From a virus, in IMG/VR virus record IMGVR_UViG_3300020473_000042, positions 1 to 52,330 of that record: 52,330 bases of DNA. One strand, given 5' to 3'. Below are positions 1 through 52,330 of this stretch, in pieces. The position numbers were made by a program, and so were the translations under genes. Under the pieces are notes generated by a model. It worked only from the letters and a program-made list of their open reading frames with translations, was not told the DNA's origin and searched no databases. How positions within the stretch are numbered: position 1 is the first letter of the stretch; the number at the start of each line of letters is the position of its first letter.

Positions 1-148
1 CTTCGCTAGTTGTAATTTTCATTCGGTATTTTTTAGCTAATGTATCTAGTGAATCTGCACATACAGAATACATCTCTTCATTCTTAAATACAGCCCATTT
101 TTCTCTATGTAGACTTGAATGTGCATATACTATTACCATATCACTCAT
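1..148 (-). CDS. Hypothetical protein, cut by left edge
   Basis: An open frame starts with ATG at 148 and runs off the window after about 49 codons without a stop. The start has a good ribosome site (AAGGAG about 8 nt upstream) and overlaps the stop of the upstream gene as ATGA, so it looks translationally coupled. The visible N-terminus begins MSDMVIVYAHSSLHREKW and is mixed alpha/beta in character, with no motif I recognise. It is the most distal visible member of the leftward small-gene operon that begins at 1629. Function unknown. Confidence 0.6.
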   Translation of the reverse strand, partial: MSDMVIVYAHSSLHREKWAVFKNEEMYSVCADSLDTLAKKYRMKITTSE

Positions 149-492
149 GCTCTGTCTCCTTCGTGGTCTGGTACAATTTCAGCTAGAGGCTTTGCTCTTG
201 GATAAAAGCCTTCATACATTTCAATAAATTTTATATCACCTACAGCGTTCCATTCCTCTGGTTCATCATAATGTTCCATGCCAAACTTTGTTGTATAGCT
301 AGTAGGATTTGCGTCCGACTGTTCAACATACTCAACCTCAAATCTGTAGATAAGAACATCACAATACTTGTGGCAGTATCTATCCAAATGTCTATAAACT
401 TGTTCCAACGTAGGTTTAGATTTATTCCAATACGTTGTTCCAGTAGGTTTGGATATAGTCATGGCTTGGTAGCGGTACGTTGCATCAGTCAT
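145..492 (-). CDS. Hypothetical protein (115 aa)
   Basis: This encodes 115 aa beginning MTDATYRYQAM. I chose the ATG at 492 rather than a longer upstream start because GGAGGG lies about 6 nt before it. It overlaps the preceding gene's end by 8 nt and the following gene's start by 4 nt (ATGA), typical of this operon. The protein is rich in aromatic and acidic residues, with a Tyr/His/Cys-rich middle (RYCHKYCDVLIYRFEVEY) and no membrane segment. I do not recognise a family. By position it is one of the small early or accessory proteins that phages of this type carry next to the replication module. Confidence 0.7.
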   Translation of the reverse strand: MTDATYRYQAMTISKPTGTTYWNKSKPTLEQVYRHLDRYCHKYCDVLIYRFEVEYVEQSDANPTSYTTKFGMEHYDEPEEWNAVGDIKFIEMYEGFYPRAKPLAEIVPDHEGDRA

Positions 493-694
493 CTTGTTCC
501 CTCCTAGATACAGGAAGATCATCAGGCACTACAGTAACATACCATGCGTACTCCCCTTCATCACTCTCAAAATCTTCTATGAATTGTAGTTTAACCCTTA
601 GACCATGTTTTTCTAATTGCTTGTCAATAAGCTTAACACCATCCACAAAACCATCGCTCTTGTGGCTATCATTGAATATCAGTAAATTCTTCAT
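485..694 (-). CDS. Hypothetical protein (69 aa)
   Basis: This small soluble protein begins MKNLLIFNDSHKSDGFVDG. The start at 694 is preceded by the purine-rich GGAAAGGAAAGAGG, so the ten-codon longer version is less likely. It overlaps the zinc-ribbon gene upstream by 26 nt and the next gene by 8 nt. The N-terminus (hydrophobic strand, then a polar loop, then the helix VKLIDKQLEKHG) is compatible with a small alpha/beta fold. No catalytic motif is visible. Function unknown; it belongs to the leftward early operon. Confidence 0.65.
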   Translation of the reverse strand: MKNLLIFNDSHKSDGFVDGVKLIDKQLEKHGLRVKLQFIEDFESDEGEYAWYVTVVPDDLPVSRREQDD

Positions 695-845
695 CCTCTT
701 TCCTTTCCTTTGGTAAGTAAACATCTACTATGCAACCACACTCTAAACAACTGAGGTTAGTGACCATCTGGTATTCCTCATCTTCATCACTTATATCATG
801 GTCATTACCCCATGTCAACTCATTATTGCAATGCCAGCATTTCAT
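669..845 (-). CDS. Small zinc-ribbon protein (58 aa)
   Basis: This 58-aa protein begins MKCWHCNNELTWGNDHD and has two CxxC knuckles: Cys3-x2-Cys6 near the N-terminus and a second CxxC in LSCLECGC. They are separated by an acidic linker (DISDEDEE). This is a treble-clef or zinc-ribbon layout expected to bind one zinc. I recall closely similar miniproteins (CWHCxxELxWGxDHD) as common in marine phages, but their role is not established. The start overlaps the stop of the 40-aa membrane peptide upstream (ATGA). The tail is highly charged (KERKEDEE). Likely regulatory or nucleic-acid binding, by inference only. Confidence 0.8.
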   Translation of the reverse strand: MKCWHCNNELTWGNDHDISDEDEEYQMVTNLSCLECGCIVDVYLPKERKEDEEFTDIQ

Positions 846-964
846 CCGTAAACACCAGCAAAAACAAACACTATAAAAAGCACCAACATTGCAACATTAA
901 TCCCTATAAGAACAGGGAAAACATATTTGTCTGCAATATCTTTAATGGAAGGTTCTTTCTTCAT
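842..964 (-). CDS. Single-TM micropeptide (40 aa)
   Basis: This 40-codon frame begins MKKEPSIKDIADKYVF, followed by one uninterrupted hydrophobic segment of about 22 residues (FPVLIGINVAMLVLFIVFVF) and the end AGVYG. The charged N-terminus followed by a membrane span predicts an inner-membrane peptide. It overlaps the upstream 27-aa peptide by ATGA and the downstream zinc ribbon by ATGA. Its translation is therefore probably coupled on both sides, which is the main reason I accept so short a frame. It could be a small holin-like, superinfection-exclusion or host-inhibition peptide; nothing discriminates between these. Confidence 0.6.
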   Translation of the reverse strand: MKKEPSIKDIADKYVFPVLIGINVAMLVLFIVFVFAGVYG

Positions 965-1044
965 GGTGCGTTATATAGCATAACGTCAAATACTGGCAAC
1001 AACGTAATACTCCACATAATTGCTGTAGCTAAACATATAATCAT
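961..1044 (-). CDS. Hydrophobic micropeptide (27 aa)
   Basis: This 27-codon frame begins MIICLATAIMWSITLLPVF and is almost entirely hydrophobic. A strong GGAGG lies about 9 nt upstream of the ATG at 1044, in an otherwise empty 13-nt spacer. The stop overlaps the next start as ATGA. The strong ribosome site and coupling support real translation; the size argues for caution. Together with the 40-aa peptide it would form a pair of co-translated membrane peptides in the leftward operon. Confidence 0.5.
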   Translation of the reverse strand: MIICLATAIMWSITLLPVFDVMLYNAP

Positions 1045-1057
1045 CTAATATCCTCCA

Positions 1058-1336
1058 TTAATGTTTTGTAAAACTCACATCCATTTGGTTTATATCACCT
1101 TGTAACTCTTCTGTTATTTTTGGAATATCTTTTATCATTTCTTCCATTGCAAAACGTATGTCTTCATCTGGCATAACAGTAGAATACATCTCAATAGCGC
1201 ATTTTATTAAACAAGCTGACATTACAAGCATCTTCTGCGGAGTATGGTCGCTATGTCTTCCTAGAAATTCGTAGAGATTAGATTGAAATTCTCTAACTTC
1301 TTGCAAAGCTTCATCTCTATCAAAGTCATGTGCCAT
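1058..1336 (-). CDS. Hypothetical helical protein (92 aa)
   Basis: This 92-aa protein begins MAHDFDRDEALQEVREFQ and is predicted almost wholly alpha-helical, acidic, with two Met/Cys-rich stretches (KMLVMSACLIKCAIEMY). It starts on the TAATG overlap with the stop of the SH3-like gene and has AGGGAG upstream. No known motif is seen. It is the second gene of the leftward operon started by the promoter near 1690. Function unknown. Confidence 0.75.
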   Translation of the reverse strand: MAHDFDRDEALQEVREFQSNLYEFLGRHSDHTPQKMLVMSACLIKCAIEMYSTVMPDEDIRFAMEEMIKDIPKITEELQGDINQMDVSFTKH

Positions 1337-1629
1337 TAGCTTCTCCCTACAGAGGGCAAGGGTGGGGTATTACTGGTAACATTTAAATCAACAACAGCAC
1401 CACGACATTTTACCCACTGTAACGTATCAATGTTAATGTTGCGATATTGCTTTGTAGCAGGTTCCCATCCAACGATATACTGGTCAGGATTAGCCGACTG
1501 AGGATTACCTTTTGAGTACTTAGTGACATCTAATCGACAAGTCATAATTCTATCAGTCCCATCTTTTTTTATGAACTTAACAGTAAAGAATTTATCGCCA
1601 ACTAACTCTCTAAACCTTTGAATAAACAT
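1336..1629 (-). CDS. SH3-like beta-barrel (WYL_2-type) phage protein
   Basis: This 97-aa protein has a core (KFFTVKFIKKDGTDRIMTCR followed by YRNINIDTLQWVKCRG) that matches the small Sm/SH3-like beta-barrel proteins annotated as WYL_2 in many marine and T4/T7-like phages. Their role is unproven; ligand or nucleic-acid binding is assumed. It is the first gene of the leftward operon. Its AAAAGGAAAAAGTTATG leader is an exact inverted copy of the leader of the divergent methyltransferase gene at 1723, so both first genes use the same ribosome site. Confidence 0.75.
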   Translation of the reverse strand: MFIQRFRELVGDKFFTVKFIKKDGTDRIMTCRLDVTKYSKGNPQSANPDQYIVGWEPATKQYRNINIDTLQWVKCRGAVVDLNVTSNTPPLPSVGRS

Positions 1630-1725
1630 AACTTTTTCCTTTTCTAAAAAAATATGTTGACATCATTTTAACCATATGCTAAATCATATAAAAATCATTG
1701 TCAAGTAAAAAAGGAAAAAGTTATG
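1627..1725. promoter_or_regulatory. Overlapping bidirectional promoter with mirrored leaders
   Basis: Rightward, TTGACA lies at 1657-1662 and TAAATC at 1680-1685 with a 17-bp spacer. Leftward, TTGACA lies at 1704-1699 and TAGCAT at 1681-1676, also with a 17-bp spacer. The two -10 boxes overlap in the centre, so one RNA polymerase would exclude the other. The 17-bp start-region sequences at 1627-1643 and 1709-1725 are perfect inverted repeats, giving both divergent genes the same ribosome site. The -35 boxes are consensus and the -10 boxes are weak, so activity could depend on an activator. Inferred role: drives the replication module rightward and the small-gene operon leftward. Confidence 0.65.
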
Positions 1726-2355
1726 TATGAAGTTTTTAACACAGAATTTAGACATTGTTTTGCAATGCCTAATTCTAATACTATGACTATTAAACCAATA
1801 AAAGAGTTTACAGAAAATTGGATTAATTTTGTTACTTGTAAGAATAATCTTCCTTTAGGAAAAGCAGTAATTGTAGATCCTTTTGCTAAAGATTGTAAGT
1901 TAGGAACAATAACTAATGATCTTAATACAGAATGTGATACTGACTATCATATGAGAGCAGAAGATTTTTTAGATAAACTTATAGATGAAGGCATAGAAGC
2001 AGATGTTGTTATCTATGATCCACCTTACAGTCCTAGACAAATATCAGAATGTTACAAAGCTGTAGGTATCCAAACAACACAACAAGATACTCAAGCATCT
2101 TTTTATACTAAGATAAAACAAAGAATAAGAGAGATAGTAAAAGTAGATGGTTACGTTCTATCCTTTGGTTGGAACAGTATGGGTGTTGGAAAGGAAGGTT
2201 TTAGATACGAAGAGATAATGTTAGTAACTCATGGTGGAGCGCACAACGATACAATATGCGTAGCACAAAGAAGGATTCCACAATTATTATCAGATATGGA
2301 TTCAGATGATAAGCTGTTGGAAGATGAGGAATGTCAACTTACACTCTCGATATAG
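1723..2355 (+). CDS. Adenine DNA methyltransferase-like protein (DPPY motif)
   Basis: This 210-aa protein has the amino-methyltransferase catalytic signature DPPY in VVIYDPPYSPRQISECY (about residues 107-110). A likely SAM-pocket strand lies near residues 44-50 (AVIVDPF), and a C-terminal strand and helix region contains YVLSFGWNSMG. In DPPY enzymes this motif flips the target adenine or cytosine and binds it. The length is short for a free-standing enzyme, and no target-recognition domain is evident, so specificity is unknown. It is the first rightward gene, translated from the mirrored AAGGAAAAAGTTATG leader, and its last 25 nt overlap polA. Likely modifies phage DNA against host restriction or marks replication; activity is inferred from the motif. 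Confidence 0.75.
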   Translation: MYEVFNTEFRHCFAMPNSNTMTIKPIKEFTENWINFVTCKNNLPLGKAVIVDPFAKDCKLGTITNDLNTECDTDYHMRAEDFLDKLIDEGIEADVVIYDPPYSPRQISECYKAVGIQTTQQDTQASFYTKIKQRIREIVKVDGYVLSFGWNSMGVGKEGFRYEEIMLVTHGGAHNDTICVAQRRIPQLLSDMDSDDKLLEDEECQLTLSI

Positions 2356-4058
2356 AAACGGACTCTCTTAATCCATCAGTAATATGGTGCGTTGTTATAC
2401 GCAAGCTGAACACTGGTCAAGTTAAAGTCATAACAAGCAAAGAGGATATGCACCAGTTTAATGAAGATGACGTTATAGTAACGCACAATGGCGTGGATTA
2501 CGATATTCCTATTCTTAACAAGTTATGGGGTACTGACATTAAGATTGACCAAGTATGTGATACGCTAATAATGTCAAGGCTCTTTAATCCTAACAGAGAG
2601 AATGGTCATTCATTGGGAGCGTGGGGAAGACGGCTGGCGTTTGACAAAATAGAGTTTGACAATTTTGGTGGGTTGTCTGACAAAATGATTGAGTACTGCC
2701 AAAGAGACGTTGAGCTAACAGAAAAAGTTTATCTGCATCTGCTTCAAGAAGGTCATATGTTTTCTGACAAGTCCATACGCCTAGAACATAACATTGCACA
2801 CATCATTCACCTACAGAGTAAGCATGGTTTTTATCTTGACGCAATCAAAGCTGACAAATTGTATAAAGAGACTTATGAGAAAGCAAAGCAGATAGAGCAA
2901 GAACTACAGCAAGAGTTTCAGCCAGTGCCTAAGTTTCTGCGTGAGGTAACACCAAGAATAAAGAAGGACGGCACGTTGTCTCTCGTAGGACTGAAGGACA
3001 TTGAGGATGCTGACAATACTGTAGCTGGAACATTCTCTCTTTTTAAGTTTGAACCTTTTAACCTAGCAAGCCCAAAACAGATTATTGCAAGACTAGATCG
3101 TTGTGGTTGGAATCCAACAGTGTTTACACCGAAGGGTTCTCCCAAGATATGCGAACAGAACTTGGAGACAATATCTGACAATGCACCAGCATCAGCAAAG
3201 AAGCTGGCAGAGTGGAAGATGCTAGAGTCCAGATGGAAGACAGTAGAGAGTTGGCTAGAGGCTTGTGGTGCTGACAATCGTGTTCATGGCAAGGTGCTGA
3301 CAATGGGTGCTGTGACAGGCAGAATGACGCACACAGAGCCAAACATGGCTAACGTTGTGTCCTCTGACAAGCCCTACGGCAAGGAATGCAGAGAATGTTT
3401 TACGGTTGAAGATGCTGACAATTATAGTATTGTAGGCATGGATGCTAAAGGTCTTGAGCTAAGAATGTTAGCACATTACATGAATGACGAGGATTACATT
3501 AACATTGTGTTGCATGGTGATCCTCACACTGCTAACCAGCAAGCGGCTGGACTAGAAACAAGAGCGCAGAGCAAGACTTTCATCTATGCGTTTCTTTATG
3601 GTGCTGGTGCAGAGAAACTAGGTAGTGTCGTAGGAGGCACTGCAAGAGATGGTTCTAGGTTGAGAAGCGAGTTTCTTCACAATATGCCATCTCTTAATAG
3701 GCTTGTAACAAGAGTAAGAGGTGTAGCTTCTAAGGGTAGCGTCAAAGGTCTTGATGGCAGACGTATTATGATACGCCATGAACACGCTGCTTTAAACACT
3801 CTGTTGCAAGGAGCAGGAGCAATAGCTTGTAAACAATGGAGTATTTGTATGCACGAATACATACAACGTAACAAGCTAGATGCTCGTCTTGTCAATACGA
3901 TACATGATGAGTTACAGTACGAAGTCCATAACGATGATGTGGAAGCCATGTTGATAGGTGCTGACAAAACTATGCAGGAGGCTGGTAAGCTTCTTGGTGT
4001 AAGACTGACATTAAATGCAGATGCAAAGGTAGGTAAAACATGGGCAGATACGCATTAG
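2331..4058 (+). CDS. polA: DNA polymerase I family A (T7-like) with 3'-5' exonuclease
   Basis: This 575-aa replicative polymerase has the proofreading motifs DIET (residues 7-10), HNGVDYD (52-58) and YCQRDV (122-127, Asp126). In the polymerase domain, motif A is D371-AKGLE376, motif B is R411-xxx-K415-xxx-Y419-xxx-Y423, and motif C is HDE at 525-527. The residue equivalent to E. coli Phe762 is Tyr419, as in T7 DNA polymerase. The protein is shorter than T7 gp5 (704 aa) but has every catalytic residue, so it looks active. No 5'-3' exonuclease domain is present. It overlaps the methyltransferase gene by 25 nt and the nuclease-like gene by 19 nt. The coding strand is unusually rich in the hexamer TGACAA (see findings). 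Confidence 0.97.
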   Translation: MSTYTLDIETDSLNPSVIWCVVIRKLNTGQVKVITSKEDMHQFNEDDVIVTHNGVDYDIPILNKLWGTDIKIDQVCDTLIMSRLFNPNRENGHSLGAWGRRLAFDKIEFDNFGGLSDKMIEYCQRDVELTEKVYLHLLQEGHMFSDKSIRLEHNIAHIIHLQSKHGFYLDAIKADKLYKETYEKAKQIEQELQQEFQPVPKFLREVTPRIKKDGTLSLVGLKDIEDADNTVAGTFSLFKFEPFNLASPKQIIARLDRCGWNPTVFTPKGSPKICEQNLETISDNAPASAKKLAEWKMLESRWKTVESWLEACGADNRVHGKVLTMGAVTGRMTHTEPNMANVVSSDKPYGKECRECFTVEDADNYSIVGMDAKGLELRMLAHYMNDEDYINIVLHGDPHTANQQAAGLETRAQSKTFIYAFLYGAGAEKLGSVVGGTARDGSRLRSEFLHNMPSLNRLVTRVRGVASKGSVKGLDGRRIMIRHEHAALNTLLQGAGAIACKQWSICMHEYIQRNKLDARLVNTIHDELQYEVHNDDVEAMLIGADKTMQEAGKLLGVRLTLNADAKVGKTWADTH

Positions 4059-4564
4059 AATTACAACGTGGTAAGCAAGCAGAAATATGTTTCAAGAACA
4101 TTGCTGAAAACAGAGGGTATGATGTTACCTTCTCTTCCAGACAAGTTGACATGAAAGATCATATAGATTTGTTTCTAAAAAAGAATGACAAGACATTTGG
4201 TATTGATGTAAAAGCGAGAAGAAAAGTATCCAGACACAGTGATCATTATGATGATGAGCATACATGGATAGAGTTTAAGAATGTTCGTGGCAATCAAGGA
4301 TGGTTGTATGGCAAAGCTGACAAGATTGCTTTTGAAAGACAGTTTGATTTTCTTATTGTTGACAGAGAGGAGCTATCTAAATATTGCGAGACTAAAGTCT
4401 CTACTGTGTTTGTAGATAAAGCGTCAGATGCTTTGTATAAGTGCTATCAACGAGCAGGTAGGAAAGATGTAATCAGTCGAGTAAATATGGACGATATTCT
4501 TTATTCAAATATTTTTACAAAAAATCCAAAAATATGGAAAAAAGAAGTTGACATTAAAAAATAG
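4040..4564 (+). CDS. Putative PD-(D/E)xK nuclease-like protein (174 aa)
   Basis: The 174-aa protein contains IDLFLKKNDKTFGIDVKARR (about residues 42-61), an Asp followed about 14 residues later by DVK. This fits the D-x(n)-[DE]-x-K core of restriction-type nucleases. It is followed by WIEFKNVRGNQGWLYGKAD, a conserved-looking segment ahead of a strand (FDFLIVDREEL). I recall similar proteins next to polA in marine T7-like phages. It overlaps polA by 19 nt, so it is co-expressed with the replisome. A nuclease role in DNA processing is an inference from the core motif only; an inactive structural relative cannot be excluded. Confidence 0.6.
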   Translation: MGRYALELQRGKQAEICFKNIAENRGYDVTFSSRQVDMKDHIDLFLKKNDKTFGIDVKARRKVSRHSDHYDDEHTWIEFKNVRGNQGWLYGKADKIAFERQFDFLIVDREELSKYCETKVSTVFVDKASDALYKCYQRAGRKDVISRVNMDDILYSNIFTKNPKIWKKEVDIKK

Positions 4565-4575
4565 GGATGTATACT
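4548..4575 (+). promoter_or_regulatory. Sigma-70-type promoter before the SSB gene
   Basis: TTGACA (4548-4553), a 16-bp spacer and TATACT (4570-4575) form a near-consensus host promoter about 40 bp upstream of the SSB start. It lies at the end of the preceding nuclease-like gene and would add expression of SSB and the downstream replication genes. Confidence 0.65.
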
Positions 4576-4615
4576 AGGTTTATTGTGTAACTCTTGACAT
4601 AGAAGGAGTATTATT

Positions 4616-5047
4616 ATGATTGTAAGAGGAACAGCAGAATGGGCTTCAGTTTTTGAGCCTAACGATCTTAGCGGTAAGTATCAGGTTGACATTTGTAAAC
4701 TTGATTCAAAGACTGTTAAGGAACTGGAAGCAGTAGGCATCAACGTCAGAAAAGGCGAAGGTGAGAAGTCTGACAAAGGTTCATACATTACAGCTAAAGC
4801 TGGTAAGTATCCACCTAAAGTATGGGATCGTAAGAAGAACCCAATGGACGGATCGCAGTTGATCGGCAATGGTTCGGAGATCAAAGCGTCTATTCGTCCA
4901 TACGAGTGGAACTTCAAGGGTAAGGCTGGAGTGAGTGCAGGTCTAAACAGCCTCATGGTTCTTTCATTAGTTGCCTATGGTGGGGACGATGAGCTTGAAG
5001 CAGAGGATTTAGATGCTGATGATGGGGAGGACAACGAAGACTTCTAA
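4616..5047 (+). CDS. Single-stranded DNA-binding protein, T7 gp2.5-like
   Basis: This 143-aa protein has an OB-fold-like body and a strongly acidic C-terminal tail ending in phenylalanine (ELEAEDLDADDGEDNEDF). That is the signature by which gp2.5-type phage SSBs contact polymerase and primase-helicase. The body starts MIVRGTAEWASVFEPND and contains VWDRKKNPMDGSQLIGNGSE, a stretch typical of this phage family. It has the strong ribosome site GAAGGAG 7 nt before the ATG and its own promoter at 4548-4575, which fits a protein needed in stoichiometric amounts. It coats single-stranded DNA and organises the replisome. Confidence 0.88.
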   Translation: MIVRGTAEWASVFEPNDLSGKYQVDICKLDSKTVKELEAVGINVRKGEGEKSDKGSYITAKAGKYPPKVWDRKKNPMDGSQLIGNGSEIKASIRPYEWNFKGKAGVSAGLNSLMVLSLVAYGGDDELEAEDLDADDGEDNEDF

Positions 5048-5156
5048 GTAGGTAGAGTCACGTTCAAATGGTAGGTAGGGATAGCTCTTAGGGGGTTATC
5101 GGTATCAGAGCGAGGGGTTGGGGCTACTGGTAATAACATAAGAACGAAAGAACAGC

Positions 5157-5999
5157 ATGGCAAAAGTACATACAGTAATTAACGACATCCATACAATGTT
5201 AGAAGAAGGTAAAGAGGGCGTTAACGAAAAGCACCTTCAAGAGTTCTTTCGAGCTTTGCGTGATGACATTGAAATATTTTTAGCTCCTGATAATAAAGAT
5301 AACAACGGAAGACTAAGGATGTCCTCCATAGGAAAAAGTACAAGGAAGTTATGGTACGAGTTTAGAGACAAACAACCTTCTAAGCTAGATGGTCAGACCA
5401 GACTAAAGTTTTTCTTTGGAAACCTTGTCGAGTCGTTTCTGTTGTTTCTTGTACAGGAAGCAGGGCATAAGGTTACAGACAGGCAGAAGGAAGTTGTAAT
5501 AGAAGGTGTCAAGGGACACATAGATGGTAAAATAGACGGTGTTGTAGTTGACGTAAAATCAGCTTCCGACTTTGGATTTAAAAAATTCAAATACAATAAC
5601 CTACACACTGATGATCCCTTTGGATACATAGGTCAGTTAAGTGGCTACATTCAAGCAGAGGGAGATGATGTAGGTTATTTCTTAGCTTACAATAAGAACA
5701 ATGCTGAGATGGCTCTGGTAGAGATTGATGAGCTAACGATGTTGGACGCAGAGCAACGCATCAAAGAGTTAAAGAAAGTTATGAAACAAGAGGAGGTTCC
5801 AGAAAAATGCTATTCAGATGTAGAGGAGGGCAAGCAAGGAAATAGAATACTTGACAGGAACTGTAACTTCTGCGATTATAAGTATGAGTGCTGGCAGGAT
5901 GCAAACAAAGGTAAAGGTTTAAGAGTTTTCCAATATGCCAGTGGTTTAATGTATTTCACGCACATAGAGAAGGAGCCTAGAGTAGAAGAGGTTTTGTAA
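5157..5999 (+). CDS. RecB/Cas4-like PD-(D/E)xK exonuclease with cysteine cluster
   Basis: This 280-aa nuclease carries the RecB-family core: E92 in GNLVES, H121 and D123 in GHIDGKIDG, D132-x-K134 in VVDVKSAS, and Q160 in GQLSGY. Near the C-terminus four cysteines (C218, C236, C239, C245; CNFCDYKYEC) form a C-x17-C-x2-C-x5-C pattern like the Fe-S cluster ligands of AddB/Cas4 nucleases. In Cas4 one ligand is N-terminal; here all four lie C-terminal to the core. The probable role is the T7 gp6-like exonuclease: host DNA degradation, primer removal and recombination. It sits between SSB and the primase-helicase. The upstream 109 bp is G-rich and lacks a clear ribosome site. The downstream gene starts on a TAATG overlap. 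Confidence 0.85.
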   Translation: MAKVHTVINDIHTMLEEGKEGVNEKHLQEFFRALRDDIEIFLAPDNKDNNGRLRMSSIGKSTRKLWYEFRDKQPSKLDGQTRLKFFFGNLVESFLLFLVQEAGHKVTDRQKEVVIEGVKGHIDGKIDGVVVDVKSASDFGFKKFKYNNLHTDDPFGYIGQLSGYIQAEGDDVGYFLAYNKNNAEMALVEIDELTMLDAEQRIKELKKVMKQEEVPEKCYSDVEEGKQGNRILDRNCNFCDYKYECWQDANKGKGLRVFQYASGLMYFTHIEKEPRVEEVL

Positions 6000-6241
6000 T
6001 GCAAGCTCGAAAGGAAAAAGATAAAGTATGGTATATCAAGTGGGCATCATCTGTAACGTTGATGCTTGGCATGGTACTCACAGCACAAAACGTATTTCCT
6101 TACAATCTGTATCTTCACGTTCTTGGCACAATAGGCTGGATGTATGTTTCTATTGTGTGGAATGATCGTGCGCTCATTGTAATAAACAGTGTCGCATTGT
6201 CCATATTTTTTAACGGAATAATATCAACAATGGTGAAGTAA
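5999..6241 (+). CDS. Small membrane protein (80 aa, DUF6552-like)
   Basis: This 80-aa protein has a charged N-terminus (MQARKEKDKVWYIKW) and two or three hydrophobic segments (SSVTLMLGMVLTAQNVF, LHVLGTIGWMYVSIVW, IVINSVALSIFF). The motif GWMYVSIVWNDRALIVIN is familiar from small membrane proteins of marine phages and SAR11-type bacteria, which I recall as DUF6552. Function is unknown. It is coupled by TAATG on both sides, between exonuclease and primase-helicase, so it is co-translated with the replisome and might tether it or modify the host membrane. Confidence 0.75.
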   Translation: MQARKEKDKVWYIKWASSVTLMLGMVLTAQNVFPYNLYLHVLGTIGWMYVSIVWNDRALIVINSVALSIFFNGIISTMVK

Positions 6242-7863
6242 TGGCTTATAAAAAGACACATCAACCATGTCCAGATTGCGGTAGCAGTGACGCTCTAACT
6301 ATTAACGAGGATGACAGCACCTTTTGTTTTTCTTGCGAAAGCTACAAAAATGCACCAGATGAATTAGTAGAGGAAGATATGAAACATAACGACATAAGTC
6401 CTAAATACCTGTCTTCTGGGAAGACTCTTGCTCTTCCAGACAGAGGAATAACAAGAGATACCTGTCAAGCTTACGGTGTTACAATAGAAGGAACACAACA
6501 ATACTACCCATACTACAACGAGGACGGTGAGTGGATAGCCAACAAGGTAAGGGGTAAGTCCTTTGACGGACACAAAACTTTCCAGACTATTGGAAACTGG
6601 AAAGACGCTACACTGTTTGGTCAGAATAAATTCTCTGCTGGCGGTAAGTATGTAACGTTGTGCGAGGGAGAACTTGACGCTTTAGCTGCTTATCAGATGA
6701 TGGGTTCCAAGTGGCCTTCTCTGTCTATTCGTAATGGTGCAGCGAGTGTCGTTAAAGACATAGAGAAATCTTTTGAGTACCTTATGAAATATGACAACAT
6801 AGTAATATGTTTTGATAATGATAAGGCTGGAAGGAAAGCAGCTAAGAAGGCTGCTGAGTTGTTGTCTCCTAAAGGTAAGATTGTGCATCTGGAAAAGAAG
6901 GATGCTAACGAGTATCTTATTGATGGTAAGATAAAGGAGTTTATGGACGCTTGGTGGAATGCTGACAGCTACACGCCAGACGGCATCGTTGCTGGTACTG
7001 AACTGTGGGACGTTCTACAGGAGGGGCCAGCTAAGACAGCAGTAGACTACCCTTATGACGGCATGAACTTAATGACCTATGGTATCCGTATGGGTGAGTT
7101 AATAACAGTGTGTGCTGGAACTGGCATAGGTAAGAGCAGTTTCTTAAAGGAGATCATAAAGCATATCTTTGACAACACAGAAGACAACATAGGCATGATG
7201 TTCATGGAGGAGAACGTGCGAAGCACAGCAGAGTCCATGATGGGTCTTCAGTTAGGTAAGCAGTTACATCTTCCTACCACTGAGTATACTGAGCAGGAGT
7301 ACAGAAGAGCGTATGATGAGACTGTTGGTTCTGGAAGATACTTCTTCTTTGACCATTTCGGATCAAATACTATAGATAACATACTAGCACGAATAAGGTA
7401 CTTTGTCAAGGCTGTAAAGTGCAGGTACATCATATTAGATCATATCAGTATACTTGTTAGTTCACAACAACACGCTTATGATGAGCGTAGAACAATAGAT
7501 GAGTGCATGACTAAGATAAGAACGCTGATACAGGAGCTTAACGTTTCACTGATACTGGTATCTCATTTGCGTAGACCGATGCAGGGTTCGCATGAAGAAG
7601 GGCTGAATACTTCGTTGTCCGACTTACGTGGATCTGCTAGCATAGGACAACTAAGTGACATTGTTGTTGGCTTGGAACGTAACGGTCAACACGATGATCC
7701 TGTAGAGCGACATACAACTTACGTTAGAATAATAAAAAATAGATTTTCAGGCTTGACAGGTTTGTGTGCGAAGCTATACTATGATTTTACAGATGGTCGT
7801 ATAAGAGAGAAGAGTTTAGACTTTGATGATAAAGATGACCATGATGACGGAGATCTTGATTAA
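6241..7863 (+). CDS. Fused DNA primase-helicase, T7 gp4-like
   Basis: This 540-aa bifunctional replication enzyme has an N-terminal zinc ribbon with C10-x2-C13 and C29-x2-C32. The TOPRIM primase domain has CEGELDA (141-147) and FDND (191-194). The RecA-like hexameric helicase has Walker A AGTGIGKSS (292-300), Walker B RYIILD ending at D400, and a later LVSHLRRP segment typical of motif H3. All key residues are intact and the length is close to T7 gp4 (566 aa). It unwinds the fork and primes lagging-strand synthesis with the PolA at 2331 and the SSB at 4616. Confidence 0.96.
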   Translation: MAYKKTHQPCPDCGSSDALTINEDDSTFCFSCESYKNAPDELVEEDMKHNDISPKYLSSGKTLALPDRGITRDTCQAYGVTIEGTQQYYPYYNEDGEWIANKVRGKSFDGHKTFQTIGNWKDATLFGQNKFSAGGKYVTLCEGELDALAAYQMMGSKWPSLSIRNGAASVVKDIEKSFEYLMKYDNIVICFDNDKAGRKAAKKAAELLSPKGKIVHLEKKDANEYLIDGKIKEFMDAWWNADSYTPDGIVAGTELWDVLQEGPAKTAVDYPYDGMNLMTYGIRMGELITVCAGTGIGKSSFLKEIIKHIFDNTEDNIGMMFMEENVRSTAESMMGLQLGKQLHLPTTEYTEQEYRRAYDETVGSGRYFFFDHFGSNTIDNILARIRYFVKAVKCRYIILDHISILVSSQQHAYDERRTIDECMTKIRTLIQELNVSLILVSHLRRPMQGSHEEGLNTSLSDLRGSASIGQLSDIVVGLERNGQHDDPVERHTTYVRIIKNRFSGLTGLCAKLYYDFTDGRIREKSLDFDDKDDHDDGDLD

Positions 7864-7865
7864 TA

Positions 7866-8087
7866 ATGAAAACAAGGATACACGTTAATCAGCACGTGCT
7901 AAAAAAAAATAGCAAAACGGGTCAGAGAAATTCTGTTTTCACCGTAAAGACATACAAAAGCAATGAATATTCTAACAAAGTTAGTATTCTCGGCCCAAGC
8001 AAAGTTGTTTATTCACCAGATAAACCTTTAAGTTGCGGTGCTAAAGCTTGGATAGAGACAAACTCTGAAGTAATTTTAGGAGAATAA
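7866..8087 (+). CDS. Hypothetical basic protein (73 aa)
   Basis: This small basic protein begins MKTRIHVNQHVLKKNSKTG and continues with a strand-rich segment (SVFTVKTYKSNEYSNKVSILG, first part) and the end CGAKAWIETNSEVILGE. It is three bases downstream of the primase-helicase stop. Similar short proteins that start KxRIHVNQHxI are, as I recall, frequent beside replication genes of marine phages. No function is known. Its basic charge would allow nucleic-acid binding. Confidence 0.75.
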   Translation: MKTRIHVNQHVLKKNSKTGQRNSVFTVKTYKSNEYSNKVSILGPSKVVYSPDKPLSCGAKAWIETNSEVILGE

Positions 8088-8088
8088 T

Positions 8089-8508
8089 GTGCCATTAGTG
8101 TCTATGTATAAAGTAACAAACAATGATCTAATAGACAACAAAGATTGTATCTTTATTTATCTGGATCATAAGCGCAGAATAGGTGATCCACCTGTCAACG
8201 CAGATTTCCGACACGCTGAGAATGCCTACCCTATAATTGTCAAGAAGTACAGTGGCACTAAGCCAGAGTCCTTTTTTAGCGATGCAGAATTGGGTGTGTT
8301 TCAAGGAGAGTTCGATCCAACCTTTTCCAAGATAGTGTCCATACTGAGGTCTGGCGGTACTGGAATATTATGTAGAGAGTCAATAGAACACGATGACTTT
8401 TCTCCTATCCTTATTCGTGAACACTCAAGGAAAGTACACGACTATATGCACGATGCTATGATTAAATTTTATAGCCAATACAAACCAAGACTGATCAGGA
8501 AAAGATGA
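8089..8508 (+). CDS. Hypothetical protein (139 aa), GTG start
   Basis: The best start is GTG at 8089, preceded by AGGAG with 6-nt spacing. The first ATG (8104) would remove five residues and has no ribosome site. The 139-aa protein has an N-terminal strand region (CIFIYLDHKRRIGDPP) and the central segment AYPIIVKKYSGTKPES. A His/Asp-rich end (REHSRKVHDYMHDAMIKFY) could be metal-binding. I do not recognise the family. It lies between primase-helicase and endonuclease I and overlaps the latter by 4 nt, so a role in DNA metabolism is plausible by context only. Confidence 0.7.
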   Translation: MPLVSMYKVTNNDLIDNKDCIFIYLDHKRRIGDPPVNADFRHAENAYPIIVKKYSGTKPESFFSDAELGVFQGEFDPTFSKIVSILRSGGTGILCRESIEHDDFSPILIREHSRKVHDYMHDAMIKFYSQYKPRLIRKR

Positions 8509-8882
8509 CAACGAGATACAGATCAAGATTTGAATTTGACTTTGCTACTTACCTAGACAACAACAATATAAGGTTTGAGTATGAGCCTAGAAAAATAAAG
8601 TACGTTCCTAAAGAAAAGTCGTACACTCCAGATTTTTATCTCGTAGATTATGATATGTTTATAGAGACTAAAGGAAGATTTATAGAAGCAGACCGCACCA
8701 AACACAAACTCATAGCAAAACAGCATCCAGATATAGACATAAGGTTTATGTTCCAAAACCCTAGAGAGAAGTTGTATAAAAAGTCTAAAGCAACTTATGC
8801 TGATTGGTGTGAGAAAAACGATTTTCTTTATTGTACTAAAGAATTACCATATACGTGGGTGAAAAAAAATGAGCATAAGTAA
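8505..8882 (+). CDS. Endonuclease I, Holliday-junction resolvase (T7 gp3-like)
   Basis: The 125-aa protein has the phage endonuclease I layout: RYRSRFEFDFATYL with E10, then TPDF with D43, then IETKGRF with E54 and K56. These correspond to E20, D55, E65 and K67 of T7 gp3, and the short PD-(D/E)xK core is complete. This enzyme resolves branched DNA before packaging and helps degrade host DNA. It overlaps the genes on both sides (4 nt upstream, 14 nt downstream). It is slightly shorter than T7 gp3 (149 aa). Confidence 0.92.
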   Translation: MTTRYRSRFEFDFATYLDNNNIRFEYEPRKIKYVPKEKSYTPDFYLVDYDMFIETKGRFIEADRTKHKLIAKQHPDIDIRFMFQNPREKLYKKSKATYADWCEKNDFLYCTKELPYTWVKKNEHK

Positions 8883-9276
8883 AGACATAGCAGGTAAAGA
8901 ACTTCAAAAACTCATAGACAGAGAGAAGAAGGATCTGAAGCAAGGTCGAGTGTATCTCATACTGGAGCAGGGAGAAGACAAAAATGAGTTCTCCATGCTG
9001 TGTTTAGACACAGTAGGTAACAAAGGCGAGGAACCTACTGCTTCTCAGATTATTGCTGCTGGTGTCGTCAACATTGTAGAGAACAGTGCCGAAGCAATAT
9101 TTGAGCTAGGTGAAGAAATTATGTTGGAGAAAAAATATACAGGAAGTAACATAATTTCTCTTGACTCCTACAGAGATAAAGGGCATAATAATATTATTTT
9201 CAGACCAGAAAAAAATGATAAAATGACTGTAACGCTTACATTTGATGATAAGGATGGAGATGACGATGGCAGATGA
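8869..9276 (+). CDS. Hypothetical protein (135 aa)
   Basis: This 135-aa protein has a helical, charged N-terminus (KELQKLIDREKKDLKQGRVY), a middle segment ending in IIAAGVVNIVENSAEAIFEL and an acidic C-terminus (TLTFDDKDGDDDGR). It overlaps endonuclease I by 14 nt and the DUF3310 gene by 11 nt. No recognised motif. The acidic end resembles an interaction tail but lacks the terminal aromatic residue of the SSB tail. Function unknown. Confidence 0.75.
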   Translation: MSISKDIAGKELQKLIDREKKDLKQGRVYLILEQGEDKNEFSMLCLDTVGNKGEEPTASQIIAAGVVNIVENSAEAIFELGEEIMLEKKYTGSNIISLDSYRDKGHNNIIFRPEKNDKMTVTLTFDDKDGDDDGR

Positions 9277-9592
9277 AGAACCAAAGAAACCAGAAAAGAC
9301 GGAGGAATACAAAGATATAATGGACGCTCTTACTGAGCCAAAGCCTGAACCAAAGCCTGAGCCTGATCCTGTAAACAGCCCAGAACATTATAATAAGCTT
9401 GACGTTGAGGCTATTGATTTGATAGAAATGTCTATGACTAAGGATGAGTTTCTTGGTTACTTGAAAGGTAACGTTCTTAAATATATTATTCGTTATAAAC
9501 ATAAAGGCAAGGATCTAGAAGATCTCGACAAAGGAAAGTGGTACTTACAAAGACTGAGGGACAGAATAAAAGATGCAAAATCTACCAACTGA
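9266..9592 (+). CDS. DUF3310 protein, T7 gp1.7-like nucleotide kinase family
   Basis: The 108-aa protein has a charged, Pro/Glu/Lys repeat linker (EPKPEPKPEPDP) followed by the DUF3310 core: VNSPEHYNKLDVEAIDLIE and YLKGNVLKYIIRYKHKG, with LDKGKWYLQRL. T7 gp1.7 of this family phosphorylates dGMP/dTMP, so a role in nucleotide supply fits the neighbouring ribonucleotide reductase. I chose the ATG at 9266 because GGAG lies 6 nt upstream; a start at 9242 would add eight residues. The last 20 nt overlap the RNR gene. Confidence 0.85.
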   Translation: MADEEPKKPEKTEEYKDIMDALTEPKPEPKPEPDPVNSPEHYNKLDVEAIDLIEMSMTKDEFLGYLKGNVLKYIIRYKHKGKDLEDLDKGKWYLQRLRDRIKDAKSTN

Positions 9593-11486
9593 TTATCAAA
9601 CATTTATACATAAGAGCAGGTACGCACGTTGGCTTGAAGAAGAACAGCGCAGAGAGACTTGGGACGAAACAGTAACACGCTTTATTGACTACATGGTTGA
9701 TCATATTAAGCTTGTGTGTGAAATAGACATATCCAAGTCTGACGATATAAAAGCTGTCAAGCAAGCCATACTGGATCTGGAGATTATGCCTTCAATGCGA
9801 TCTCTTATGACAGCAGGGCCAGCACTGAAACGTGAGAACGTTGCAGGATACAACTGTTCTTACATTCCAATAGACAACCCTAGATCTTTTGATGAAGTGT
9901 TATACATTCTTATGAACGGCACTGGTGTAGGCTTCTCTGTGGAGAGAAAATATATAGAGAATCTCCCTACCATCCCAGACGTAGAGTTTGAGAAAACAGA
10001 AGACGTTATTAGTGTAGCGGATTCTAAGGAGGGGTGGGCTAGAAGCTTTAGAGATCTTATAGGGTATCTGTACACAAACAGAATACCAAAGGTTGATATG
10101 TCTAAAATACGTCCTGCTGGTGCTAGGCTAAAGACGTTTGGTGGCAGGGCTTCTGGACCAGAACCACTCAAGGACTTGTTTGATTTTACTATAAGGATGT
10201 TTGAAGATGCAAAAGGAAGAAAGCTATCCTCGATTGAATGCCATGATATTGTTTGTAAAACAGGTGAAGTTGTTGTTGTCGGCGGTGTGCGTAGGTCTGC
10301 TTTGCTTTCTCTTAGTAACCTTACTGATGATAGGATGCGGTCTGCTAAGTCTGGTAATTGGTGGTCTCTTAATCCCCATAGAGCTTTGGCGAATAACTCT
10401 GTTGCTTACACGCAAACTCCTGACCCTTCTGCGTTTATGAGGGAATGGCTGTCACTATATGAGAGCAAATCTGGAGAGCGTGGCATATTTAACAGGACTG
10501 CTGCCAAGAATAAAGCTGCCAGTAATGGTAGGAGGAAAGAAGCTGATTTCGGCACTAACCCTTGCAGTGAAATAATACTGCGTCCTAATCAGTTCTGTAA
10601 TCTGTCTGAAGTTGTATGTAGGCCAAAGGATACTCAAAAGACATTACGTAAGAAAGCAGAGCTAGCTTCCATACTAGGAACGTTACAATCTACGCTTACA
10701 GACTTTAAATATTTACGTACAAGATGGAAAAGCAATACAGAAGAAGAACGTTTACTAGGTGTTTCTTTAACAGGAATACTTGATTGTAGGCATCTTAGTG
10801 AGGTGCTGAACCCAAGAGAACTGCAAGACTTGAAGAACACTGTAGTACAAACTAACATGAAGTGGGCAGGTAAGTTAGGCATACCTCAGTCTACTGCCAC
10901 CACTTGTGTCAAGCCATCTGGTACTGTTAGTCAGTTAACTAACGCTGCCAGTGGTATTCATGCTCGTCATGCTCCGTTCTATGTCAGGACGGTGCGTGGG
11001 GATGTTAAAGATCCGTTAACTCAATTTCTAATGGACAGTAACATTCCAAATGAACCTGACTTTAACAGTCCTAGCAATACGGTGGTTTTTTCCTTTCCTT
11101 TCAAATCACCTAATGCTGCAATATGTAGGACTGATATGAAGGCTCTGGAGCAACTGCACCTTTGGAAGCACTTTAGCGAACACTGGTGCGAACATAAACC
11201 TTCTATAACGGTAAGTGTGAAAGAGCATGAATGGATGGAAGTTGGAAACTGGTGCTACGAAAACTTTGATGAACTGAGTGGCATCAGTTTCCTTCCGTTC
11301 TCTGACCACAGTTATAGACAAGCTCCTTATCAAGATTCTAATCAGATAGAATATAAGAAGCTAATGGCAGAAATGCCTAAGTCAATAGATTGGGAGAAGT
11401 TTAATGATTACGAAAAAGAGGATAACACAAAAGCCTCACAAGAATTAGCTTGTACTGCAGGAGTGTGTGAAGTTGTCGATATATGA
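9573..11486 (+). CDS. nrdJ: Class II (B12-dependent) ribonucleotide reductase, monomeric type
   Basis: The 637-aa enzyme reduces ribonucleotides to deoxyribonucleotides using adenosylcobalamin. Residues map cleanly on Lactobacillus leichmannii RTPR: C95 (YNCSY) for C119; C331 and E333 (NPCSEI) for C408 and E410; C342 (FCNLSEV) for C419; and the C-terminal pair C627-x4-C632 (CTAGVC) for C731 and C736. The spacings between these residues are conserved. It is about 100 residues shorter than RTPR (739 aa), with the loss outside the catalytic motifs. No NrdA/NrdB or thioredoxin gene is seen, so host reductant and host or environmental B12 are presumably used. It is the main dNTP-supply gene of the replication module. 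Confidence 0.95.
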   Translation: MQNLPTDYQTFIHKSRYARWLEEEQRRETWDETVTRFIDYMVDHIKLVCEIDISKSDDIKAVKQAILDLEIMPSMRSLMTAGPALKRENVAGYNCSYIPIDNPRSFDEVLYILMNGTGVGFSVERKYIENLPTIPDVEFEKTEDVISVADSKEGWARSFRDLIGYLYTNRIPKVDMSKIRPAGARLKTFGGRASGPEPLKDLFDFTIRMFEDAKGRKLSSIECHDIVCKTGEVVVVGGVRRSALLSLSNLTDDRMRSAKSGNWWSLNPHRALANNSVAYTQTPDPSAFMREWLSLYESKSGERGIFNRTAAKNKAASNGRRKEADFGTNPCSEIILRPNQFCNLSEVVCRPKDTQKTLRKKAELASILGTLQSTLTDFKYLRTRWKSNTEEERLLGVSLTGILDCRHLSEVLNPRELQDLKNTVVQTNMKWAGKLGIPQSTATTCVKPSGTVSQLTNAASGIHARHAPFYVRTVRGDVKDPLTQFLMDSNIPNEPDFNSPSNTVVFSFPFKSPNAAICRTDMKALEQLHLWKHFSEHWCEHKPSITVSVKEHEWMEVGNWCYENFDELSGISFLPFSDHSYRQAPYQDSNQIEYKKLMAEMPKSIDWEKFNDYEKEDNTKASQELACTAGVCEVVDI

Positions 11487-11707
11487 GTACAAACAGAAGT
11501 AAAGCAATGTTATCTAACGTTACCGTGTATTTAAAAAGAGACGGTAACATTGAAGTGACATACAACAACGTTACCGCCGATAAGTTTAGAGAAGTTATGA
11601 ATGATAGTATGCCTAGTTATACAAATACAGAACTTATCTATGGTTATATGAAGCGTCTGGAGAACGTAACAAAAGAATATCTGGATGATCTGGAAAAAAT
11701 ACTGTAA
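11483..11707 (+). CDS. Hypothetical protein (74 aa), last rightward gene
   Basis: It starts on an ATGA overlap with the RNR stop. The 74-aa protein has a short strand-rich N-terminal half (NVTVYLKRDGNIEVTYNNV) and a helical C-terminal half (YGYMKRLENVTKEYLDDLEK). No recognised motif. It ends the rightward operon about 80 bp before a hairpin terminator. Confidence 0.75.
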   Translation: MSTNRSKAMLSNVTVYLKRDGNIEVTYNNVTADKFREVMNDSMPSYTNTELIYGYMKRLENVTKEYLDDLEKIL

Positions 11708-11785
11708 AATGGGCTATTTGCTTTGTACGGCGTTTTAAGCCTCATACAAGAGAATTGGGTTGTTTCTGGTACTCTAGGTCATTTT

Positions 11786-11828
11786 ACCCCTTAGATACGC
11801 ACACAGCGTCAAATACAGGGGTGTTTTT
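11786..11828 (+). terminator. Rho-independent-type terminator of the replication operon
   Basis: An outer stem pairs ACCCCT (11786-11791) with AGGGGT (11817-11822). An inner stem pairs ACGC with GCGT around an ACACA loop. GTTTTT follows directly. It lies between the last plus-strand gene (ends 11707) and the end of the convergent late operon (11841). The T-run is on the plus side only, so it should mainly stop rightward transcription. The rest of 11708-11840 shows no gene. Confidence 0.6.
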
Positions 11829-11840
11829 CTCTCAGGTTGA

Positions 11841-12212
11841 CTATTTTGGAACTATTTTAAGAGATTTACTTCTTTTTTTAGAAGCTTGTATCCCTTCCTG
11901 TGAAGATCCATGAAATGACATCTCATTTCTAGGTATATCATCCTTTTGAAACTTATCTATGACTTCATCTTCTGTGTGGAGGTATCCATCATAAATGCTT
12001 GGAGCGTTAAGCCACACTTCTTCCCCTGTAGTTGTGTCGGCTCCGATAGGAATTGTAACTCCTTTTTCGGATACAAGCTCCCCTTTTTCAGTTTTATAAA
12101 CATCTCTATTTGCTGTTGTTTTAAGGTTTGTTCGTTTCCCTACTTTTTTCTTTTTAGGAAGATTAGTATAAGGTTTATTCTTTGATTTTTGATTTGCTAT
12201 AAAATGTCCCAT
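11841..12212 (-). CDS. Hypothetical basic protein (123 aa), end of late operon
   Basis: This 123-aa protein has a very basic N-terminus (NLPKKKKVGKRTNLK), then a strand-rich part (KGVTIPIGADTTTGEEVWLN) and APSIYDGYLHTEDEVIDKF. I recall the pattern (aPSiydG...t.deai..f) from C-terminal proteins of marine phage late operons, where it is uncharacterised. It is two bases downstream of the holin stop and is the last gene of the leftward late operon. A virion or DNA-associated role would fit its charge; not established. Confidence 0.7.
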   Translation of the reverse strand: MGHFIANQKSKNKPYTNLPKKKKVGKRTNLKTTANRDVYKTEKGELVSEKGVTIPIGADTTTGEEVWLNAPSIYDGYLHTEDEVIDKFQKDDIPRNEMSFHGSSQEGIQASKKRSKSLKIVPK

Positions 12213-12214
12213 GT

Positions 12215-12619
12215 CTATTTTTTCATATTATTGCGTTGTACGCCCTTAGATTTCTCAAAACTACGCATTCCGCCCAATCCTAATAAAGATAGTGTGAGAG
12301 TTAGCAATCCTTCAGTCTGTATCACTGGAAGAACTAAATCTGCACCGCTAAGAGCTATGCCCCAGACCGCTACAGGTTGAAGTACAAACTGCCATGCTAG
12401 GCCAAAGGCGCATATCCACATGATGGATGGTCTTGCTCCTGCTACAAAGATGGAAGGATGCTTCGCCTGTTCCAGATTAGTTTGTGCTTGAGCTAGATCC
12501 AGTGATACAATTTGAGTCCGTAGTTCGTGATCTAATTTCTTTTTAAGGTCTTTGTCCTCAACAAACTTGTCAAGAATCTTACCAGTAACGCCTATTACGC
12601 TTTCAGCTATACCTAACAT
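12215..12619 (-). CDS. Holin, GTA-type three-TM family
   Basis: The 134-aa protein has a helical N-terminal part (VTGKILDKFVEDKDLKKKL) followed by the characteristic ARPSIMWICAFGLAWQF and VLQPVAVWGIALSGADLVL. A last hydrophobic stretch (LLTLTLSLLGLGGMRSFEK) follows. This is the arrangement of the GTA_holin_3TM family found in alphaproteobacterial gene transfer agents and many marine phages. It forms inner-membrane lesions that release endolysin at the end of infection. It lies at the distal end of the late operon, far from the lysozyme gene at 38586. Confidence 0.88.
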   Translation of the reverse strand: MLGIAESVIGVTGKILDKFVEDKDLKKKLDHELRTQIVSLDLAQAQTNLEQAKHPSIFVAGARPSIMWICAFGLAWQFVLQPVAVWGIALSGADLVLPVIQTEGLLTLTLSLLGLGGMRSFEKSKGVQRNNMKK

Positions 12620-12631
12620 TAACTTCTCCTT

Positions 12632-12796
12632 CTAGCCATACAAGGTAAATAAGTTTCTTACGTTGTTATTGTATCCTTCAAGAATGCTCATGGAGCCATT
12701 GACATAGGCTTCGTTTACATTCGGTGTTGAAGGATCGTCTGCTACGTATCTGCCCTTCTTTGTTCTTGCACGTTTCTTTTTCTTAACTTGTGTCAT
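12632..12796 (-). CDS. Small basic protein (54 aa)
   Basis: This 54-codon frame begins MTQVKKKKRARTKKGRYVAD, with AGGAG about 8 nt upstream. It fills exactly the gap between the holin and the 1870-aa gene, ending 12 nt before the holin start. The sequence DDPSTPNVNEAYV resembles short proteins that recur in marine phage late regions, as I recall. The N-terminus is nearly all Lys/Arg, suggesting DNA contact or packaging with the internal core. Function unknown. Confidence 0.72.
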   Translation of the reverse strand: MTQVKKKKRARTKKGRYVADDPSTPNVNEAYVNGSMSILEGYNNNVRNLFTLYG

Positions 12797-12799
12797 TAT

Positions 12800-15700
12800 T
12801 TATTCTCCTTGTCCTAAGAAATCAAGATTAAGGTCAGGATCTTCATTGTTTAGCGGAGGCACGAAAAGAGAATTATCTCCTTGCACATTGTCACTGGTTA
12901 ATGGCAAATTTTGTTCTGCCTCGCTTTGAAGAGGATTTGCTAATGTTCCTCTAAAACCTGTTCCTTCTTTTACTGCAGTTTCTTCATCTTCTAATAATTG
13001 CACTCTTCCAGGAATAGAGCCTCGATCTAATGCTAAAGCATCTCTTCTTTCTGTTCTTAAAAGTCCAGTAGATTTGTGCATATCAAAACCAAATATTTCA
13101 AATCCAGCTTGATTAAGACTGTTTAAAAGACCAACTAGGAAATTTTCATCAGAGATTTCATCTTCTGGGGGTATATCTCCTTCTTCATTGTATACAATAA
13201 TTCTTCCTCCCATTATGCGTCTTATAGTTTTTCTTAGATATTTTATATCTTCTTTTGGAACATTTTTAGTACCGTATACTCCAGCCTCTAAAGCTGTAAC
13301 AAGAGCTTTCATAAATGTAGGATCTGTATATATAGTGTGCAGCATCATTGCTTTAGATCTTTGATGTTCTCTTATAATTTGTTCTGAAGCAAGGTATCTC
13401 CAACTAACAACACCCCTAAAACCTGCATACAATCTTGACAAGGCTGCTGGCATGGTTATACCTGTAGGGATTCTGCCTAGTAATTCCATAGCTGCTTTAG
13501 ATTCTGGACCTACTGATTTAATAAGCACAGAAGCTTGAAACAGTCTATCAAGATTTTCATTACGAGTAGTATTACCAGTTAAAGAATTTATTCTTTTAAA
13601 CAATGGCATAACATTGTTCATCAATTCACCAAATTTAACTACATCAATATCTGTGCTTAATCCAAAAAATCTATTGCTTGGCAAACCCATTGCTTCCCCA
13701 AACTTAGACTCCCTAAAACCAGAAGTTAAATTAGGTTGAAAAATTGATCTTCTTTCATCCTTTACTGGAACAATACTTCTTTTAATCATTTCATTTTGTA
13801 GAACAATTGCAAGATCCTCTAATCTTTTCTTTTGATCTTTTGTTATAGTAGTAGCATTAGGTTTAATACCAAAAAATGTTTCTAAAAACACATCTTGTCT
13901 TTTTCCTTGTGCATCGTATATAGACTTTGGCTGTATTTCTCGTATCATGCTTTCTAATTGAGATCTTTTCATAAAGGGATTTCCTTTAATAGCTTCAATT
14001 ATATCCATTCCGCTTGATACTTGTTTTTCTAACGCTACAGTTTGTTCTCTAAAAGCTTGCGGAAGTATTGGTTTTTGATCTATTTTTATACCTGTCGCTG
14101 TTAAAAAATCAAATAGATCAGAAACTTCTCCACTAAGAATTTTTTCATTTCCGAGTATACTTTTTCTAGTAGTATTGTCTAAAGCAGTACCTACTGTCTT
14201 TATGAGAGTTTTTAGATTGTTTTCTTTTTGTACTATATCTTTAAAAATTTCAACATTTTTTGCTACATCGTCTATCTCTTCTTTAAATGTTTTTATTACA
14301 TTATAAGTTTGATCAGATAAAAATCCTGCTTTATTTAGTTTTTTTAATTTATTCATGTCTCTTAATATAATGTTTCTTTTTTCTTGATTTATTAACATTA
14401 ATATTGCAGTGTCATCCAAAACATCTCTCATACTGTTTTTAGCTTCGTTAAAACTTATAGTTTGTTTGTTAGCTTTTGTATAAGATTCAAACATTTTTTC
14501 TAAAACAGGAATTGTCTCATCTGCGCTGTTTCTAAATATGTACTCTGGAACTTCCCATTGTTCAGTAATTCTTTTAGATCCAGCATCAAAAGGTTGTTTT
14601 AATAAAATTCCTAAAGGAGATCTAAAACTATTCACATATTTTACCCACTGTTCTGCTGCCTCTTCAGCACCTTCTATTCCCAGTTTGCTAATAATTTTAT
14701 TAGCTTCCTCTATACTTGGTAATAAATTTCGTTCTGCTTCAGTTAAAAATTGTTTTGGCCCTGTTCTGGCAGCTAAAAACTTTCTTACACCTATTATCTC
14801 ATTTGCAGAAAGATGTGCAGGTAGCATTCTTGCTAACTGTTCTTCTGCATCTACAGGAGCCCTATTTGGAATAGTCTTTAAGTTTGCTATAAAACGTTGC
14901 AGATATATTATTTTGGCTGTTTCTAAATCACTGTGCAGCGCAAAAGCAGGATTTGCATCGCCAACATCGTCTAAACTTTTTAAACTTGCCCTAATATCAA
15001 TATTGTCAAAAGTGTCAGTTGACTGTCTTAAAGTAATTTCTCTTCCTGAATCTGATCTAAACACGTTATTATTTAATGTTAGAGGCAAACCTAAGTCATC
15101 TATTTTGTTTGCAAGTGCTATTAATGAAGCACTAGTGTTAAAGTCACCACTATTAAGGTAGTTAAATCTTGCAGTAGCTATTAAATCATCATAAAATGTA
15201 GTAGGAACATCGCTTTTTGCAACCATTCCAAAATTAGAATGTGCTTTTAATAACCTGTTTAGTACATTAACTTCACTACCTATGTCTCTGTTTCTTAAAA
15301 ATTTAAAAGAATTTACAAATTCTTCGGCGTTTGCAGGAGTGTCTGCTATTGTAAAAGATACAGAGTTTGGGCTATTTTTGTAAGTATACAGATTATCTAT
15401 ATCGTTTTTTACTACATTTTCAGCTTTAGATAAAGCATTGACAAAATCTTCACCATGCTTTGTTAAAGCATCTACATCAGCCTCTCCTCCTAATCTTTGT
15501 ATTCCAAATTTTCCTCCTACGCCTGTACCCATTCCCTCACCTTTACTACCAGTGATAATTTCGTTTAAGAGAGATGAAGATCTTAAATCTAACGCATGTT
15601 TTGCATCAAATTCTGCAATGTTGCCAATTTCTGCTTTTAAAGTAGCGTTTCTTTTTTCTAATTTTGAAGCCATGTTTTTCATTTGCCCAAGCAAACCTTC

Positions 15701-18412
15701 AAATTTAAGGACTACTTCAGGTTCTGCACCAGATAGGCGTAGTAAAGCTTTTTGTACAAACGCTAAATTTTCTTCAGCTTCTTTTTGTGCAGCTCTTATA
15801 AAATTATAAGATAATTGTAAACCTTCGTTTCCCCAATTACTTAATGCTCCAAAAAATGCGTTTCTAGATTTTTTATCAGCTAAAGCTTGAGTAGCCATAG
15901 CTACATGATGTTGATTTGTTACTGTTGCCTGTATTTGATTTATAGTTGCATAAAACGTTTCTTCTACGTCTAATCCAGACCCTAATTTTGCTAAATCTTC
16001 ATGCAACTTTGATGCTTGGGACCAAGCTTTTTTATAAGCTTCTACTTGCTCTGGCGTTATCATCCTAGCTACCATTTCAGCGTGTTTGTCTATTTTTTGC
16101 AGTGTAGACATTCTTAAAGCCATAACAGCATCAAGTTCTGTATCCCCGATTACAATTTTTTCTCCTGTTCTTTTATCTATCACTTGTCTAGGATTTATTA
16201 AAGCTCCGTTAGAATCTTTTAATAGTCTTTTTGTGTCGGCTACAAATATGTCAAATGGGCCTAATCCTTGCGACCAAGCCATAACTCTTCTTCCAAAAGT
16301 TGTGTTAAATATAGTTTCACCTGCAAATTCTTGAAACTCCACCGTTCTAACGTCTGGTTCATCTACAATTACTTTTCTTTTTTTACCATCTTTACCTATT
16401 ATAATTTTTTCTACTTCTTTGTATTCAGGAGCAGGTATTTCTACAGTTCTAGTATACTGGCTTGGTTGTTTTTGTTTAAATACTTTATCAAGAACTTTAG
16501 CCACATGATAAAAAGCCATAGGAAAAGAAAGCTCCCCTTGTAAATAGTTGTCTTGTTTCCCTACCATATTGCTTGGCAACTTTAGTCTTGCTCTTCCTGC
16601 AAGCCCACCAGCTCTATTAAGTACACTTTCTACAACTTTATAAGCTGCTGGAGGATTTGCCCACACTCCAAGTAAACCTGCTAGATGTTTATAGGGTTCC
16701 CATTTTGTACCAGCAGTAGCGTCTTCCCACATAGTCATTGCAAAACCTGCTCCAGCAGCAGCATTATAGTACATTATATCTCTATAATGTTTTTGCATTC
16801 CTAATATATCTTTTGGTTTTATGTACTGAAAAGAAGCTGTTTCATACGTAGGCATTCCTGTTGTCTCATCTACTTTACCTCTTACTGTACCTACTACTGT
16901 TTGGGGACGAGCTTTCGCAGTAAGATTTTTTTCTTTAACTTTAGCTTTTACATTTTTCCAAAAACTTGGCTTAATATCTTGTAAAACTTGTTTTGTAACA
17001 TTAGCTTTAGCCTGACCTATTTCGTTGTTAAGTCTACTTATTGCTAATCTTGAAGGAGATACTGCAGCTTCATCAAGATGCCCTTTAGCTTTTGCTTCTG
17101 CTTTAGCTAATGTTGCCAATTTACTCTTAGATAGATTCTTTATTAGCTTGTTTCGTGTTTCTATTTTTGCTTTTATGGCTGGACCTATTAACTCTTCTAC
17201 TTTTGTAATTTGAGGAGCAGCAAAAGGCTCGACTTTAGGAAGATCTCTAAGAACTTTTTGTTCTGAAGATATTCTCAGTATTCTATCTGATGCTTTTCTA
17301 AAAGACCCATGCGCAAATTTTGCTATACCTTTTATTTCTTTCCCACCAAATAAACTTACTGCAAATTCATATGAAGCTATTGCAGTTCTTTCTAATAAAT
17401 TTAAATCTTCTAATTTATATTTTTTAACTAATTCAGATAAACGATCATTTACCCACTCATAGGGTATAGGATTTTTTTTGTCAATATAATAAGTTTTATC
17501 GTAATCAGGAGCCCCTTGACCAGAACCAAACAAACCCATAGTACCTTTGTACGCTTTTTCAACTGTCCCTAATGAATATGCTGATAGAAGATTTAAAGCA
17601 GCTAACGTTGTTTTTGCGCCAGCAGTAAGCCCAAACTCTACAGTTCCTATTCCTCTTTGGATACCTTCTAGCCTTCTTTCTGGAGGAACGTTAGGGTCTA
17701 ACCCAATTATATTTTCCGCTATCCATTCAGTTAAATTTTGATCTTTTGGCTGTGTAGGATCAAAACCGTCATATCTTTGAGCAAGCATATTTAATTTTAA
17801 AATTTTTTGTTGTTCTACAAATTTCTTTTGTATTTCTTCTTGGTCAGGGCTTAACATTCCTCCGCTTATTGCTCCAAGATTGGGTGATAAACCATATAAC
17901 TTTATTCCTAAGTAATCGTCTGGAGAAGGTTCAATATTTAAATAGTCTGGAGTAGGTGACTCTTCATATTGTATTCCTCCTCCTAAAGCTCCAAAATAAT
18001 CTGGATTAAATTGTGCCATTAAACGTGTTTGAGGTTTAGGTACTGCCTCTCCTAGTCCAGTGGGAGGAGGTGTTGTGTAAAAGTCCCCTCCTCTTGTGAA
18101 TTGACCACCTTCGTAGCCCATGAAATCATCTTCTGTAGCTGTTCTAACTAAATGTCGTCCTATGCCTGTTGCACTTAGTTCATCTGTAAATGTGGTCGGA
18201 CCTAAACTTGTAACATCTTGACTTTTATCGTCAGACGTTGTAGGAGAAGCAACAGTGTCAGGCGAGGTTTGTCCTAAAAAATCTAAACTTAAATCAGGTG
18301 TGTTACCAGCTTTAGCTTGCGCTACTGTAGTAGCACCAGTATTGACAGGTGGGGTATTATTAGTTGAAGGCTTGACAGGTTTTTTAAATTTATCTATAAC
18401 CCTTATTGACAT
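12800..18412 (-). CDS. Giant internal virion / ejection protein (1870 aa), T7 gp16 position
   Basis: This is the largest gene of the window. The N-terminal 150 residues are low-complexity and Pro/Thr-rich. Most of the rest is helical with coiled-coil character. Two hydrophobic stretches (AAAGAGFAMTMW near 545 and TAGAKTTLAALNLLSAYSL near 260) could insert in membranes. Position and size, after 487- and 1084-aa proteins and before the holin, match the T7 gp14-gp15-gp16 core series, whose largest member is ejected into the cell to form the DNA conduit. Unlike T7 gp16 I see no lytic transglycosylase motif. The same decapeptide type, PDL(S/N)LDFLGQ, occurs at residues 39-48 and at the extreme C-terminus. 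The gene is strikingly AT-rich. Confidence 0.75.
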   Translation of the reverse strand: MSIRVIDKFKKPVKPSTNNTPPVNTGATTVAQAKAGNTPDLSLDFLGQTSPDTVASPTTSDDKSQDVTSLGPTTFTDELSATGIGRHLVRTATEDDFMGYEGGQFTRGGDFYTTPPPTGLGEAVPKPQTRLMAQFNPDYFGALGGGIQYEESPTPDYLNIEPSPDDYLGIKLYGLSPNLGAISGGMLSPDQEEIQKKFVEQQKILKLNMLAQRYDGFDPTQPKDQNLTEWIAENIIGLDPNVPPERRLEGIQRGIGTVEFGLTAGAKTTLAALNLLSAYSLGTVEKAYKGTMGLFGSGQGAPDYDKTYYIDKKNPIPYEWVNDRLSELVKKYKLEDLNLLERTAIASYEFAVSLFGGKEIKGIAKFAHGSFRKASDRILRISSEQKVLRDLPKVEPFAAPQITKVEELIGPAIKAKIETRNKLIKNLSKSKLATLAKAEAKAKGHLDEAAVSPSRLAISRLNNEIGQAKANVTKQVLQDIKPSFWKNVKAKVKEKNLTAKARPQTVVGTVRGKVDETTGMPTYETASFQYIKPKDILGMQKHYRDIMYYNAAAGAGFAMTMWEDATAGTKWEPYKHLAGLLGVWANPPAAYKVVESVLNRAGGLAGRARLKLPSNMVGKQDNYLQGELSFPMAFYHVAKVLDKVFKQKQPSQYTRTVEIPAPEYKEVEKIIIGKDGKKRKVIVDEPDVRTVEFQEFAGETIFNTTFGRRVMAWSQGLGPFDIFVADTKRLLKDSNGALINPRQVIDKRTGEKIVIGDTELDAVMALRMSTLQKIDKHAEMVARMITPEQVEAYKKAWSQASKLHEDLAKLGSGLDVEETFYATINQIQATVTNQHHVAMATQALADKKSRNAFFGALSNWGNEGLQLSYNFIRAAQKEAEENLAFVQKALLRLSGAEPEVVLKFEGLLGQMKNMASKLEKRNATLKAEIGNIAEFDAKHALDLRSSSLLNEIITGSKGEGMGTGVGGKFGIQRLGGEADVDALTKHGEDFVNALSKAENVVKNDIDNLYTYKNSPNSVSFTIADTPANAEEFVNSFKFLRNRDIGSEVNVLNRLLKAHSNFGMVAKSDVPTTFYDDLIATARFNYLNSGDFNTSASLIALANKIDDLGLPLTLNNNVFRSDSGREITLRQSTDTFDNIDIRASLKSLDDVGDANPAFALHSDLETAKIIYLQRFIANLKTIPNRAPVDAEEQLARMLPAHLSANEIIGVRKFLAARTGPKQFLTEAERNLLPSIEEANKIISKLGIEGAEEAAEQWVKYVNSFRSPLGILLKQPFDAGSKRITEQWEVPEYIFRNSADETIPVLEKMFESYTKANKQTISFNEAKNSMRDVLDDTAILMLINQEKRNIILRDMNKLKKLNKAGFLSDQTYNVIKTFKEEIDDVAKNVEIFKDIVQKENNLKTLIKTVGTALDNTTRKSILGNEKILSGEVSDLFDFLTATGIKIDQKPILPQAFREQTVALEKQVSSGMDIIEAIKGNPFMKRSQLESMIREIQPKSIYDAQGKRQDVFLETFFGIKPNATTITKDQKKRLEDLAIVLQNEMIKRSIVPVKDERRSIFQPNLTSGFRESKFGEAMGLPSNRFFGLSTDIDVVKFGELMNNVMPLFKRINSLTGNTTRNENLDRLFQASVLIKSVGPESKAAMELLGRIPTGITMPAALSRLYAGFRGVVSWRYLASEQIIREHQRSKAMMLHTIYTDPTFMKALVTALEAGVYGTKNVPKEDIKYLRKTIRRIMGGRIIVYNEEGDIPPEDEISDENFLVGLLNSLNQAGFEIFGFDMHKSTGLLRTERRDALALDRGSIPGRVQLLEDEETAVKEGTGFRGTLANPLQSEAEQNLPLTSDNVQGDNSLFVPPLNNEDPDLNLDFLGQGE

Positions 18413-18424
18413 ATTTTCTGTCCT

Positions 18425-21400
18425 CTATTGCTTACTTTCATTATATAAATCTCTAAAAAATTTTATTATGTAGGCTGCTTGTACGGTTCGATCTATACCT
18501 CCTATAAAATTAGGAACAACTTTACCATCTTTTGTTGTTGACTTACTTAGAAAATAATCAAGCATGTCTCCAAAACCGACAGATTTGTTATTGTCTGTTT
18601 TAAGCCTACTGAATAAATTTAATTGCTGTTTAATTAACGGTTTTAAATTTCCTTTTCCTACAACAGTAGAAACATTAGGATCTAAATTTTGTTCCATCAG
18701 AGGAATTAACATTGTATTGATCGCTATATTTTTAGTACGGCCCCCTGCTCTGTCAATATCAGACCACTTTGCAAAACCTCTAAATTGATCACGTTTTTGT
18801 CTTAGGCCGACTAAAGCTGGCCCTATAGCTTGATTAAAAAAGCTGGACTCTTGACTTTGTGGCTCTGCCAATTTTGCTTGTAAAGCTGGTGCTGCTGTTA
18901 AAGAAGTTCTAAATCTTGTATAATTGGCAGGTCTGTATCGTTTTATTGTTTCTTTTAAAGGTCCCTGTTTCATATTTGCAAAACGACCTGTAGCGTCAAT
19001 AAGTCTATCTCCTAACCTGTCAAGTTTTATCATATAGTCTGATAGAGACATATCGCCTTTTGGCCCATATCCTATAAATTTAGAATCATTTTCTGATCTT
19101 CTTATAATGTTATTTATAGTTTTTTGTAATGTGTCAAAACTTCCTTTTGCCCACGGTCCAGCAAGTCCTCCTCCCCACAGAGCATTCCAAATTTTGTCAA
19201 AGTCTTCGTTTGAAATTGCACGACCTCCAGATTCTCCTTGAACAAGGCCAGCGTAAAAATATGTCATAGAAACTTTTAAATTAAAAAGACGACCATGATT
19301 TAACAAAAGCAGTTTTCTTCTTATGTCAGCGTCAGTTTTTTCTTCTTTGCCATCTATTTCATCTATTTCTTTTTTTAAACCGTCTAAATACTTAGAACCT
19401 TCTAGTTGTGTAAGTCTTGATTTAACCATTCTATTGTAGGCATTTACACCGCCTTGAGGAGAACCTGCATATATATCAGCCCTTGATTTTTTTATTCCTA
19501 GTGCGCCCAATCTTTCATTTAAGTGATTCTCTCCCCAACCTTTACTTACTAAATTTGATATATAGTTTGGCAATCCTTTCAGTTCTTCCCAGATACCTAT
19601 AAATTTAGTGGCTGCTGTGTACAGTGGACCAGTGTTTTTAATTCCTTCATCAAAAGCTTCATCTTTTATTGATTTGTATTCATCTAACGTTATTCTTTTT
19701 GTTTTATATGCTTCATCCAGAATTGCATTCCATTCGTCAGGCCGTTTTCTTAATTCTTTGAGTATAGCAGACATAGCTTGTCTGGTTTGACCATCTACAT
19801 TGTCCACACCTACAGCTATTCCTATAGTTCTAACAGCATCTTTAAATTGATTAACATGTCCTTGCAACACTTCTGCCTTGTTTTTAATACTTGTTGCACC
19901 CTTTAAAGCTTGCTTTTCGTGTTCTTCTAATTGATCGCCAGTTCTTCTTGTAATAGGACCAGGTTGTACAAAACTGTTAAAATTATTTGGAAGTGGTTCC
20001 TGCATGTTAGGAACCATCTTCCTCAAAATCATTGCATTATCGACTAACTTTCTTGCCTCCTTAAAAGATATGTCAGGATAACGATTTCGCATTGCAAGTA
20101 TTGCTGCTTTATAGTTTGTCTCATTGTCTACAACATTTGTACTTAGAGTATCTAATTTTTTTAGCGCACTTGTAAGTGGTTTTACTCTGTCAAGTAATAT
20201 TCTGTTTTGTTCATACTTTTTATATTCTGGAAATTTGTCTAGCCACAGATCAGCTATTGCAAAATGAAAATGATTAGGCTTAGTAAAGTCTGCTTCTAAA
20301 GGAGCAGGTAATCTCTTTCCATTTGAATCAACAATTTTTAAAAGCCACGGCTGGTCTTCAAAATTAACAGATCCAGAGTTAGGACGTTTTTGGTTTTTTA
20401 ATATTTCTGTTTTTGAGTTTACTTCATTTCGATTAACGATTGCAGATGTACCTGTCTGAGAATCGTCAGATGCTAATTTTTGATTTGGACCTGTGTATCC
20501 TTGTACTGTTGCTTCTTTTTTAGGACTTGAGTTTCTTGCTTCTTCATCTGTTATTGTTATAAGCCCTTGAGATAAAAATGCATCTGCATGTATTGGATCT
20601 TTTATATCTAATTCTCTAGCTAAAACGTCAGGCTTTGATAATTCTATTGGTGTTATTTTAGTAGCCTTATGTTTATAACCAAAAAGTCTTGATAGATTTG
20701 GAAGGTCTGTTTCATAGTTCACAAAATTATAACTTTCTGAAGCGCTATCCTTTTCTCGTTTTATTGAGACTCTTAAAGCTTTCTTACTGCTTAGTACTAA
20801 GTTTGCGAACTCTGGTTGTTTTTGCTTTAAAATTTTACTGAAAGCTCGTATTTCTTGAACGTTTCTACCGTCTAAAATTTCTTGGTATCTACTCTCTAGT
20901 CTTTTAAAATTTAAATATGGAAGTATTCTTGGTTCTTTTTTAATTGCAGAATTTATTGCTTTTTCGCCAAATAATCCTGTGTATCGTGTTACTTCATTTT
21001 TCAATCCTTGAGTATTCATATCTAGAGCTACATACTTACCTAAAGGAGTGCCTCTTTCACCTATTAATCTTTTAATATTCACCAAGCCTTGAGGATTAGC
21101 AGTTTTAGTTACATACTCATTCTGCCTTGCTAAGTCTGCTGTGTTTAGGTGTGATAATCTTGTTGCGTTAAAAGCTGCTGCATTTTGAGAAAAAGAGCCT
21201 AGTTTAAAAGTTTTGCTTAAGGCCGCTGGTACATCTTCTCGTCTAAGAGATGTAATAGGTACTGAGCCTTCTCTTAAATTTTTATGGGTTGTTTCATCGT
21301 GTTTTTTAGCTTCAGGTATATTATTTGGAAGTATGGTAAGAAAAGGGTATCCTTTCACTTTGGCATCAACTTGATTAAATTTCATACCTGCAGCTATTGC

Positions 21401-21679
21401 TTTACGTATTTCACTTGGTGTAAAAGCAGCAGTAATGTCAAACAAAGGTCCGTAACTTCCTACATTTTTGTAAAATTCACCTGCAGCTTTTCGTATATTA
21501 GCAAGTATTTTTTCATTACTAGCAGCTACTGTTTGTTTAAGCTTTCCTTTAGCAATTTCAAGATTCTGTTCTTGCAAACTAAGTTTTCTTTCTTCGAGCG
21601 CACCTTTTTTTTCACCAGCAATTCTTGCATCTCTGGCATCAAACCAAGCATTTCCCAGTACTCCAATATCTATACCCAT
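18425..21679 (-). CDS. Internal virion / core protein (1084 aa), T7 gp15 position
   Basis: The 1084-aa protein begins MGIDIGVLGNAWFDARDARI and continues with a charged helix (RKLSLQEQNLEIAKGKLKQ). The remainder is mainly helical, with a Gly/Trp-rich patch (KIWNALWGGGLAGPWAKG) that could be membrane-active. No enzyme motif is visible. By order and size it corresponds to the middle ejection protein (T7 gp15, 747 aa) but is longer. It starts on a TAATG overlap with the 182-aa gene and ends 12 nt before the 1870-aa gene. Assigned by context rather than sequence. Confidence 0.65.
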   Translation of the reverse strand: MGIDIGVLGNAWFDARDARIAGEKKGALEERKLSLQEQNLEIAKGKLKQTVAASNEKILANIRKAAGEFYKNVGSYGPLFDITAAFTPSEIRKAIAAGMKFNQVDAKVKGYPFLTILPNNIPEAKKHDETTHKNLREGSVPITSLRREDVPAALSKTFKLGSFSQNAAAFNATRLSHLNTADLARQNEYVTKTANPQGLVNIKRLIGERGTPLGKYVALDMNTQGLKNEVTRYTGLFGEKAINSAIKKEPRILPYLNFKRLESRYQEILDGRNVQEIRAFSKILKQKQPEFANLVLSSKKALRVSIKREKDSASESYNFVNYETDLPNLSRLFGYKHKATKITPIELSKPDVLARELDIKDPIHADAFLSQGLITITDEEARNSSPKKEATVQGYTGPNQKLASDDSQTGTSAIVNRNEVNSKTEILKNQKRPNSGSVNFEDQPWLLKIVDSNGKRLPAPLEADFTKPNHFHFAIADLWLDKFPEYKKYEQNRILLDRVKPLTSALKKLDTLSTNVVDNETNYKAAILAMRNRYPDISFKEARKLVDNAMILRKMVPNMQEPLPNNFNSFVQPGPITRRTGDQLEEHEKQALKGATSIKNKAEVLQGHVNQFKDAVRTIGIAVGVDNVDGQTRQAMSAILKELRKRPDEWNAILDEAYKTKRITLDEYKSIKDEAFDEGIKNTGPLYTAATKFIGIWEELKGLPNYISNLVSKGWGENHLNERLGALGIKKSRADIYAGSPQGGVNAYNRMVKSRLTQLEGSKYLDGLKKEIDEIDGKEEKTDADIRRKLLLLNHGRLFNLKVSMTYFYAGLVQGESGGRAISNEDFDKIWNALWGGGLAGPWAKGSFDTLQKTINNIIRRSENDSKFIGYGPKGDMSLSDYMIKLDRLGDRLIDATGRFANMKQGPLKETIKRYRPANYTRFRTSLTAAPALQAKLAEPQSQESSFFNQAIGPALVGLRQKRDQFRGFAKWSDIDRAGGRTKNIAINTMLIPLMEQNLDPNVSTVVGKGNLKPLIKQQLNLFSRLKTDNNKSVGFGDMLDYFLSKSTTKDGKVVPNFIGGIDRTVQAAYIIKFFRDLYNESKQ

Positions 21680-22227
21680 TATTCAACCTCCATATCTAAA
21701 AAACTTTCCCTTTGAGGTGGAACGTCTTCTTCAAAATCTATGCTGTGTGCTAATTCTTCCATCTGGCTTTCTTGCTCAAATTGATTTAATTTTCTTTCAA
21801 ATTTCGCAGGATTGAGTTGTTGCATAATTTCCATAGTATCTATACCGTCCATAGGATCTTGTGGAAGTGCGTTTACTACCTCTATATCTTCAATACCTGC
21901 CTGTACCCCTAACTTAGTAATGTATCCTACTAATGGAGGTTTTATAATTTCTGCAACGTCTGGAGTAAAAACACCTTCTGAAAACATTTTTAAAACTAAA
22001 GCAGAAGCGATTGTTTCTGAGGATATTCCTGTATCTAAAAGTGTTAATATTGATTCTTGAGAAGAAGGTTCCTCTAAAGATGTAACTATCTTATCCATAG
22101 CTTCTTCTGGGTCTGATATTAAAGAAGGTTGTTCATAAGGGTTTTTTCCAGGTGTATCTGTAAAAGATTGTCCAGGTATAGGTCTTGTTAAAACGTCAAG
22201 TTCTAAATCTTCTGTCTGTATAGCCAT
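21679..22227 (-). CDS. Acidic hypothetical virion-region protein (182 aa)
   Basis: This acidic 182-aa protein begins MAIQTEDLELDVLTRPIPGQ. It has a Pro/Ser-rich N-terminal third, a helical hydrophobic centre (ETIASALVLKMFSEGVF) and an acidic tail (IDFEEDVPPQRESFLDMEVE). It is coupled to the 1084-aa gene by TAATG. No family recognised. Its place in the core-protein block suggests a scaffold- or chaperone-like partner of the internal virion proteins. Confidence 0.65.
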   Translation of the reverse strand: MAIQTEDLELDVLTRPIPGQSFTDTPGKNPYEQPSLISDPEEAMDKIVTSLEEPSSQESILTLLDTGISSETIASALVLKMFSEGVFTPDVAEIIKPPLVGYITKLGVQAGIEDIEVVNALPQDPMDGIDTMEIMQQLNPAKFERKLNQFEQESQMEELAHSIDFEEDVPPQRESFLDMEVE

Positions 22228-22235
22228 TTGTCAGC

Positions 22236-22616
22236 TTACCCTTTATCAAGTTCTATAGTTTTTTTAGGATCTCGTTGAGTTGGTAATTGAGACATTGCTT
22301 TAAGAATTAAAGCTTCATTACCGCTTCTGAGAAGTTGTTTCGCTAAAGCATCAAAAACTTCTTGCTGTCCTACAAATTTATTCATAGTATTTTTAACGCC
22401 TTCATTAAAATCAATTTCTGCCCTTTTCTTAGGTTTCATTAATCCTTTTTCAGACATGTCTACAGCTTGTTTAAATTTTTCCCACCGTATTCTTTGTTGA
22501 GTGTCATTTTTACTTATGGGTTGAGGTATAAAACTGGCACTTTTTTCTGAATCTCTGCCAGCAAATTCCTCAACAACAGCTTTCCCTACGCTGAAAATAG
22601 TGTCAAATAATGCCAT
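22236..22616 (-). CDS. Hypothetical virion-region protein (126 aa)
   Basis: The 126-aa protein begins MALFDTIFSVGKAVVEEFAG, a short amphipathic helix, followed by basic and helical segments (KPKKRAEIDFNEGVKNTM). It lies 12 nt after the 487-aa core protein and 8 nt before the 182-aa gene. No motif is recognised. It is probably a small internal virion or core-assembly protein, by position only. Confidence 0.65.
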   Translation of the reverse strand: MALFDTIFSVGKAVVEEFAGRDSEKSASFIPQPISKNDTQQRIRWEKFKQAVDMSEKGLMKPKKRAEIDFNEGVKNTMNKFVGQQEVFDALAKQLLRSGNEALILKAMSQLPTQRDPKKTIELDKG

Positions 22617-22628
22617 TTTAAATATCCT

Positions 22629-24092
22629 CTAAGCTAGATTTGTTAAACCTTTAGCAACCCCAGTAAAAGCTGTATCAAGAAGTCTTCCTAAGAATGTACT
22701 TAAAGATTTTTCTTTATCTACATCTACTTGAGCTTGGAACATTTGTTCTGCAAATTGATTAGATATGGCTGTTAAGGCTAACTGTTGGTTTCTCTGTAAA
22801 TTATTTTCAGAAGACGTAAAAGCAAAAGACGCTTCATCTCTGTATTCTTGCCACAAAGCATTTTGTGCAGAAGTAGTTATTCCTAATATTGCAGCAGCGT
22901 TTGAACGATTAGCAGAGTTTTGTGCTGCCGTGTTAGCAGTATTTATCTGTCTTCTCCATAACGCATTTGATTGATCAATTTGGACCCTCATGCTAGAATT
23001 AAATTTATCTCTTTCATCTGCTAATTTAGCATTGTATTTTTTGATGGAGTTTGTTTGATCAACATTAAATTGATCCATAGCAGCTTCTCTATTTGCATTA
23101 TTTGTAGCAACAGAAACTCCTAGTTGATCATAAAACTCATTCACTTGGGTTTCTGATTTAGCATTAAACTGTAATTTTGCATTTTCTGCTGCAGAATCTG
23201 TAAACAAAGACTGCACTTTAGTTTGATAGTTTAATAAATTTGTTTGTTGTTGTCTGTCAGAATTGCGTATATCCATTTGTAAAAATGATTGAGCGTTTTG
23301 TTGAGCAGCTTTCATCCTATTGTCTAAATTTTGTTTATCCATAGCAGCAAGCGTAGCTGCATTAGTTAAAGCTGTTTGCTGTTGATTGTTTAAATTTTGT
23401 AGTTGTATGGTTGCAAACTTATTAGCATCTTGTATTGCAATAGGCAATGCACTTTCTGCAATAGCTTGTACCATTGCTGCTGCTGCAACACTAGATGAGC
23501 CAAGCCCTCTTGCATTCATTATGTCCTGAACTTTTTTTACATTTGGAGAAGCCCAAGCTGGTAAAGGTTTACCTTCTTCTAATGACTCATATAGCTTTCC
23601 TATTTGAAACTCTACTGTAGCTTCTTGAGCAAGAGTTTGTGTTTGTGCTTCCGACAAACTCCCTCTTTCAAGCATTTGTTGTTTAGTGCGTTCATCAACA
23701 ACTTGATTTGGATCTACTATAGAGCCTGTACTAATTGTGCCTACAGCAGCTTGAACATCTGTAGGTAAACTCGTAAAAGTTCTTTCTACAGCAGCTACTT
23801 GTCCTAAATTTTGTTCTGCAACAGGAGTAGCGACTTGAGGTGTTGCTTGACCAGTAATAGGATCTACAACTTGTTCTGCAGTAGCTTGTCTTTGGGTAGC
23901 ATCTAATAAAGAAGCATCAGGAGATATTACCTCTTCTTGTTGAACTGCTTGTTGTTCTGGAGTAAATCTTCCTTGTCCAAGATCTACAGCACCTACCGCT
24001 TGTTGACCCATTGTGTCTATGATAGGCTTGTTAGCTTCTTCTAAGGTAAGCTCTCTTGTTGGTTCTTCTTCTGTTACTGGTTCATCTGCCAT
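22629..24092 (-). CDS. Internal virion protein (487 aa), coiled coil, T7 gp14 position
   Basis: The 487-aa protein has an acidic and Gln-rich N-terminal 170 residues, then a long Ala/Asn/Gln-rich coiled-coil region of about 250 residues (for example QLQNLNNQQQTALTNAATLA and DRQQQTNLLNYQTKVQSL). It ends in a hydrophobic segment (LGRLLDTAFTGVAKGLTNLA). Small Ala/Gln-rich helical proteins at this position are the first ejected core proteins of T7-like phages (gp14, 196 aa). This one is more than twice as long. Assignment rests on composition and gene order. Confidence 0.68.
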   Translation of the reverse strand: MADEPVTEEEPTRELTLEEANKPIIDTMGQQAVGAVDLGQGRFTPEQQAVQQEEVISPDASLLDATQRQATAEQVVDPITGQATPQVATPVAEQNLGQVAAVERTFTSLPTDVQAAVGTISTGSIVDPNQVVDERTKQQMLERGSLSEAQTQTLAQEATVEFQIGKLYESLEEGKPLPAWASPNVKKVQDIMNARGLGSSSVAAAAMVQAIAESALPIAIQDANKFATIQLQNLNNQQQTALTNAATLAAMDKQNLDNRMKAAQQNAQSFLQMDIRNSDRQQQTNLLNYQTKVQSLFTDSAAENAKLQFNAKSETQVNEFYDQLGVSVATNNANREAAMDQFNVDQTNSIKKYNAKLADERDKFNSSMRVQIDQSNALWRRQINTANTAAQNSANRSNAAAILGITTSAQNALWQEYRDEASFAFTSSENNLQRNQQLALTAISNQFAEQMFQAQVDVDKEKSLSTFLGRLLDTAFTGVAKGLTNLA

Positions 24093-24096
24093 ATCG

Positions 24097-24549
24097 TTAT
24101 ACCTTAATTTCGTCTATGTTTTTCTTATCAGATTGAGTTTGTTTTTTAATAGCTGTCCAGAAGTATTGTATACTTTCTCCTTCTGGTGGGTCTGCGTCAA
24201 ATATGACTTTCCATATTTCTATGACGCTGTTATCATAGTATGGTCCTGTAAATTCAAGTTTTACCAGTTTGGCTAGTACAGGAAAAGGAAACAGTATACA
24301 CTTTTCTTCAAACAATTTTGTAAAGTATTCTGCAGTTCCTTCTTGCTTATTATTTATGTATGATTTGTACAGTTCTAGCTGTGTATCCAGCTTATCGCAA
24401 ACTTCAAAAAGAGCTACTACCTCTCCGTCTACTTCTTCATATACTACTGTATCTGATACAGTACAAGAAGTTAGTGCAAAAGTCAACAGAATAGTGCATA
24501 TTATTTTACTTATCTGAGCTTTTATTCTGCGTAGGAGGGTGTGATCCAT
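24097..24549 (-). CDS. Lipoprotein, candidate outer-membrane spanin (150 aa)
   Basis: The N-terminus (MDHTLLRRIKAQISKI) is basic, followed by ICTILLTFALTSC with a textbook lipobox LTSC (modified Cys29). The mature protein would be a lipoprotein of about 122 residues. A ribosome site (AGGA, 7 nt) precedes the ATG at 24549. The start lies inside the gene of the N-terminally anchored coiled-coil protein upstream (44-nt overlap in another frame), the classic arrangement of Rz/Rz1 spanin pairs. It is larger than typical Rz1 proteins, so an ejection-related or exclusion lipoprotein is the alternative. Confidence 0.6.
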   Translation of the reverse strand: MDHTLLRRIKAQISKIICTILLTFALTSCTVSDTVVYEEVDGEVVALFEVCDKLDTQLELYKSYINNKQEGTAEYFTKLFEEKCILFPFPVLAKLVKLEFTGPYYDNSVIEIWKVIFDADPPEGESIQYFWTAIKKQTQSDKKNIDEIKV

Positions 24550-24865
24550 TATGCATCCTATGTATATTATCTAATTCTCTTTCTATAGAGTCCAATCTCT
24601 GAGCTACTTTACCGTCACGTTCTGACTGTTGTTTTAGTATCTGCGGAGACAATATGTCTTTACTCATAGTATCTATTGCTGCTATAGCTACAGCTTGTTT
24701 AGCTTCTACCTTATCTAATCTTTGGTTGAGGCTGGCTAGATCTTCACTAATTGCGTCTAATGTTGCAGTGATAGACTTTATTGTAGCCTTTAAAACGCCC
24801 CATGTGGTAGCTATGCCTGTTAGGACTATTCCAAATGTTACTAATTCTTTTGGCCCAAGTTCCAT
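24506..24865 (-). CDS. TM plus coiled-coil protein, candidate inner-membrane spanin (119 aa)
   Basis: The 119-aa protein has one N-terminal hydrophobic segment (LVTFGIVLTGIATTWGVL, about residues 8-25) followed by about 80 residues of charged coiled coil (LASLNQRLDKVEAKQAV and QRLDSIERELDNIHRMHNG). This is the topology of Rz-type i-spanins: inner-membrane anchor and periplasmic rod. Its 3' end overlaps the lipoprotein gene by 44 nt, as in many Rz/Rz1 pairs. No sequence-level family match is claimed. Confidence 0.6.
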   Translation of the reverse strand: MELGPKELVTFGIVLTGIATTWGVLKATIKSITATLDAISEDLASLNQRLDKVEAKQAVAIAAIDTMSKDILSPQILKQQSERDGKVAQRLDSIERELDNIHRMHNGSHPPTQNKSSDK

Positions 24866-24868
24866 TGT

Positions 24869-25357
24869 TTACCTCTTCGCATACATTATAAAAAGCCATA
24901 AACCGCCAATGATAACAACTACAGCAATGATACTACATAGAATTTCTGATATTTTGGCCCACCGTTTCTTTGATATTCGTCTTTTTGCTTCAAGGGCTTC
25001 TTCGTATTGTTTCTTTTTTTCATCTCTGGCTATCAGTATGTAAGTCCAAGTATCTTGACCAAACTTTCTATTTAACAAGTATGAAATTCTATCTATGGCC
25101 TTTTGAGCTTCTTTTTCCTGAATTGTTTCTGTGATAGCCATCTGAAGAAAATTATCAGAGGTTACACCTTTTATTAAACCACCCCACTTACTTGCAATAG
25201 GATGAGCTTTTTTCTTTAACTGCTCTTGCCCTTTAAAGACGTTATCAATTAGTCCTGCTATCTCTGACACATCTTCAGTAGTCTTGAGAGCCATTTTTAT
25301 GGCTTTGCAACTCTGCTGAACTAGCTGTAGTCCAAAAAGTGTTTCTGCAACGACCAC
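24869..25357 (-). CDS. C-terminal TM protein (162 aa), GTG start
   Basis: The 162-aa helical protein has a single C-terminal membrane segment (ISEILCSIIAVVVIIGGLWLF) ending YAKR. Before it is a long charged helix (RDEKKKQYEEALEAKRRISK). The only in-frame start before the conserved-looking N-terminus is GTG at 25357, with GAGG about 8 nt upstream and two bases after the Cys-rich miniprotein stop. Tail-anchored proteins of this kind recur beside tail-fibre genes of marine phages, as I recall, with unknown role. Its position next to the spanin-like pair suggests lysis or membrane function. Confidence 0.65.
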   Translation of the reverse strand: MVVAETLFGLQLVQQSCKAIKMALKTTEDVSEIAGLIDNVFKGQEQLKKKAHPIASKWGGLIKGVTSDNFLQMAITETIQEKEAQKAIDRISYLLNRKFGQDTWTYILIARDEKKKQYEEALEAKRRISKKRWAKISEILCSIIAVVVIIGGLWLFIMYAKR

Positions 25358-25359
25358 AT

Positions 25360-25461
25360 TTATTCCTCTTCATCTCTGCAGTTACAGTCTTCGCAAACGC
25401 AGTTTTCACACTTCTTTTCACAGTGGCAGGGATGTTCACAATGAATACAAGTCATGGTCAT
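25360..25461 (-). CDS. Cysteine-rich miniprotein (33 aa)
   Basis: This 33-codon frame reads MTMTCIHCEHPCHCEKKC and then ENCVCEDCNCRDEEE. It has nine cysteines and two histidines in 33 residues, a metallothionein-like density. The start overlaps the stop of the 1002-aa adhesin gene as ATGA and the stop is 2 nt before the next GTG start, so it fits the operon precisely. Its C-terminal CxNCxCxDC is shared with the 52-aa protein at 34010-34168. Likely binds zinc or another soft metal; role unknown. Confidence 0.65.
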   Translation of the reverse strand: MTMTCIHCEHPCHCEKKCENCVCEDCNCRDEEE

Positions 25462-28400
25462 ACTGCCCTTGCAGGTGTAACACCTAACCCTGCTACACCG
25501 CCTCTTCCTCCAAAAGGCGATTCAGCCCAAGCGGCATAGAGATATGTACTACTACCAGAATTGATACCAGCATCAGAAGTTCGACACTTAAAACCGTTGC
25601 TTAAAAAATCGATTTCCTCGCTTCCAGTTGTCTCCGCAGTCGAAGATTCAAAAACTAGCTGGTCATCCACCTCATTAAGATGTGATCGAGTGCTGTCATA
25701 GACATGCCAAGAGCCAGCAGAGGTATTGTTTTTGATCAATACAAAAGCAGGCCTAAATCCTGTAAAAACCAGACTTCCGTTCGCGGAGCCATTCCCTTTG
25801 TATGTCCCAAAATCAGAGAATCCCTCGATTGGCGCCCAACATAGAGCCACCATGTTATTGCCACTGCCATTGTTTAGGACATGATCTCCTAAAGTTACAA
25901 CAGTCGAGGATGGGTTTGTATCGTTCCAATGGTAGGTTCCTGTGTAAGAGGTGTTGGTCATATTTAAATACGTCCCTTTTGTTCCCCCAAGATCAACGTG
26001 GTAGACTATCCATCCCTCAGTAGCATCACGAGGTTTAATCCAAATCATCTTAGGCACTTTTCCCAATCCATGTCCGAATGTCGCTCCGCTAGTCGCATTG
26101 CCTTCGTAGGTGCTAATGGAAAAACCATAGGTTTGATCCACAGTCGTTGAAGTAGTATTTATACTTCCTGTAGTATTGCTAGAACCAGCACCGCCACCAG
26201 CCCTCCAGCAGTAAGCCACGTATCGTTCACCAGCCGTGTTAACTTTATCGTCAGCCCCAAGTGAAAATCCAGAAGATGTAAAGGCTGTCAAAGTGTCTGC
26301 GTCAGTGGTCTCCTGTGAGGTACCTGTATTCAAATGTTTCGTAACACCTCTAGGTGCATCGTATACGCTCCACTCGTCAGTCGTGTCCCTATTTTTAATC
26401 ATAACAAAATCAGGCTGAAAGGTGGACACAGCACGATCATTGTCCGTAGGCTTGACTCTAAAATTTACTTGTCTCCATTGTACGGAATTTGCTCCTGATC
26501 CGTCTTCATTTTTAAAGCGGTAATAACTATAGGTATCGTTGGCCCCAATACTGCCAAGTGATAAAACGCTGACTGCTGGATTAGGGTTCAAATCGTTTGC
26601 CCCTGATAAAGTCGTCCAATCACTTCCATTATTACTGCCAAACCAACGCCAATCGTCCCCAACATTTGAGCCTGAGCTTTGCCAGACGATCATAACCTCA
26701 GTTATATTCACTGCTTCTGGAAATTGAAATTGGACATATTGCTCGTCGGCATAACTAGAAATACCTGGCCCATTTGATGTACTGCCATTGACCATTTGGC
26801 TCATTGTTCCAGACCAAGAACCGCCACTCGTTGTCACGGTAATTAAACTTGACCTGTCTCCACTTCCCAACCTGTGACCATAGGAATTGCCTCCCATTGT
26901 AATTGTCTGGTTAGCTCCAGTACCCAAATATGTGATTGCTTGAAATCCAGCAGTAGGGTCTGGAACAGTTGGTGTTGGCAAATTGTCTGAGTTCAATTTT
27001 TTAAAACCAGTAGGTATGGTTATTTGATCGAGCAAAGTTCCTTGCCCAAAATCAACCACCCCATTTCGTCCAGTATAAGTTGCAACCCCCCAATAGTACG
27101 GTGGTGTGTCAAGTGTAAAAGTCGGGTTTGTTCCGTTGGCAGGATCGCCATCGTATGATGTAGATGTCCCAATCCATTGAGTTGTATCGGCACTATCATC
27201 ATACACGCCAAACCATAACTTATTATTGTCGAAGTCCATAGCAACCAGATGCATATCGTCAGAGCCGTAGGTGTGGGAGAGACTCCTAGATCCGCCGTTG
27301 GTCAGAGGTGTCTGTACACTGGCTGTATCAAAAGATATTTCAAATCCGTCTGCGTCAATATATGCGTAGTGGGTTGTTGCATCACTTTCCTGCATATGTT
27401 TCCAACCATCTTGGTTGACGACCCACGGATCAGCGTGTCCAGCCCCACTGGTTGAAGGCTTTGCACACCAGACCCACTTTCCAGAACTAAAGCCACCAAA
27501 ACTTGCACCAGCGTTGTTCCAGACAACTGCTTCAGTGCCAGCGACAGCTAGATTTCCCTCAGATAATGATACAGTCCCACCACCTTCAGACATAGCTGGC
27601 GTAAGAGTACACCAGTTCAGAGTAGGGCTGTCAGTTGTTTGGTCACTGCTGGCAAAATTGTTGGCAGTAAAATCATTACCTTTTCCAGAAACATCTTTAC
27701 CAAGATCGCTGGAATCAGCAAAATCTAGGTAAAAACCGTTATCACCAAAAGTTAACGTAGATACTTTTTTAGGAACCCAAACGCCATTAGAGTTAAATTT
27801 TCCAAAATTATCAGGAGTGTAAGCTTGCCCATCACAAAAAACGCATTGTGCTAAATATCCATCGAAGTAATTTGAGCTTCCTGCCTGTCGGCCAAGATAT
27901 TGCGTAGCTGATCCAGTGTTGATGGCACTGGTAGCTCCAGAACTAGGTATTGTGTCTGTAGCAAAATCAGTGATTTCGACACCGTTTACAAATAATCTAA
28001 ATCGTAAAGCTTCGGTAGCATTATCCGTGTCATAGATATTTACAATATGATACCAAGCATTCGGATCTCGAAATTCGGCGTTAGTTCTTAGTATTGCTGA
28101 AGTTCCACTTACACCTTCGTCATTTAGGTAGATAGTATCAAATGACCCTGAACCTGCATTATGAAATTGCATATATGAAGCTGTTGAAGAAGTAAATACT
28201 GACAGCCCCCAAGTTTGGCGAGTCCCAAGAGTTCCTCTTTTTACCCAAGTGGAATAAGTCCATTTGTTTAAATCAGTTGGAGTGGCATTTGTTCGTGAGA
28301 AGTTTGCAGAGTCTCCGTCATTCAAAATGACAGCGTTTCCTACTGTAAGATCAGCCTCTACACCTCCTCCTGCACCAAAACCTATATAACTACCATAGAA

Positions 28401-28466
28401 GTAATCACACAGTCTGTTTTGTTCTTGAGGAACGAGTAATGAATTTTTGTTATATTTAAGCGTCAT
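25458..28466 (-). CDS. Multidomain tail fibre / receptor-binding adhesin (1002 aa)
   Basis: Approximate domains: a short N-terminus, a LamG/concanavalin-like domain at 40-220 (WTYSTWVKRGTLG, WYHIVNIYDTDNA, FDGYLAQCVFCDG), and a SPRY-like region at about 300-470 (LVAMDFDNNKLWFGVYDD). A discoidin-like jelly roll follows at about 510-670 (EQYVQFQFPEAVNITEVMIV). C-terminal repeats at 680-985 (FQPDFVMIKNRD, KVPKMIWIKPRDATEGW, FRPAFVLIKNN) are of the type I recall as DUF7483. All are carbohydrate- or surface-binding folds, so this is the likely host-recognition protein. It overlaps the upstream fibre gene by 11 nt. Parts of the gene are markedly more GC-rich than the flanking core genes, suggesting exchange. 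Confidence 0.82.
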   Translation of the reverse strand: MTLKYNKNSLLVPQEQNRLCDYFYGSYIGFGAGGGVEADLTVGNAVILNDGDSANFSRTNATPTDLNKWTYSTWVKRGTLGTRQTWGLSVFTSSTASYMQFHNAGSGSFDTIYLNDEGVSGTSAILRTNAEFRDPNAWYHIVNIYDTDNATEALRFRLFVNGVEITDFATDTIPSSGATSAINTGSATQYLGRQAGSSNYFDGYLAQCVFCDGQAYTPDNFGKFNSNGVWVPKKVSTLTFGDNGFYLDFADSSDLGKDVSGKGNDFTANNFASSDQTTDSPTLNWCTLTPAMSEGGGTVSLSEGNLAVAGTEAVVWNNAGASFGGFSSGKWVWCAKPSTSGAGHADPWVVNQDGWKHMQESDATTHYAYIDADGFEISFDTASVQTPLTNGGSRSLSHTYGSDDMHLVAMDFDNNKLWFGVYDDSADTTQWIGTSTSYDGDPANGTNPTFTLDTPPYYWGVATYTGRNGVVDFGQGTLLDQITIPTGFKKLNSDNLPTPTVPDPTAGFQAITYLGTGANQTITMGGNSYGHRLGSGDRSSLITVTTSGGSWSGTMSQMVNGSTSNGPGISSYADEQYVQFQFPEAVNITEVMIVWQSSGSNVGDDWRWFGSNNGSDWTTLSGANDLNPNPAVSVLSLGSIGANDTYSYYRFKNEDGSGANSVQWRQVNFRVKPTDNDRAVSTFQPDFVMIKNRDTTDEWSVYDAPRGVTKHLNTGTSQETTDADTLTAFTSSGFSLGADDKVNTAGERYVAYCWRAGGGAGSSNTTGSINTTSTTVDQTYGFSISTYEGNATSGATFGHGLGKVPKMIWIKPRDATEGWIVYHVDLGGTKGTYLNMTNTSYTGTYHWNDTNPSSTVVTLGDHVLNNGSGNNMVALCWAPIEGFSDFGTYKGNGSANGSLVFTGFRPAFVLIKNNTSAGSWHVYDSTRSHLNEVDDQLVFESSTAETTGSEEIDFLSNGFKCRTSDAGINSGSSTYLYAAWAESPFGGRGGVAGLGVTPARAV

Positions 28467-31296
28467 TGATTCCGTCTGTTGTAAAGAATAGTTTAACCCC
28501 TATGAGTCTGGCATCTTCTGTCATATCATCGTTACCATCACTTACGTCTCTAAATATTCTAAAGAAACATAAATCACCCACAGCAGGGGTTCCTGCTATT
28601 GTAATTGCACTGCTTTCTGCAGTAACCATTAAATCTTCTGCAGCACCTAATGCATCGTCTGTTACGACTATTGCAGTACCGTATGCTACATCTATTGTAT
28701 CGTTATCACTTACTGCAACGCCCTGTAAGCCCCAAGCAACGCCATCCGTATCTGTGGCTGTTGTTGTCCAGTAAGCTTGAAAAGTTACAGTCCCTTCATT
28801 CCATGATTTAGGAAAAGAGACTTGAAATTGTGCATGTTCATCTGCAGTAGCGTCAAAGTCTAAAACTTGCATATCTGGTCGTCCAGCAGTAGATTCTACA
28901 TCTGTAATAGTGGCACACCCATTGCTTGATGTAGGTCGCATAGCAGCAGCAGGAACCCATATTGTCTGTTTACCTACAGCAGCTAATGTGTTTCCTGCAG
29001 CAGTAATAGATCCAGCAAACGCCATAGTAGAACTAGCAACTGTAGAGTTAGGAGTAATAGTAAGATGCGTTACGTGTGTTCCAGCACTTGCAATATCATT
29101 TGCTAGTGTTAGGGTTCCACCATCAGCAATGTTTAGTTTCCACTCATCTCCAGCATCATCACCTTCGTCAGCCATCAAGGTAATACCTAGACCAGCACCC
29201 TCAGTAGCTGCAATTCTTAATGTGTCTGTTGTAGTTTCATCGTAACCTATTAAAACATTCTGATCGTTACCAAACTGTATGTATTTATCATCTGCTACAT
29301 ATACATCGCCCCACTCTGCTGTAGCTGATCCAATATCAGCACCGCCTGAAGCGTCAGGAAGTAGAGAGGTTGAAGCAGTTATAGTAGTACCGCTTACAGT
29401 ACCACCTTCAAAATTAGCACTTATTGTTCCTACTGAACCGCTAACTACTTCACTGGATAAACTTGCATCTGGAATAAACTTTAACTTGTAAGAGTCATCA
29501 TCGTCAATACCAAGAAACGCTGTTTTTGCAGCAGTTCCTGTATGATATTGCATTGCTATACCAACATCTTTGTTAGTGTCTGATCCTAATGCTGTGCCAT
29601 CTGAGGCAGTTTGTAAATGTATAATAGGGTCTACAACAGCTAAGGTTGCAACGTCTAGAGTTGTTGACGTTCCGTTGACTACTAAGTTTCCTGTAACTGT
29701 TAGATTTTGTGATGCTGTCACGTTTCCGCTTGAATCTATAGTTATAGAATCTGCATCTGAAGCAACCCCTATTGTTCCTCCGTCTTTTATCTTTATGTCA
29801 TCCTTAAAGGTAACTATACCGCCTGAAGATATTTGTATTGCATCTGTTGCGCTTGCAGATCCAATGTCTCCATCATCAGGTACAACTACTCCTCCAGAAC
29901 TTAGTGTAAGGACACCTGCACCAGACAGTTGCATCTTGGAAGCAGCAGCGTCTGTTCCATTAGCTTTTGTCTTAAAGTCTATCTTAGATGTGCCTGTTCC
30001 GTCACCGCCACCTGAAGACAATGTAAGATCACCACCATTAATGTTAGCTGATCCTGTTGCAGAAGAACCAGCAGAGACTGTTAGACCCTTACCTGCTGTT
30101 GTTCCGCTTGTTGCAGCTACACCTAATTCCCAGTTAGCACCGTTGGTAAAGGTTATACCGCCATCGTCTATTTCTACAACATCTGTGCCATCTACATCAA
30201 AACGTATCTTACCAGCATCTGTACCGCCGTCTGCTGTGGCTGTAGATATTTCTAGGTAGTTTAGGGTTTGTGCGCCACTGTCAAAGACTGCCTGTATCAT
30301 TCCTTTTTCAGCGTCTGCTCCACCAACAGATATAGATGGGCTTCCATCATTTACATCTTCTAGCAGTTTTAGATCTGAACCGTCAAAGGTTAAATGAGCT
30401 TCACCAGCTAATGCATTTGCACCTGTAACTGTAGCTATTGTGTTGTCTGTGCTTCCGCTAAGAGATACAGAACTGACTGTTCCTGTAAAACCATCTAAGG
30501 CATTTAGCTCTGAAGCTGTTGCTGTTACAAGTGTTCCACCTAGTTTAAGACCACCAGCAGTACCATCGTGAGTACTGATATCAACAGTAATATCTCCATC
30601 ACTACTCGCACCCTGAATCGACATACCCTTAGTAAGCGTACCATCATTTTCTGCAACATAAAAATCTATTCCTCCTTGTTCACCGCCAGCAGTAACATCA
30701 ACTATGGTAGATTGTATTCGTCCATATGTTGTTGCTGCTGCACCAGCGTCTTCACTGAGAAAGTCTATATTTCCTATAACATCGCTTGTAGCTGCACTTG
30801 TTCCGTCTTTCTTAAATTTAAACGTAGCTCCGCTTGAATCTGCATTGCTGTTAAATAATGTCATAACAGGTTTAGCAGATGTCGAACTTTCTACAGAAAT
30901 GTCAGATCCTGTTAATACAAGATCGTCATCTCCGCTTTCGTCATATTTTATTGTCCAATCTGAGTCTGATCCGAATATGAGTGTTTCATTATCAACAATC
31001 ATAATATCATCAGAATATTTGAACATGTCTTCGTCTTCCATCCATAGGAAAACGCCGTCATTTGTTTCACCGTCAAATGTTACTGTTATATCTGTACCTG
31101 CTGTTGCTGCACCTATTGTTATGGAGTTGCTTCCAGTTAACTTGGATAATGCTCCACCGTTACCTGCTGTTCCATCGTGCGTGTGTCCACTCGTACCAAA
31201 AGCTGTTACAATAGCGTCAAACTCATCATTGGAGTCTGAAGCATCTATTGTATCACCAGTTGTGTACGAACTTTGTCTTGATGCGTATCCTGCCAT
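28456..31296 (-). CDS. Tail fibre protein, Gly/Ser/Thr-rich repeats (946 aa)
   Basis: The 946-aa protein begins MAGYASRQSSYTTGDTIDAS and has an early SGHTHDGTAGNGG segment common near fibre N-termini. The long central region has imperfect beta-strand repeats rich in Gly, Ser, Thr and Asp (for example GGDLTLSSGGGDGTG and VLTLSSGGVVVPDDGDIGSA). The C-terminal part is more globular (TDGVAWGLQGVAVSDNDTID). This composition is that of trimeric phage fibres. It lies between the tail protein at 31296 and the adhesin at 28466, and probably connects the adhesin to the tail. Confidence 0.78.
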   Translation of the reverse strand: MAGYASRQSSYTTGDTIDASDSNDEFDAIVTAFGTSGHTHDGTAGNGGALSKLTGSNSITIGAATAGTDITVTFDGETNDGVFLWMEDEDMFKYSDDIMIVDNETLIFGSDSDWTIKYDESGDDDLVLTGSDISVESSTSAKPVMTLFNSNADSSGATFKFKKDGTSAATSDVIGNIDFLSEDAGAAATTYGRIQSTIVDVTAGGEQGGIDFYVAENDGTLTKGMSIQGASSDGDITVDISTHDGTAGGLKLGGTLVTATASELNALDGFTGTVSSVSLSGSTDNTIATVTGANALAGEAHLTFDGSDLKLLEDVNDGSPSISVGGADAEKGMIQAVFDSGAQTLNYLEISTATADGGTDAGKIRFDVDGTDVVEIDDGGITFTNGANWELGVAATSGTTAGKGLTVSAGSSATGSANINGGDLTLSSGGGDGTGTSKIDFKTKANGTDAAASKMQLSGAGVLTLSSGGVVVPDDGDIGSASATDAIQISSGGIVTFKDDIKIKDGGTIGVASDADSITIDSSGNVTASQNLTVTGNLVVNGTSTTLDVATLAVVDPIIHLQTASDGTALGSDTNKDVGIAMQYHTGTAAKTAFLGIDDDDSYKLKFIPDASLSSEVVSGSVGTISANFEGGTVSGTTITASTSLLPDASGGADIGSATAEWGDVYVADDKYIQFGNDQNVLIGYDETTTDTLRIAATEGAGLGITLMADEGDDAGDEWKLNIADGGTLTLANDIASAGTHVTHLTITPNSTVASSTMAFAGSITAAGNTLAAVGKQTIWVPAAAMRPTSSNGCATITDVESTAGRPDMQVLDFDATADEHAQFQVSFPKSWNEGTVTFQAYWTTTATDTDGVAWGLQGVAVSDNDTIDVAYGTAIVVTDDALGAAEDLMVTAESSAITIAGTPAVGDLCFFRIFRDVSDGNDDMTEDARLIGVKLFFTTDGINDA

Positions 31297-32807
31297 TACA
31301 TTCTAGCTCCTGGAGTAAATTCTAGTTCAAATCCTTTCAATGTTATAGGAGGATTGCCTGACTCGTCTTCAACCCTTATAACCACTGTAAATCCGCTTCC
31401 TTCTACACTTTGTCTTACTATAGGTATTCCTGTTGCGCCATACACTGAAGTACCGTAAGTTCCTGTTCCGTATACTGCTGCAGTGCTTTGTGTTGAAAGC
31501 GTGTACGCTGCAGGTTGCGGAACACTTGCATCTTCAAAATCAAATTTAACAAATAATGATGCGTCTACTGTTCCCTCTGTATCAAAGTTAAGATTGATAC
31601 GTTGCATGTTTTTTCTTATACCTGCATCACCCATTGTAAGATCTGGAGATCTGTATACTGCTTTTATGTTTGTACCTGAAAAGTCGTTACCTGATTCCTG
31701 CTGGTACACAAAACCGTCAAAACCTCCATGCACTACAGTCTCATTAGCTCCTACAAAATCTGAATCACAAGATGCAGCTTTTATTCCTTTTAAGTCTGAG
31801 TATTCCCAACCTATCTGTCCTTGTGGGTTAGATTTTATAACGCCTATAATACCGTATGACCCTGCTTCTACTCCACCAGTAGTAGGATAAAATAACCTGT
31901 ACTGGCTTTTTTGTCTTATTACTGTAGAGCAAATATTATCGAACCCTATAGAGTTAATACGTTCCTGTATCTGCTTTGATACTGTTCCTAATTCTACGTC
32001 ACCAATTCTTGCAGTACCAGCTACAGTTCTTAGACCATCAGGAGCAAGAAAGATTAAATCACCGCCTATTTCCTGTACGCTGTTTCCATCACTGCACCCT
32101 ATGTTTCTTGACACTGGTGCAACAGCGAAATCTGAGCTTGAGCTTCCAGTAAGTTTATATATTCTGTCTTTACCGAATATGATTAAGGATTCACGAAAAG
32201 ACTTTAGAGCAACAACCTCCGTATCCACCTTAACATTGCCAGAGCCAGTGCCTGTATAATCTGTATCATCAAATGGAACAGTAAATTGTACTTGTTGTTT
32301 TGCAGCAGATGCTCCTGCGTAAAATAAATGATTTTTAAAAGCTGCTACTGCTGTTGCGTTTGCTGGTGCGCCTGTACCGCTTAACGCTGTTCCTGTACCT
32401 GTTCCTGTCCACTTTGTTGGAGTATTAGCACCGTCTACCCATACGATTGTGTCTGTTCCTCCGAAGTTGTACTTTTCAAATCTAGGTCGTACAGGAGTGC
32501 TTGATTGTGTTGCAACAGAAGACCAAGTGCTTCCTGTGCTGAACTTAACTGCTGTGCCTGATATGGCTACAACACCATTATTAAATACTGCGACACCGCT
32601 TACCTTGTTAGATCCGTTTACCTGAGTAGCAGAATACTTTGTTGTTCCGTCTATTCTTCTGTAACCGCCCTTTACAGATGGTTCAAAGTTCTGAAGTATG
32701 GATGCAGCACCAACAGGCATTGTGTAAACATCCCTGTCAAGAACCAAGCCACCAGACGTAGTAACAACGTAAGGCGAGATATATTCTGGTTCTGTTACTT
32801 GCGCCAT
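31296..32807 (-). CDS. Tail / stabilisation protein (503 aa)
   Basis: The protein begins MAQVTEPEYISPYVVTTSGG and continues DRDVYTMPVGAASILQNFEP and GGYRRIDGTTKYS. I recognise this as the start of a widespread structural protein in marine podoviruses, placed after the head-tail adaptor. The rest is strand-rich with repeated Gly/Thr segments, in keeping with a beta-propeller or nozzle-like subunit such as T7 gp12 or P22 gp10, though shorter than gp12 (794 aa). It meets the next gene by a 1-nt overlap at 31296. Confidence 0.75.
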   Translation of the reverse strand: MAQVTEPEYISPYVVTTSGGLVLDRDVYTMPVGAASILQNFEPSVKGGYRRIDGTTKYSATQVNGSNKVSGVAVFNNGVVAISGTAVKFSTGSTWSSVATQSSTPVRPRFEKYNFGGTDTIVWVDGANTPTKWTGTGTGTALSGTGAPANATAVAAFKNHLFYAGASAAKQQVQFTVPFDDTDYTGTGSGNVKVDTEVVALKSFRESLIIFGKDRIYKLTGSSSSDFAVAPVSRNIGCSDGNSVQEIGGDLIFLAPDGLRTVAGTARIGDVELGTVSKQIQERINSIGFDNICSTVIRQKSQYRLFYPTTGGVEAGSYGIIGVIKSNPQGQIGWEYSDLKGIKAASCDSDFVGANETVVHGGFDGFVYQQESGNDFSGTNIKAVYRSPDLTMGDAGIRKNMQRINLNFDTEGTVDASLFVKFDFEDASVPQPAAYTLSTQSTAAVYGTGTYGTSVYGATGIPIVRQSVEGSGFTVVIRVEDESGNPPITLKGFELEFTPGARM

Positions 32808-32808
32808 A

Positions 32809-32919
32809 CTACTTCTTCTTTTCCTGTTTTGCTCTCCAGAGCTTTACTAACTCTGGATCTCTAGGCTGTTTAGTGGCAGAATGTGAGTATTTACCTCTGC
32901 TGTTTTGTACTTTTGCCAT
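32809..32919 (-). CDS. Tiny basic protein (36 aa)
   Basis: This frame begins MAKVQNSRGKYSHSATKQP and ends KLWRAKQEKKK. It starts on a TAATG overlap with the adaptor gene stop and ends one base before the 503-aa gene start, filling the gap exactly. It is strongly basic with no hydrophobic segment. The exact fit and coupling favour a real gene. Function unknown. Confidence 0.6.
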   Translation of the reverse strand: MAKVQNSRGKYSHSATKQPRDPELVKLWRAKQEKKK

Positions 32920-34010
32920 TAAGTATTAACTCTTATAAATCTTCCTGCAGTTCTCAAACCTCTTGGGTACATATAGTTTTTTCTGTTAAGAAGCTCTACT
33001 CGCATTCTTTTTATGCCTTCCATAAAGTCCTTTTCGGCTAACTGTGTACCTGCAACGTTAGCTCTCATCATATATGCGTAGTATTTAGCCCTGTTTACTA
33101 TTATATCGTGAAATCTAACAGGCAACGTTGGAATGTCTGTATGTTCAGATAAATCACTATGTGTTTTGTAGTATTGATACGACACACTTAGTACCCTGTC
33201 GGGTATAGGAGACAGACCATATTTATCATCGTTTGTTTCATAAATATACATTGGAAGAGAAAATTGGTTTGCAGAAGTCTGGTCTAGATCCGTTTCTGAA
33301 AAACTTTCAAACCACTCATCGTGAGATATGTATTGCAACTTATGTGGCTGTTCATTCTCTACAACCTCTATGGTATCTATTTCTGCTGTGCTACCGCTTC
33401 CCTCCGCTAAACCAATGTACGTTGTAGTAGCTGAAGCTGTAAATCGGTTTGTTTGCCATTCCCCATCGCCAGCATTAGTAACACTCAACGTAGCACTTAG
33501 ATCCTGTGTTCCACCTGAAGATGTCCCTACTTTTAACGATACATCATTAGAGAAAGTACGTGTACGAACTATATATTCTTTGTTTATTATAGTTTGTATT
33601 GTTTGCGTTACTTCAGCACTGGATAATTGTAATGCACCTGTTACTGAAGCTCCTGAGTTCGTAGTTTCTACTTTAAATGGTGATCCAGATACTACTGTCC
33701 AATATAATATGTTAGAATCAAATGTTCCGTTTCTCACAAGATTTTTAGGACGAAGTATAAACGAATCCCAATCTACTTTTCTAAAATCAGAAGGTAAGCT
33801 GTATTCTTGAGTGCCAGCAGAAACACTTTCTGTTTTATTTTCTATGAGGAAAGGCCACTCTATCTCTGAATTGTATATATCGTTTACAGCTTTGTTTACA
33901 ACATTCTTGACCATAGTCTGTACGCCTCTGGATGTACTAAATGTGGTAGATGTTAACTCTACTTCATTTAATTCATTCAGGACGCTATTTACAAGAGTAA
34001 GATAATTCAT
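32919..34010 (-). CDS. Head-tail adaptor / tail tubular A-like protein (363 aa) with inserted domain
   Basis: The N-terminal helix (MNYLTLVNSVLNELNEVEL) and EWPFLIENKTESVSAGTQEY followed by LPSDFRKVD match gp11-type adaptors that sit under the portal. The C-terminal part (LPVRFHDIIVNRAKYYAYMM) returns to the same fold. Between about residues 85 and 215 lies a beta-sandwich-like insert (NGTFDSNILYWTVVSG), resembling a carbohydrate-binding or bacterial Ig-like domain. It may decorate the neck and help adsorption. The adaptor call rests on motifs and gene order. Confidence 0.75.
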   Translation of the reverse strand: MNYLTLVNSVLNELNEVELTSTTFSTSRGVQTMVKNVVNKAVNDIYNSEIEWPFLIENKTESVSAGTQEYSLPSDFRKVDWDSFILRPKNLVRNGTFDSNILYWTVVSGSPFKVETTNSGASVTGALQLSSAEVTQTIQTIINKEYIVRTRTFSNDVSLKVGTSSGGTQDLSATLSVTNAGDGEWQTNRFTASATTTYIGLAEGSGSTAEIDTIEVVENEQPHKLQYISHDEWFESFSETDLDQTSANQFSLPMYIYETNDDKYGLSPIPDRVLSVSYQYYKTHSDLSEHTDIPTLPVRFHDIIVNRAKYYAYMMRANVAGTQLAEKDFMEGIKRMRVELLNRKNYMYPRGLRTAGRFIRVNT

Positions 34011-34168
34011 TATTCCTCACAGTCATCACAACGGCAATTTTTGCATACCTCTACTTTTTGATTAGCTGTAGAATCAGCATGAGTTCTAAAAGATCTTGCT
34101 ACAGATAAATCTTTACTTAGCTTGTTGCCACAATGAGCATCATATCCGCAATTATTACACTTAGCCAT
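34010..34168 (-). CDS. Zinc-ribbon miniprotein with CxNCxCxDC tail (52 aa)
   Basis: The 52-aa protein begins MAKCNNCGYDAHCGNKLSKD and ends VCKNCRCDDCEE. It has an N-terminal CxxC with a further Cys, and a C-terminal group of four cysteines. TAATG overlaps join it to the genes on both sides (34168 and 34010). The tail CKNCRCDDC is the same pattern as CENCVCEDC in the 33-aa protein at 25360. Metal binding is very likely; function unknown. Confidence 0.72.
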   Translation of the reverse strand: MAKCNNCGYDAHCGNKLSKDLSVARSFRTHADSTANQKVEVCKNCRCDDCEE

Positions 34169-34659
34169 TATGTTGCAGCAAATACACGCACGTTAGCGGT
34201 ACTTCCAGATGAGTTGTAACATTCTATTCTATCTATGGTGTCTGCTGTCCAGTTACTTTCCCATGTATCATTCTCTGATAAATAGTTGGCTTCACTAAAT
34301 GAACCAGTAACGTCACCTCTGTTTCGGCTAAGATCGTCAGCAAGAAGAAAAGGTACGCCAGCTTGCAGTTTAACAACCCATGCGTTTTCAAGATTGCTTC
34401 CTGCTACTGTGCCTCCTTCATTACACATAAGTTGTATCTCTACAATCTGATCTGACTCTATCCAAAGAAAATCAAAGTCGTCCAGCATTGTATCGTTCCA
34501 TATCTCTTTAAGCGTAGAGTTAGTAATTGCGTAACGCTTGTCAAAATAGTGTGTTATTGTAATAGAGTCTGTTGATGTAGTACTTCCACCAGTGATGGTG
34601 TGCGAGTCATCATCTGGTATGTCTACAGTAAAATGTGTCGTTAGACTTAGCGTTGCCAT
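34168..34659 (-). CDS. Hypothetical virion protein (163 aa)
   Basis: This strand-rich 163-aa protein begins MATLSLTTHFTVDIPDDDSH. It contains DFLWIESDQIVEIQLMCNEG and ends SGSTANVRVFAAT, the look of a small beta-sandwich virion protein. It is coupled by 1-nt TAATG overlaps with the oxygenase gene upstream and the zinc-ribbon gene downstream. No family recognised. A decoration or tail-completion role is plausible from position. Confidence 0.68.
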   Translation of the reverse strand: MATLSLTTHFTVDIPDDDSHTITGGSTTSTDSITITHYFDKRYAITNSTLKEIWNDTMLDDFDFLWIESDQIVEIQLMCNEGGTVAGSNLENAWVVKLQAGVPFLLADDLSRNRGDVTGSFSEANYLSENDTWESNWTADTIDRIECYNSSGSTANVRVFAAT

Positions 34660-35309
34660 TATCCTTCCTCCATTTTAACGCTTACGTTCATACTGAAAGA
34701 ACGTCTTTCCCCTTTTGTACGAAACGGATACACTGTATGCATTAGGTATCTAGGGAATATGTAAAAATCTCCAATTTGAGGTTGTATTGTTAAAGTATGA
34801 CTATTAAAATCTTGAGGAACTCCGTATACAAATTCTATGTGTCCTCTTACTGCTCTTCTTGATTTAGCTTCTTTAGCAAACTCTTTTTCTATGTCCTTTG
34901 GCAAACTTAAATACCCTACGGATGAAAGAGAGCAGTATGTGTGTATGTGTATAGGGTTAAACTGACCTGCAAACTGTCTTACAAACCACGCAGTTCCTAA
35001 TTTAAACGGCAAACTTTTCTCAGAGTCATGTACTTTTTTTATGTAAGCATCTACTACAGCTTCAAAATAACCGTCATACTTTTGTCTTAAATAGTCTGGT
35101 ACTCTTAGTTCTTGTTCTACTTTTCCTACAAGGTACTGTGACCAATCGTGTTCTTTGACTTTCTTTTTATCTTTTGCCATGTCCTCAAGACCTTGATTGT
35201 AATCGTCTATCAATTCTTGAGGTAAAACAGATTTAGCTATAAAAGGTCCAAAAGGACGGATCATTAAAAAAGGTATTTCTGACTTTTCGTTACTAGCCTT
35301 TTCTGTCAT
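34659..35309 (-). CDS. 2OG-Fe(II) oxygenase superfamily protein A (216 aa)
   Basis: The C-terminal half has a double-stranded beta-helix signature. FNPIHIHTYCSLSSVGYLSL supplies the first metal His (and possibly the second ligand), GDFYIFPRYLMHTVYPF the distal His, and GERRSFSMNVSV the Arg that would bind 2-oxoglutarate. This resembles the putative 2OG-Fe(II) oxygenase families common in cyanophages and pelagiphages. The N-terminus (FLMIRPFGPFIAKSVLPQEL) is typical for them. Substrate is unknown: protein, lipopolysaccharide or nucleic acid are all possible. It lies 1 bp from a second oxygenase gene. Confidence 0.78.
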   Translation of the reverse strand: MTEKASNEKSEIPFLMIRPFGPFIAKSVLPQELIDDYNQGLEDMAKDKKKVKEHDWSQYLVGKVEQELRVPDYLRQKYDGYFEAVVDAYIKKVHDSEKSLPFKLGTAWFVRQFAGQFNPIHIHTYCSLSSVGYLSLPKDIEKEFAKEAKSRRAVRGHIEFVYGVPQDFNSHTLTIQPQIGDFYIFPRYLMHTVYPFRTKGERRSFSMNVSVKMEEG

Positions 35310-35310
35310 T

Positions 35311-35946
35311 TTATTTACCCCATTCTTTCTTGAGGTAATTTTGTACGAGTACAGATTTCACGAATGCGCCGTTGGTAATATCTTGTGATAAATGCTGATT
35401 TACCTCGTATAAATTCTTTAGCATGAAAGACTGTTCGTAAGAAACATTTGAGGAAAACCATCCAAGCACGTTTGTTCTCAAACCTTTTGTTACTTCCTGC
35501 ACCCCATGCGGATAGATAATTGGAAATATAGCAGCTTCACCAGCTTTTAACTTTCGTCCTATAGTTCCTACTTCAGTACTAAAGTATATCTCTCCTCCTT
35601 CATATTCATCGCTTAGATTTATTGAAAAGCCATAATCAAAATGTACGTTGTTAGATTTTGGATAGGCTTTAAAATTATCTACATGGAGGTTATAGTAGTT
35701 TCCTTTTTTATACTGATTGTAATAATTAACAGAAACTCTAGTTGGGCAATACACACAATCTATATAATGAGCGTCATATATTTTGTTAATTATTAGTTTA
35801 CGTACTTCTTCTGGTACGCCTACAGATTCTTTATTATTTTTTACGTCTTCTAATGGCTGTGACTTGTTGCCATCTTTAAAAGTATCTTTACCAATACCGT
35901 CTAAACAGGATTTAATTTCGTCTTCATTGAGTAATTTAATAAACAT
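35311..35946 (-). CDS. 2OG-Fe(II) oxygenase, prolyl-hydroxylase/PKHD-like, protein B (211 aa)
   Basis: The motif series is clear: YNLHVDNF (His-x-Asp metal ligands), DYGFSINLSDEYEGGEIYFS (core strands), GEAAIFPIIYPHGVQEV (second His) and GLRTNVLGWFSS (Arg for 2-oxoglutarate). I chose the start at 35946 because AGGGG lies 8 nt upstream; an upstream ATG would add 11 residues without a better ribosome site. It is unlike protein A in sequence, so this is a pair of different oxygenases rather than a recent duplication. It probably hydroxylates a virion or host surface component. Confidence 0.85.
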   Translation of the reverse strand: MFIKLLNEDEIKSCLDGIGKDTFKDGNKSQPLEDVKNNKESVGVPEEVRKLIINKIYDAHYIDCVYCPTRVSVNYYNQYKKGNYYNLHVDNFKAYPKSNNVHFDYGFSINLSDEYEGGEIYFSTEVGTIGRKLKAGEAAIFPIIYPHGVQEVTKGLRTNVLGWFSSNVSYEQSFMLKNLYEVNQHLSQDITNGAFVKSVLVQNYLKKEWGK

Positions 35947-35990
35947 TCTATATCCCCTTTCAACAGGACAAGTGAACAAAGCAAGAAAGG

Positions 35991-36015
35991 TGTGGGATTT
36001 TTGCAGAACCCCACA
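35991..36015 (-). terminator. Hairpin after the capsid and decoration genes (leftward)
   Basis: On the minus strand TGTGGG (36015-36010) pairs with CCCACA (35996-35991) around a 13-nt loop, followed by a T-rich but interrupted run (CCTTTCTTGCTTTG). It lies in the 85-bp gap between the decoration-like gene and the oxygenase genes. It could reduce read-through from the highly expressed capsid genes or stabilise their mRNA. The weak T-run suggests partial termination. Confidence 0.45.
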
Positions 36016-36031
36016 AAACTGTTAGGCGTGA

Positions 36032-36508
36032 TTACGTGCCAGTAGACACTGTAGCTGATTCTACAGGGTTTCTAGAAACGTCTGCCAATACTACGTGTAT
36101 GCGGAAACGCAGTGCGGATTCACCAGTTGAACCGCCATCAAGGATGAGGGCATCAATAGTGTCAGCACTTGTCAGCATACGAGCATTAGAACCAGAGGCT
36201 CCTACGGCAGCTTCTAGGAATGGTGTAAAACCAGCAGCGCAAGCAGAACCGTCAACAAAACAGTCTACGTCACCGCCAGTAAAACCAATATCCATAGTAA
36301 TCTGGCCGTTACCTCTAGCTTCTAGGACTTCTAAAACACCTGATACGATCATGGTATCTTCAGGAACGTCAATCAGTTGAATGACATCTCCTCCAGTACC
36401 ACCATCAGCGGTGTCCCATACAGGAGAAGTAACCACGTAAGGCACTGAAGCGTTAGCAGGATGACCTGCTGTTCCACCACCAGTAGCCGTTCTATTATAA
36501 GTAGCCAT
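36032..36508 (-). CDS. Capsid decoration-like protein (158 aa)
   Basis: The 158-aa, Gly/Ala/Thr-rich, strand-rich protein begins MATYNRTATGGGTAGHPANA. It contains DGGTGGDVIQLIDVPEDTMI and a mixed-fold core (VLEVLEARGNGQITMDIGF). It is 14 nt downstream of the major capsid gene, the place of decoration or head-completion proteins in many marine podoviruses. Sequence alone does not prove the role. Confidence 0.7.
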   Translation of the reverse strand: MATYNRTATGGGTAGHPANASVPYVVTSPVWDTADGGTGGDVIQLIDVPEDTMIVSGVLEVLEARGNGQITMDIGFTGGDVDCFVDGSACAAGFTPFLEAAVGASGSNARMLTSADTIDALILDGGSTGESALRFRIHVVLADVSRNPVESATVSTGT

Positions 36509-36522
36509 GATTTATTTCCCCC

Positions 36523-37494
36523 TTACGAGCCAAGATCAACAACACCAGAAAACACACCCTTGTAGCCTGTGCCACTGCCTCGTAGAACTTTACGTCCGAA
36601 AACGTGAAGACCACGAACAATGTCAGCAAAACTATCAGGGTCACGAATAACTTCCGTTTTAGCAATATGGGAAGCTGTAGCAACAGCACTCATATGACCG
36701 TATAGGAAGATATGCTCACCAGCATTAGTTGATGAAAATGTATGACTTGCAGCAGCACCATCGCCACCGTTAACGATAGCGTTTGTTTGATACAGCTTGA
36801 AGCCATGTATGATTCGATCCGTTACCAAACCATTCATTAGTGCAGATCCTGCTTCTCCAGTAACACTGGAATCCATTAGTTTAGCGTCAGCTTGACGTAA
36901 AACTTCATAGAACTCAGGGTCGGCAACTAGCCAACGGTTTTCGTAAGGGACATCGTTTTCGTCCATAACTTTAGCAGCAGCACTCACAGCATTTGCAAGT
37001 TCGTTACCAGTACAAGCAGAACCTGTACCAGTACCAGTAATCGGAGATGCGTCCGTACCAGTGTCACCTGCGCTTGTTGCAGCATTGCTGTAGATGTTGT
37101 TAAGAACGTTGTAGTCAAATGCTTTCTTCAAAGTGTAAGCACCAGAAGAAGTTGCCAGTGACTCAAAGTTAAGGTGGGAATGACGCTCTTCAATGTCGTC
37201 TACCTTAAAAGCAAAGTAATTGCCTTGATCCACAACAAGCTGAATTTGGTCATCAGCCAAATCTTGCGTGTTTACTGTGGAACCCCTAGTATAAGAAGAA
37301 ACCGAAATGGTTGGTTCCTTAATTATATTAACGGTGTCACCGAAGTTTTCAATCTCTCCAGAATAATCGGTGTTGGTAATAGCTTCCGCTACCGAAGACC
37401 TGCGAAAGTACTTGAGAACCTTTTGACTGTAGATAACAGGTACAAAATTACCAGAAGGTAAGTTTGCATATCCTGCAGCGGTTGCGTAAGCCAT
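36523..37494 (-). CDS. Major capsid protein (323 aa)
   Basis: The 323-aa protein begins MAYATAAGYANLPSGNFVPV and continues IYSQKVLKYFRRSSVAEAIT, a typical N-terminus for T7/P22-type HK97-fold capsid proteins. Further typical segments are NRWLVADPEFYEVLRQADAK and RDPDSFADIVRGLHVFGRKV. It lies directly after the scaffold gene and has a GGAG ribosome site about 10 nt upstream in a 37-bp spacer. It forms the icosahedral shell. Confidence 0.9.
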   Translation of the reverse strand: MAYATAAGYANLPSGNFVPVIYSQKVLKYFRRSSVAEAITNTDYSGEIENFGDTVNIIKEPTISVSSYTRGSTVNTQDLADDQIQLVVDQGNYFAFKVDDIEERHSHLNFESLATSSGAYTLKKAFDYNVLNNIYSNAATSAGDTGTDASPITGTGTGSACTGNELANAVSAAAKVMDENDVPYENRWLVADPEFYEVLRQADAKLMDSSVTGEAGSALMNGLVTDRIIHGFKLYQTNAIVNGGDGAAASHTFSSTNAGEHIFLYGHMSAVATASHIAKTEVIRDPDSFADIVRGLHVFGRKVLRGSGTGYKGVFSGVVDLGS

Positions 37495-37531
37495 AGCTTA
37501 TGCTCCTTTCTACAAAAGGTTTAAGTAGTAA

Positions 37532-38440
37532 TTATAGAGAGTCTACTATTCGCCCCTCTTTTGCTGCCTTGTCAATATCCTTTTCTAAAGCAGCGTACTC
37601 GTGAGGTTTTAACTTGGAAATCTCCTCAACAGTCCACATTCTAGTGTCGTCCTGAAGCTCTTCAATGTAACGTCTTTGTTTAGTTTTCGTTACGGCTTCA
37701 GCAGCACTTTGGCGTGGTGCTTTAGATCTTTCTTTTGTAGCAGACCTCTTTCTTGACCTCGTTTTAGAGGACGTTCCTTTATCCGCTTTGTACAAATCAA
37801 TAACTCTTGCTGCCCATTTAGCATCAGTATTATTTTTGTAGATACCATCAGATAAGGTAGCTGGCTGTTCATCGAGCCATGAAAGAAATTCGTCACTTTC
37901 TTTTAGATCAACAAAGTCAGGGTGCATACTTATAAGTTCTTGTTCAGCAGTTTGAACAACAGCTTCCTGCTCCTTTACTTTTAGCTCTTCAAGTCTTGAC
38001 TCAATGTCTTTAACTCGATCACTTGCCTTCAAAGCTGAGATAGTTTCGACTACATCGTAAACGTCTGGATACTTTTCACGGAACTCTGTCAACTCTTCCT
38101 CTGTCTTAGGCAGCTCTGGTATTTGCGAAGATTTTTCTGCCATCGAGAGCTTTGCTTCCAGAAGCTCTTGTTGCTGTTTCCATTCGTTTAACTTTGTGTC
38201 ATAATGCTTCTTCAAGTCTCCATAACGTTTTTTGTAGTCATGGGTAGTGTCTGCATTACCGTCTTTTCTATCAACCAGACCTTGCTTTTTAGGTTTAGGA
38301 GTTGCCATATCTATGGGGTCTTCAACCTCGTCATCGTCTGGTTCGTTTAAGCTTTGCCTATACTGATTCTCGTATGGGGTAGGCTCCTGTTCTTCTTCGT
38401 ACTCGTCTTCTAAATTTACATCTTCATTACGTACAGTCAT
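37532..38440 (-). CDS. Scaffolding protein (302 aa)
   Basis: The 302-aa highly charged protein has a very acidic N-terminus (EDEYEEEQEPTPY), a central coiled coil (DYKKRYGDLKKHYDTKLNEW) and a basic Ser/Arg/Lys stretch near 225-245 (TRSRKRSATKERSK). The C-terminus is helical (LKPHEYAALEKDIDKAAKEG), suited to dock on the capsid subunit. Composition, length and its place just before the major capsid gene all match podovirus scaffolds. Confidence 0.85.
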   Translation of the reverse strand: MTVRNEDVNLEDEYEEEQEPTPYENQYRQSLNEPDDDEVEDPIDMATPKPKKQGLVDRKDGNADTTHDYKKRYGDLKKHYDTKLNEWKQQQELLEAKLSMAEKSSQIPELPKTEEELTEFREKYPDVYDVVETISALKASDRVKDIESRLEELKVKEQEAVVQTAEQELISMHPDFVDLKESDEFLSWLDEQPATLSDGIYKNNTDAKWAARVIDLYKADKGTSSKTRSRKRSATKERSKAPRQSAAEAVTKTKQRRYIEELQDDTRMWTVEEISKLKPHEYAALEKDIDKAAKEGRIVDSL

Positions 38441-38564
38441 CTTTACCTCTCTTTCTTGGGGCCATATTTTTCCAGAATATGTTATCGAAGAACATTGTCC
38501 AACACATTACTGGCAACATATGGGTAGCCATCGGTAGGTTAGCAATGGGGCCAAACAACACCAT
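38427..38564 (-). CDS. Possible small ORF between lysozyme and scaffold (45 aa)
   Basis: This is the only frame of note in the 145-bp gap. It begins MVLFGPIANLPMATHMLPVM and contains an aromatic stretch (CWTMFFDNIFWKNMA) and a basic end (PRKRGKDD). It overlaps the scaffold start by 14 nt. No convincing ribosome site precedes the ATG at 38564; starts further in are equally possible. The frame is the same as the lysozyme gene, beginning seven codons after its stop. Imperfect repeats (ATGGCTACCCA at two places) lie here. It may be spurious. Confidence 0.3.
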   Translation of the reverse strand: MVLFGPIANLPMATHMLPVMCWTMFFDNIFWKNMAPRKRGKDDCT

Positions 38565-38585
38565 GTTACTTGGGTAGCCATTGGT

Positions 38586-39068
38586 TTAGAGGAACATCTT
38601 AGAAAATTCTAAGTTACGATGTTCCAATTCTCTTAATTCGCCACTACCTGTACGATAGTAACGCTTATATTCTTGTTGCATTACGTCCTTTTCATCGTCT
38701 AGCGTTGCATTCACAAACTTAGGAAATTTACGCAAACCGTTAGGACCAATATTAAATACAAAATCTGTAAATATTTCTTTGCAGTTCTGGGAAAGACTGT
38801 CAAAGTCGTCACTGCCAAATTCTGATATAACTCTGCTTGCTCCTTCTGCAGCTTTTGATATGTCGCCTATAAGAAGTCTTTCCACTTCATCGTTGTCCAA
38901 GCCAGACTGCATCCACTCTTGATCGTTCTGTAGCTTGTGGCCGTAGCCTATTGTATCGTTGCCTCCTTCTGGAGAAGGGTGCGGATACCAAACGCCGTCT
39001 TTAAAGCCTATCTTGCTTCCGTTCTCTACACGTTTCATGTAGTCTATAAATTCACCACGTATGTCCAT
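38586..39068 (-). CDS. Endolysin, T4-type lysozyme / muramidase (160 aa)
   Basis: The 160-aa enzyme has the lysozyme signature: catalytic Glu15 in MKRVENGSKIGF and GNDTIGYGHKL (residues 36-46) with the conserved Thr and His of GH24-type muramidases. The C-terminal part (FTDFVFNIGPNGLRKFPKF) also matches. It cleaves the glycan backbone of peptidoglycan at lysis. There is no signal peptide, so release should depend on the holin at 12215. It is encoded directly after the SleB-domain protein and before the scaffold, within the head genes. Confidence 0.88.
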   Translation of the reverse strand: MDIRGEFIDYMKRVENGSKIGFKDGVWYPHPSPEGGNDTIGYGHKLQNDQEWMQSGLDNDEVERLLIGDISKAAEGASRVISEFGSDDFDSLSQNCKEIFTDFVFNIGPNGLRKFPKFVNATLDDEKDVMQQEYKRYYRTGSGELRELEHRNLEFSKMFL

Positions 39069-42000
39069 TTAAGCTGCTTTATCTACCACTCGTTTTACAA
39101 AACCACCTTTATTTTTGTTTTCGCCACCTGTGGTAAAAAATAAATGATTTTTTGACCTATATACTGGTTCTTTATCTTTTGCAAATTTAGGCGTTTGTTT
39201 AACCCCTTTTGGATTGTAAAAGAATGTAGCTCCTTTTGTAAGGTCTGGTTCTGTAGGATCATTATTAAATATTTTTTCTGCTATAGATTTATATTTTAGA
39301 TACATTTCATTATCATCCATAGTGTTTACCATTACATTGAAGTTATTTAACCTTTTTTCAAAATCATCACTATGTTCTTTTGTACCAAAATCAGGTATTG
39401 TTGAAAACGCTCTTGGTTGCAAAATAACTTCCTTTAAACTATTTGGAAAACCTTTTTCACTAACTCTGTTTTTCATTACATGAAGTACAGCTCTCATACC
39501 ATCTTCACTAGGTAATTCACTTTCTTCTGATCTAGCTTCACCCATAGCCATTAAAACAGCCATGTCTATGTCTGGTATGTTAGAATAGGCGTTAAAATTT
39601 TCTAAAGCTTCTTTAAAATAAGGTCTTTCTTGAAGCGGTTGTTTTCTTCCAGGTATGGGAGGTGTTTGTGCCTGTTTTGCTCCATCAACAGGGCCAGCAT
39701 CTGCATACCCTTGCGGTGCTGAAAAACCTTGTTGTACTATCTTTCCAGTTGGGTCAACCATAGGAGGTTGCTGTGCTTGTTTTCTTGTGCGCTCCAATGC
39801 TTGCATTTGATTGTAAGAAGACTCTTGTGCCTGTGTTGTATCTGATTCCAACATAGCTTCTACTGTAGGTTGTTTTTGTTCGTTAGGGTTCATAACAAAG
39901 CCACCTTTTTGCATCATAGGTGCTTGAGGTGCTTGAGGTGCTTGAGCCATTTGTTGAGGTTGTTCTTCAGGCATAGGTTGCTGTTCTTGCATAGAAGGTT
40001 GTTTTTCTTCTTCTAGTCTTTTGCGTAATGCAAGACCTTCATCCCTTATCTTGTCTAGATACTTCTTACCGCCTCCAAAAAACGGCACTAGCACTTTAGG
40101 AATATGGTACTCGTAGTTGCTCACTTTTATTGGAACGTCATCTGTTGGATCTATGTCTGTTCCAGTTAATTCAATATTATTTTCCATAGCAAGTTTTATA
40201 GCTTCTCTGGCGTATCTGTTTAGTTGGTTTAAGCCTGTAAGAAGAACAGTCTCGTAAGGAAGAATGTAATCACCCTCATCTGCTTCTCTTGGTATGTCGT
40301 CCTGTACAGATTTTTGACCGCCTTGCTGTGGTTCTGCTGCTGGCGCATTTATTATACCCAGATTAGCCATGTCTGCTGGTGCGCCTTGCTGTGGCATAGG
40401 TGCTTGAGGTACTTCGCCTCCCTCTTGAAATGATATATCTGAAAAACCAGACCAATCTTCTGAAGGTGCGCCATCACTTGCAGCAGATGCATTATCTCCA
40501 GCAGATGCATCGTCATCGGACTGCCATTGTCCACCAGCTTCTTCACTTCCTTCTACTAATCCATAGTCAAAAGCTTTTGACATATCTTGAGTGCCTTCAG
40601 TGTAATCTCCGTAATAATCAAAAGCTTCTGCCATGTCTTGTTCAGGATCGTCTTGCCAACCTGCCCATCCTGCCATTGACCCCTGAGATGTTGCGAAAGG
40701 GTTGTATCGCTCAACTCCTTTTAAAGTAACCTTGTCGTCTAGTTGACCATCTGTAAAATCATAGTCATAAGTCCACGTTGGTAGTATTCCTATGCTTTGT
40801 TCATACCCTTTTTGGCTCATCATGCTTCTGGAACTATACTGTCCTCCAAGATCTGGATGTATAGAAATGCCCCCCTGAAGCATATCGTAATATTCACCAA
40901 CTCCTAAAAGATTTACTCCTTGATAATCAAAATCTTTTTCACTAAGAACATAATCCCGATCAAACAAGTTAGGATTTGGCTGCCATCCAAAATGTAGACT
41001 TTCACCATTGTCGCTGTTAGACGCACCGCCATATGCTTCTACAGCTTGATCAAATAACGGTTTTAAATTAGGATCGAACTGCCTGAAACTTGCTCTTCCA
41101 AACCCACCTCTTGCATCTATAGCTTGTTGTAAATTATTAAATCCTTCTTTTGTTGTCAGTGCTTGTTTAAAAGTGTCTTCATCACCAAACAACATTTCCC
41201 TGCCAAACTCATCTCTGTAGTTTCCGTTTGGTAAATATCCAGCAGGACCAATAGGCGTAGGATCATCAAAACCCAAACCATCTAAAATAGGAGACAAATA
41301 CTTTTTAAAAAAAGAATCTTCTCTTGCAGCTTCTCCAAATTCCCTATCTTCAAGATCTAAAGGATGGTAAGGTTTTCCAGTAAAAGGGTTAGCTTCCAGA
41401 CCGTCAAATGTTATTGCTTCTGTTCCTTCTCTCCAAAGTTCTAAAACTTTATCTGCAATTTCTTTTCCTTCTTTAGTTGAAATATCTCCAAACTCGCCTC
41501 TGTTGTACCATTCTTCCATTTGATCTGCAGAAGCTCCTGAAACATTGTAATACAAATCTTTTTTACCTGATTGTACATCTTTTATATTGCCGAACATATT
41601 TGAAGCTAGGCTTCCTACACTTGCTGGAGATCCTGATACAATTCCTGCTATGGCTCCAAGAATACCTCCAAAACCTATTTCTCCAGGAAAAGATATGGCT
41701 CCTGCTGAACCAGATAGATCATCTGCGTCTGCGCTAGTTTCAAGTTGTTCTGTAGTTATAGGTCTTCGTTGTTGAACAGCAAGAGAAGTTTCAGTAGCAG
41801 GAGCATCTACTGAGGCGGTAGCAGCAGCTTGTGTTTGCCCTTGTGCTGCAGCAGTTCTTCCTGCAAATCCGCTAAAAGGAGCTTGAGCAAAAGTTTTAGC
41901 ACCGCTTGGCAACAATCCAGATGTTATCCCTGCTCTGTAAAATGAAGGGGCTGTAACACCAGCAGGTATGTCTGGGAGCAACTCAGAAGATGTTAGACCT

Positions 42001-42170
42001 GCGCCTTCCTGTAATCTTCTAACTATTTCAGGCCAAGATAATTTTCTTTTGCCTCCTAAAGTTGTAACACCAACAGGAGCTATAGTTCCAGGAGTTATGG
42101 TAGTTCCTGTTTCTACACCTAATGCGCTTTCTAATTGTGTAGCTAAATTTTCAAGTGTTGTGTCTGCCAT
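39069..42170 (-). CDS. Large virion-associated protein with C-terminal SleB-type cell-wall hydrolase domain (1033 aa)
   Basis: The N-terminal 600 residues are low in recognisable motifs. Around 630-720 is a segment (EGDYILPYETVLLTGLNQLN and PKVLVPFFGGGKKYLDK) that recurs in marine phage structural proteins, as I recall. A Gln/Pro-rich linker follows. Residues about 868-1015 match the SleB/CwlJ hydrolase family: MAMGEARSEE with the catalytic-type Glu, GMRAVLHVMKNRV, GFPNSLKEVILQPRAFS and LTKGATFFYNP. The domain could open peptidoglycan during DNA entry or assist lysis. KGGFV occurs twice. The start overlaps the small 81-aa gene by 20 nt. Confidence 0.75.
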   Translation of the reverse strand: MADTTLENLATQLESALGVETGTTITPGTIAPVGVTTLGGKRKLSWPEIVRRLQEGAGLTSSELLPDIPAGVTAPSFYRAGITSGLLPSGAKTFAQAPFSGFAGRTAAAQGQTQAAATASVDAPATETSLAVQQRRPITTEQLETSADADDLSGSAGAISFPGEIGFGGILGAIAGIVSGSPASVGSLASNMFGNIKDVQSGKKDLYYNVSGASADQMEEWYNRGEFGDISTKEGKEIADKVLELWREGTEAITFDGLEANPFTGKPYHPLDLEDREFGEAAREDSFFKKYLSPILDGLGFDDPTPIGPAGYLPNGNYRDEFGREMLFGDEDTFKQALTTKEGFNNLQQAIDARGGFGRASFRQFDPNLKPLFDQAVEAYGGASNSDNGESLHFGWQPNPNLFDRDYVLSEKDFDYQGVNLLGVGEYYDMLQGGISIHPDLGGQYSSRSMMSQKGYEQSIGILPTWTYDYDFTDGQLDDKVTLKGVERYNPFATSQGSMAGWAGWQDDPEQDMAEAFDYYGDYTEGTQDMSKAFDYGLVEGSEEAGGQWQSDDDASAGDNASAASDGAPSEDWSGFSDISFQEGGEVPQAPMPQQGAPADMANLGIINAPAAEPQQGGQKSVQDDIPREADEGDYILPYETVLLTGLNQLNRYAREAIKLAMENNIELTGTDIDPTDDVPIKVSNYEYHIPKVLVPFFGGGKKYLDKIRDEGLALRKRLEEEKQPSMQEQQPMPEEQPQQMAQAPQAPQAPMMQKGGFVMNPNEQKQPTVEAMLESDTTQAQESSYNQMQALERTRKQAQQPPMVDPTGKIVQQGFSAPQGYADAGPVDGAKQAQTPPIPGRKQPLQERPYFKEALENFNAYSNIPDIDMAVLMAMGEARSEESELPSEDGMRAVLHVMKNRVSEKGFPNSLKEVILQPRAFSTIPDFGTKEHSDDFEKRLNNFNVMVNTMDDNEMYLKYKSIAEKIFNNDPTEPDLTKGATFFYNPKGVKQTPKFAKDKEPVYRSKNHLFFTTGGENKNKGGFVKRVVDKAA

Positions 42171-42396
42171 CCTTATGTGCCTTTATTGTAGCTTGCGTTG
42201 CATCTTTTAAATTAATTAAGATTTCCAGTAAAGCCAGCTTCCCCTGCAGTCGGCGCACTTCCAATTCCGATACCTCCACCACCAACTGCTGTCTCATCAT
42301 TTGGGCCAGTTCCTTCAGGTAACTCTCCAGTCCCTCCCATTCCAGTTGGCTGTTGGCTAGTGGCAGCAGCTTCTGCGCCTGTTCCTTGTTGATCAT
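42151..42396 (-). CDS. Helical protein (81 aa) overlapping the portal 3' end
   Basis: This 81-aa helical protein begins MINKEQAQKLLPLANSQLEW and continues EGLESYLKELAQMMRQQLVV. It looks like a genuine coiled-coil protein of a type that follows portal genes in marine podoviruses, as I recall. It overlaps the last 185 nt of the portal gene in another frame and the next gene by 20 nt. GGGG lies about 12 nt upstream of the ATG, still within the portal coding region. The portal frame across the overlap encodes only a Gly/Thr/Glu-rich tail, so this frame appears to carry the structured product. Confidence 0.65.
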   Translation of the reverse strand: MINKEQAQKLLPLANSQLEWEGLESYLKELAQMMRQQLVVEVSELEVRRLQGKLALLEILINLKDATQATIKAHKDGRHNT

Positions 42397-44338
42397 TTGG
42401 CATTAACCCCTTTAACATTTCAGCAAAAATTGCTGCATCGCTCATATCGTTTACTAACTCATCAGGGTCCATATCTTGACTTATGGCAAGCTCCCTGATT
42501 AGGTTTGGTATCTTAATGAACGGTGCTAGCATCGGATTCGCAACTGTCTGGAGTAAAGCTGTTAATCGTTGTGTGCGTACTTCTTTTTGTATTACTGCGC
42601 TGGTTCCTTTAGGTTTAATCTCAAGATCACCTATCTTTTCTGGTGTTCTCTCGTTAAACTGCATGTTCCACTGAAAGAAAGACTCTCCTAGTGGCTTCAG
42701 TAAAAAGTCATCTATGTTCTTTATTACTGTCTTTACACTCAATCCTGCGCTGGACATTAACATGCTTAGTCCAGCAGCAGTACGTCCTGTTCCTGTAACG
42801 CCTGTCTGTCCGTGTACAATAGAGGGTATTCCTGTCTGTTCGTCTGCAAGCTGCCTTGCTTTGTCGAACATCTGTACATTTTCACCAGCAGTGCTAGGAA
42901 ACTTTATGCCGTTAACTGCAGTACCTGTAACACCAGACTGCCTCCTGAATATTTTTCCAGGATATACGTCCATTGTCTGTCCAGGTACAAGCTGAGTTTC
43001 GTCTATATCGAATACAAGATTACCAGCTAATGCTAGGTTATCTATTGCCATACGAATGTGACCATTCATCAGCATCTGGCTATCCTCCATGTTCTCAGCA
43101 ACACCTACACCAAATAGCTGGTAGGGGTTGAGTTCGTATGGAAAAGCCTGATAAGGTATTCTTGCAGGTATAAAAGGGTTAGCTACGAATCTGAGGATTT
43201 CGTTTCCTGAGATCCAGATGTTGACTTGGATTGCGTCACCTTGCTTAACTTCTCTTGGAGCTTCAATACCGATTTCTTCAGCAAACTTCGCATCCATTGT
43301 ACCCCAATACTCAAATATTTCAAAACGCCGTCCTTGATAATTCGGATCATCGTCATTAGCATAGAGAGTAGTTTCATAATACTTTTCTTCGTAATTTGGA
43401 CCACTTTGTAAAACATTTTCTATTGCCTCTTGGTTAAAGAATGGACGATTAGTAAGATCACGTACCTGCTCTCTGTTCATTCTGTGTCGCTGTATCACGT
43501 AATCTGCATCTTCCAGACTTGTAGCACTGGGGTCTGGATAAAAATCCCAACAGCTAACAGCTTCTACTCTAGGTACTGTTCTGTCGATAGGGCTGTATTG
43601 ACCGCCCTCCCAGTTGTGTATTGTTTTGTTATAATTAAACGGACCTTTTACTATTCCAGTTCCAAGCAAAGCACACTCGAATATAGAGTGTCTCAAAACA
43701 GTCACTGCATTAGTGTCTAGTAGCTGATCGTGTATGCAAGTTTCCATGTTTCTTGCTGCTTCTGCTGCTGGACTTATCTGTGGTTCGCCCATACGTGCAG
43801 GGCCAGAAGCCAGATTAGCACCTTCGTACTTGTCTTCTAGTCCTCCAAGTTCTGCTGCTTGCGGTCCTTGCTGCTGTTGCTGCATAGGTGTTGCTTGCAT
43901 AGCTCCTGGAAGTAGCTCCATGCCATCACCTTCAAACCCAACATCATCAGGAGAACCTTCTTGAACTGGAAATGGAGACAGGTGAGCATACTTGTCAATG
44001 CCTTCTGGCATAGGAGTCGCCTGAACAGATATAGGAAACTTATTGTTAGCAAAGAGTATATCTATAATTTGACCGTAAGCTGCTAGAACTTTAGTCTTGG
44101 TTATCTTGACAAAGACTTGACTGCGCTCGTTATCTCTGTACTGAGTTGTCGAGTCGTAGATACCACGATAATTCTTGTACGCTTTAAGCCAGCGTTCTTC
44201 ATCGCTTCTCCTTCCTGTCTCTGCATCAGAAAACCTAGCCTTAACAGATCCTATGACACTGTTATAGTCTTCACGCTTATCGTCTAAATTAATTAGCCCT
44301 TCTGTCTCTTCATCGTCTAGAAAAGATTGATCAGCCAT
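42212..44338 (-). CDS. Portal (head-tail connector) protein (708 aa)
   Basis: The 708-aa protein has portal-type features: an acidic N-terminus, ERSQVFVKITKTKVLAAYGQ, the long central region with CWDFYPDPSATSLEDADYVI, and NPYQLFGVGVAENMEDSQML. TGRTAAGLSMLMSSAGLS near 560 is typical of podovirus portals. It would form the dodecameric DNA channel. The C-terminal tail of about 60 residues is Gly/Thr/Glu-rich low complexity and is encoded over the start of the 81-aa gene. It lies two genes downstream of TerL. Confidence 0.88.
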   Translation of the reverse strand: MADQSFLDDEETEGLINLDDKREDYNSVIGSVKARFSDAETGRRSDEERWLKAYKNYRGIYDSTTQYRDNERSQVFVKITKTKVLAAYGQIIDILFANNKFPISVQATPMPEGIDKYAHLSPFPVQEGSPDDVGFEGDGMELLPGAMQATPMQQQQQGPQAAELGGLEDKYEGANLASGPARMGEPQISPAAEAARNMETCIHDQLLDTNAVTVLRHSIFECALLGTGIVKGPFNYNKTIHNWEGGQYSPIDRTVPRVEAVSCWDFYPDPSATSLEDADYVIQRHRMNREQVRDLTNRPFFNQEAIENVLQSGPNYEEKYYETTLYANDDDPNYQGRRFEIFEYWGTMDAKFAEEIGIEAPREVKQGDAIQVNIWISGNEILRFVANPFIPARIPYQAFPYELNPYQLFGVGVAENMEDSQMLMNGHIRMAIDNLALAGNLVFDIDETQLVPGQTMDVYPGKIFRRQSGVTGTAVNGIKFPSTAGENVQMFDKARQLADEQTGIPSIVHGQTGVTGTGRTAAGLSMLMSSAGLSVKTVIKNIDDFLLKPLGESFFQWNMQFNERTPEKIGDLEIKPKGTSAVIQKEVRTQRLTALLQTVANPMLAPFIKIPNLIRELAISQDMDPDELVNDMSDAAIFAEMLKGLMPNDQQGTGAEAAATSQQPTGMGGTGELPEGTGPNDETAVGGGGIGIGSAPTAGEAGFTGNLN

Positions 44339-44354
44339 GTTTTACTCTCTTTAG

Positions 44355-44591
44355 TTAGCCGTTGATCCCTTGTTGTTTATCAGCAGCCATAATCATAGCA
44401 GCTTGGCCCATATGCTTGTTACCTGATTCTGCAGGAGCATCTTCAGTCAACTTGCCTATGTCTATTTTAGTGCCGAACTCAAGTTTTTCCCTATACAGTG
44501 CAGACTCATTGCAATCGCTAAGTTCGCCTTGTTTTTTCATCTGGCCCATGATGTAACCAGATTTGTATGCTTGTGGATTACCGTATGGCAT
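44355..44591 (-). CDS. Hypothetical protein (78 aa) upstream of portal
   Basis: The 78-aa protein begins MPYGNPQAYKSGYIMGQMKK and contains FGTKIDIGKLTEDAPAESGN. It has the ribosome site GGAGG about 10 nt before the start. No domain is recognised. It lies between the recombinase-like protein and the portal, 16 bp before the portal start. Probably a small head-assembly protein, by position only. Confidence 0.68.
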   Translation of the reverse strand: MPYGNPQAYKSGYIMGQMKKQGELSDCNESALYREKLEFGTKIDIGKLTEDAPAESGNKHMGQAAMIMAADKQQGING

Positions 44592-44626
44592 TGTAATACC
44601 CTCCTTTTGGGTTGTAGTGGTTAAAC

Positions 44627-46990
44627 TTATCTTGTTGTTGGAAATTCTTCAGAAGATTCACCTGTTCTTTCAAAGTAATCTTCGTATTCTTTTATAAAAC
44701 CTGTTCTTTTAGGTTGAAATTTGTCTTCTGTAAGCCCCATAGACACAGCTTCTCTTTCAGCAGTGTCTTGTCTTTTTAAAAAACCTTTCATTTCATCTGC
44801 ATATCGACTTGAAGCTTCTTTTTCTAAAAGCATTAATTCATCTTCTCTTGTTCTTGGTCTGGTAGTGTATTCTTCTTCTGTTGGAAATTCTTCTGCAGTT
44901 GGATCTGCTTTCGCCATGTTTGGGAAATATACTCCTCTGGGTACAGCATATTCAGTGTCTTCTTCAAATTTATCTGGTATTCCTCTTTCTGCTTCCATTC
45001 TTTGTTGCATAGCGTCAAACAGTTCAGGATCTTCTAAATCTTCAATAGGTCTTTCTCCTGCAGGTCCAGCTTCAGCAGCTTGAAAAGCTAACTCAATACC
45101 TGCTTCTCCTAACATTGCTTGAGGGGCAACTGCTGCTAGGGCCAAACCGCCTATTATTCTTTTACCAGCTTTAGATTTTAAAGCTTCTAGAGCCTCTTCA
45201 GATCCATCTTTTGCCAGATCTATTAATTTTCGTAATTTTTTATCAGCATCTTTATTTTTTGCATCTGCTTCGTTTAATATAGCTTGTTTTAGTTCGTCTT
45301 TATCTCCAGTTGCTCTTGCTTCATTTATTTGTCGTGTATTGTCAGCAGGAGGAGTATCTGATTCTATGTCCTCTCCTACAATAGACTGTCCTTTTCTCAG
45401 CCTATCTTTAATTCCTCCTCTGCCTCCCCCTGTCCTTGCACTGGATATAGCACCTCTTCTGACTAACTCATCAAACATGCCTTGAAATTTAGTAGCTAAA
45501 TCAGTTAACTGTCCCTTAAAATTAGCCATTCCCTCTTGAACAGTAGATGCTAAGTTGACAGCCATCCTACTAAAAGCATCGTAGTTAGGCATCTCTGTAA
45601 CGTCAGGTATCTTTCCTTCTGGGTGCGTAAGTCTGTTAGGATGATTTTCGTATCCAGGTTTTATTCCATCTTGTGAAAAAGTGTCTTCCTCAAAACCCAT
45701 ATTTGGAATAAGGCTTAGTGCATCTTGAGTTACTCTGCTTAATGAAGCTAATATTCTTCCAGAAGATAATCCTCTGCTGTCTATTGCTTCTGATACTTCT
45801 CCTACATAGTCTTCTTCGTTAATTCCAAATGCGCTTAAAAAAGCTCTTGGACTGATAAAGTCCGAATACCCTACTAATCTACTTTCTAAAGTTCTTAATG
45901 CTTGTTTTCCAAACTCTATTCTTTCACCAGAATTGATATACTTAGTTGCTTCATCTGTTCTTGCTCTTCCAGTTACCATCTTTCTTTCAATTAAAGTAAA
46001 ATCTCCTACCATAGACTCCATGTTGTTTCTTAAATATTTCATTAAAAAACCAGTTTCTTTAGGTTTAGTTCCTGCTAAATCTTTTTCAACTGTAATTCTG
46101 TGTTCATTTCCTAAATTTCTAGCTATGTCGTCTGCTATGTTATCAGTTATATTTGAACCATACGTACCATGACCTTTTGGAAAAAGTTTTCCATCTTTTT
46201 TTCTTTTAGTGTTAGGAGACTTTTCTCTTTCTTTAATAATCTGATTTAGAATTTCTCTTGAAACGTCACCAAAAATAACTGTAGTTTTGTACCCACCTTT
46301 TGTTTCAGGAATAGATAAAGTACCATTATTTAAGTCTATATCCTCTAAAGCTATTCTTCCCATTTCTTCAAGACGAAGACCTGTTGTATACTTTAATAAA
46401 CCAAACAATTTAGACATTCTGTCTACTTTAGTGTTTTCACTTAAAGATTTTATAAAAGCTTTTTGAAAGTTAGGAGGTAGATTTACAATATCTCTAGATC
46501 TTTTTTCTTGAAGATGAAAATAACTTTCTTTCAACTTACCTAAAGTATTTTGAAGTTTTTGTATTCCGTCTAAACCTGCATAATTACTTATTGACTTAAT
46601 ATAAGAAGCCATATCAGCTTTAGAGTAATTACTAAGACCTTGCTTTTCTAATAGTCCATCAGGCTTAAACAGTGCTTTTATAACACCTGCACTGTTTAGC
46701 TCTTTTAATGTTAAGTCTGAAGCTTGTACCAGCTTACCATCCCCAAGATCTATAGTAGTTTCTCTCAGTTTTGTAAGAACGCCCTTTAAAGCACTTGCTG
46801 CACCTCTTGAATAAGCACCACTTCGATTAGCAGTAGGATAAATCTCATTTCCATCTGCATCAAAAAGATCCTTGACCCCTCTTTCTTTCATACTCTGAAG
46901 AATAGCTTGCTCAAAGTTGCTATCAGGAGATATAGCTGCTTCTTGTGAAATATCTATTTCTGTAAGTAATTCTGTTACTTCGTCTGCCAT
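44627..46990 (-). CDS. Large protein with tyrosine-recombinase-like domain between TerL and portal (787 aa)
   Basis: The N-terminal 180 residues are helical. Residues about 190-360 look like a tyrosine recombinase catalytic domain: TGLRLEEMGRIALEDIDL (R206), IPETKGGYKTTV (K231), LMKYLRNNMESMVG (R321) and MVTGRARTDEATKYINS (candidate nucleophile Y351). The His of HxxR is Lys318 and the second His is Arg342, so the active site is incomplete. The C-terminal 400 residues are acidic and helical with one hydrophobic segment (IIGGLALAAVAPQAMLG) and EEFPT repeated near the end. Size and position suggest a virion or head-assembly protein; recombination activity is uncertain. It overlaps TerL by 1 nt. 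Confidence 0.7.
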   Translation of the reverse strand: MADEVTELLTEIDISQEAAISPDSNFEQAILQSMKERGVKDLFDADGNEIYPTANRSGAYSRGAASALKGVLTKLRETTIDLGDGKLVQASDLTLKELNSAGVIKALFKPDGLLEKQGLSNYSKADMASYIKSISNYAGLDGIQKLQNTLGKLKESYFHLQEKRSRDIVNLPPNFQKAFIKSLSENTKVDRMSKLFGLLKYTTGLRLEEMGRIALEDIDLNNGTLSIPETKGGYKTTVIFGDVSREILNQIIKEREKSPNTKRKKDGKLFPKGHGTYGSNITDNIADDIARNLGNEHRITVEKDLAGTKPKETGFLMKYLRNNMESMVGDFTLIERKMVTGRARTDEATKYINSGERIEFGKQALRTLESRLVGYSDFISPRAFLSAFGINEEDYVGEVSEAIDSRGLSSGRILASLSRVTQDALSLIPNMGFEEDTFSQDGIKPGYENHPNRLTHPEGKIPDVTEMPNYDAFSRMAVNLASTVQEGMANFKGQLTDLATKFQGMFDELVRRGAISSARTGGGRGGIKDRLRKGQSIVGEDIESDTPPADNTRQINEARATGDKDELKQAILNEADAKNKDADKKLRKLIDLAKDGSEEALEALKSKAGKRIIGGLALAAVAPQAMLGEAGIELAFQAAEAGPAGERPIEDLEDPELFDAMQQRMEAERGIPDKFEEDTEYAVPRGVYFPNMAKADPTAEEFPTEEEYTTRPRTREDELMLLEKEASSRYADEMKGFLKRQDTAEREAVSMGLTEDKFQPKRTGFIKEYEDYFERTGESSEEFPTTR

Positions 46991-48633
46991 TAGTATCCAA
47001 ATACGCTATCTGCTGGTTGAAATGTATCTTTCTTTATCTGGTTAAATATGCTGTTCTGTGGTAAACCTGTTGGTCTAGTCATGCACATATATCTTAAAGC
47101 ATCGTAGGCGTGATCATCAGACTTGGTGTCTACATCCTCACTGTTAGTCTTAGACAAGGGTATCGTAGGTAGAGTCCTTATTAGGTTTGTACAGGTAGAG
47201 AATATCTTTAGTTTTGGTTCGTCTGTACGCTCGTCTATGGCTAATCTTCTGTGTAGCTCTATTTTTCCAGGTATTCTGTTTTTATCTGCTGGTATCCAAC
47301 GTACACCGTTGCGTATCATTGACTCAGCTATGCTCGGCCCTGTACCGTGTTTAGACCAACAAGCCCCATCCAGAACAGAAATCTGCATCAGGGGATCATT
47401 TTCCTCTAATGCGTTGATTATTCTTGCCAGAGTTTCGCCTGTGTATCCCTTGTCGTATAGTTCCCTGTATATAAAGATGTTTCCATCCCAATCTACAGCA
47501 CCCCAAAGTACGCAACTAGGACTACTATAGCCATAATCGGCTGCTCGTAGTCTAGGCCAGTTATATGGTACTTCAAACGGTTCAACGACATGTACAGACC
47601 TGTCAAACTCTGAGAATGCTGCACCATCTGCAACATCCCAATCCCCTTCTAGAAGTCTCCTGCGTTCTACTTCTGGCAGGGAAAGCAACATGGCTTCGTA
47701 TTCGCCACTTTCCATCAAAAACGGATTATCTGTTAACCTTGCAGGTATAAACCGCCTTTGGTACAGTGGTTCATCAGCGTGTTCTGGGTGATTAGGCCCA
47801 TAACGTAATACTTTACCACTGTCAATGTCTGTAGCCCAGAATGGTTCGTTAGGAATTGCAGGGTCTACAAACATTTTCTTTAACCACCAACCCCCTACGC
47901 CTCCAGGATTGGCAGAAGCTCTCATATACGTCTGGATCTCTGGATCAGTAGTACGTAGACGAGATCTAAGGTAGTTCCAGACATACGGCGTTGGGTATTG
48001 ACCTAACTCATCTACACCGATCCAAGTAAAACTCTGTCCTTGATACCTTGTAACGTCATTATCCTTGTCAACATAACTGAATAACGCTGTAGCACCGCTA
48101 GGAAACGACCAAGTATTCTTGGATTCTCGAAATACTGCACCTGGAAATGCCTTTGGATACAGCTTTCTTGACTGATCTACTAATTCTGTCAGTTCTGCCA
48201 GCGTCCTTCTCAGTAGTAACGCCCTGTGATTACCGTTAGAGGCGTAGCGTAGAAGGTCTACCAGCATTGCAAATGACTTACCGCCACCTGCTGCACCACC
48301 ATATAATACTTCTTTTTCTGGTGCTGCCAAGAAGTCAACCTGTGGACCCTTATTGGGTCTGAATACGACTTCTGTGTTCTCTTCTATTGATTCTCTTATA
48401 TCTTTAGGCAGTGAATCAATAAATTCTTTTGTTGTTGCTCCACCAGAACCAGCTAATTTCTGCCCATTCTTCTGTCTGGCGTGTGTTTCTTGTATGGTAT
48501 TGAGCTTTTTCTCTATAGAACGCTGCTTGTCTTTAGCTGCTTTTAGCTCTTTTCTTACTTCTCTCTTTCTCTTTTCTGTCCTTGAAAGATTATAACGCCC
48601 CTTTTCTCCAGGCTTCAGCTTTGGTCTTGCCAT
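46990..48633 (-). CDS. Terminase large subunit
   Basis: This 547-aa packaging motor has Walker A GGAAGGGKS (112-120), Walker B WIGVDE (204-209) and a C-terminal nuclease domain starting near RLRAADYGYSSPSCVL. A lysine-rich N-terminal extension of about 90 residues precedes the ATPase. It pumps phage DNA through the portal encoded at 42212 and cuts concatemers. It follows TerS and two small genes in the late operon, and its stop overlaps the next start. Confidence 0.94.
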   Translation of the reverse strand: MARPKLKPGEKGRYNLSRTEKRKREVRKELKAAKDKQRSIEKKLNTIQETHARQKNGQKLAGSGGATTKEFIDSLPKDIRESIEENTEVVFRPNKGPQVDFLAAPEKEVLYGGAAGGGKSFAMLVDLLRYASNGNHRALLLRRTLAELTELVDQSRKLYPKAFPGAVFRESKNTWSFPSGATALFSYVDKDNDVTRYQGQSFTWIGVDELGQYPTPYVWNYLRSRLRTTDPEIQTYMRASANPGGVGGWWLKKMFVDPAIPNEPFWATDIDSGKVLRYGPNHPEHADEPLYQRRFIPARLTDNPFLMESGEYEAMLLSLPEVERRRLLEGDWDVADGAAFSEFDRSVHVVEPFEVPYNWPRLRAADYGYSSPSCVLWGAVDWDGNIFIYRELYDKGYTGETLARIINALEENDPLMQISVLDGACWSKHGTGPSIAESMIRNGVRWIPADKNRIPGKIELHRRLAIDERTDEPKLKIFSTCTNLIRTLPTIPLSKTNSEDVDTKSDDHAYDALRYMCMTRPTGLPQNSIFNQIKKDTFQPADSVFGY

Positions 48634-48634
48634 A

Positions 48635-48814
48635 CTATCCTAAATTACCTTTAGGCTTTCTTATAGCGTTAGCGTAGTTTTTCTTTCCCTGAAACTTAAT
48701 CTTGTTTTTGTTACGTTCTATTTTCTTCTCCAACTCACGATTAAAAAGACGCTCTATTATCTTTTTTTCATTCTGTCTTTGATGAAATTCTAAACTTCTA
48801 TTAAAATCAACCAT
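48635..48814 (-). CDS. Small basic helical protein (59 aa)
   Basis: This 59-codon frame begins MVDFNRSLEFHQRQNEKKII and is followed by a very basic helix (RELEKKIERNKNKIKFQGK). It starts two bases after the 100-aa gene's stop and ends one base before TerL, filling the gap exactly. The composition suggests a nucleic-acid-binding helix, possibly a packaging accessory. Function unknown. Confidence 0.65.
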   Translation of the reverse strand: MVDFNRSLEFHQRQNEKKIIERLFNRELEKKIERNKNKIKFQGKKNYANAIRKPKGNLG

Positions 48815-48816
48815 AT

Positions 48817-49119
48817 CTATGAATCCACAAACTTTGCCTTACGAACACCACCGCCATATGCGTATTTCTTGACGTAACCACCGCCAGCTTTGCTAATTTG
48901 TAGCTGCTGCCTACGTGCTTCATCTAGAATTTTTTGTAATGAATCTGCACTCATTTCATTTACACTTCTAGGTACAGGAATATTTAATTGGTTCATCCTA
49001 GAGACTATATCTGCTTTTCTTGCTGTCTCGTGATTATATATTCCTTTTCCTTGTGACATTCTTTCCAGTATTTCTGCTTCAGTATCTGGATCTATAACTT
49101 CACTAGCTTTGTCTGCCAT
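48817..49119 (-). CDS. Hypothetical protein with C-terminal Gly/Tyr motif (100 aa)
   Basis: The 100-aa protein begins MADKASEVIDPDTEAEILER. A helical body (ARKADIVSRMNQLNIPVPRS) leads to the end AGGGYVKKYAYGGGVRKAKF. The Gly-Gly-aromatic-Val repeats resemble the KGGFV motifs of the 1033-aa virion protein. It is coupled by a 1-nt overlap to TerS and precedes the 59-aa gene. Unknown; packaging or virion role by position. Confidence 0.68.
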   Translation of the reverse strand: MADKASEVIDPDTEAEILERMSQGKGIYNHETARKADIVSRMNQLNIPVPRSVNEMSADSLQKILDEARRQQLQISKAGGGYVKKYAYGGGVRKAKFVDS

Positions 49120-49538
49120 TACTCTGTCTCCTGATCTATAACGATCTCTTTTGGTTTATCTTTGGAGGGTAACATTACAATGCCATGCATTATCTGTCCC
49201 TCTACTTCTACTTGCTGTTTCTTTCCAAGACCAACCCTGTCAAGAACAGACTCTGCTGTTTTGATACGCATATCCATCTGGTTCAATGGCGTTGTACCGT
49301 CAGCATCTAAACCTTCTAATATTCTGTTAGCAGCCTTAACAGAGTTTGTTGCAAGCATACTTCTAGTGCGATCTATAATCTCGTCACGTAAAGAACGTGT
49401 TAACCAAGATCTAGATTGTTCTTTGTATCCTGCAGCAACAACGGCTTTCTTGACATGTCCCCCATTCGAGATGAGTTCTTCAAGAAAGCGTTCTTGTTTT
49501 TCTGTTAATTTTCGTTTCTGTGTGGCTGGCAAGCTCAT
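49119..49538 (-). CDS. Terminase small subunit
   Basis: The 139-aa protein has the N-terminal helix-turn-helix pattern of phage small terminases: KLTEKQERFLEELISNGGHV, then KKAVVAAGYKEQSRSW. A helical oligomerisation part (AANRILEGLDADG and IKTAESVLDRVGL) and a charged tail follow. It would recognise the packaging site and load TerL. It is the first sizeable gene of the leftward late operon; the structured inverted repeat at 49701-49816 lies 160 bp upstream. Confidence 0.85.
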   Translation of the reverse strand: MSLPATQKRKLTEKQERFLEELISNGGHVKKAVVAAGYKEQSRSWLTRSLRDEIIDRTRSMLATNSVKAANRILEGLDADGTTPLNQMDMRIKTAESVLDRVGLGKKQQVEVEGQIMHGIVMLPSKDKPKEIVIDQETE

Positions 49539-49632
49539 TCTTTAGTTTCTTTATTTTTTCATTTACTACTATTTGGTATTTTAATCTTGGAAAATGTATA
49601 TGTTCTGTCAGTTTGTTTAACACTTGCTCCAT
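49480..49632 (-). CDS. Possible first gene of late operon (50 aa), overlaps TerS start
   Basis: This 50-codon frame begins MEQVLNKLTEHIHFPRLKYQ, with GGGAG about 4 nt before the ATG. The product is basic and helical (VVNEKIKKLKNELASHTETK). It overlaps the TerS start by 59 nt in another frame. The ribosome site and position just after the leader support translation; the overlap and small size lower confidence. It could act as a coupling leader peptide for TerS. Confidence 0.4.
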   Translation of the reverse strand: MEQVLNKLTEHIHFPRLKYQIVVNEKIKKLKNELASHTETKINRKTRTLS

Positions 49633-49700
49633 TTTCTCCCACAAACAGAAGCGTACCCTCCCTGTTCGCTGTATATTGTACTCACTTTGTTAAAGTTAAG

Positions 49701-49816
49701 TTTGCGTAGGCAATGCGCTCGTTCCCTCTAGCGTGTAACGGAGTTACGTCTTACGAACTGCGTACTCTAACGTTTAATGATAAAAAGGAAGTCCCTGCGT
49801 CTGTTGCCTACGCAAA
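49701..49816. repeat. 13-bp perfect inverted repeat closing a structured 116-nt element
   Basis: TTTGCGTAGGCAA (49701-49713) is the exact reverse complement of TTGCCTACGCAAA (49804-49816). The 90 nt between hold further short pairings: CGCT/AGCG, GTAAC-gga-GTTAC and GAGTTACG/CGTACTC, the last two mutually exclusive. It lies in the untranslated leader of the late operon, downstream of the consensus promoter at 49920-49947 and upstream of TerS. Candidates are a packaging (pac/cos) recognition element or a structured leader RNA. It does not fold as a tRNA. Confidence 0.6.
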
Positions 49817-49919
49817 ACACTCTAAAACCATGAAGTGTGGATTATAAGTTCGTCCTTCAATATAATAATATTGTACTTGGTTGAATCTGAACTATAATTT
49901 TATCCACTGTTAATATTAC

Positions 49920-49947
49920 ATTATAGTGCTGTAGAACGTTTTGTCAA
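49920..49947 (-). promoter_or_regulatory. Consensus sigma-70 promoter of the late operon
   Basis: On the minus strand TTGACA (49947-49942), a 16-bp spacer and TATAAT (49925-49920) are both perfect consensus hexamers. Transcription would begin near 49913 and run leftward through the structured leader into TerS. It is the strongest candidate for the start of the roughly 38-kb late operon. Confidence 0.75.
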
Positions 49948-49967
49948 GTAAAAAATTAAAATAATGC

Positions 49968-49995
49968 TTGACAGATTGCTCAGAAGTATTATAAT
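49968..49995 (+). promoter_or_regulatory. Consensus sigma-70 promoter pointing rightward, no gene downstream
   Basis: TTGACA (49968-49973), a 16-bp spacer and TATAAT (49990-49995) are perfect hexamers. Transcription would start near 50002, inside GGTGT-ATA-ACACC (49996-50008), which looks like an operator. A second inverted repeat, TATAGTA/TACTATA, is at 50018-50039. All genes to the right are on the minus strand, so the product would be a short non-coding or antisense RNA. Confidence 0.65.
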
Positions 49996-50024
49996 GGTGT
50001 ATAACACCTACGGGCGGTATAGTA

Positions 50025-50053
50025 TGTATATGTACTATATTGTTTATTGTCAA
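50025..50053 (-). promoter_or_regulatory. Second leftward sigma-70-type promoter
   Basis: On the minus strand TTGACA (50053-50048), a 17-bp spacer and TATACA (50030-50025). It lies within the first 50 nt of the rightward transcript and would fire into the same late leader as the promoter at 49920-49947. It overlaps the TATAGTA/TACTATA inverted repeat, so it may be regulated by whatever binds there. Confidence 0.5.
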
Positions 50054-50127
50054 GAAATAGCCCATTATAACCTAAAAAACCCAAAAAAAATAAAAAATAT
50101 GGCAGCAGTGTATATAGAGTTATACCT

Positions 50128-50153
50128 ACCCCCTAGTGGCCCATGCGTGGGGT
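50128..50153 (+). terminator. Hairpin candidate ending the rightward short transcript
   Basis: ACCCC (50128-50132) pairs with GGGGT (50149-50153) across a 16-nt loop, followed by TGCTCTTTTG. The stem sequence resembles the terminator at 11786-11828. It would end an RNA of about 150 nt from the promoter at 49968. The T-run is short, so this is tentative. Confidence 0.35.
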
Positions 50154-50336
50154 TGCTCTTTTGTTCCGCACATCTTCTCGCAGAGGAATTGTATTGGTCT
50201 AAATAGTTGTGTAAGGGTTAAATATACGCCCTTGTGATAAAGTTCTCTCGTCACACGTACACACACGTGTTGAATACTATCTGACAATTTTATTTGCTGT
50301 GTTGAGCGCAGGGTGGCGTGTCCATTTAGACAAAGA

Positions 50337-50373
50337 AATAACCCAGACTATCCAGTGGACAGAATGGGTTATT
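50337..50373 (-). terminator. Inverted repeat terminator after the 29-aa peptide
   Basis: AATAACCCA (50337-50345) and TGGGTTATT (50365-50373) are perfect 9-bp inverted repeats with a 19-nt loop. Reading leftward, the second arm is followed by TCTTTG, giving a T-rich end. It lies 17 bp beyond the stop of the 29-aa peptide gene. It probably ends the leftward small-gene operon before the regulatory gap. Confidence 0.5.
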
Positions 50374-50389
50374 GTGTTATCAGCCTAGT

Positions 50390-50479
50390 TTATGCGAATT
50401 GAGTTAGGACTGTGAAAGATTCGTTAGTTATAACTGCGATAGTGTAGATTGTTATAATAGCTATTATTGCTTTAAGCAT
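50390..50479 (-). CDS. Single-TM micropeptide (29 aa)
   Basis: This 29-codon frame begins MLKAIIAIITIYTIAVITNE and ends SFTVLTQFA. GAGG lies 8 nt upstream. The first 18 residues form a membrane segment. It stands alone between two leftward hairpins, so it would be reached by read-through of the terminator at 50535-50565 or from an unseen promoter. One of three similar peptides in this cluster. Confidence 0.5.
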   Translation of the reverse strand: MLKAIIAIITIYTIAVITNESFTVLTQFA

Positions 50480-50534
50480 GATATTAACCTCATTGTTTAC
50501 ATACTAAACGTAAATAAATGAGATATTATTGGAT

Positions 50535-50565
50535 AAAAAAGAACCCCGAACTATAAAGAACGGGG
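50535..50565 (-). terminator. Rho-independent terminator (leftward)
   Basis: On the minus strand CCCCG (50565-50561) pairs with CGGGG (50548-50544), extended by a G-T and an A-T pair, with a 12-nt loop, followed by CTTTTTT. A stem followed directly by a T-run is the classic form. It lies just after the 25-aa peptide gene and would end most transcripts of the right-hand small-gene operon. Confidence 0.7.
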
Positions 50566-50592
50566 CTAAGTTTTAGGGAGGTATGCAGAATA

Positions 50593-50670
50593 TTAGAGCG
50601 AATAAGCTATAAAAAACCCGCTTGCCATTACACTCATTGCGATCAATACGAACTCTTCAGGCTTTATCAT
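50593..50670 (-). CDS. Single-TM micropeptide (25 aa)
   Basis: This 25-codon frame begins MIKPEEFVLIAMSVMASGFF and ends IAYSL. GAAGG is 6 nt upstream of the ATG, inside the end of the 95-aa gene, which it overlaps by 14 nt. It has a short charged N-terminus and one membrane segment. The ribosome site and operon overlap favour translation. Function unknown. Confidence 0.5.
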   Translation of the reverse strand: MIKPEEFVLIAMSVMASGFFIAYSL

Positions 50671-50944
50671 GTTGTACCTTCACTTTCATACGAGATCCTT
50701 GCTGAATTGAACGTGGCGGTTGGTCTGTGAACTCACAAGACTTATTCTTAACAGTGCTAATATCATAGTGGCAACGAATAACTGTTATAGTCACCTTGTC
50801 GTCAACTATAGCGTCTGGATCGTCAGGGATGCCCAACTTGTCAAGAAAGTCTGCCCAATCATTGCACATAATATGAGAGTTCTCGAAGTCATCCTTGGAC
50901 AGTGTGATTAGACGGCCAGAGATTGGTGTTGATTGTTTCGCCAT
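50657..50944 (-). CDS. Hypothetical protein (95 aa)
   Basis: The 95-aa protein begins MAKQSTPISGRLITLSKDDF and continues with MCNDWADFLDKLGIPDDPDA. A strand-rich end follows (DDKVTITVIRCHYDIS and SRMKVKVQHDKA). A GGAG ribosome site precedes the start. No domain recognised. It is a member of the right-hand leftward cluster, two bases downstream of the zinc-ribbon gene. Confidence 0.72.
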   Translation of the reverse strand: MAKQSTPISGRLITLSKDDFENSHIMCNDWADFLDKLGIPDDPDAIVDDKVTITVIRCHYDISTVKNKSCEFTDQPPRSIQQGSRMKVKVQHDKA

Positions 50945-50946
50945 GA

Positions 50947-51129
50947 TTATATCTCCTCTACAAATACTTTATCTTGGCAAGACTGGCACAAGCCCGAAAT
51001 ACCATATTCACGATGCGATAACTCATCCTTGAAAAAGACTGCATCCTTTTTACATGAGACACAGCGATCAATTGGTAAGTTATGCTTATCAGCAATCACT
51101 TGCATTAGTTCTAATAAATCAGTCGCCAT
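50947..51129 (-). CDS. Small zinc-ribbon protein (60 aa)
   Basis: This 60-aa protein begins MATDLLELMQVIADKHNLPI. Two CxxC pairs, RCVSCKKDAVFF and LCQSCQDKVF, are spaced by about 22 residues with SHREYGISGL between them. The pattern is a zinc ribbon that I recall as widespread in phages (CxxCxxxAxFxxxELSxREyxISGlCQxCQD), with no known function. The start has AGAGG upstream. Probably binds one zinc and a nucleic acid or protein partner. Confidence 0.82.
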   Translation of the reverse strand: MATDLLELMQVIADKHNLPIDRCVSCKKDAVFFKDELSHREYGISGLCQSCQDKVFVEEI

Positions 51130-51141
51130 TGTTTTATACCT

Positions 51142-51336
51142 CTATTTTGTTGTTGATGGTGTAAGGTTATAATTCCTTTTGGTTTGAATTGCAAGACAAA
51201 ACCTGTCCCAGTCGAAGCTTGCGTTATCTTCTTGGAAATATGAACATAAATCAGAGACAAGCGAGCTGTCCCAGTTTACGTTATTTTTCGCCAGTATATG
51301 AGCGAACCTGATATAATTAGCACGTGACATTGACAT
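51142..51336 (-). CDS. Small conserved phage/plasmid protein (64 aa)
   Basis: The 64-aa protein begins MSMSRANYIRFAHILAKNNV and has DLCSYFQEDNASFDWDRFCL near its end. This pattern (short helix pair, then xDNxxFDxxRF) is common to small uncharacterised proteins of phages and plasmids. A strong GGAGG lies about 8 nt upstream of the ATG. Function unknown. It lies between the zinc ribbon and the 73-aa gene. Confidence 0.75.
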   Translation of the reverse strand: MSMSRANYIRFAHILAKNNVNWDSSLVSDLCSYFQEDNASFDWDRFCLAIQTKRNYNLTPSTTK

Positions 51337-51338
51337 GA

Positions 51339-51560
51339 TTAAACCTCCTTTTTCTTTAAACGGCTGATTGGTTTACCATCAACAGTGTCAACTAATTGAC
51401 CGTTGTGGTTGTAAAACGTGATTGTGTCCAATGTGCCATTATCATTAGTGATGTCAATTTTCAGAATGTAGATCAGATCGTCACCAACAGAACTAGACGG
51501 ATACTCATTGGACTCAAACTCGATACTTTCAACGTGGTGGAAATGATGCGAACTTCCCAT
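51339..51560 (-). CDS. Hypothetical protein (73 aa)
   Basis: I chose the ATG at 51560 (MGSSHHFHHVESIEF) because GAGG is 9 nt upstream; a start at 51575 would place that site inside the coding sequence. The protein is His-rich at the N-terminus and strand-rich after it (DDLIYILKIDITNDNGTLDT), with a basic end (SRLKKKEV). It ends 2 bp before the 64-aa gene. No family recognised. Confidence 0.65.
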   Translation of the reverse strand: MGSSHHFHHVESIEFESNEYPSSSVGDDLIYILKIDITNDNGTLDTITFYNHNGQLVDTVDGKPISRLKKKEV

Positions 51561-51589
51561 AATGTTATACCTCATAATTGTTAAAGTTT

Positions 51590-51611
51590 AGGGCGGTATC
51601 TCTACCGCCCT
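51590..51611. terminator. Perfect 9-bp GC-rich hairpin
   Basis: AGGGCGGTA (51590-51598) and TACCGCCCT (51603-51611) pair perfectly around a TCTC loop. Leftward it is followed by AAACTTTAAC, rightward by TTATTG; neither is a full T-run. It separates the 26-aa peptide from the 73-aa gene. It may be an attenuator or an mRNA-stabilising or processing hairpin rather than a true terminator. Confidence 0.45.
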
Positions 51612-51617
51612 TTATTG

Positions 51618-51698
51618 TTAACCGAAAAATACCATTAAAGCAACAATTATTGCAATAATAACGCCAAGCTTATATAAGCCGATTATTGCTTCATACAT
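51618..51698 (-). CDS. Single-TM micropeptide (26 aa)
   Basis: This 26-codon frame begins MYEAIIGLYKLGVIIAIIVA and ends LMVFFG. It starts on a TAATG overlap with the stop of the DUF932 gene, so it is translationally coupled, and it ends just before a strong hairpin. It has one membrane segment with almost no soluble part. Similar in character to the 25- and 29-aa peptides nearby. Confidence 0.52.
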   Translation of the reverse strand: MYEAIIGLYKLGVIIAIIVALMVFFG

Positions 51699-52330
51699 TA
51701 TGCGCTTAAAAGCTCTTTAGATTTTGCCAACGCAATAGCTTTAGTATCTCGACCAACGTCACCATAGAATGCTTTGTTTAGTCGATTGTCAGCACCATGA
51801 TCTCGCACTGGTTTATGATCGGCCATGTAGGTGACAGTATTGAAAGCACCCCAGAGCGTACCTTTAGCACTTGACATGTCCCAACCATGATTGATTGACA
51901 AGTTAGGCTCTGACAACAATTCCTTGTCAGCGTCTATCTCTTCTATTGTCTTACCTGACACTAGAGCCTCGACTTGCTCTTTAAGCTTGGCAATCTCAGC
52001 GTCTTTTGTTTCCTTGCGCTTGCTATTCTCAGGATTGAACTCTTGACCTCTAAAATATGCCATTGCTTTTCTTACTGCTTCTGATCTGACAATAACATTG
52101 TTATCAGTTACTCGTTCTTTACCGCCGAACACTGATTGAAAAAACTCTATTTCTTCTTCACCAGTAAGAACCTTTTTTGCCATTGCTTTAGCTAGCTCTT
52201 CAAACTCGCCGAAGTTTTTGCTGGATATTCCCAACGCCACTTTTAAGGCTTCACGATCAAATACGGCTCGATGGTTATGGGTAACAATGTCGTCAGCACT
52301 CTCCATAGCCAGACGCATAGTATTGGCGCA
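51698..52330 (-). CDS. DUF932 family protein, N-terminus cut by right edge
   Basis: The frame is open to the window end and reads CANTMRLAMESADD just upstream of the first internal ATG, so the gene continues beyond 52330. The C-terminal part (SSAKGTLWGAFNTVTYMADH followed by KPVRDHGADNRLNKAFYGD) is the hallmark of DUF932 (phage/plasmid-like protein TIGR03299), found in many phages and plasmids with no established function. About 210 residues are visible; full members are usually well over 300, so roughly the first third is missing. A coiled-coil insert (AEIAKLKEQVEALVSG) lies in the middle. First visible gene of the right-hand leftward cluster. Confidence 0.85.
   Translation of the reverse strand, partial: CANTMRLAMESADDIVTHNHRAVFDREALKVALGISSKNFGEFEELAKAMAKKVLTGEEEIEFFQSVFGGKERVTDNNVIVRSEAVRKAMAYFRGQEFNPENSKRKETKDAEIAKLKEQVEALVSGKTIEEIDADKELLSEPNLSINHGWDMSSAKGTLWGAFNTVTYMADHKPVRDHGADNRLNKAFYGDVGRDTKAIALAKSKELLSA

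Follow-up and report, generated by a model that had tools for sequence, protein, structure and literature searches.

Tyrosine recombinases (TRs) of the Xer and phage integrase kind (XerA, XerD, lambda Int, Tn1549 Int, Cre) have a common fold and catalytic residues in the order R-K-xxR-Y with a characteristic spacing. The His-II and His/Trp-III positions vary in accepted members too and are thus not strictly defining, and integrases are often swapped among temperate phages. Podoviruses of the HMO-2011 type, described in PMC9038755 as a dominant and widely distributed marine virus group, include members such as HMO-2011 and CRP-3 with canonical integrases of about 300-390 amino acids, which that account places upstream of the replication module. 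VLF-1, the product of a core gene of insect viruses (baculoviruses and nudiviruses), is a TR-family protein tied to capsid assembly and DNA packaging; it is a nucleocapsid component and its catalytic Tyr is required for infectious virus (PMC3649998). For the lytic phage phiCbK, a TR has been proposed to act in multimer resolution (PMC3556154). MuF polymorphic toxins and polyvalent proteins (PMC5576092, PMC5512222) are characterised by a variable effector domain, a gene in the portal/terminase block, domain shuffling and proposed virion delivery; in PMC5512222, neither tyrosine recombinases nor integrases came up in a text search.

The locus analysed here lies in a viral sequence of 52,330 nucleotides (IMG/VR record IMGVR_UViG_3300020473_000042), referred to as the window. 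The large protein encoded between its terminase (TerL) and portal genes shares with the Xer and phage integrases the fold, the order and spacing of catalytic residues, the LF motif (F270) and a likely N-terminal core-binding region. It differs from them in the replacement of His-II and, in its relatives often, of His-III, in a length of 550-1050 residues among its relatives, in a long hydrophobic/acidic tail, and in being encoded in a hypervariable slot of a packaging operon. The canonical HMO-2011-type integrases belong to the same superfamily and phage group, but differ in size and location. The likeness to VLF-1, not known as a hypervariable allele slot, lies in the TR fold. The pattern is similar to that of the MuF toxins, in which, however, the toxin domain is C-terminal and the gene lies just downstream of the portal, whereas here the gene is upstream of the portal, the variable part is N-terminal and the effector is a TR; the MuF domain itself had no Pfam match in this or the other slot proteins. 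The superfamily is already known, while its setting and evolutionary pattern at this position were not found described in the literature searched, and the passages searched in the published account of the group (PMC9038755) make no mention of a recombinase between TerL and portal.

The interval between TerL and portal

TerL and portal of the window show about 50% identity to their counterparts in HMO-2011, HTVC033P and the CRP phages, and on this sequence relationship the window is an HMO-2011-type marine podovirus. It has no direct terminal repeat. The 787-residue ORF that the earlier note had placed between TerL and portal is indeed present there, on the minus strand, which the note had left unstated (Table 1). 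Its start codon (ATG) overlaps the TerL stop codon by a single base, the last of the latter. The equivalents in relatives of the small ORF that follows it track TerL and portal, not the recombinase allele. The interval is termed the slot below, and the N-terminal recombinase part of the slot protein its head.

Table 1. Features of the slot and its flanks, with positions in the window and the basis or conservation of each
Feature	Position	Strand	Basis or conservation
TerL, upstream flank of slot	46990..48633	minus	PHROG terminase 3e-59
Slot gene, 787-aa protein with TR head	44627..46990	minus	start 46990
N-terminal helical region, probable core-binding domain, residues 1-170	46481..46990	minus	AF2 confidence low to medium
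TR catalytic domain, residues 171-400	45791..46480	minus	Pfam, AF2, PDB and profile matches
Arg206 (Arg-I)	46373..46375	minus	R in 104/105 distinct relatives
Lys231 (beta-hairpin Lys)	46298..46300	minus	K 75 or R 23 among 104
Lys318 (His-II position)	46037..46039	minus	variable in family: S, Y, T, K, A, R, H
Arg321 (Arg-II)	46028..46030	minus	R in 101/101
Arg342 (His-III position)	45965..45967	minus	R 45, H 54, T 1
Tyr351 (nucleophile)	45938..45940	minus	Y in 92/99
Hydrophobic segment, residues about 612-633	45092..45157	minus	in most slot proteins (TR or not), similarly far from C-terminus
C-terminal tail with GFI, window variant of [GSND]F[LIVM]	44627..44713	minus	motif search
78-aa ORF between slot gene and portal	44355..44591	minus	ORF call
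Portal, downstream flank of slot	42212..44338	minus	SU10_portal 8e-31

A tblastn search with the window slot protein and three relatives (L134, L131, L116) gave no match in 50,697 phage records, and a first viral scan with the window protein returned the near-identical contig only. Relatives were found by way of TerL and portal in place of single-protein searches. In about 150 IMG/VR loci recovered with these two proteins, the gap between them often holds one large ORF (300-1050 residues) followed by an ORF of about 72 residues. Iterated HMMs started from the window head yielded 46 proteins, and the addition of 80 more loci raised the number with a TR domain to 117 (106 distinct). Of these, 114 directly follow TerL; the other three are on contigs that lack TerL or have a partial ORF. 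The heads are about 22% identical to one another. By hhalign the TR head extends to several further groups of slot proteins, and 20 large slot ORFs without a match to the TR profile comprise some that are TR-like by hhalign or blastp and others that are non-TR; the non-TR proteins still have the hydrophobic segment.

The slot gene is absent from the cultured HMO-2011-type members examined, including HMO-2011, in which TerL and portal abut, and HTVC033P, which like HTVC115P and Manatee Spring phage has small unrelated ORFs in the gap. Other genes occupy the gap in rhizobial relatives. In Sinorhizobium phage phiM6 (among loci L003, L004 and L008) they are phoH and an SGNH hydrolase; judged by eye, the slot of Rhizobium phage RHph_N3_19 holds a large FAD-enzyme-like protein and that of Manatee Spring phage an HNH-like protein. 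Strongly basic non-TR slot proteins, several with VRKPK-type tails, were seen in L033, L043, L049, L020, L024 and L017. PADLOC gave no match for the five slot proteins submitted to it.

The recombinase head and its catalytic residues

The tyrosine-recombinase-like domain reported in the earlier note was confirmed, and both its catalytic fold and its profile matches place the slot protein in the PF00589 TR superfamily. PF00589 (Phage_integrase) matched residues 189-289 at 1.5e-9, above the curated cut-off, and was the sole Pfam family found in the window protein; no telomere resolvase or topoisomerase IB family was matched there or among the slot proteins. A PHROG integrase profile matched at 1e-8 and NCBIfam XerA at 2.7e-9, the latter below that family's own cut-off. 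Searched against the PDB, the slot-TR family profile matched an XerC-like protein (6.5e-16), XerD (3e-12), with an alignment spanning from before Arg-I through the Tyr region, and lambda Int (4e-9), with an alignment that extends into residues 1-170. The recombinase fold was also found by structure prediction. An AF2 run with residues 1-420 and 46 relatives gave pLDDT values mostly of 79-95 across residues 171-400, and the top PDB matches listed for the model (XerA, Staphylococcus integrase, Tn1549 Int, XerH, Cre and lambda Int) are all TRs, at TM-scores that are modest over the whole chain. Structure matches in BFVD were phage integrases, with nudivirus VLF-1 further down (E about 0.01-0.02).

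R206, K231, K318, R321, R342 and Y351 are all located where they had been proposed, with Xer/lambda-like spacing, and R206, R321 and Y351 proved to be conserved in the relatives (Table 1). Residues were counted over 106 distinct slot-TR sequences, for which the median share of the top residue per column is 0.26. When these are reduced to 51 clusters less than 50% identical, R321 (1.00), R206 (0.98) and Y351 (0.92) stand against a median column of 0.24. F270 is the sole column that equals the catalytic Arg and Tyr columns in conservation. In the five heads with F at position 351 the next residue is Y. The full set R-[KR]-R-[HR]-Y is present in 86 of 98 complete slot TRs, the other 12 lacking it as aligned.

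Replacement of both histidines, by Lys318 and Arg342, holds for the window but is no peculiarity of this single protein, as position 318 varies widely across the family and position 342 is commonly Arg or His. The two positions are strongly coupled, Y318 occurring with R342 (19:0) and T, G or H318 with H342 (22:0), and this suggests two catalytic variants. Because the TR fold and R-K-R-Y are retained despite extreme divergence, the head is very probably catalytically competent. Conservation of the catalytic residues at this level of head identity favours a selected activity, as predicted here, over a relic domain; given the degenerate His-II and His-III positions, that activity could be altered.

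Exchange of slot alleles and the C-terminal tail

In 51 of 76 pairs of loci with TerL more than 95% identical, the heads are less than 35% identical, and the median head identity of all 76 pairs is about 23%. The small ORF after the slot gene averages 86% identity in the 35 scorable pairs with low head identity. DNA identity holds as far as the TerL stop, is lost abruptly at the slot start codon, and returns either in the C-terminal tail of the slot gene (L190/L131, L258/L136, L122/L199) or just after its stop. These boundaries indicate that whole alleles are exchanged, and tails are shuffled separately from heads. Heads also pass between phage lineages: the pair L135/L194 has heads 88% identical, with TerL at 83%, portal at 79% and the last 60 residues at 27%, and in L106/L225 the heads are 84% and TerL 75% identical. 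The window head has a GC content of 0.327 versus 0.434 for TerL and 0.435 for the portal, which is consistent with import. Assembly chimerism was considered as a source of the hypervariability and rejected, since many independent contigs have allele edges that coincide with gene boundaries, and the same alleles were found again in separate metagenomes. To judge from these alignments, the packaging/head operon has a conserved slot filled by hypervariable alleles that are exchanged, and the slot gene of the window is one of them.

The description of a large helical protein with one membrane-like segment was upheld as to the segment, a hydrophobic stretch that lies 70-170 residues from the end in most slot proteins, TR-headed or otherwise; the second half of the protein is predicted to be helical, at low confidence. 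No fold is claimed for the tail, as the full-length AF2 model is poor past residue 400, and the slot tails are predicted to be mostly acidic and helical. A C-terminal profile seeded on the window tail recovered only that tail, which indicates that tails are conserved within lineages alone.

Of 75 distinct tails, 35 have a terminal motif, [GSND]F[LIVM], within their last 14 residues, against a background of 2.5%; the GFI of the window lies about 22 residues from the end, farther than in most relatives. The motif also occurs in the first 20 residues of 59 of 156 portals (background 2.1%), and a slightly wider form is present in the last 25 residues of 103 portals. The window portal has QSFLD near its N-terminus and a related GFTG near its C-terminus. 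Besides the portal, structural-block proteins of 1033, 1870 and 182 residues carry the motif at their termini; the 12 plus-strand early genes of the window encode no protein that does so. Being short and defined after inspection, the motif is a lead, not proof, for membership of the slot protein in the head/portal assembly. With the portal, the carriers in the window (39069-42170, 12800-18412 and 21679-22227) may share a docking motif of this phage group.

Possible roles of the slot protein

The earlier note had proposed either an integrase domain recruited into a virion or packaging protein or an unusual recombinase used on concatemers or ends, and of this the domain, the intact catalytic set and the non-lysogenic context are supported. 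The reading that we favour, to which we give a little less than an even chance, is a polymorphic protein that is associated with the head or packaging, carries an active TR head and is encoded in a hypervariable slot, its specificity diversified by conflict. A link to the head and to packaging is suggested by operon position, the overlap with TerL, the hydrophobic segment and the terminal motif. The slot protein is perhaps delivered by the virion. Its tail would attach to the head/portal assembly, so that the protein would be made late with the packaging genes; it would probably travel inside the particle and leave it together with the DNA, and the head would then cut and rejoin specific DNA. 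The DNA specificity of the head would be the part that diversifies, and the simplest selective force would be a conflict that pits the phage against host defence, resident elements or competing phages, much as is the case for polymorphic effectors delivered by virions. We regard as possible, with distinctly less confidence, a virion-delivered system in which interchangeable TR heads on a common head-docking tail each have a different DNA substrate in the cell just infected (that of the host, a resident element or a rival phage) and are diversified by frequency-dependent selection.

A head sequence that is nearly free except at the active site, and that is swapped between near-identical phages, is a sign of strong selection in the ocean of a kind not yet described. 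If the effector reading is true, polymorphic effectors of the virion block extend to DNA strand-exchange enzymes. The slot family is also a source of many divergent TRs, and an unusual active site, in which the third position is Arg, occurs among them.

The main alternative use of such an enzyme would be to circularise or resolve the phage's own DNA. A recombinase for packaging or genome processing (concatemer or dimer resolution, end processing, circularisation), possibly also structural like VLF-1, would be well placed between TerL and portal with an overlap to TerL; it has precedents in VLF-1 and the phiCbK TR, and nudivirus VLF-1 is among the viral structure matches. We nevertheless consider it unlikely, as a housekeeping role fails to explain near-random heads at 95-100% identical TerL and the absence of the slot TR from HMO-2011, HTVC033P and others. 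There is no obvious dif-like site near the slot gene, and no inverted repeat around it was convincing as a recombination site.

It is likewise doubtful that the slot gene is the lysogeny integrase in an odd place, with attP within the ORF or next to it, and alleles swapped because each targets a different attB. Contig G001 (L168/L169) shares 25,282 bp with the window at 99.8% identity, slot gene included, and past the shared region encodes a 334-residue canonical integrase by an exonuclease-like gene, on the opposite strand; the window has neither, nor a second PF00589 match. A slot TR thus coexists with an ordinary integrase, for which reason it is probably not the lysogeny integrase itself. 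The two sequences diverge near 25284 in G001 and 25529 in the window, just past the end of a 1002-residue gene. The setting agrees with the earlier view of a head-assembly block away from an attachment site: the gene lies in a packaging operon with no tRNA and hardly any intergenic DNA that could hold attP. Moreover, slot TRs were found in none of 18 HMO-2011-type loci from genome assemblies (MAG/SAG) identified by portal, a set with poor host coverage, and their size and hydrophobic tail are unlike those of integrases. On the other side, the TR fold is closest to phage integrases and Xer, integrases of temperate phages are likewise often swapped, and most of the slot-TR contigs searched have no second PF00589 match, so that an integrase role is possible there. 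Canonical HMO-2011-type integrases are moreover nested within the tree of slot TRs, near L056/L100, with weak deep support; some slot heads may therefore derive from integrases, and the tree suggests, though it does not prove, more than one capture.

A self-exchanging, homing-like cassette, in which the TR itself catalyses allele replacement at the slot, appears improbable. Replacement at the level of the ORF is precise at the TerL stop and the next ORF, heads are transferred across lineages, and the HNH-like, phoH, FAD-enzyme-like and SGNH genes in the slot of other phages indicate that it is insertion-prone; the same boundaries are, however, expected from ordinary homologous recombination in conserved flanks, tails are exchanged apart from heads, and a homing enzyme would not be expected to bear a long non-TR tail conserved within lineages. 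A structural protein whose DNA-binding domain has lost catalysis is scarcely credible, for despite the degenerate His-II and His-III positions and the few members without one catalytic residue, the catalytic set is complete in most members at very low head identity and its Arg and Tyr columns are equalled in conservation by F270 only.

Two further features of the structural block were observed. The 1033-residue protein encoded after the portal ends in a cell-wall hydrolase domain (PF07486, 4.7e-14) and may be an ejection protein. Two adjoining proteins at 34659-35979 are, by their sequences, 2-oxoglutarate/Fe(II) oxygenase-like.
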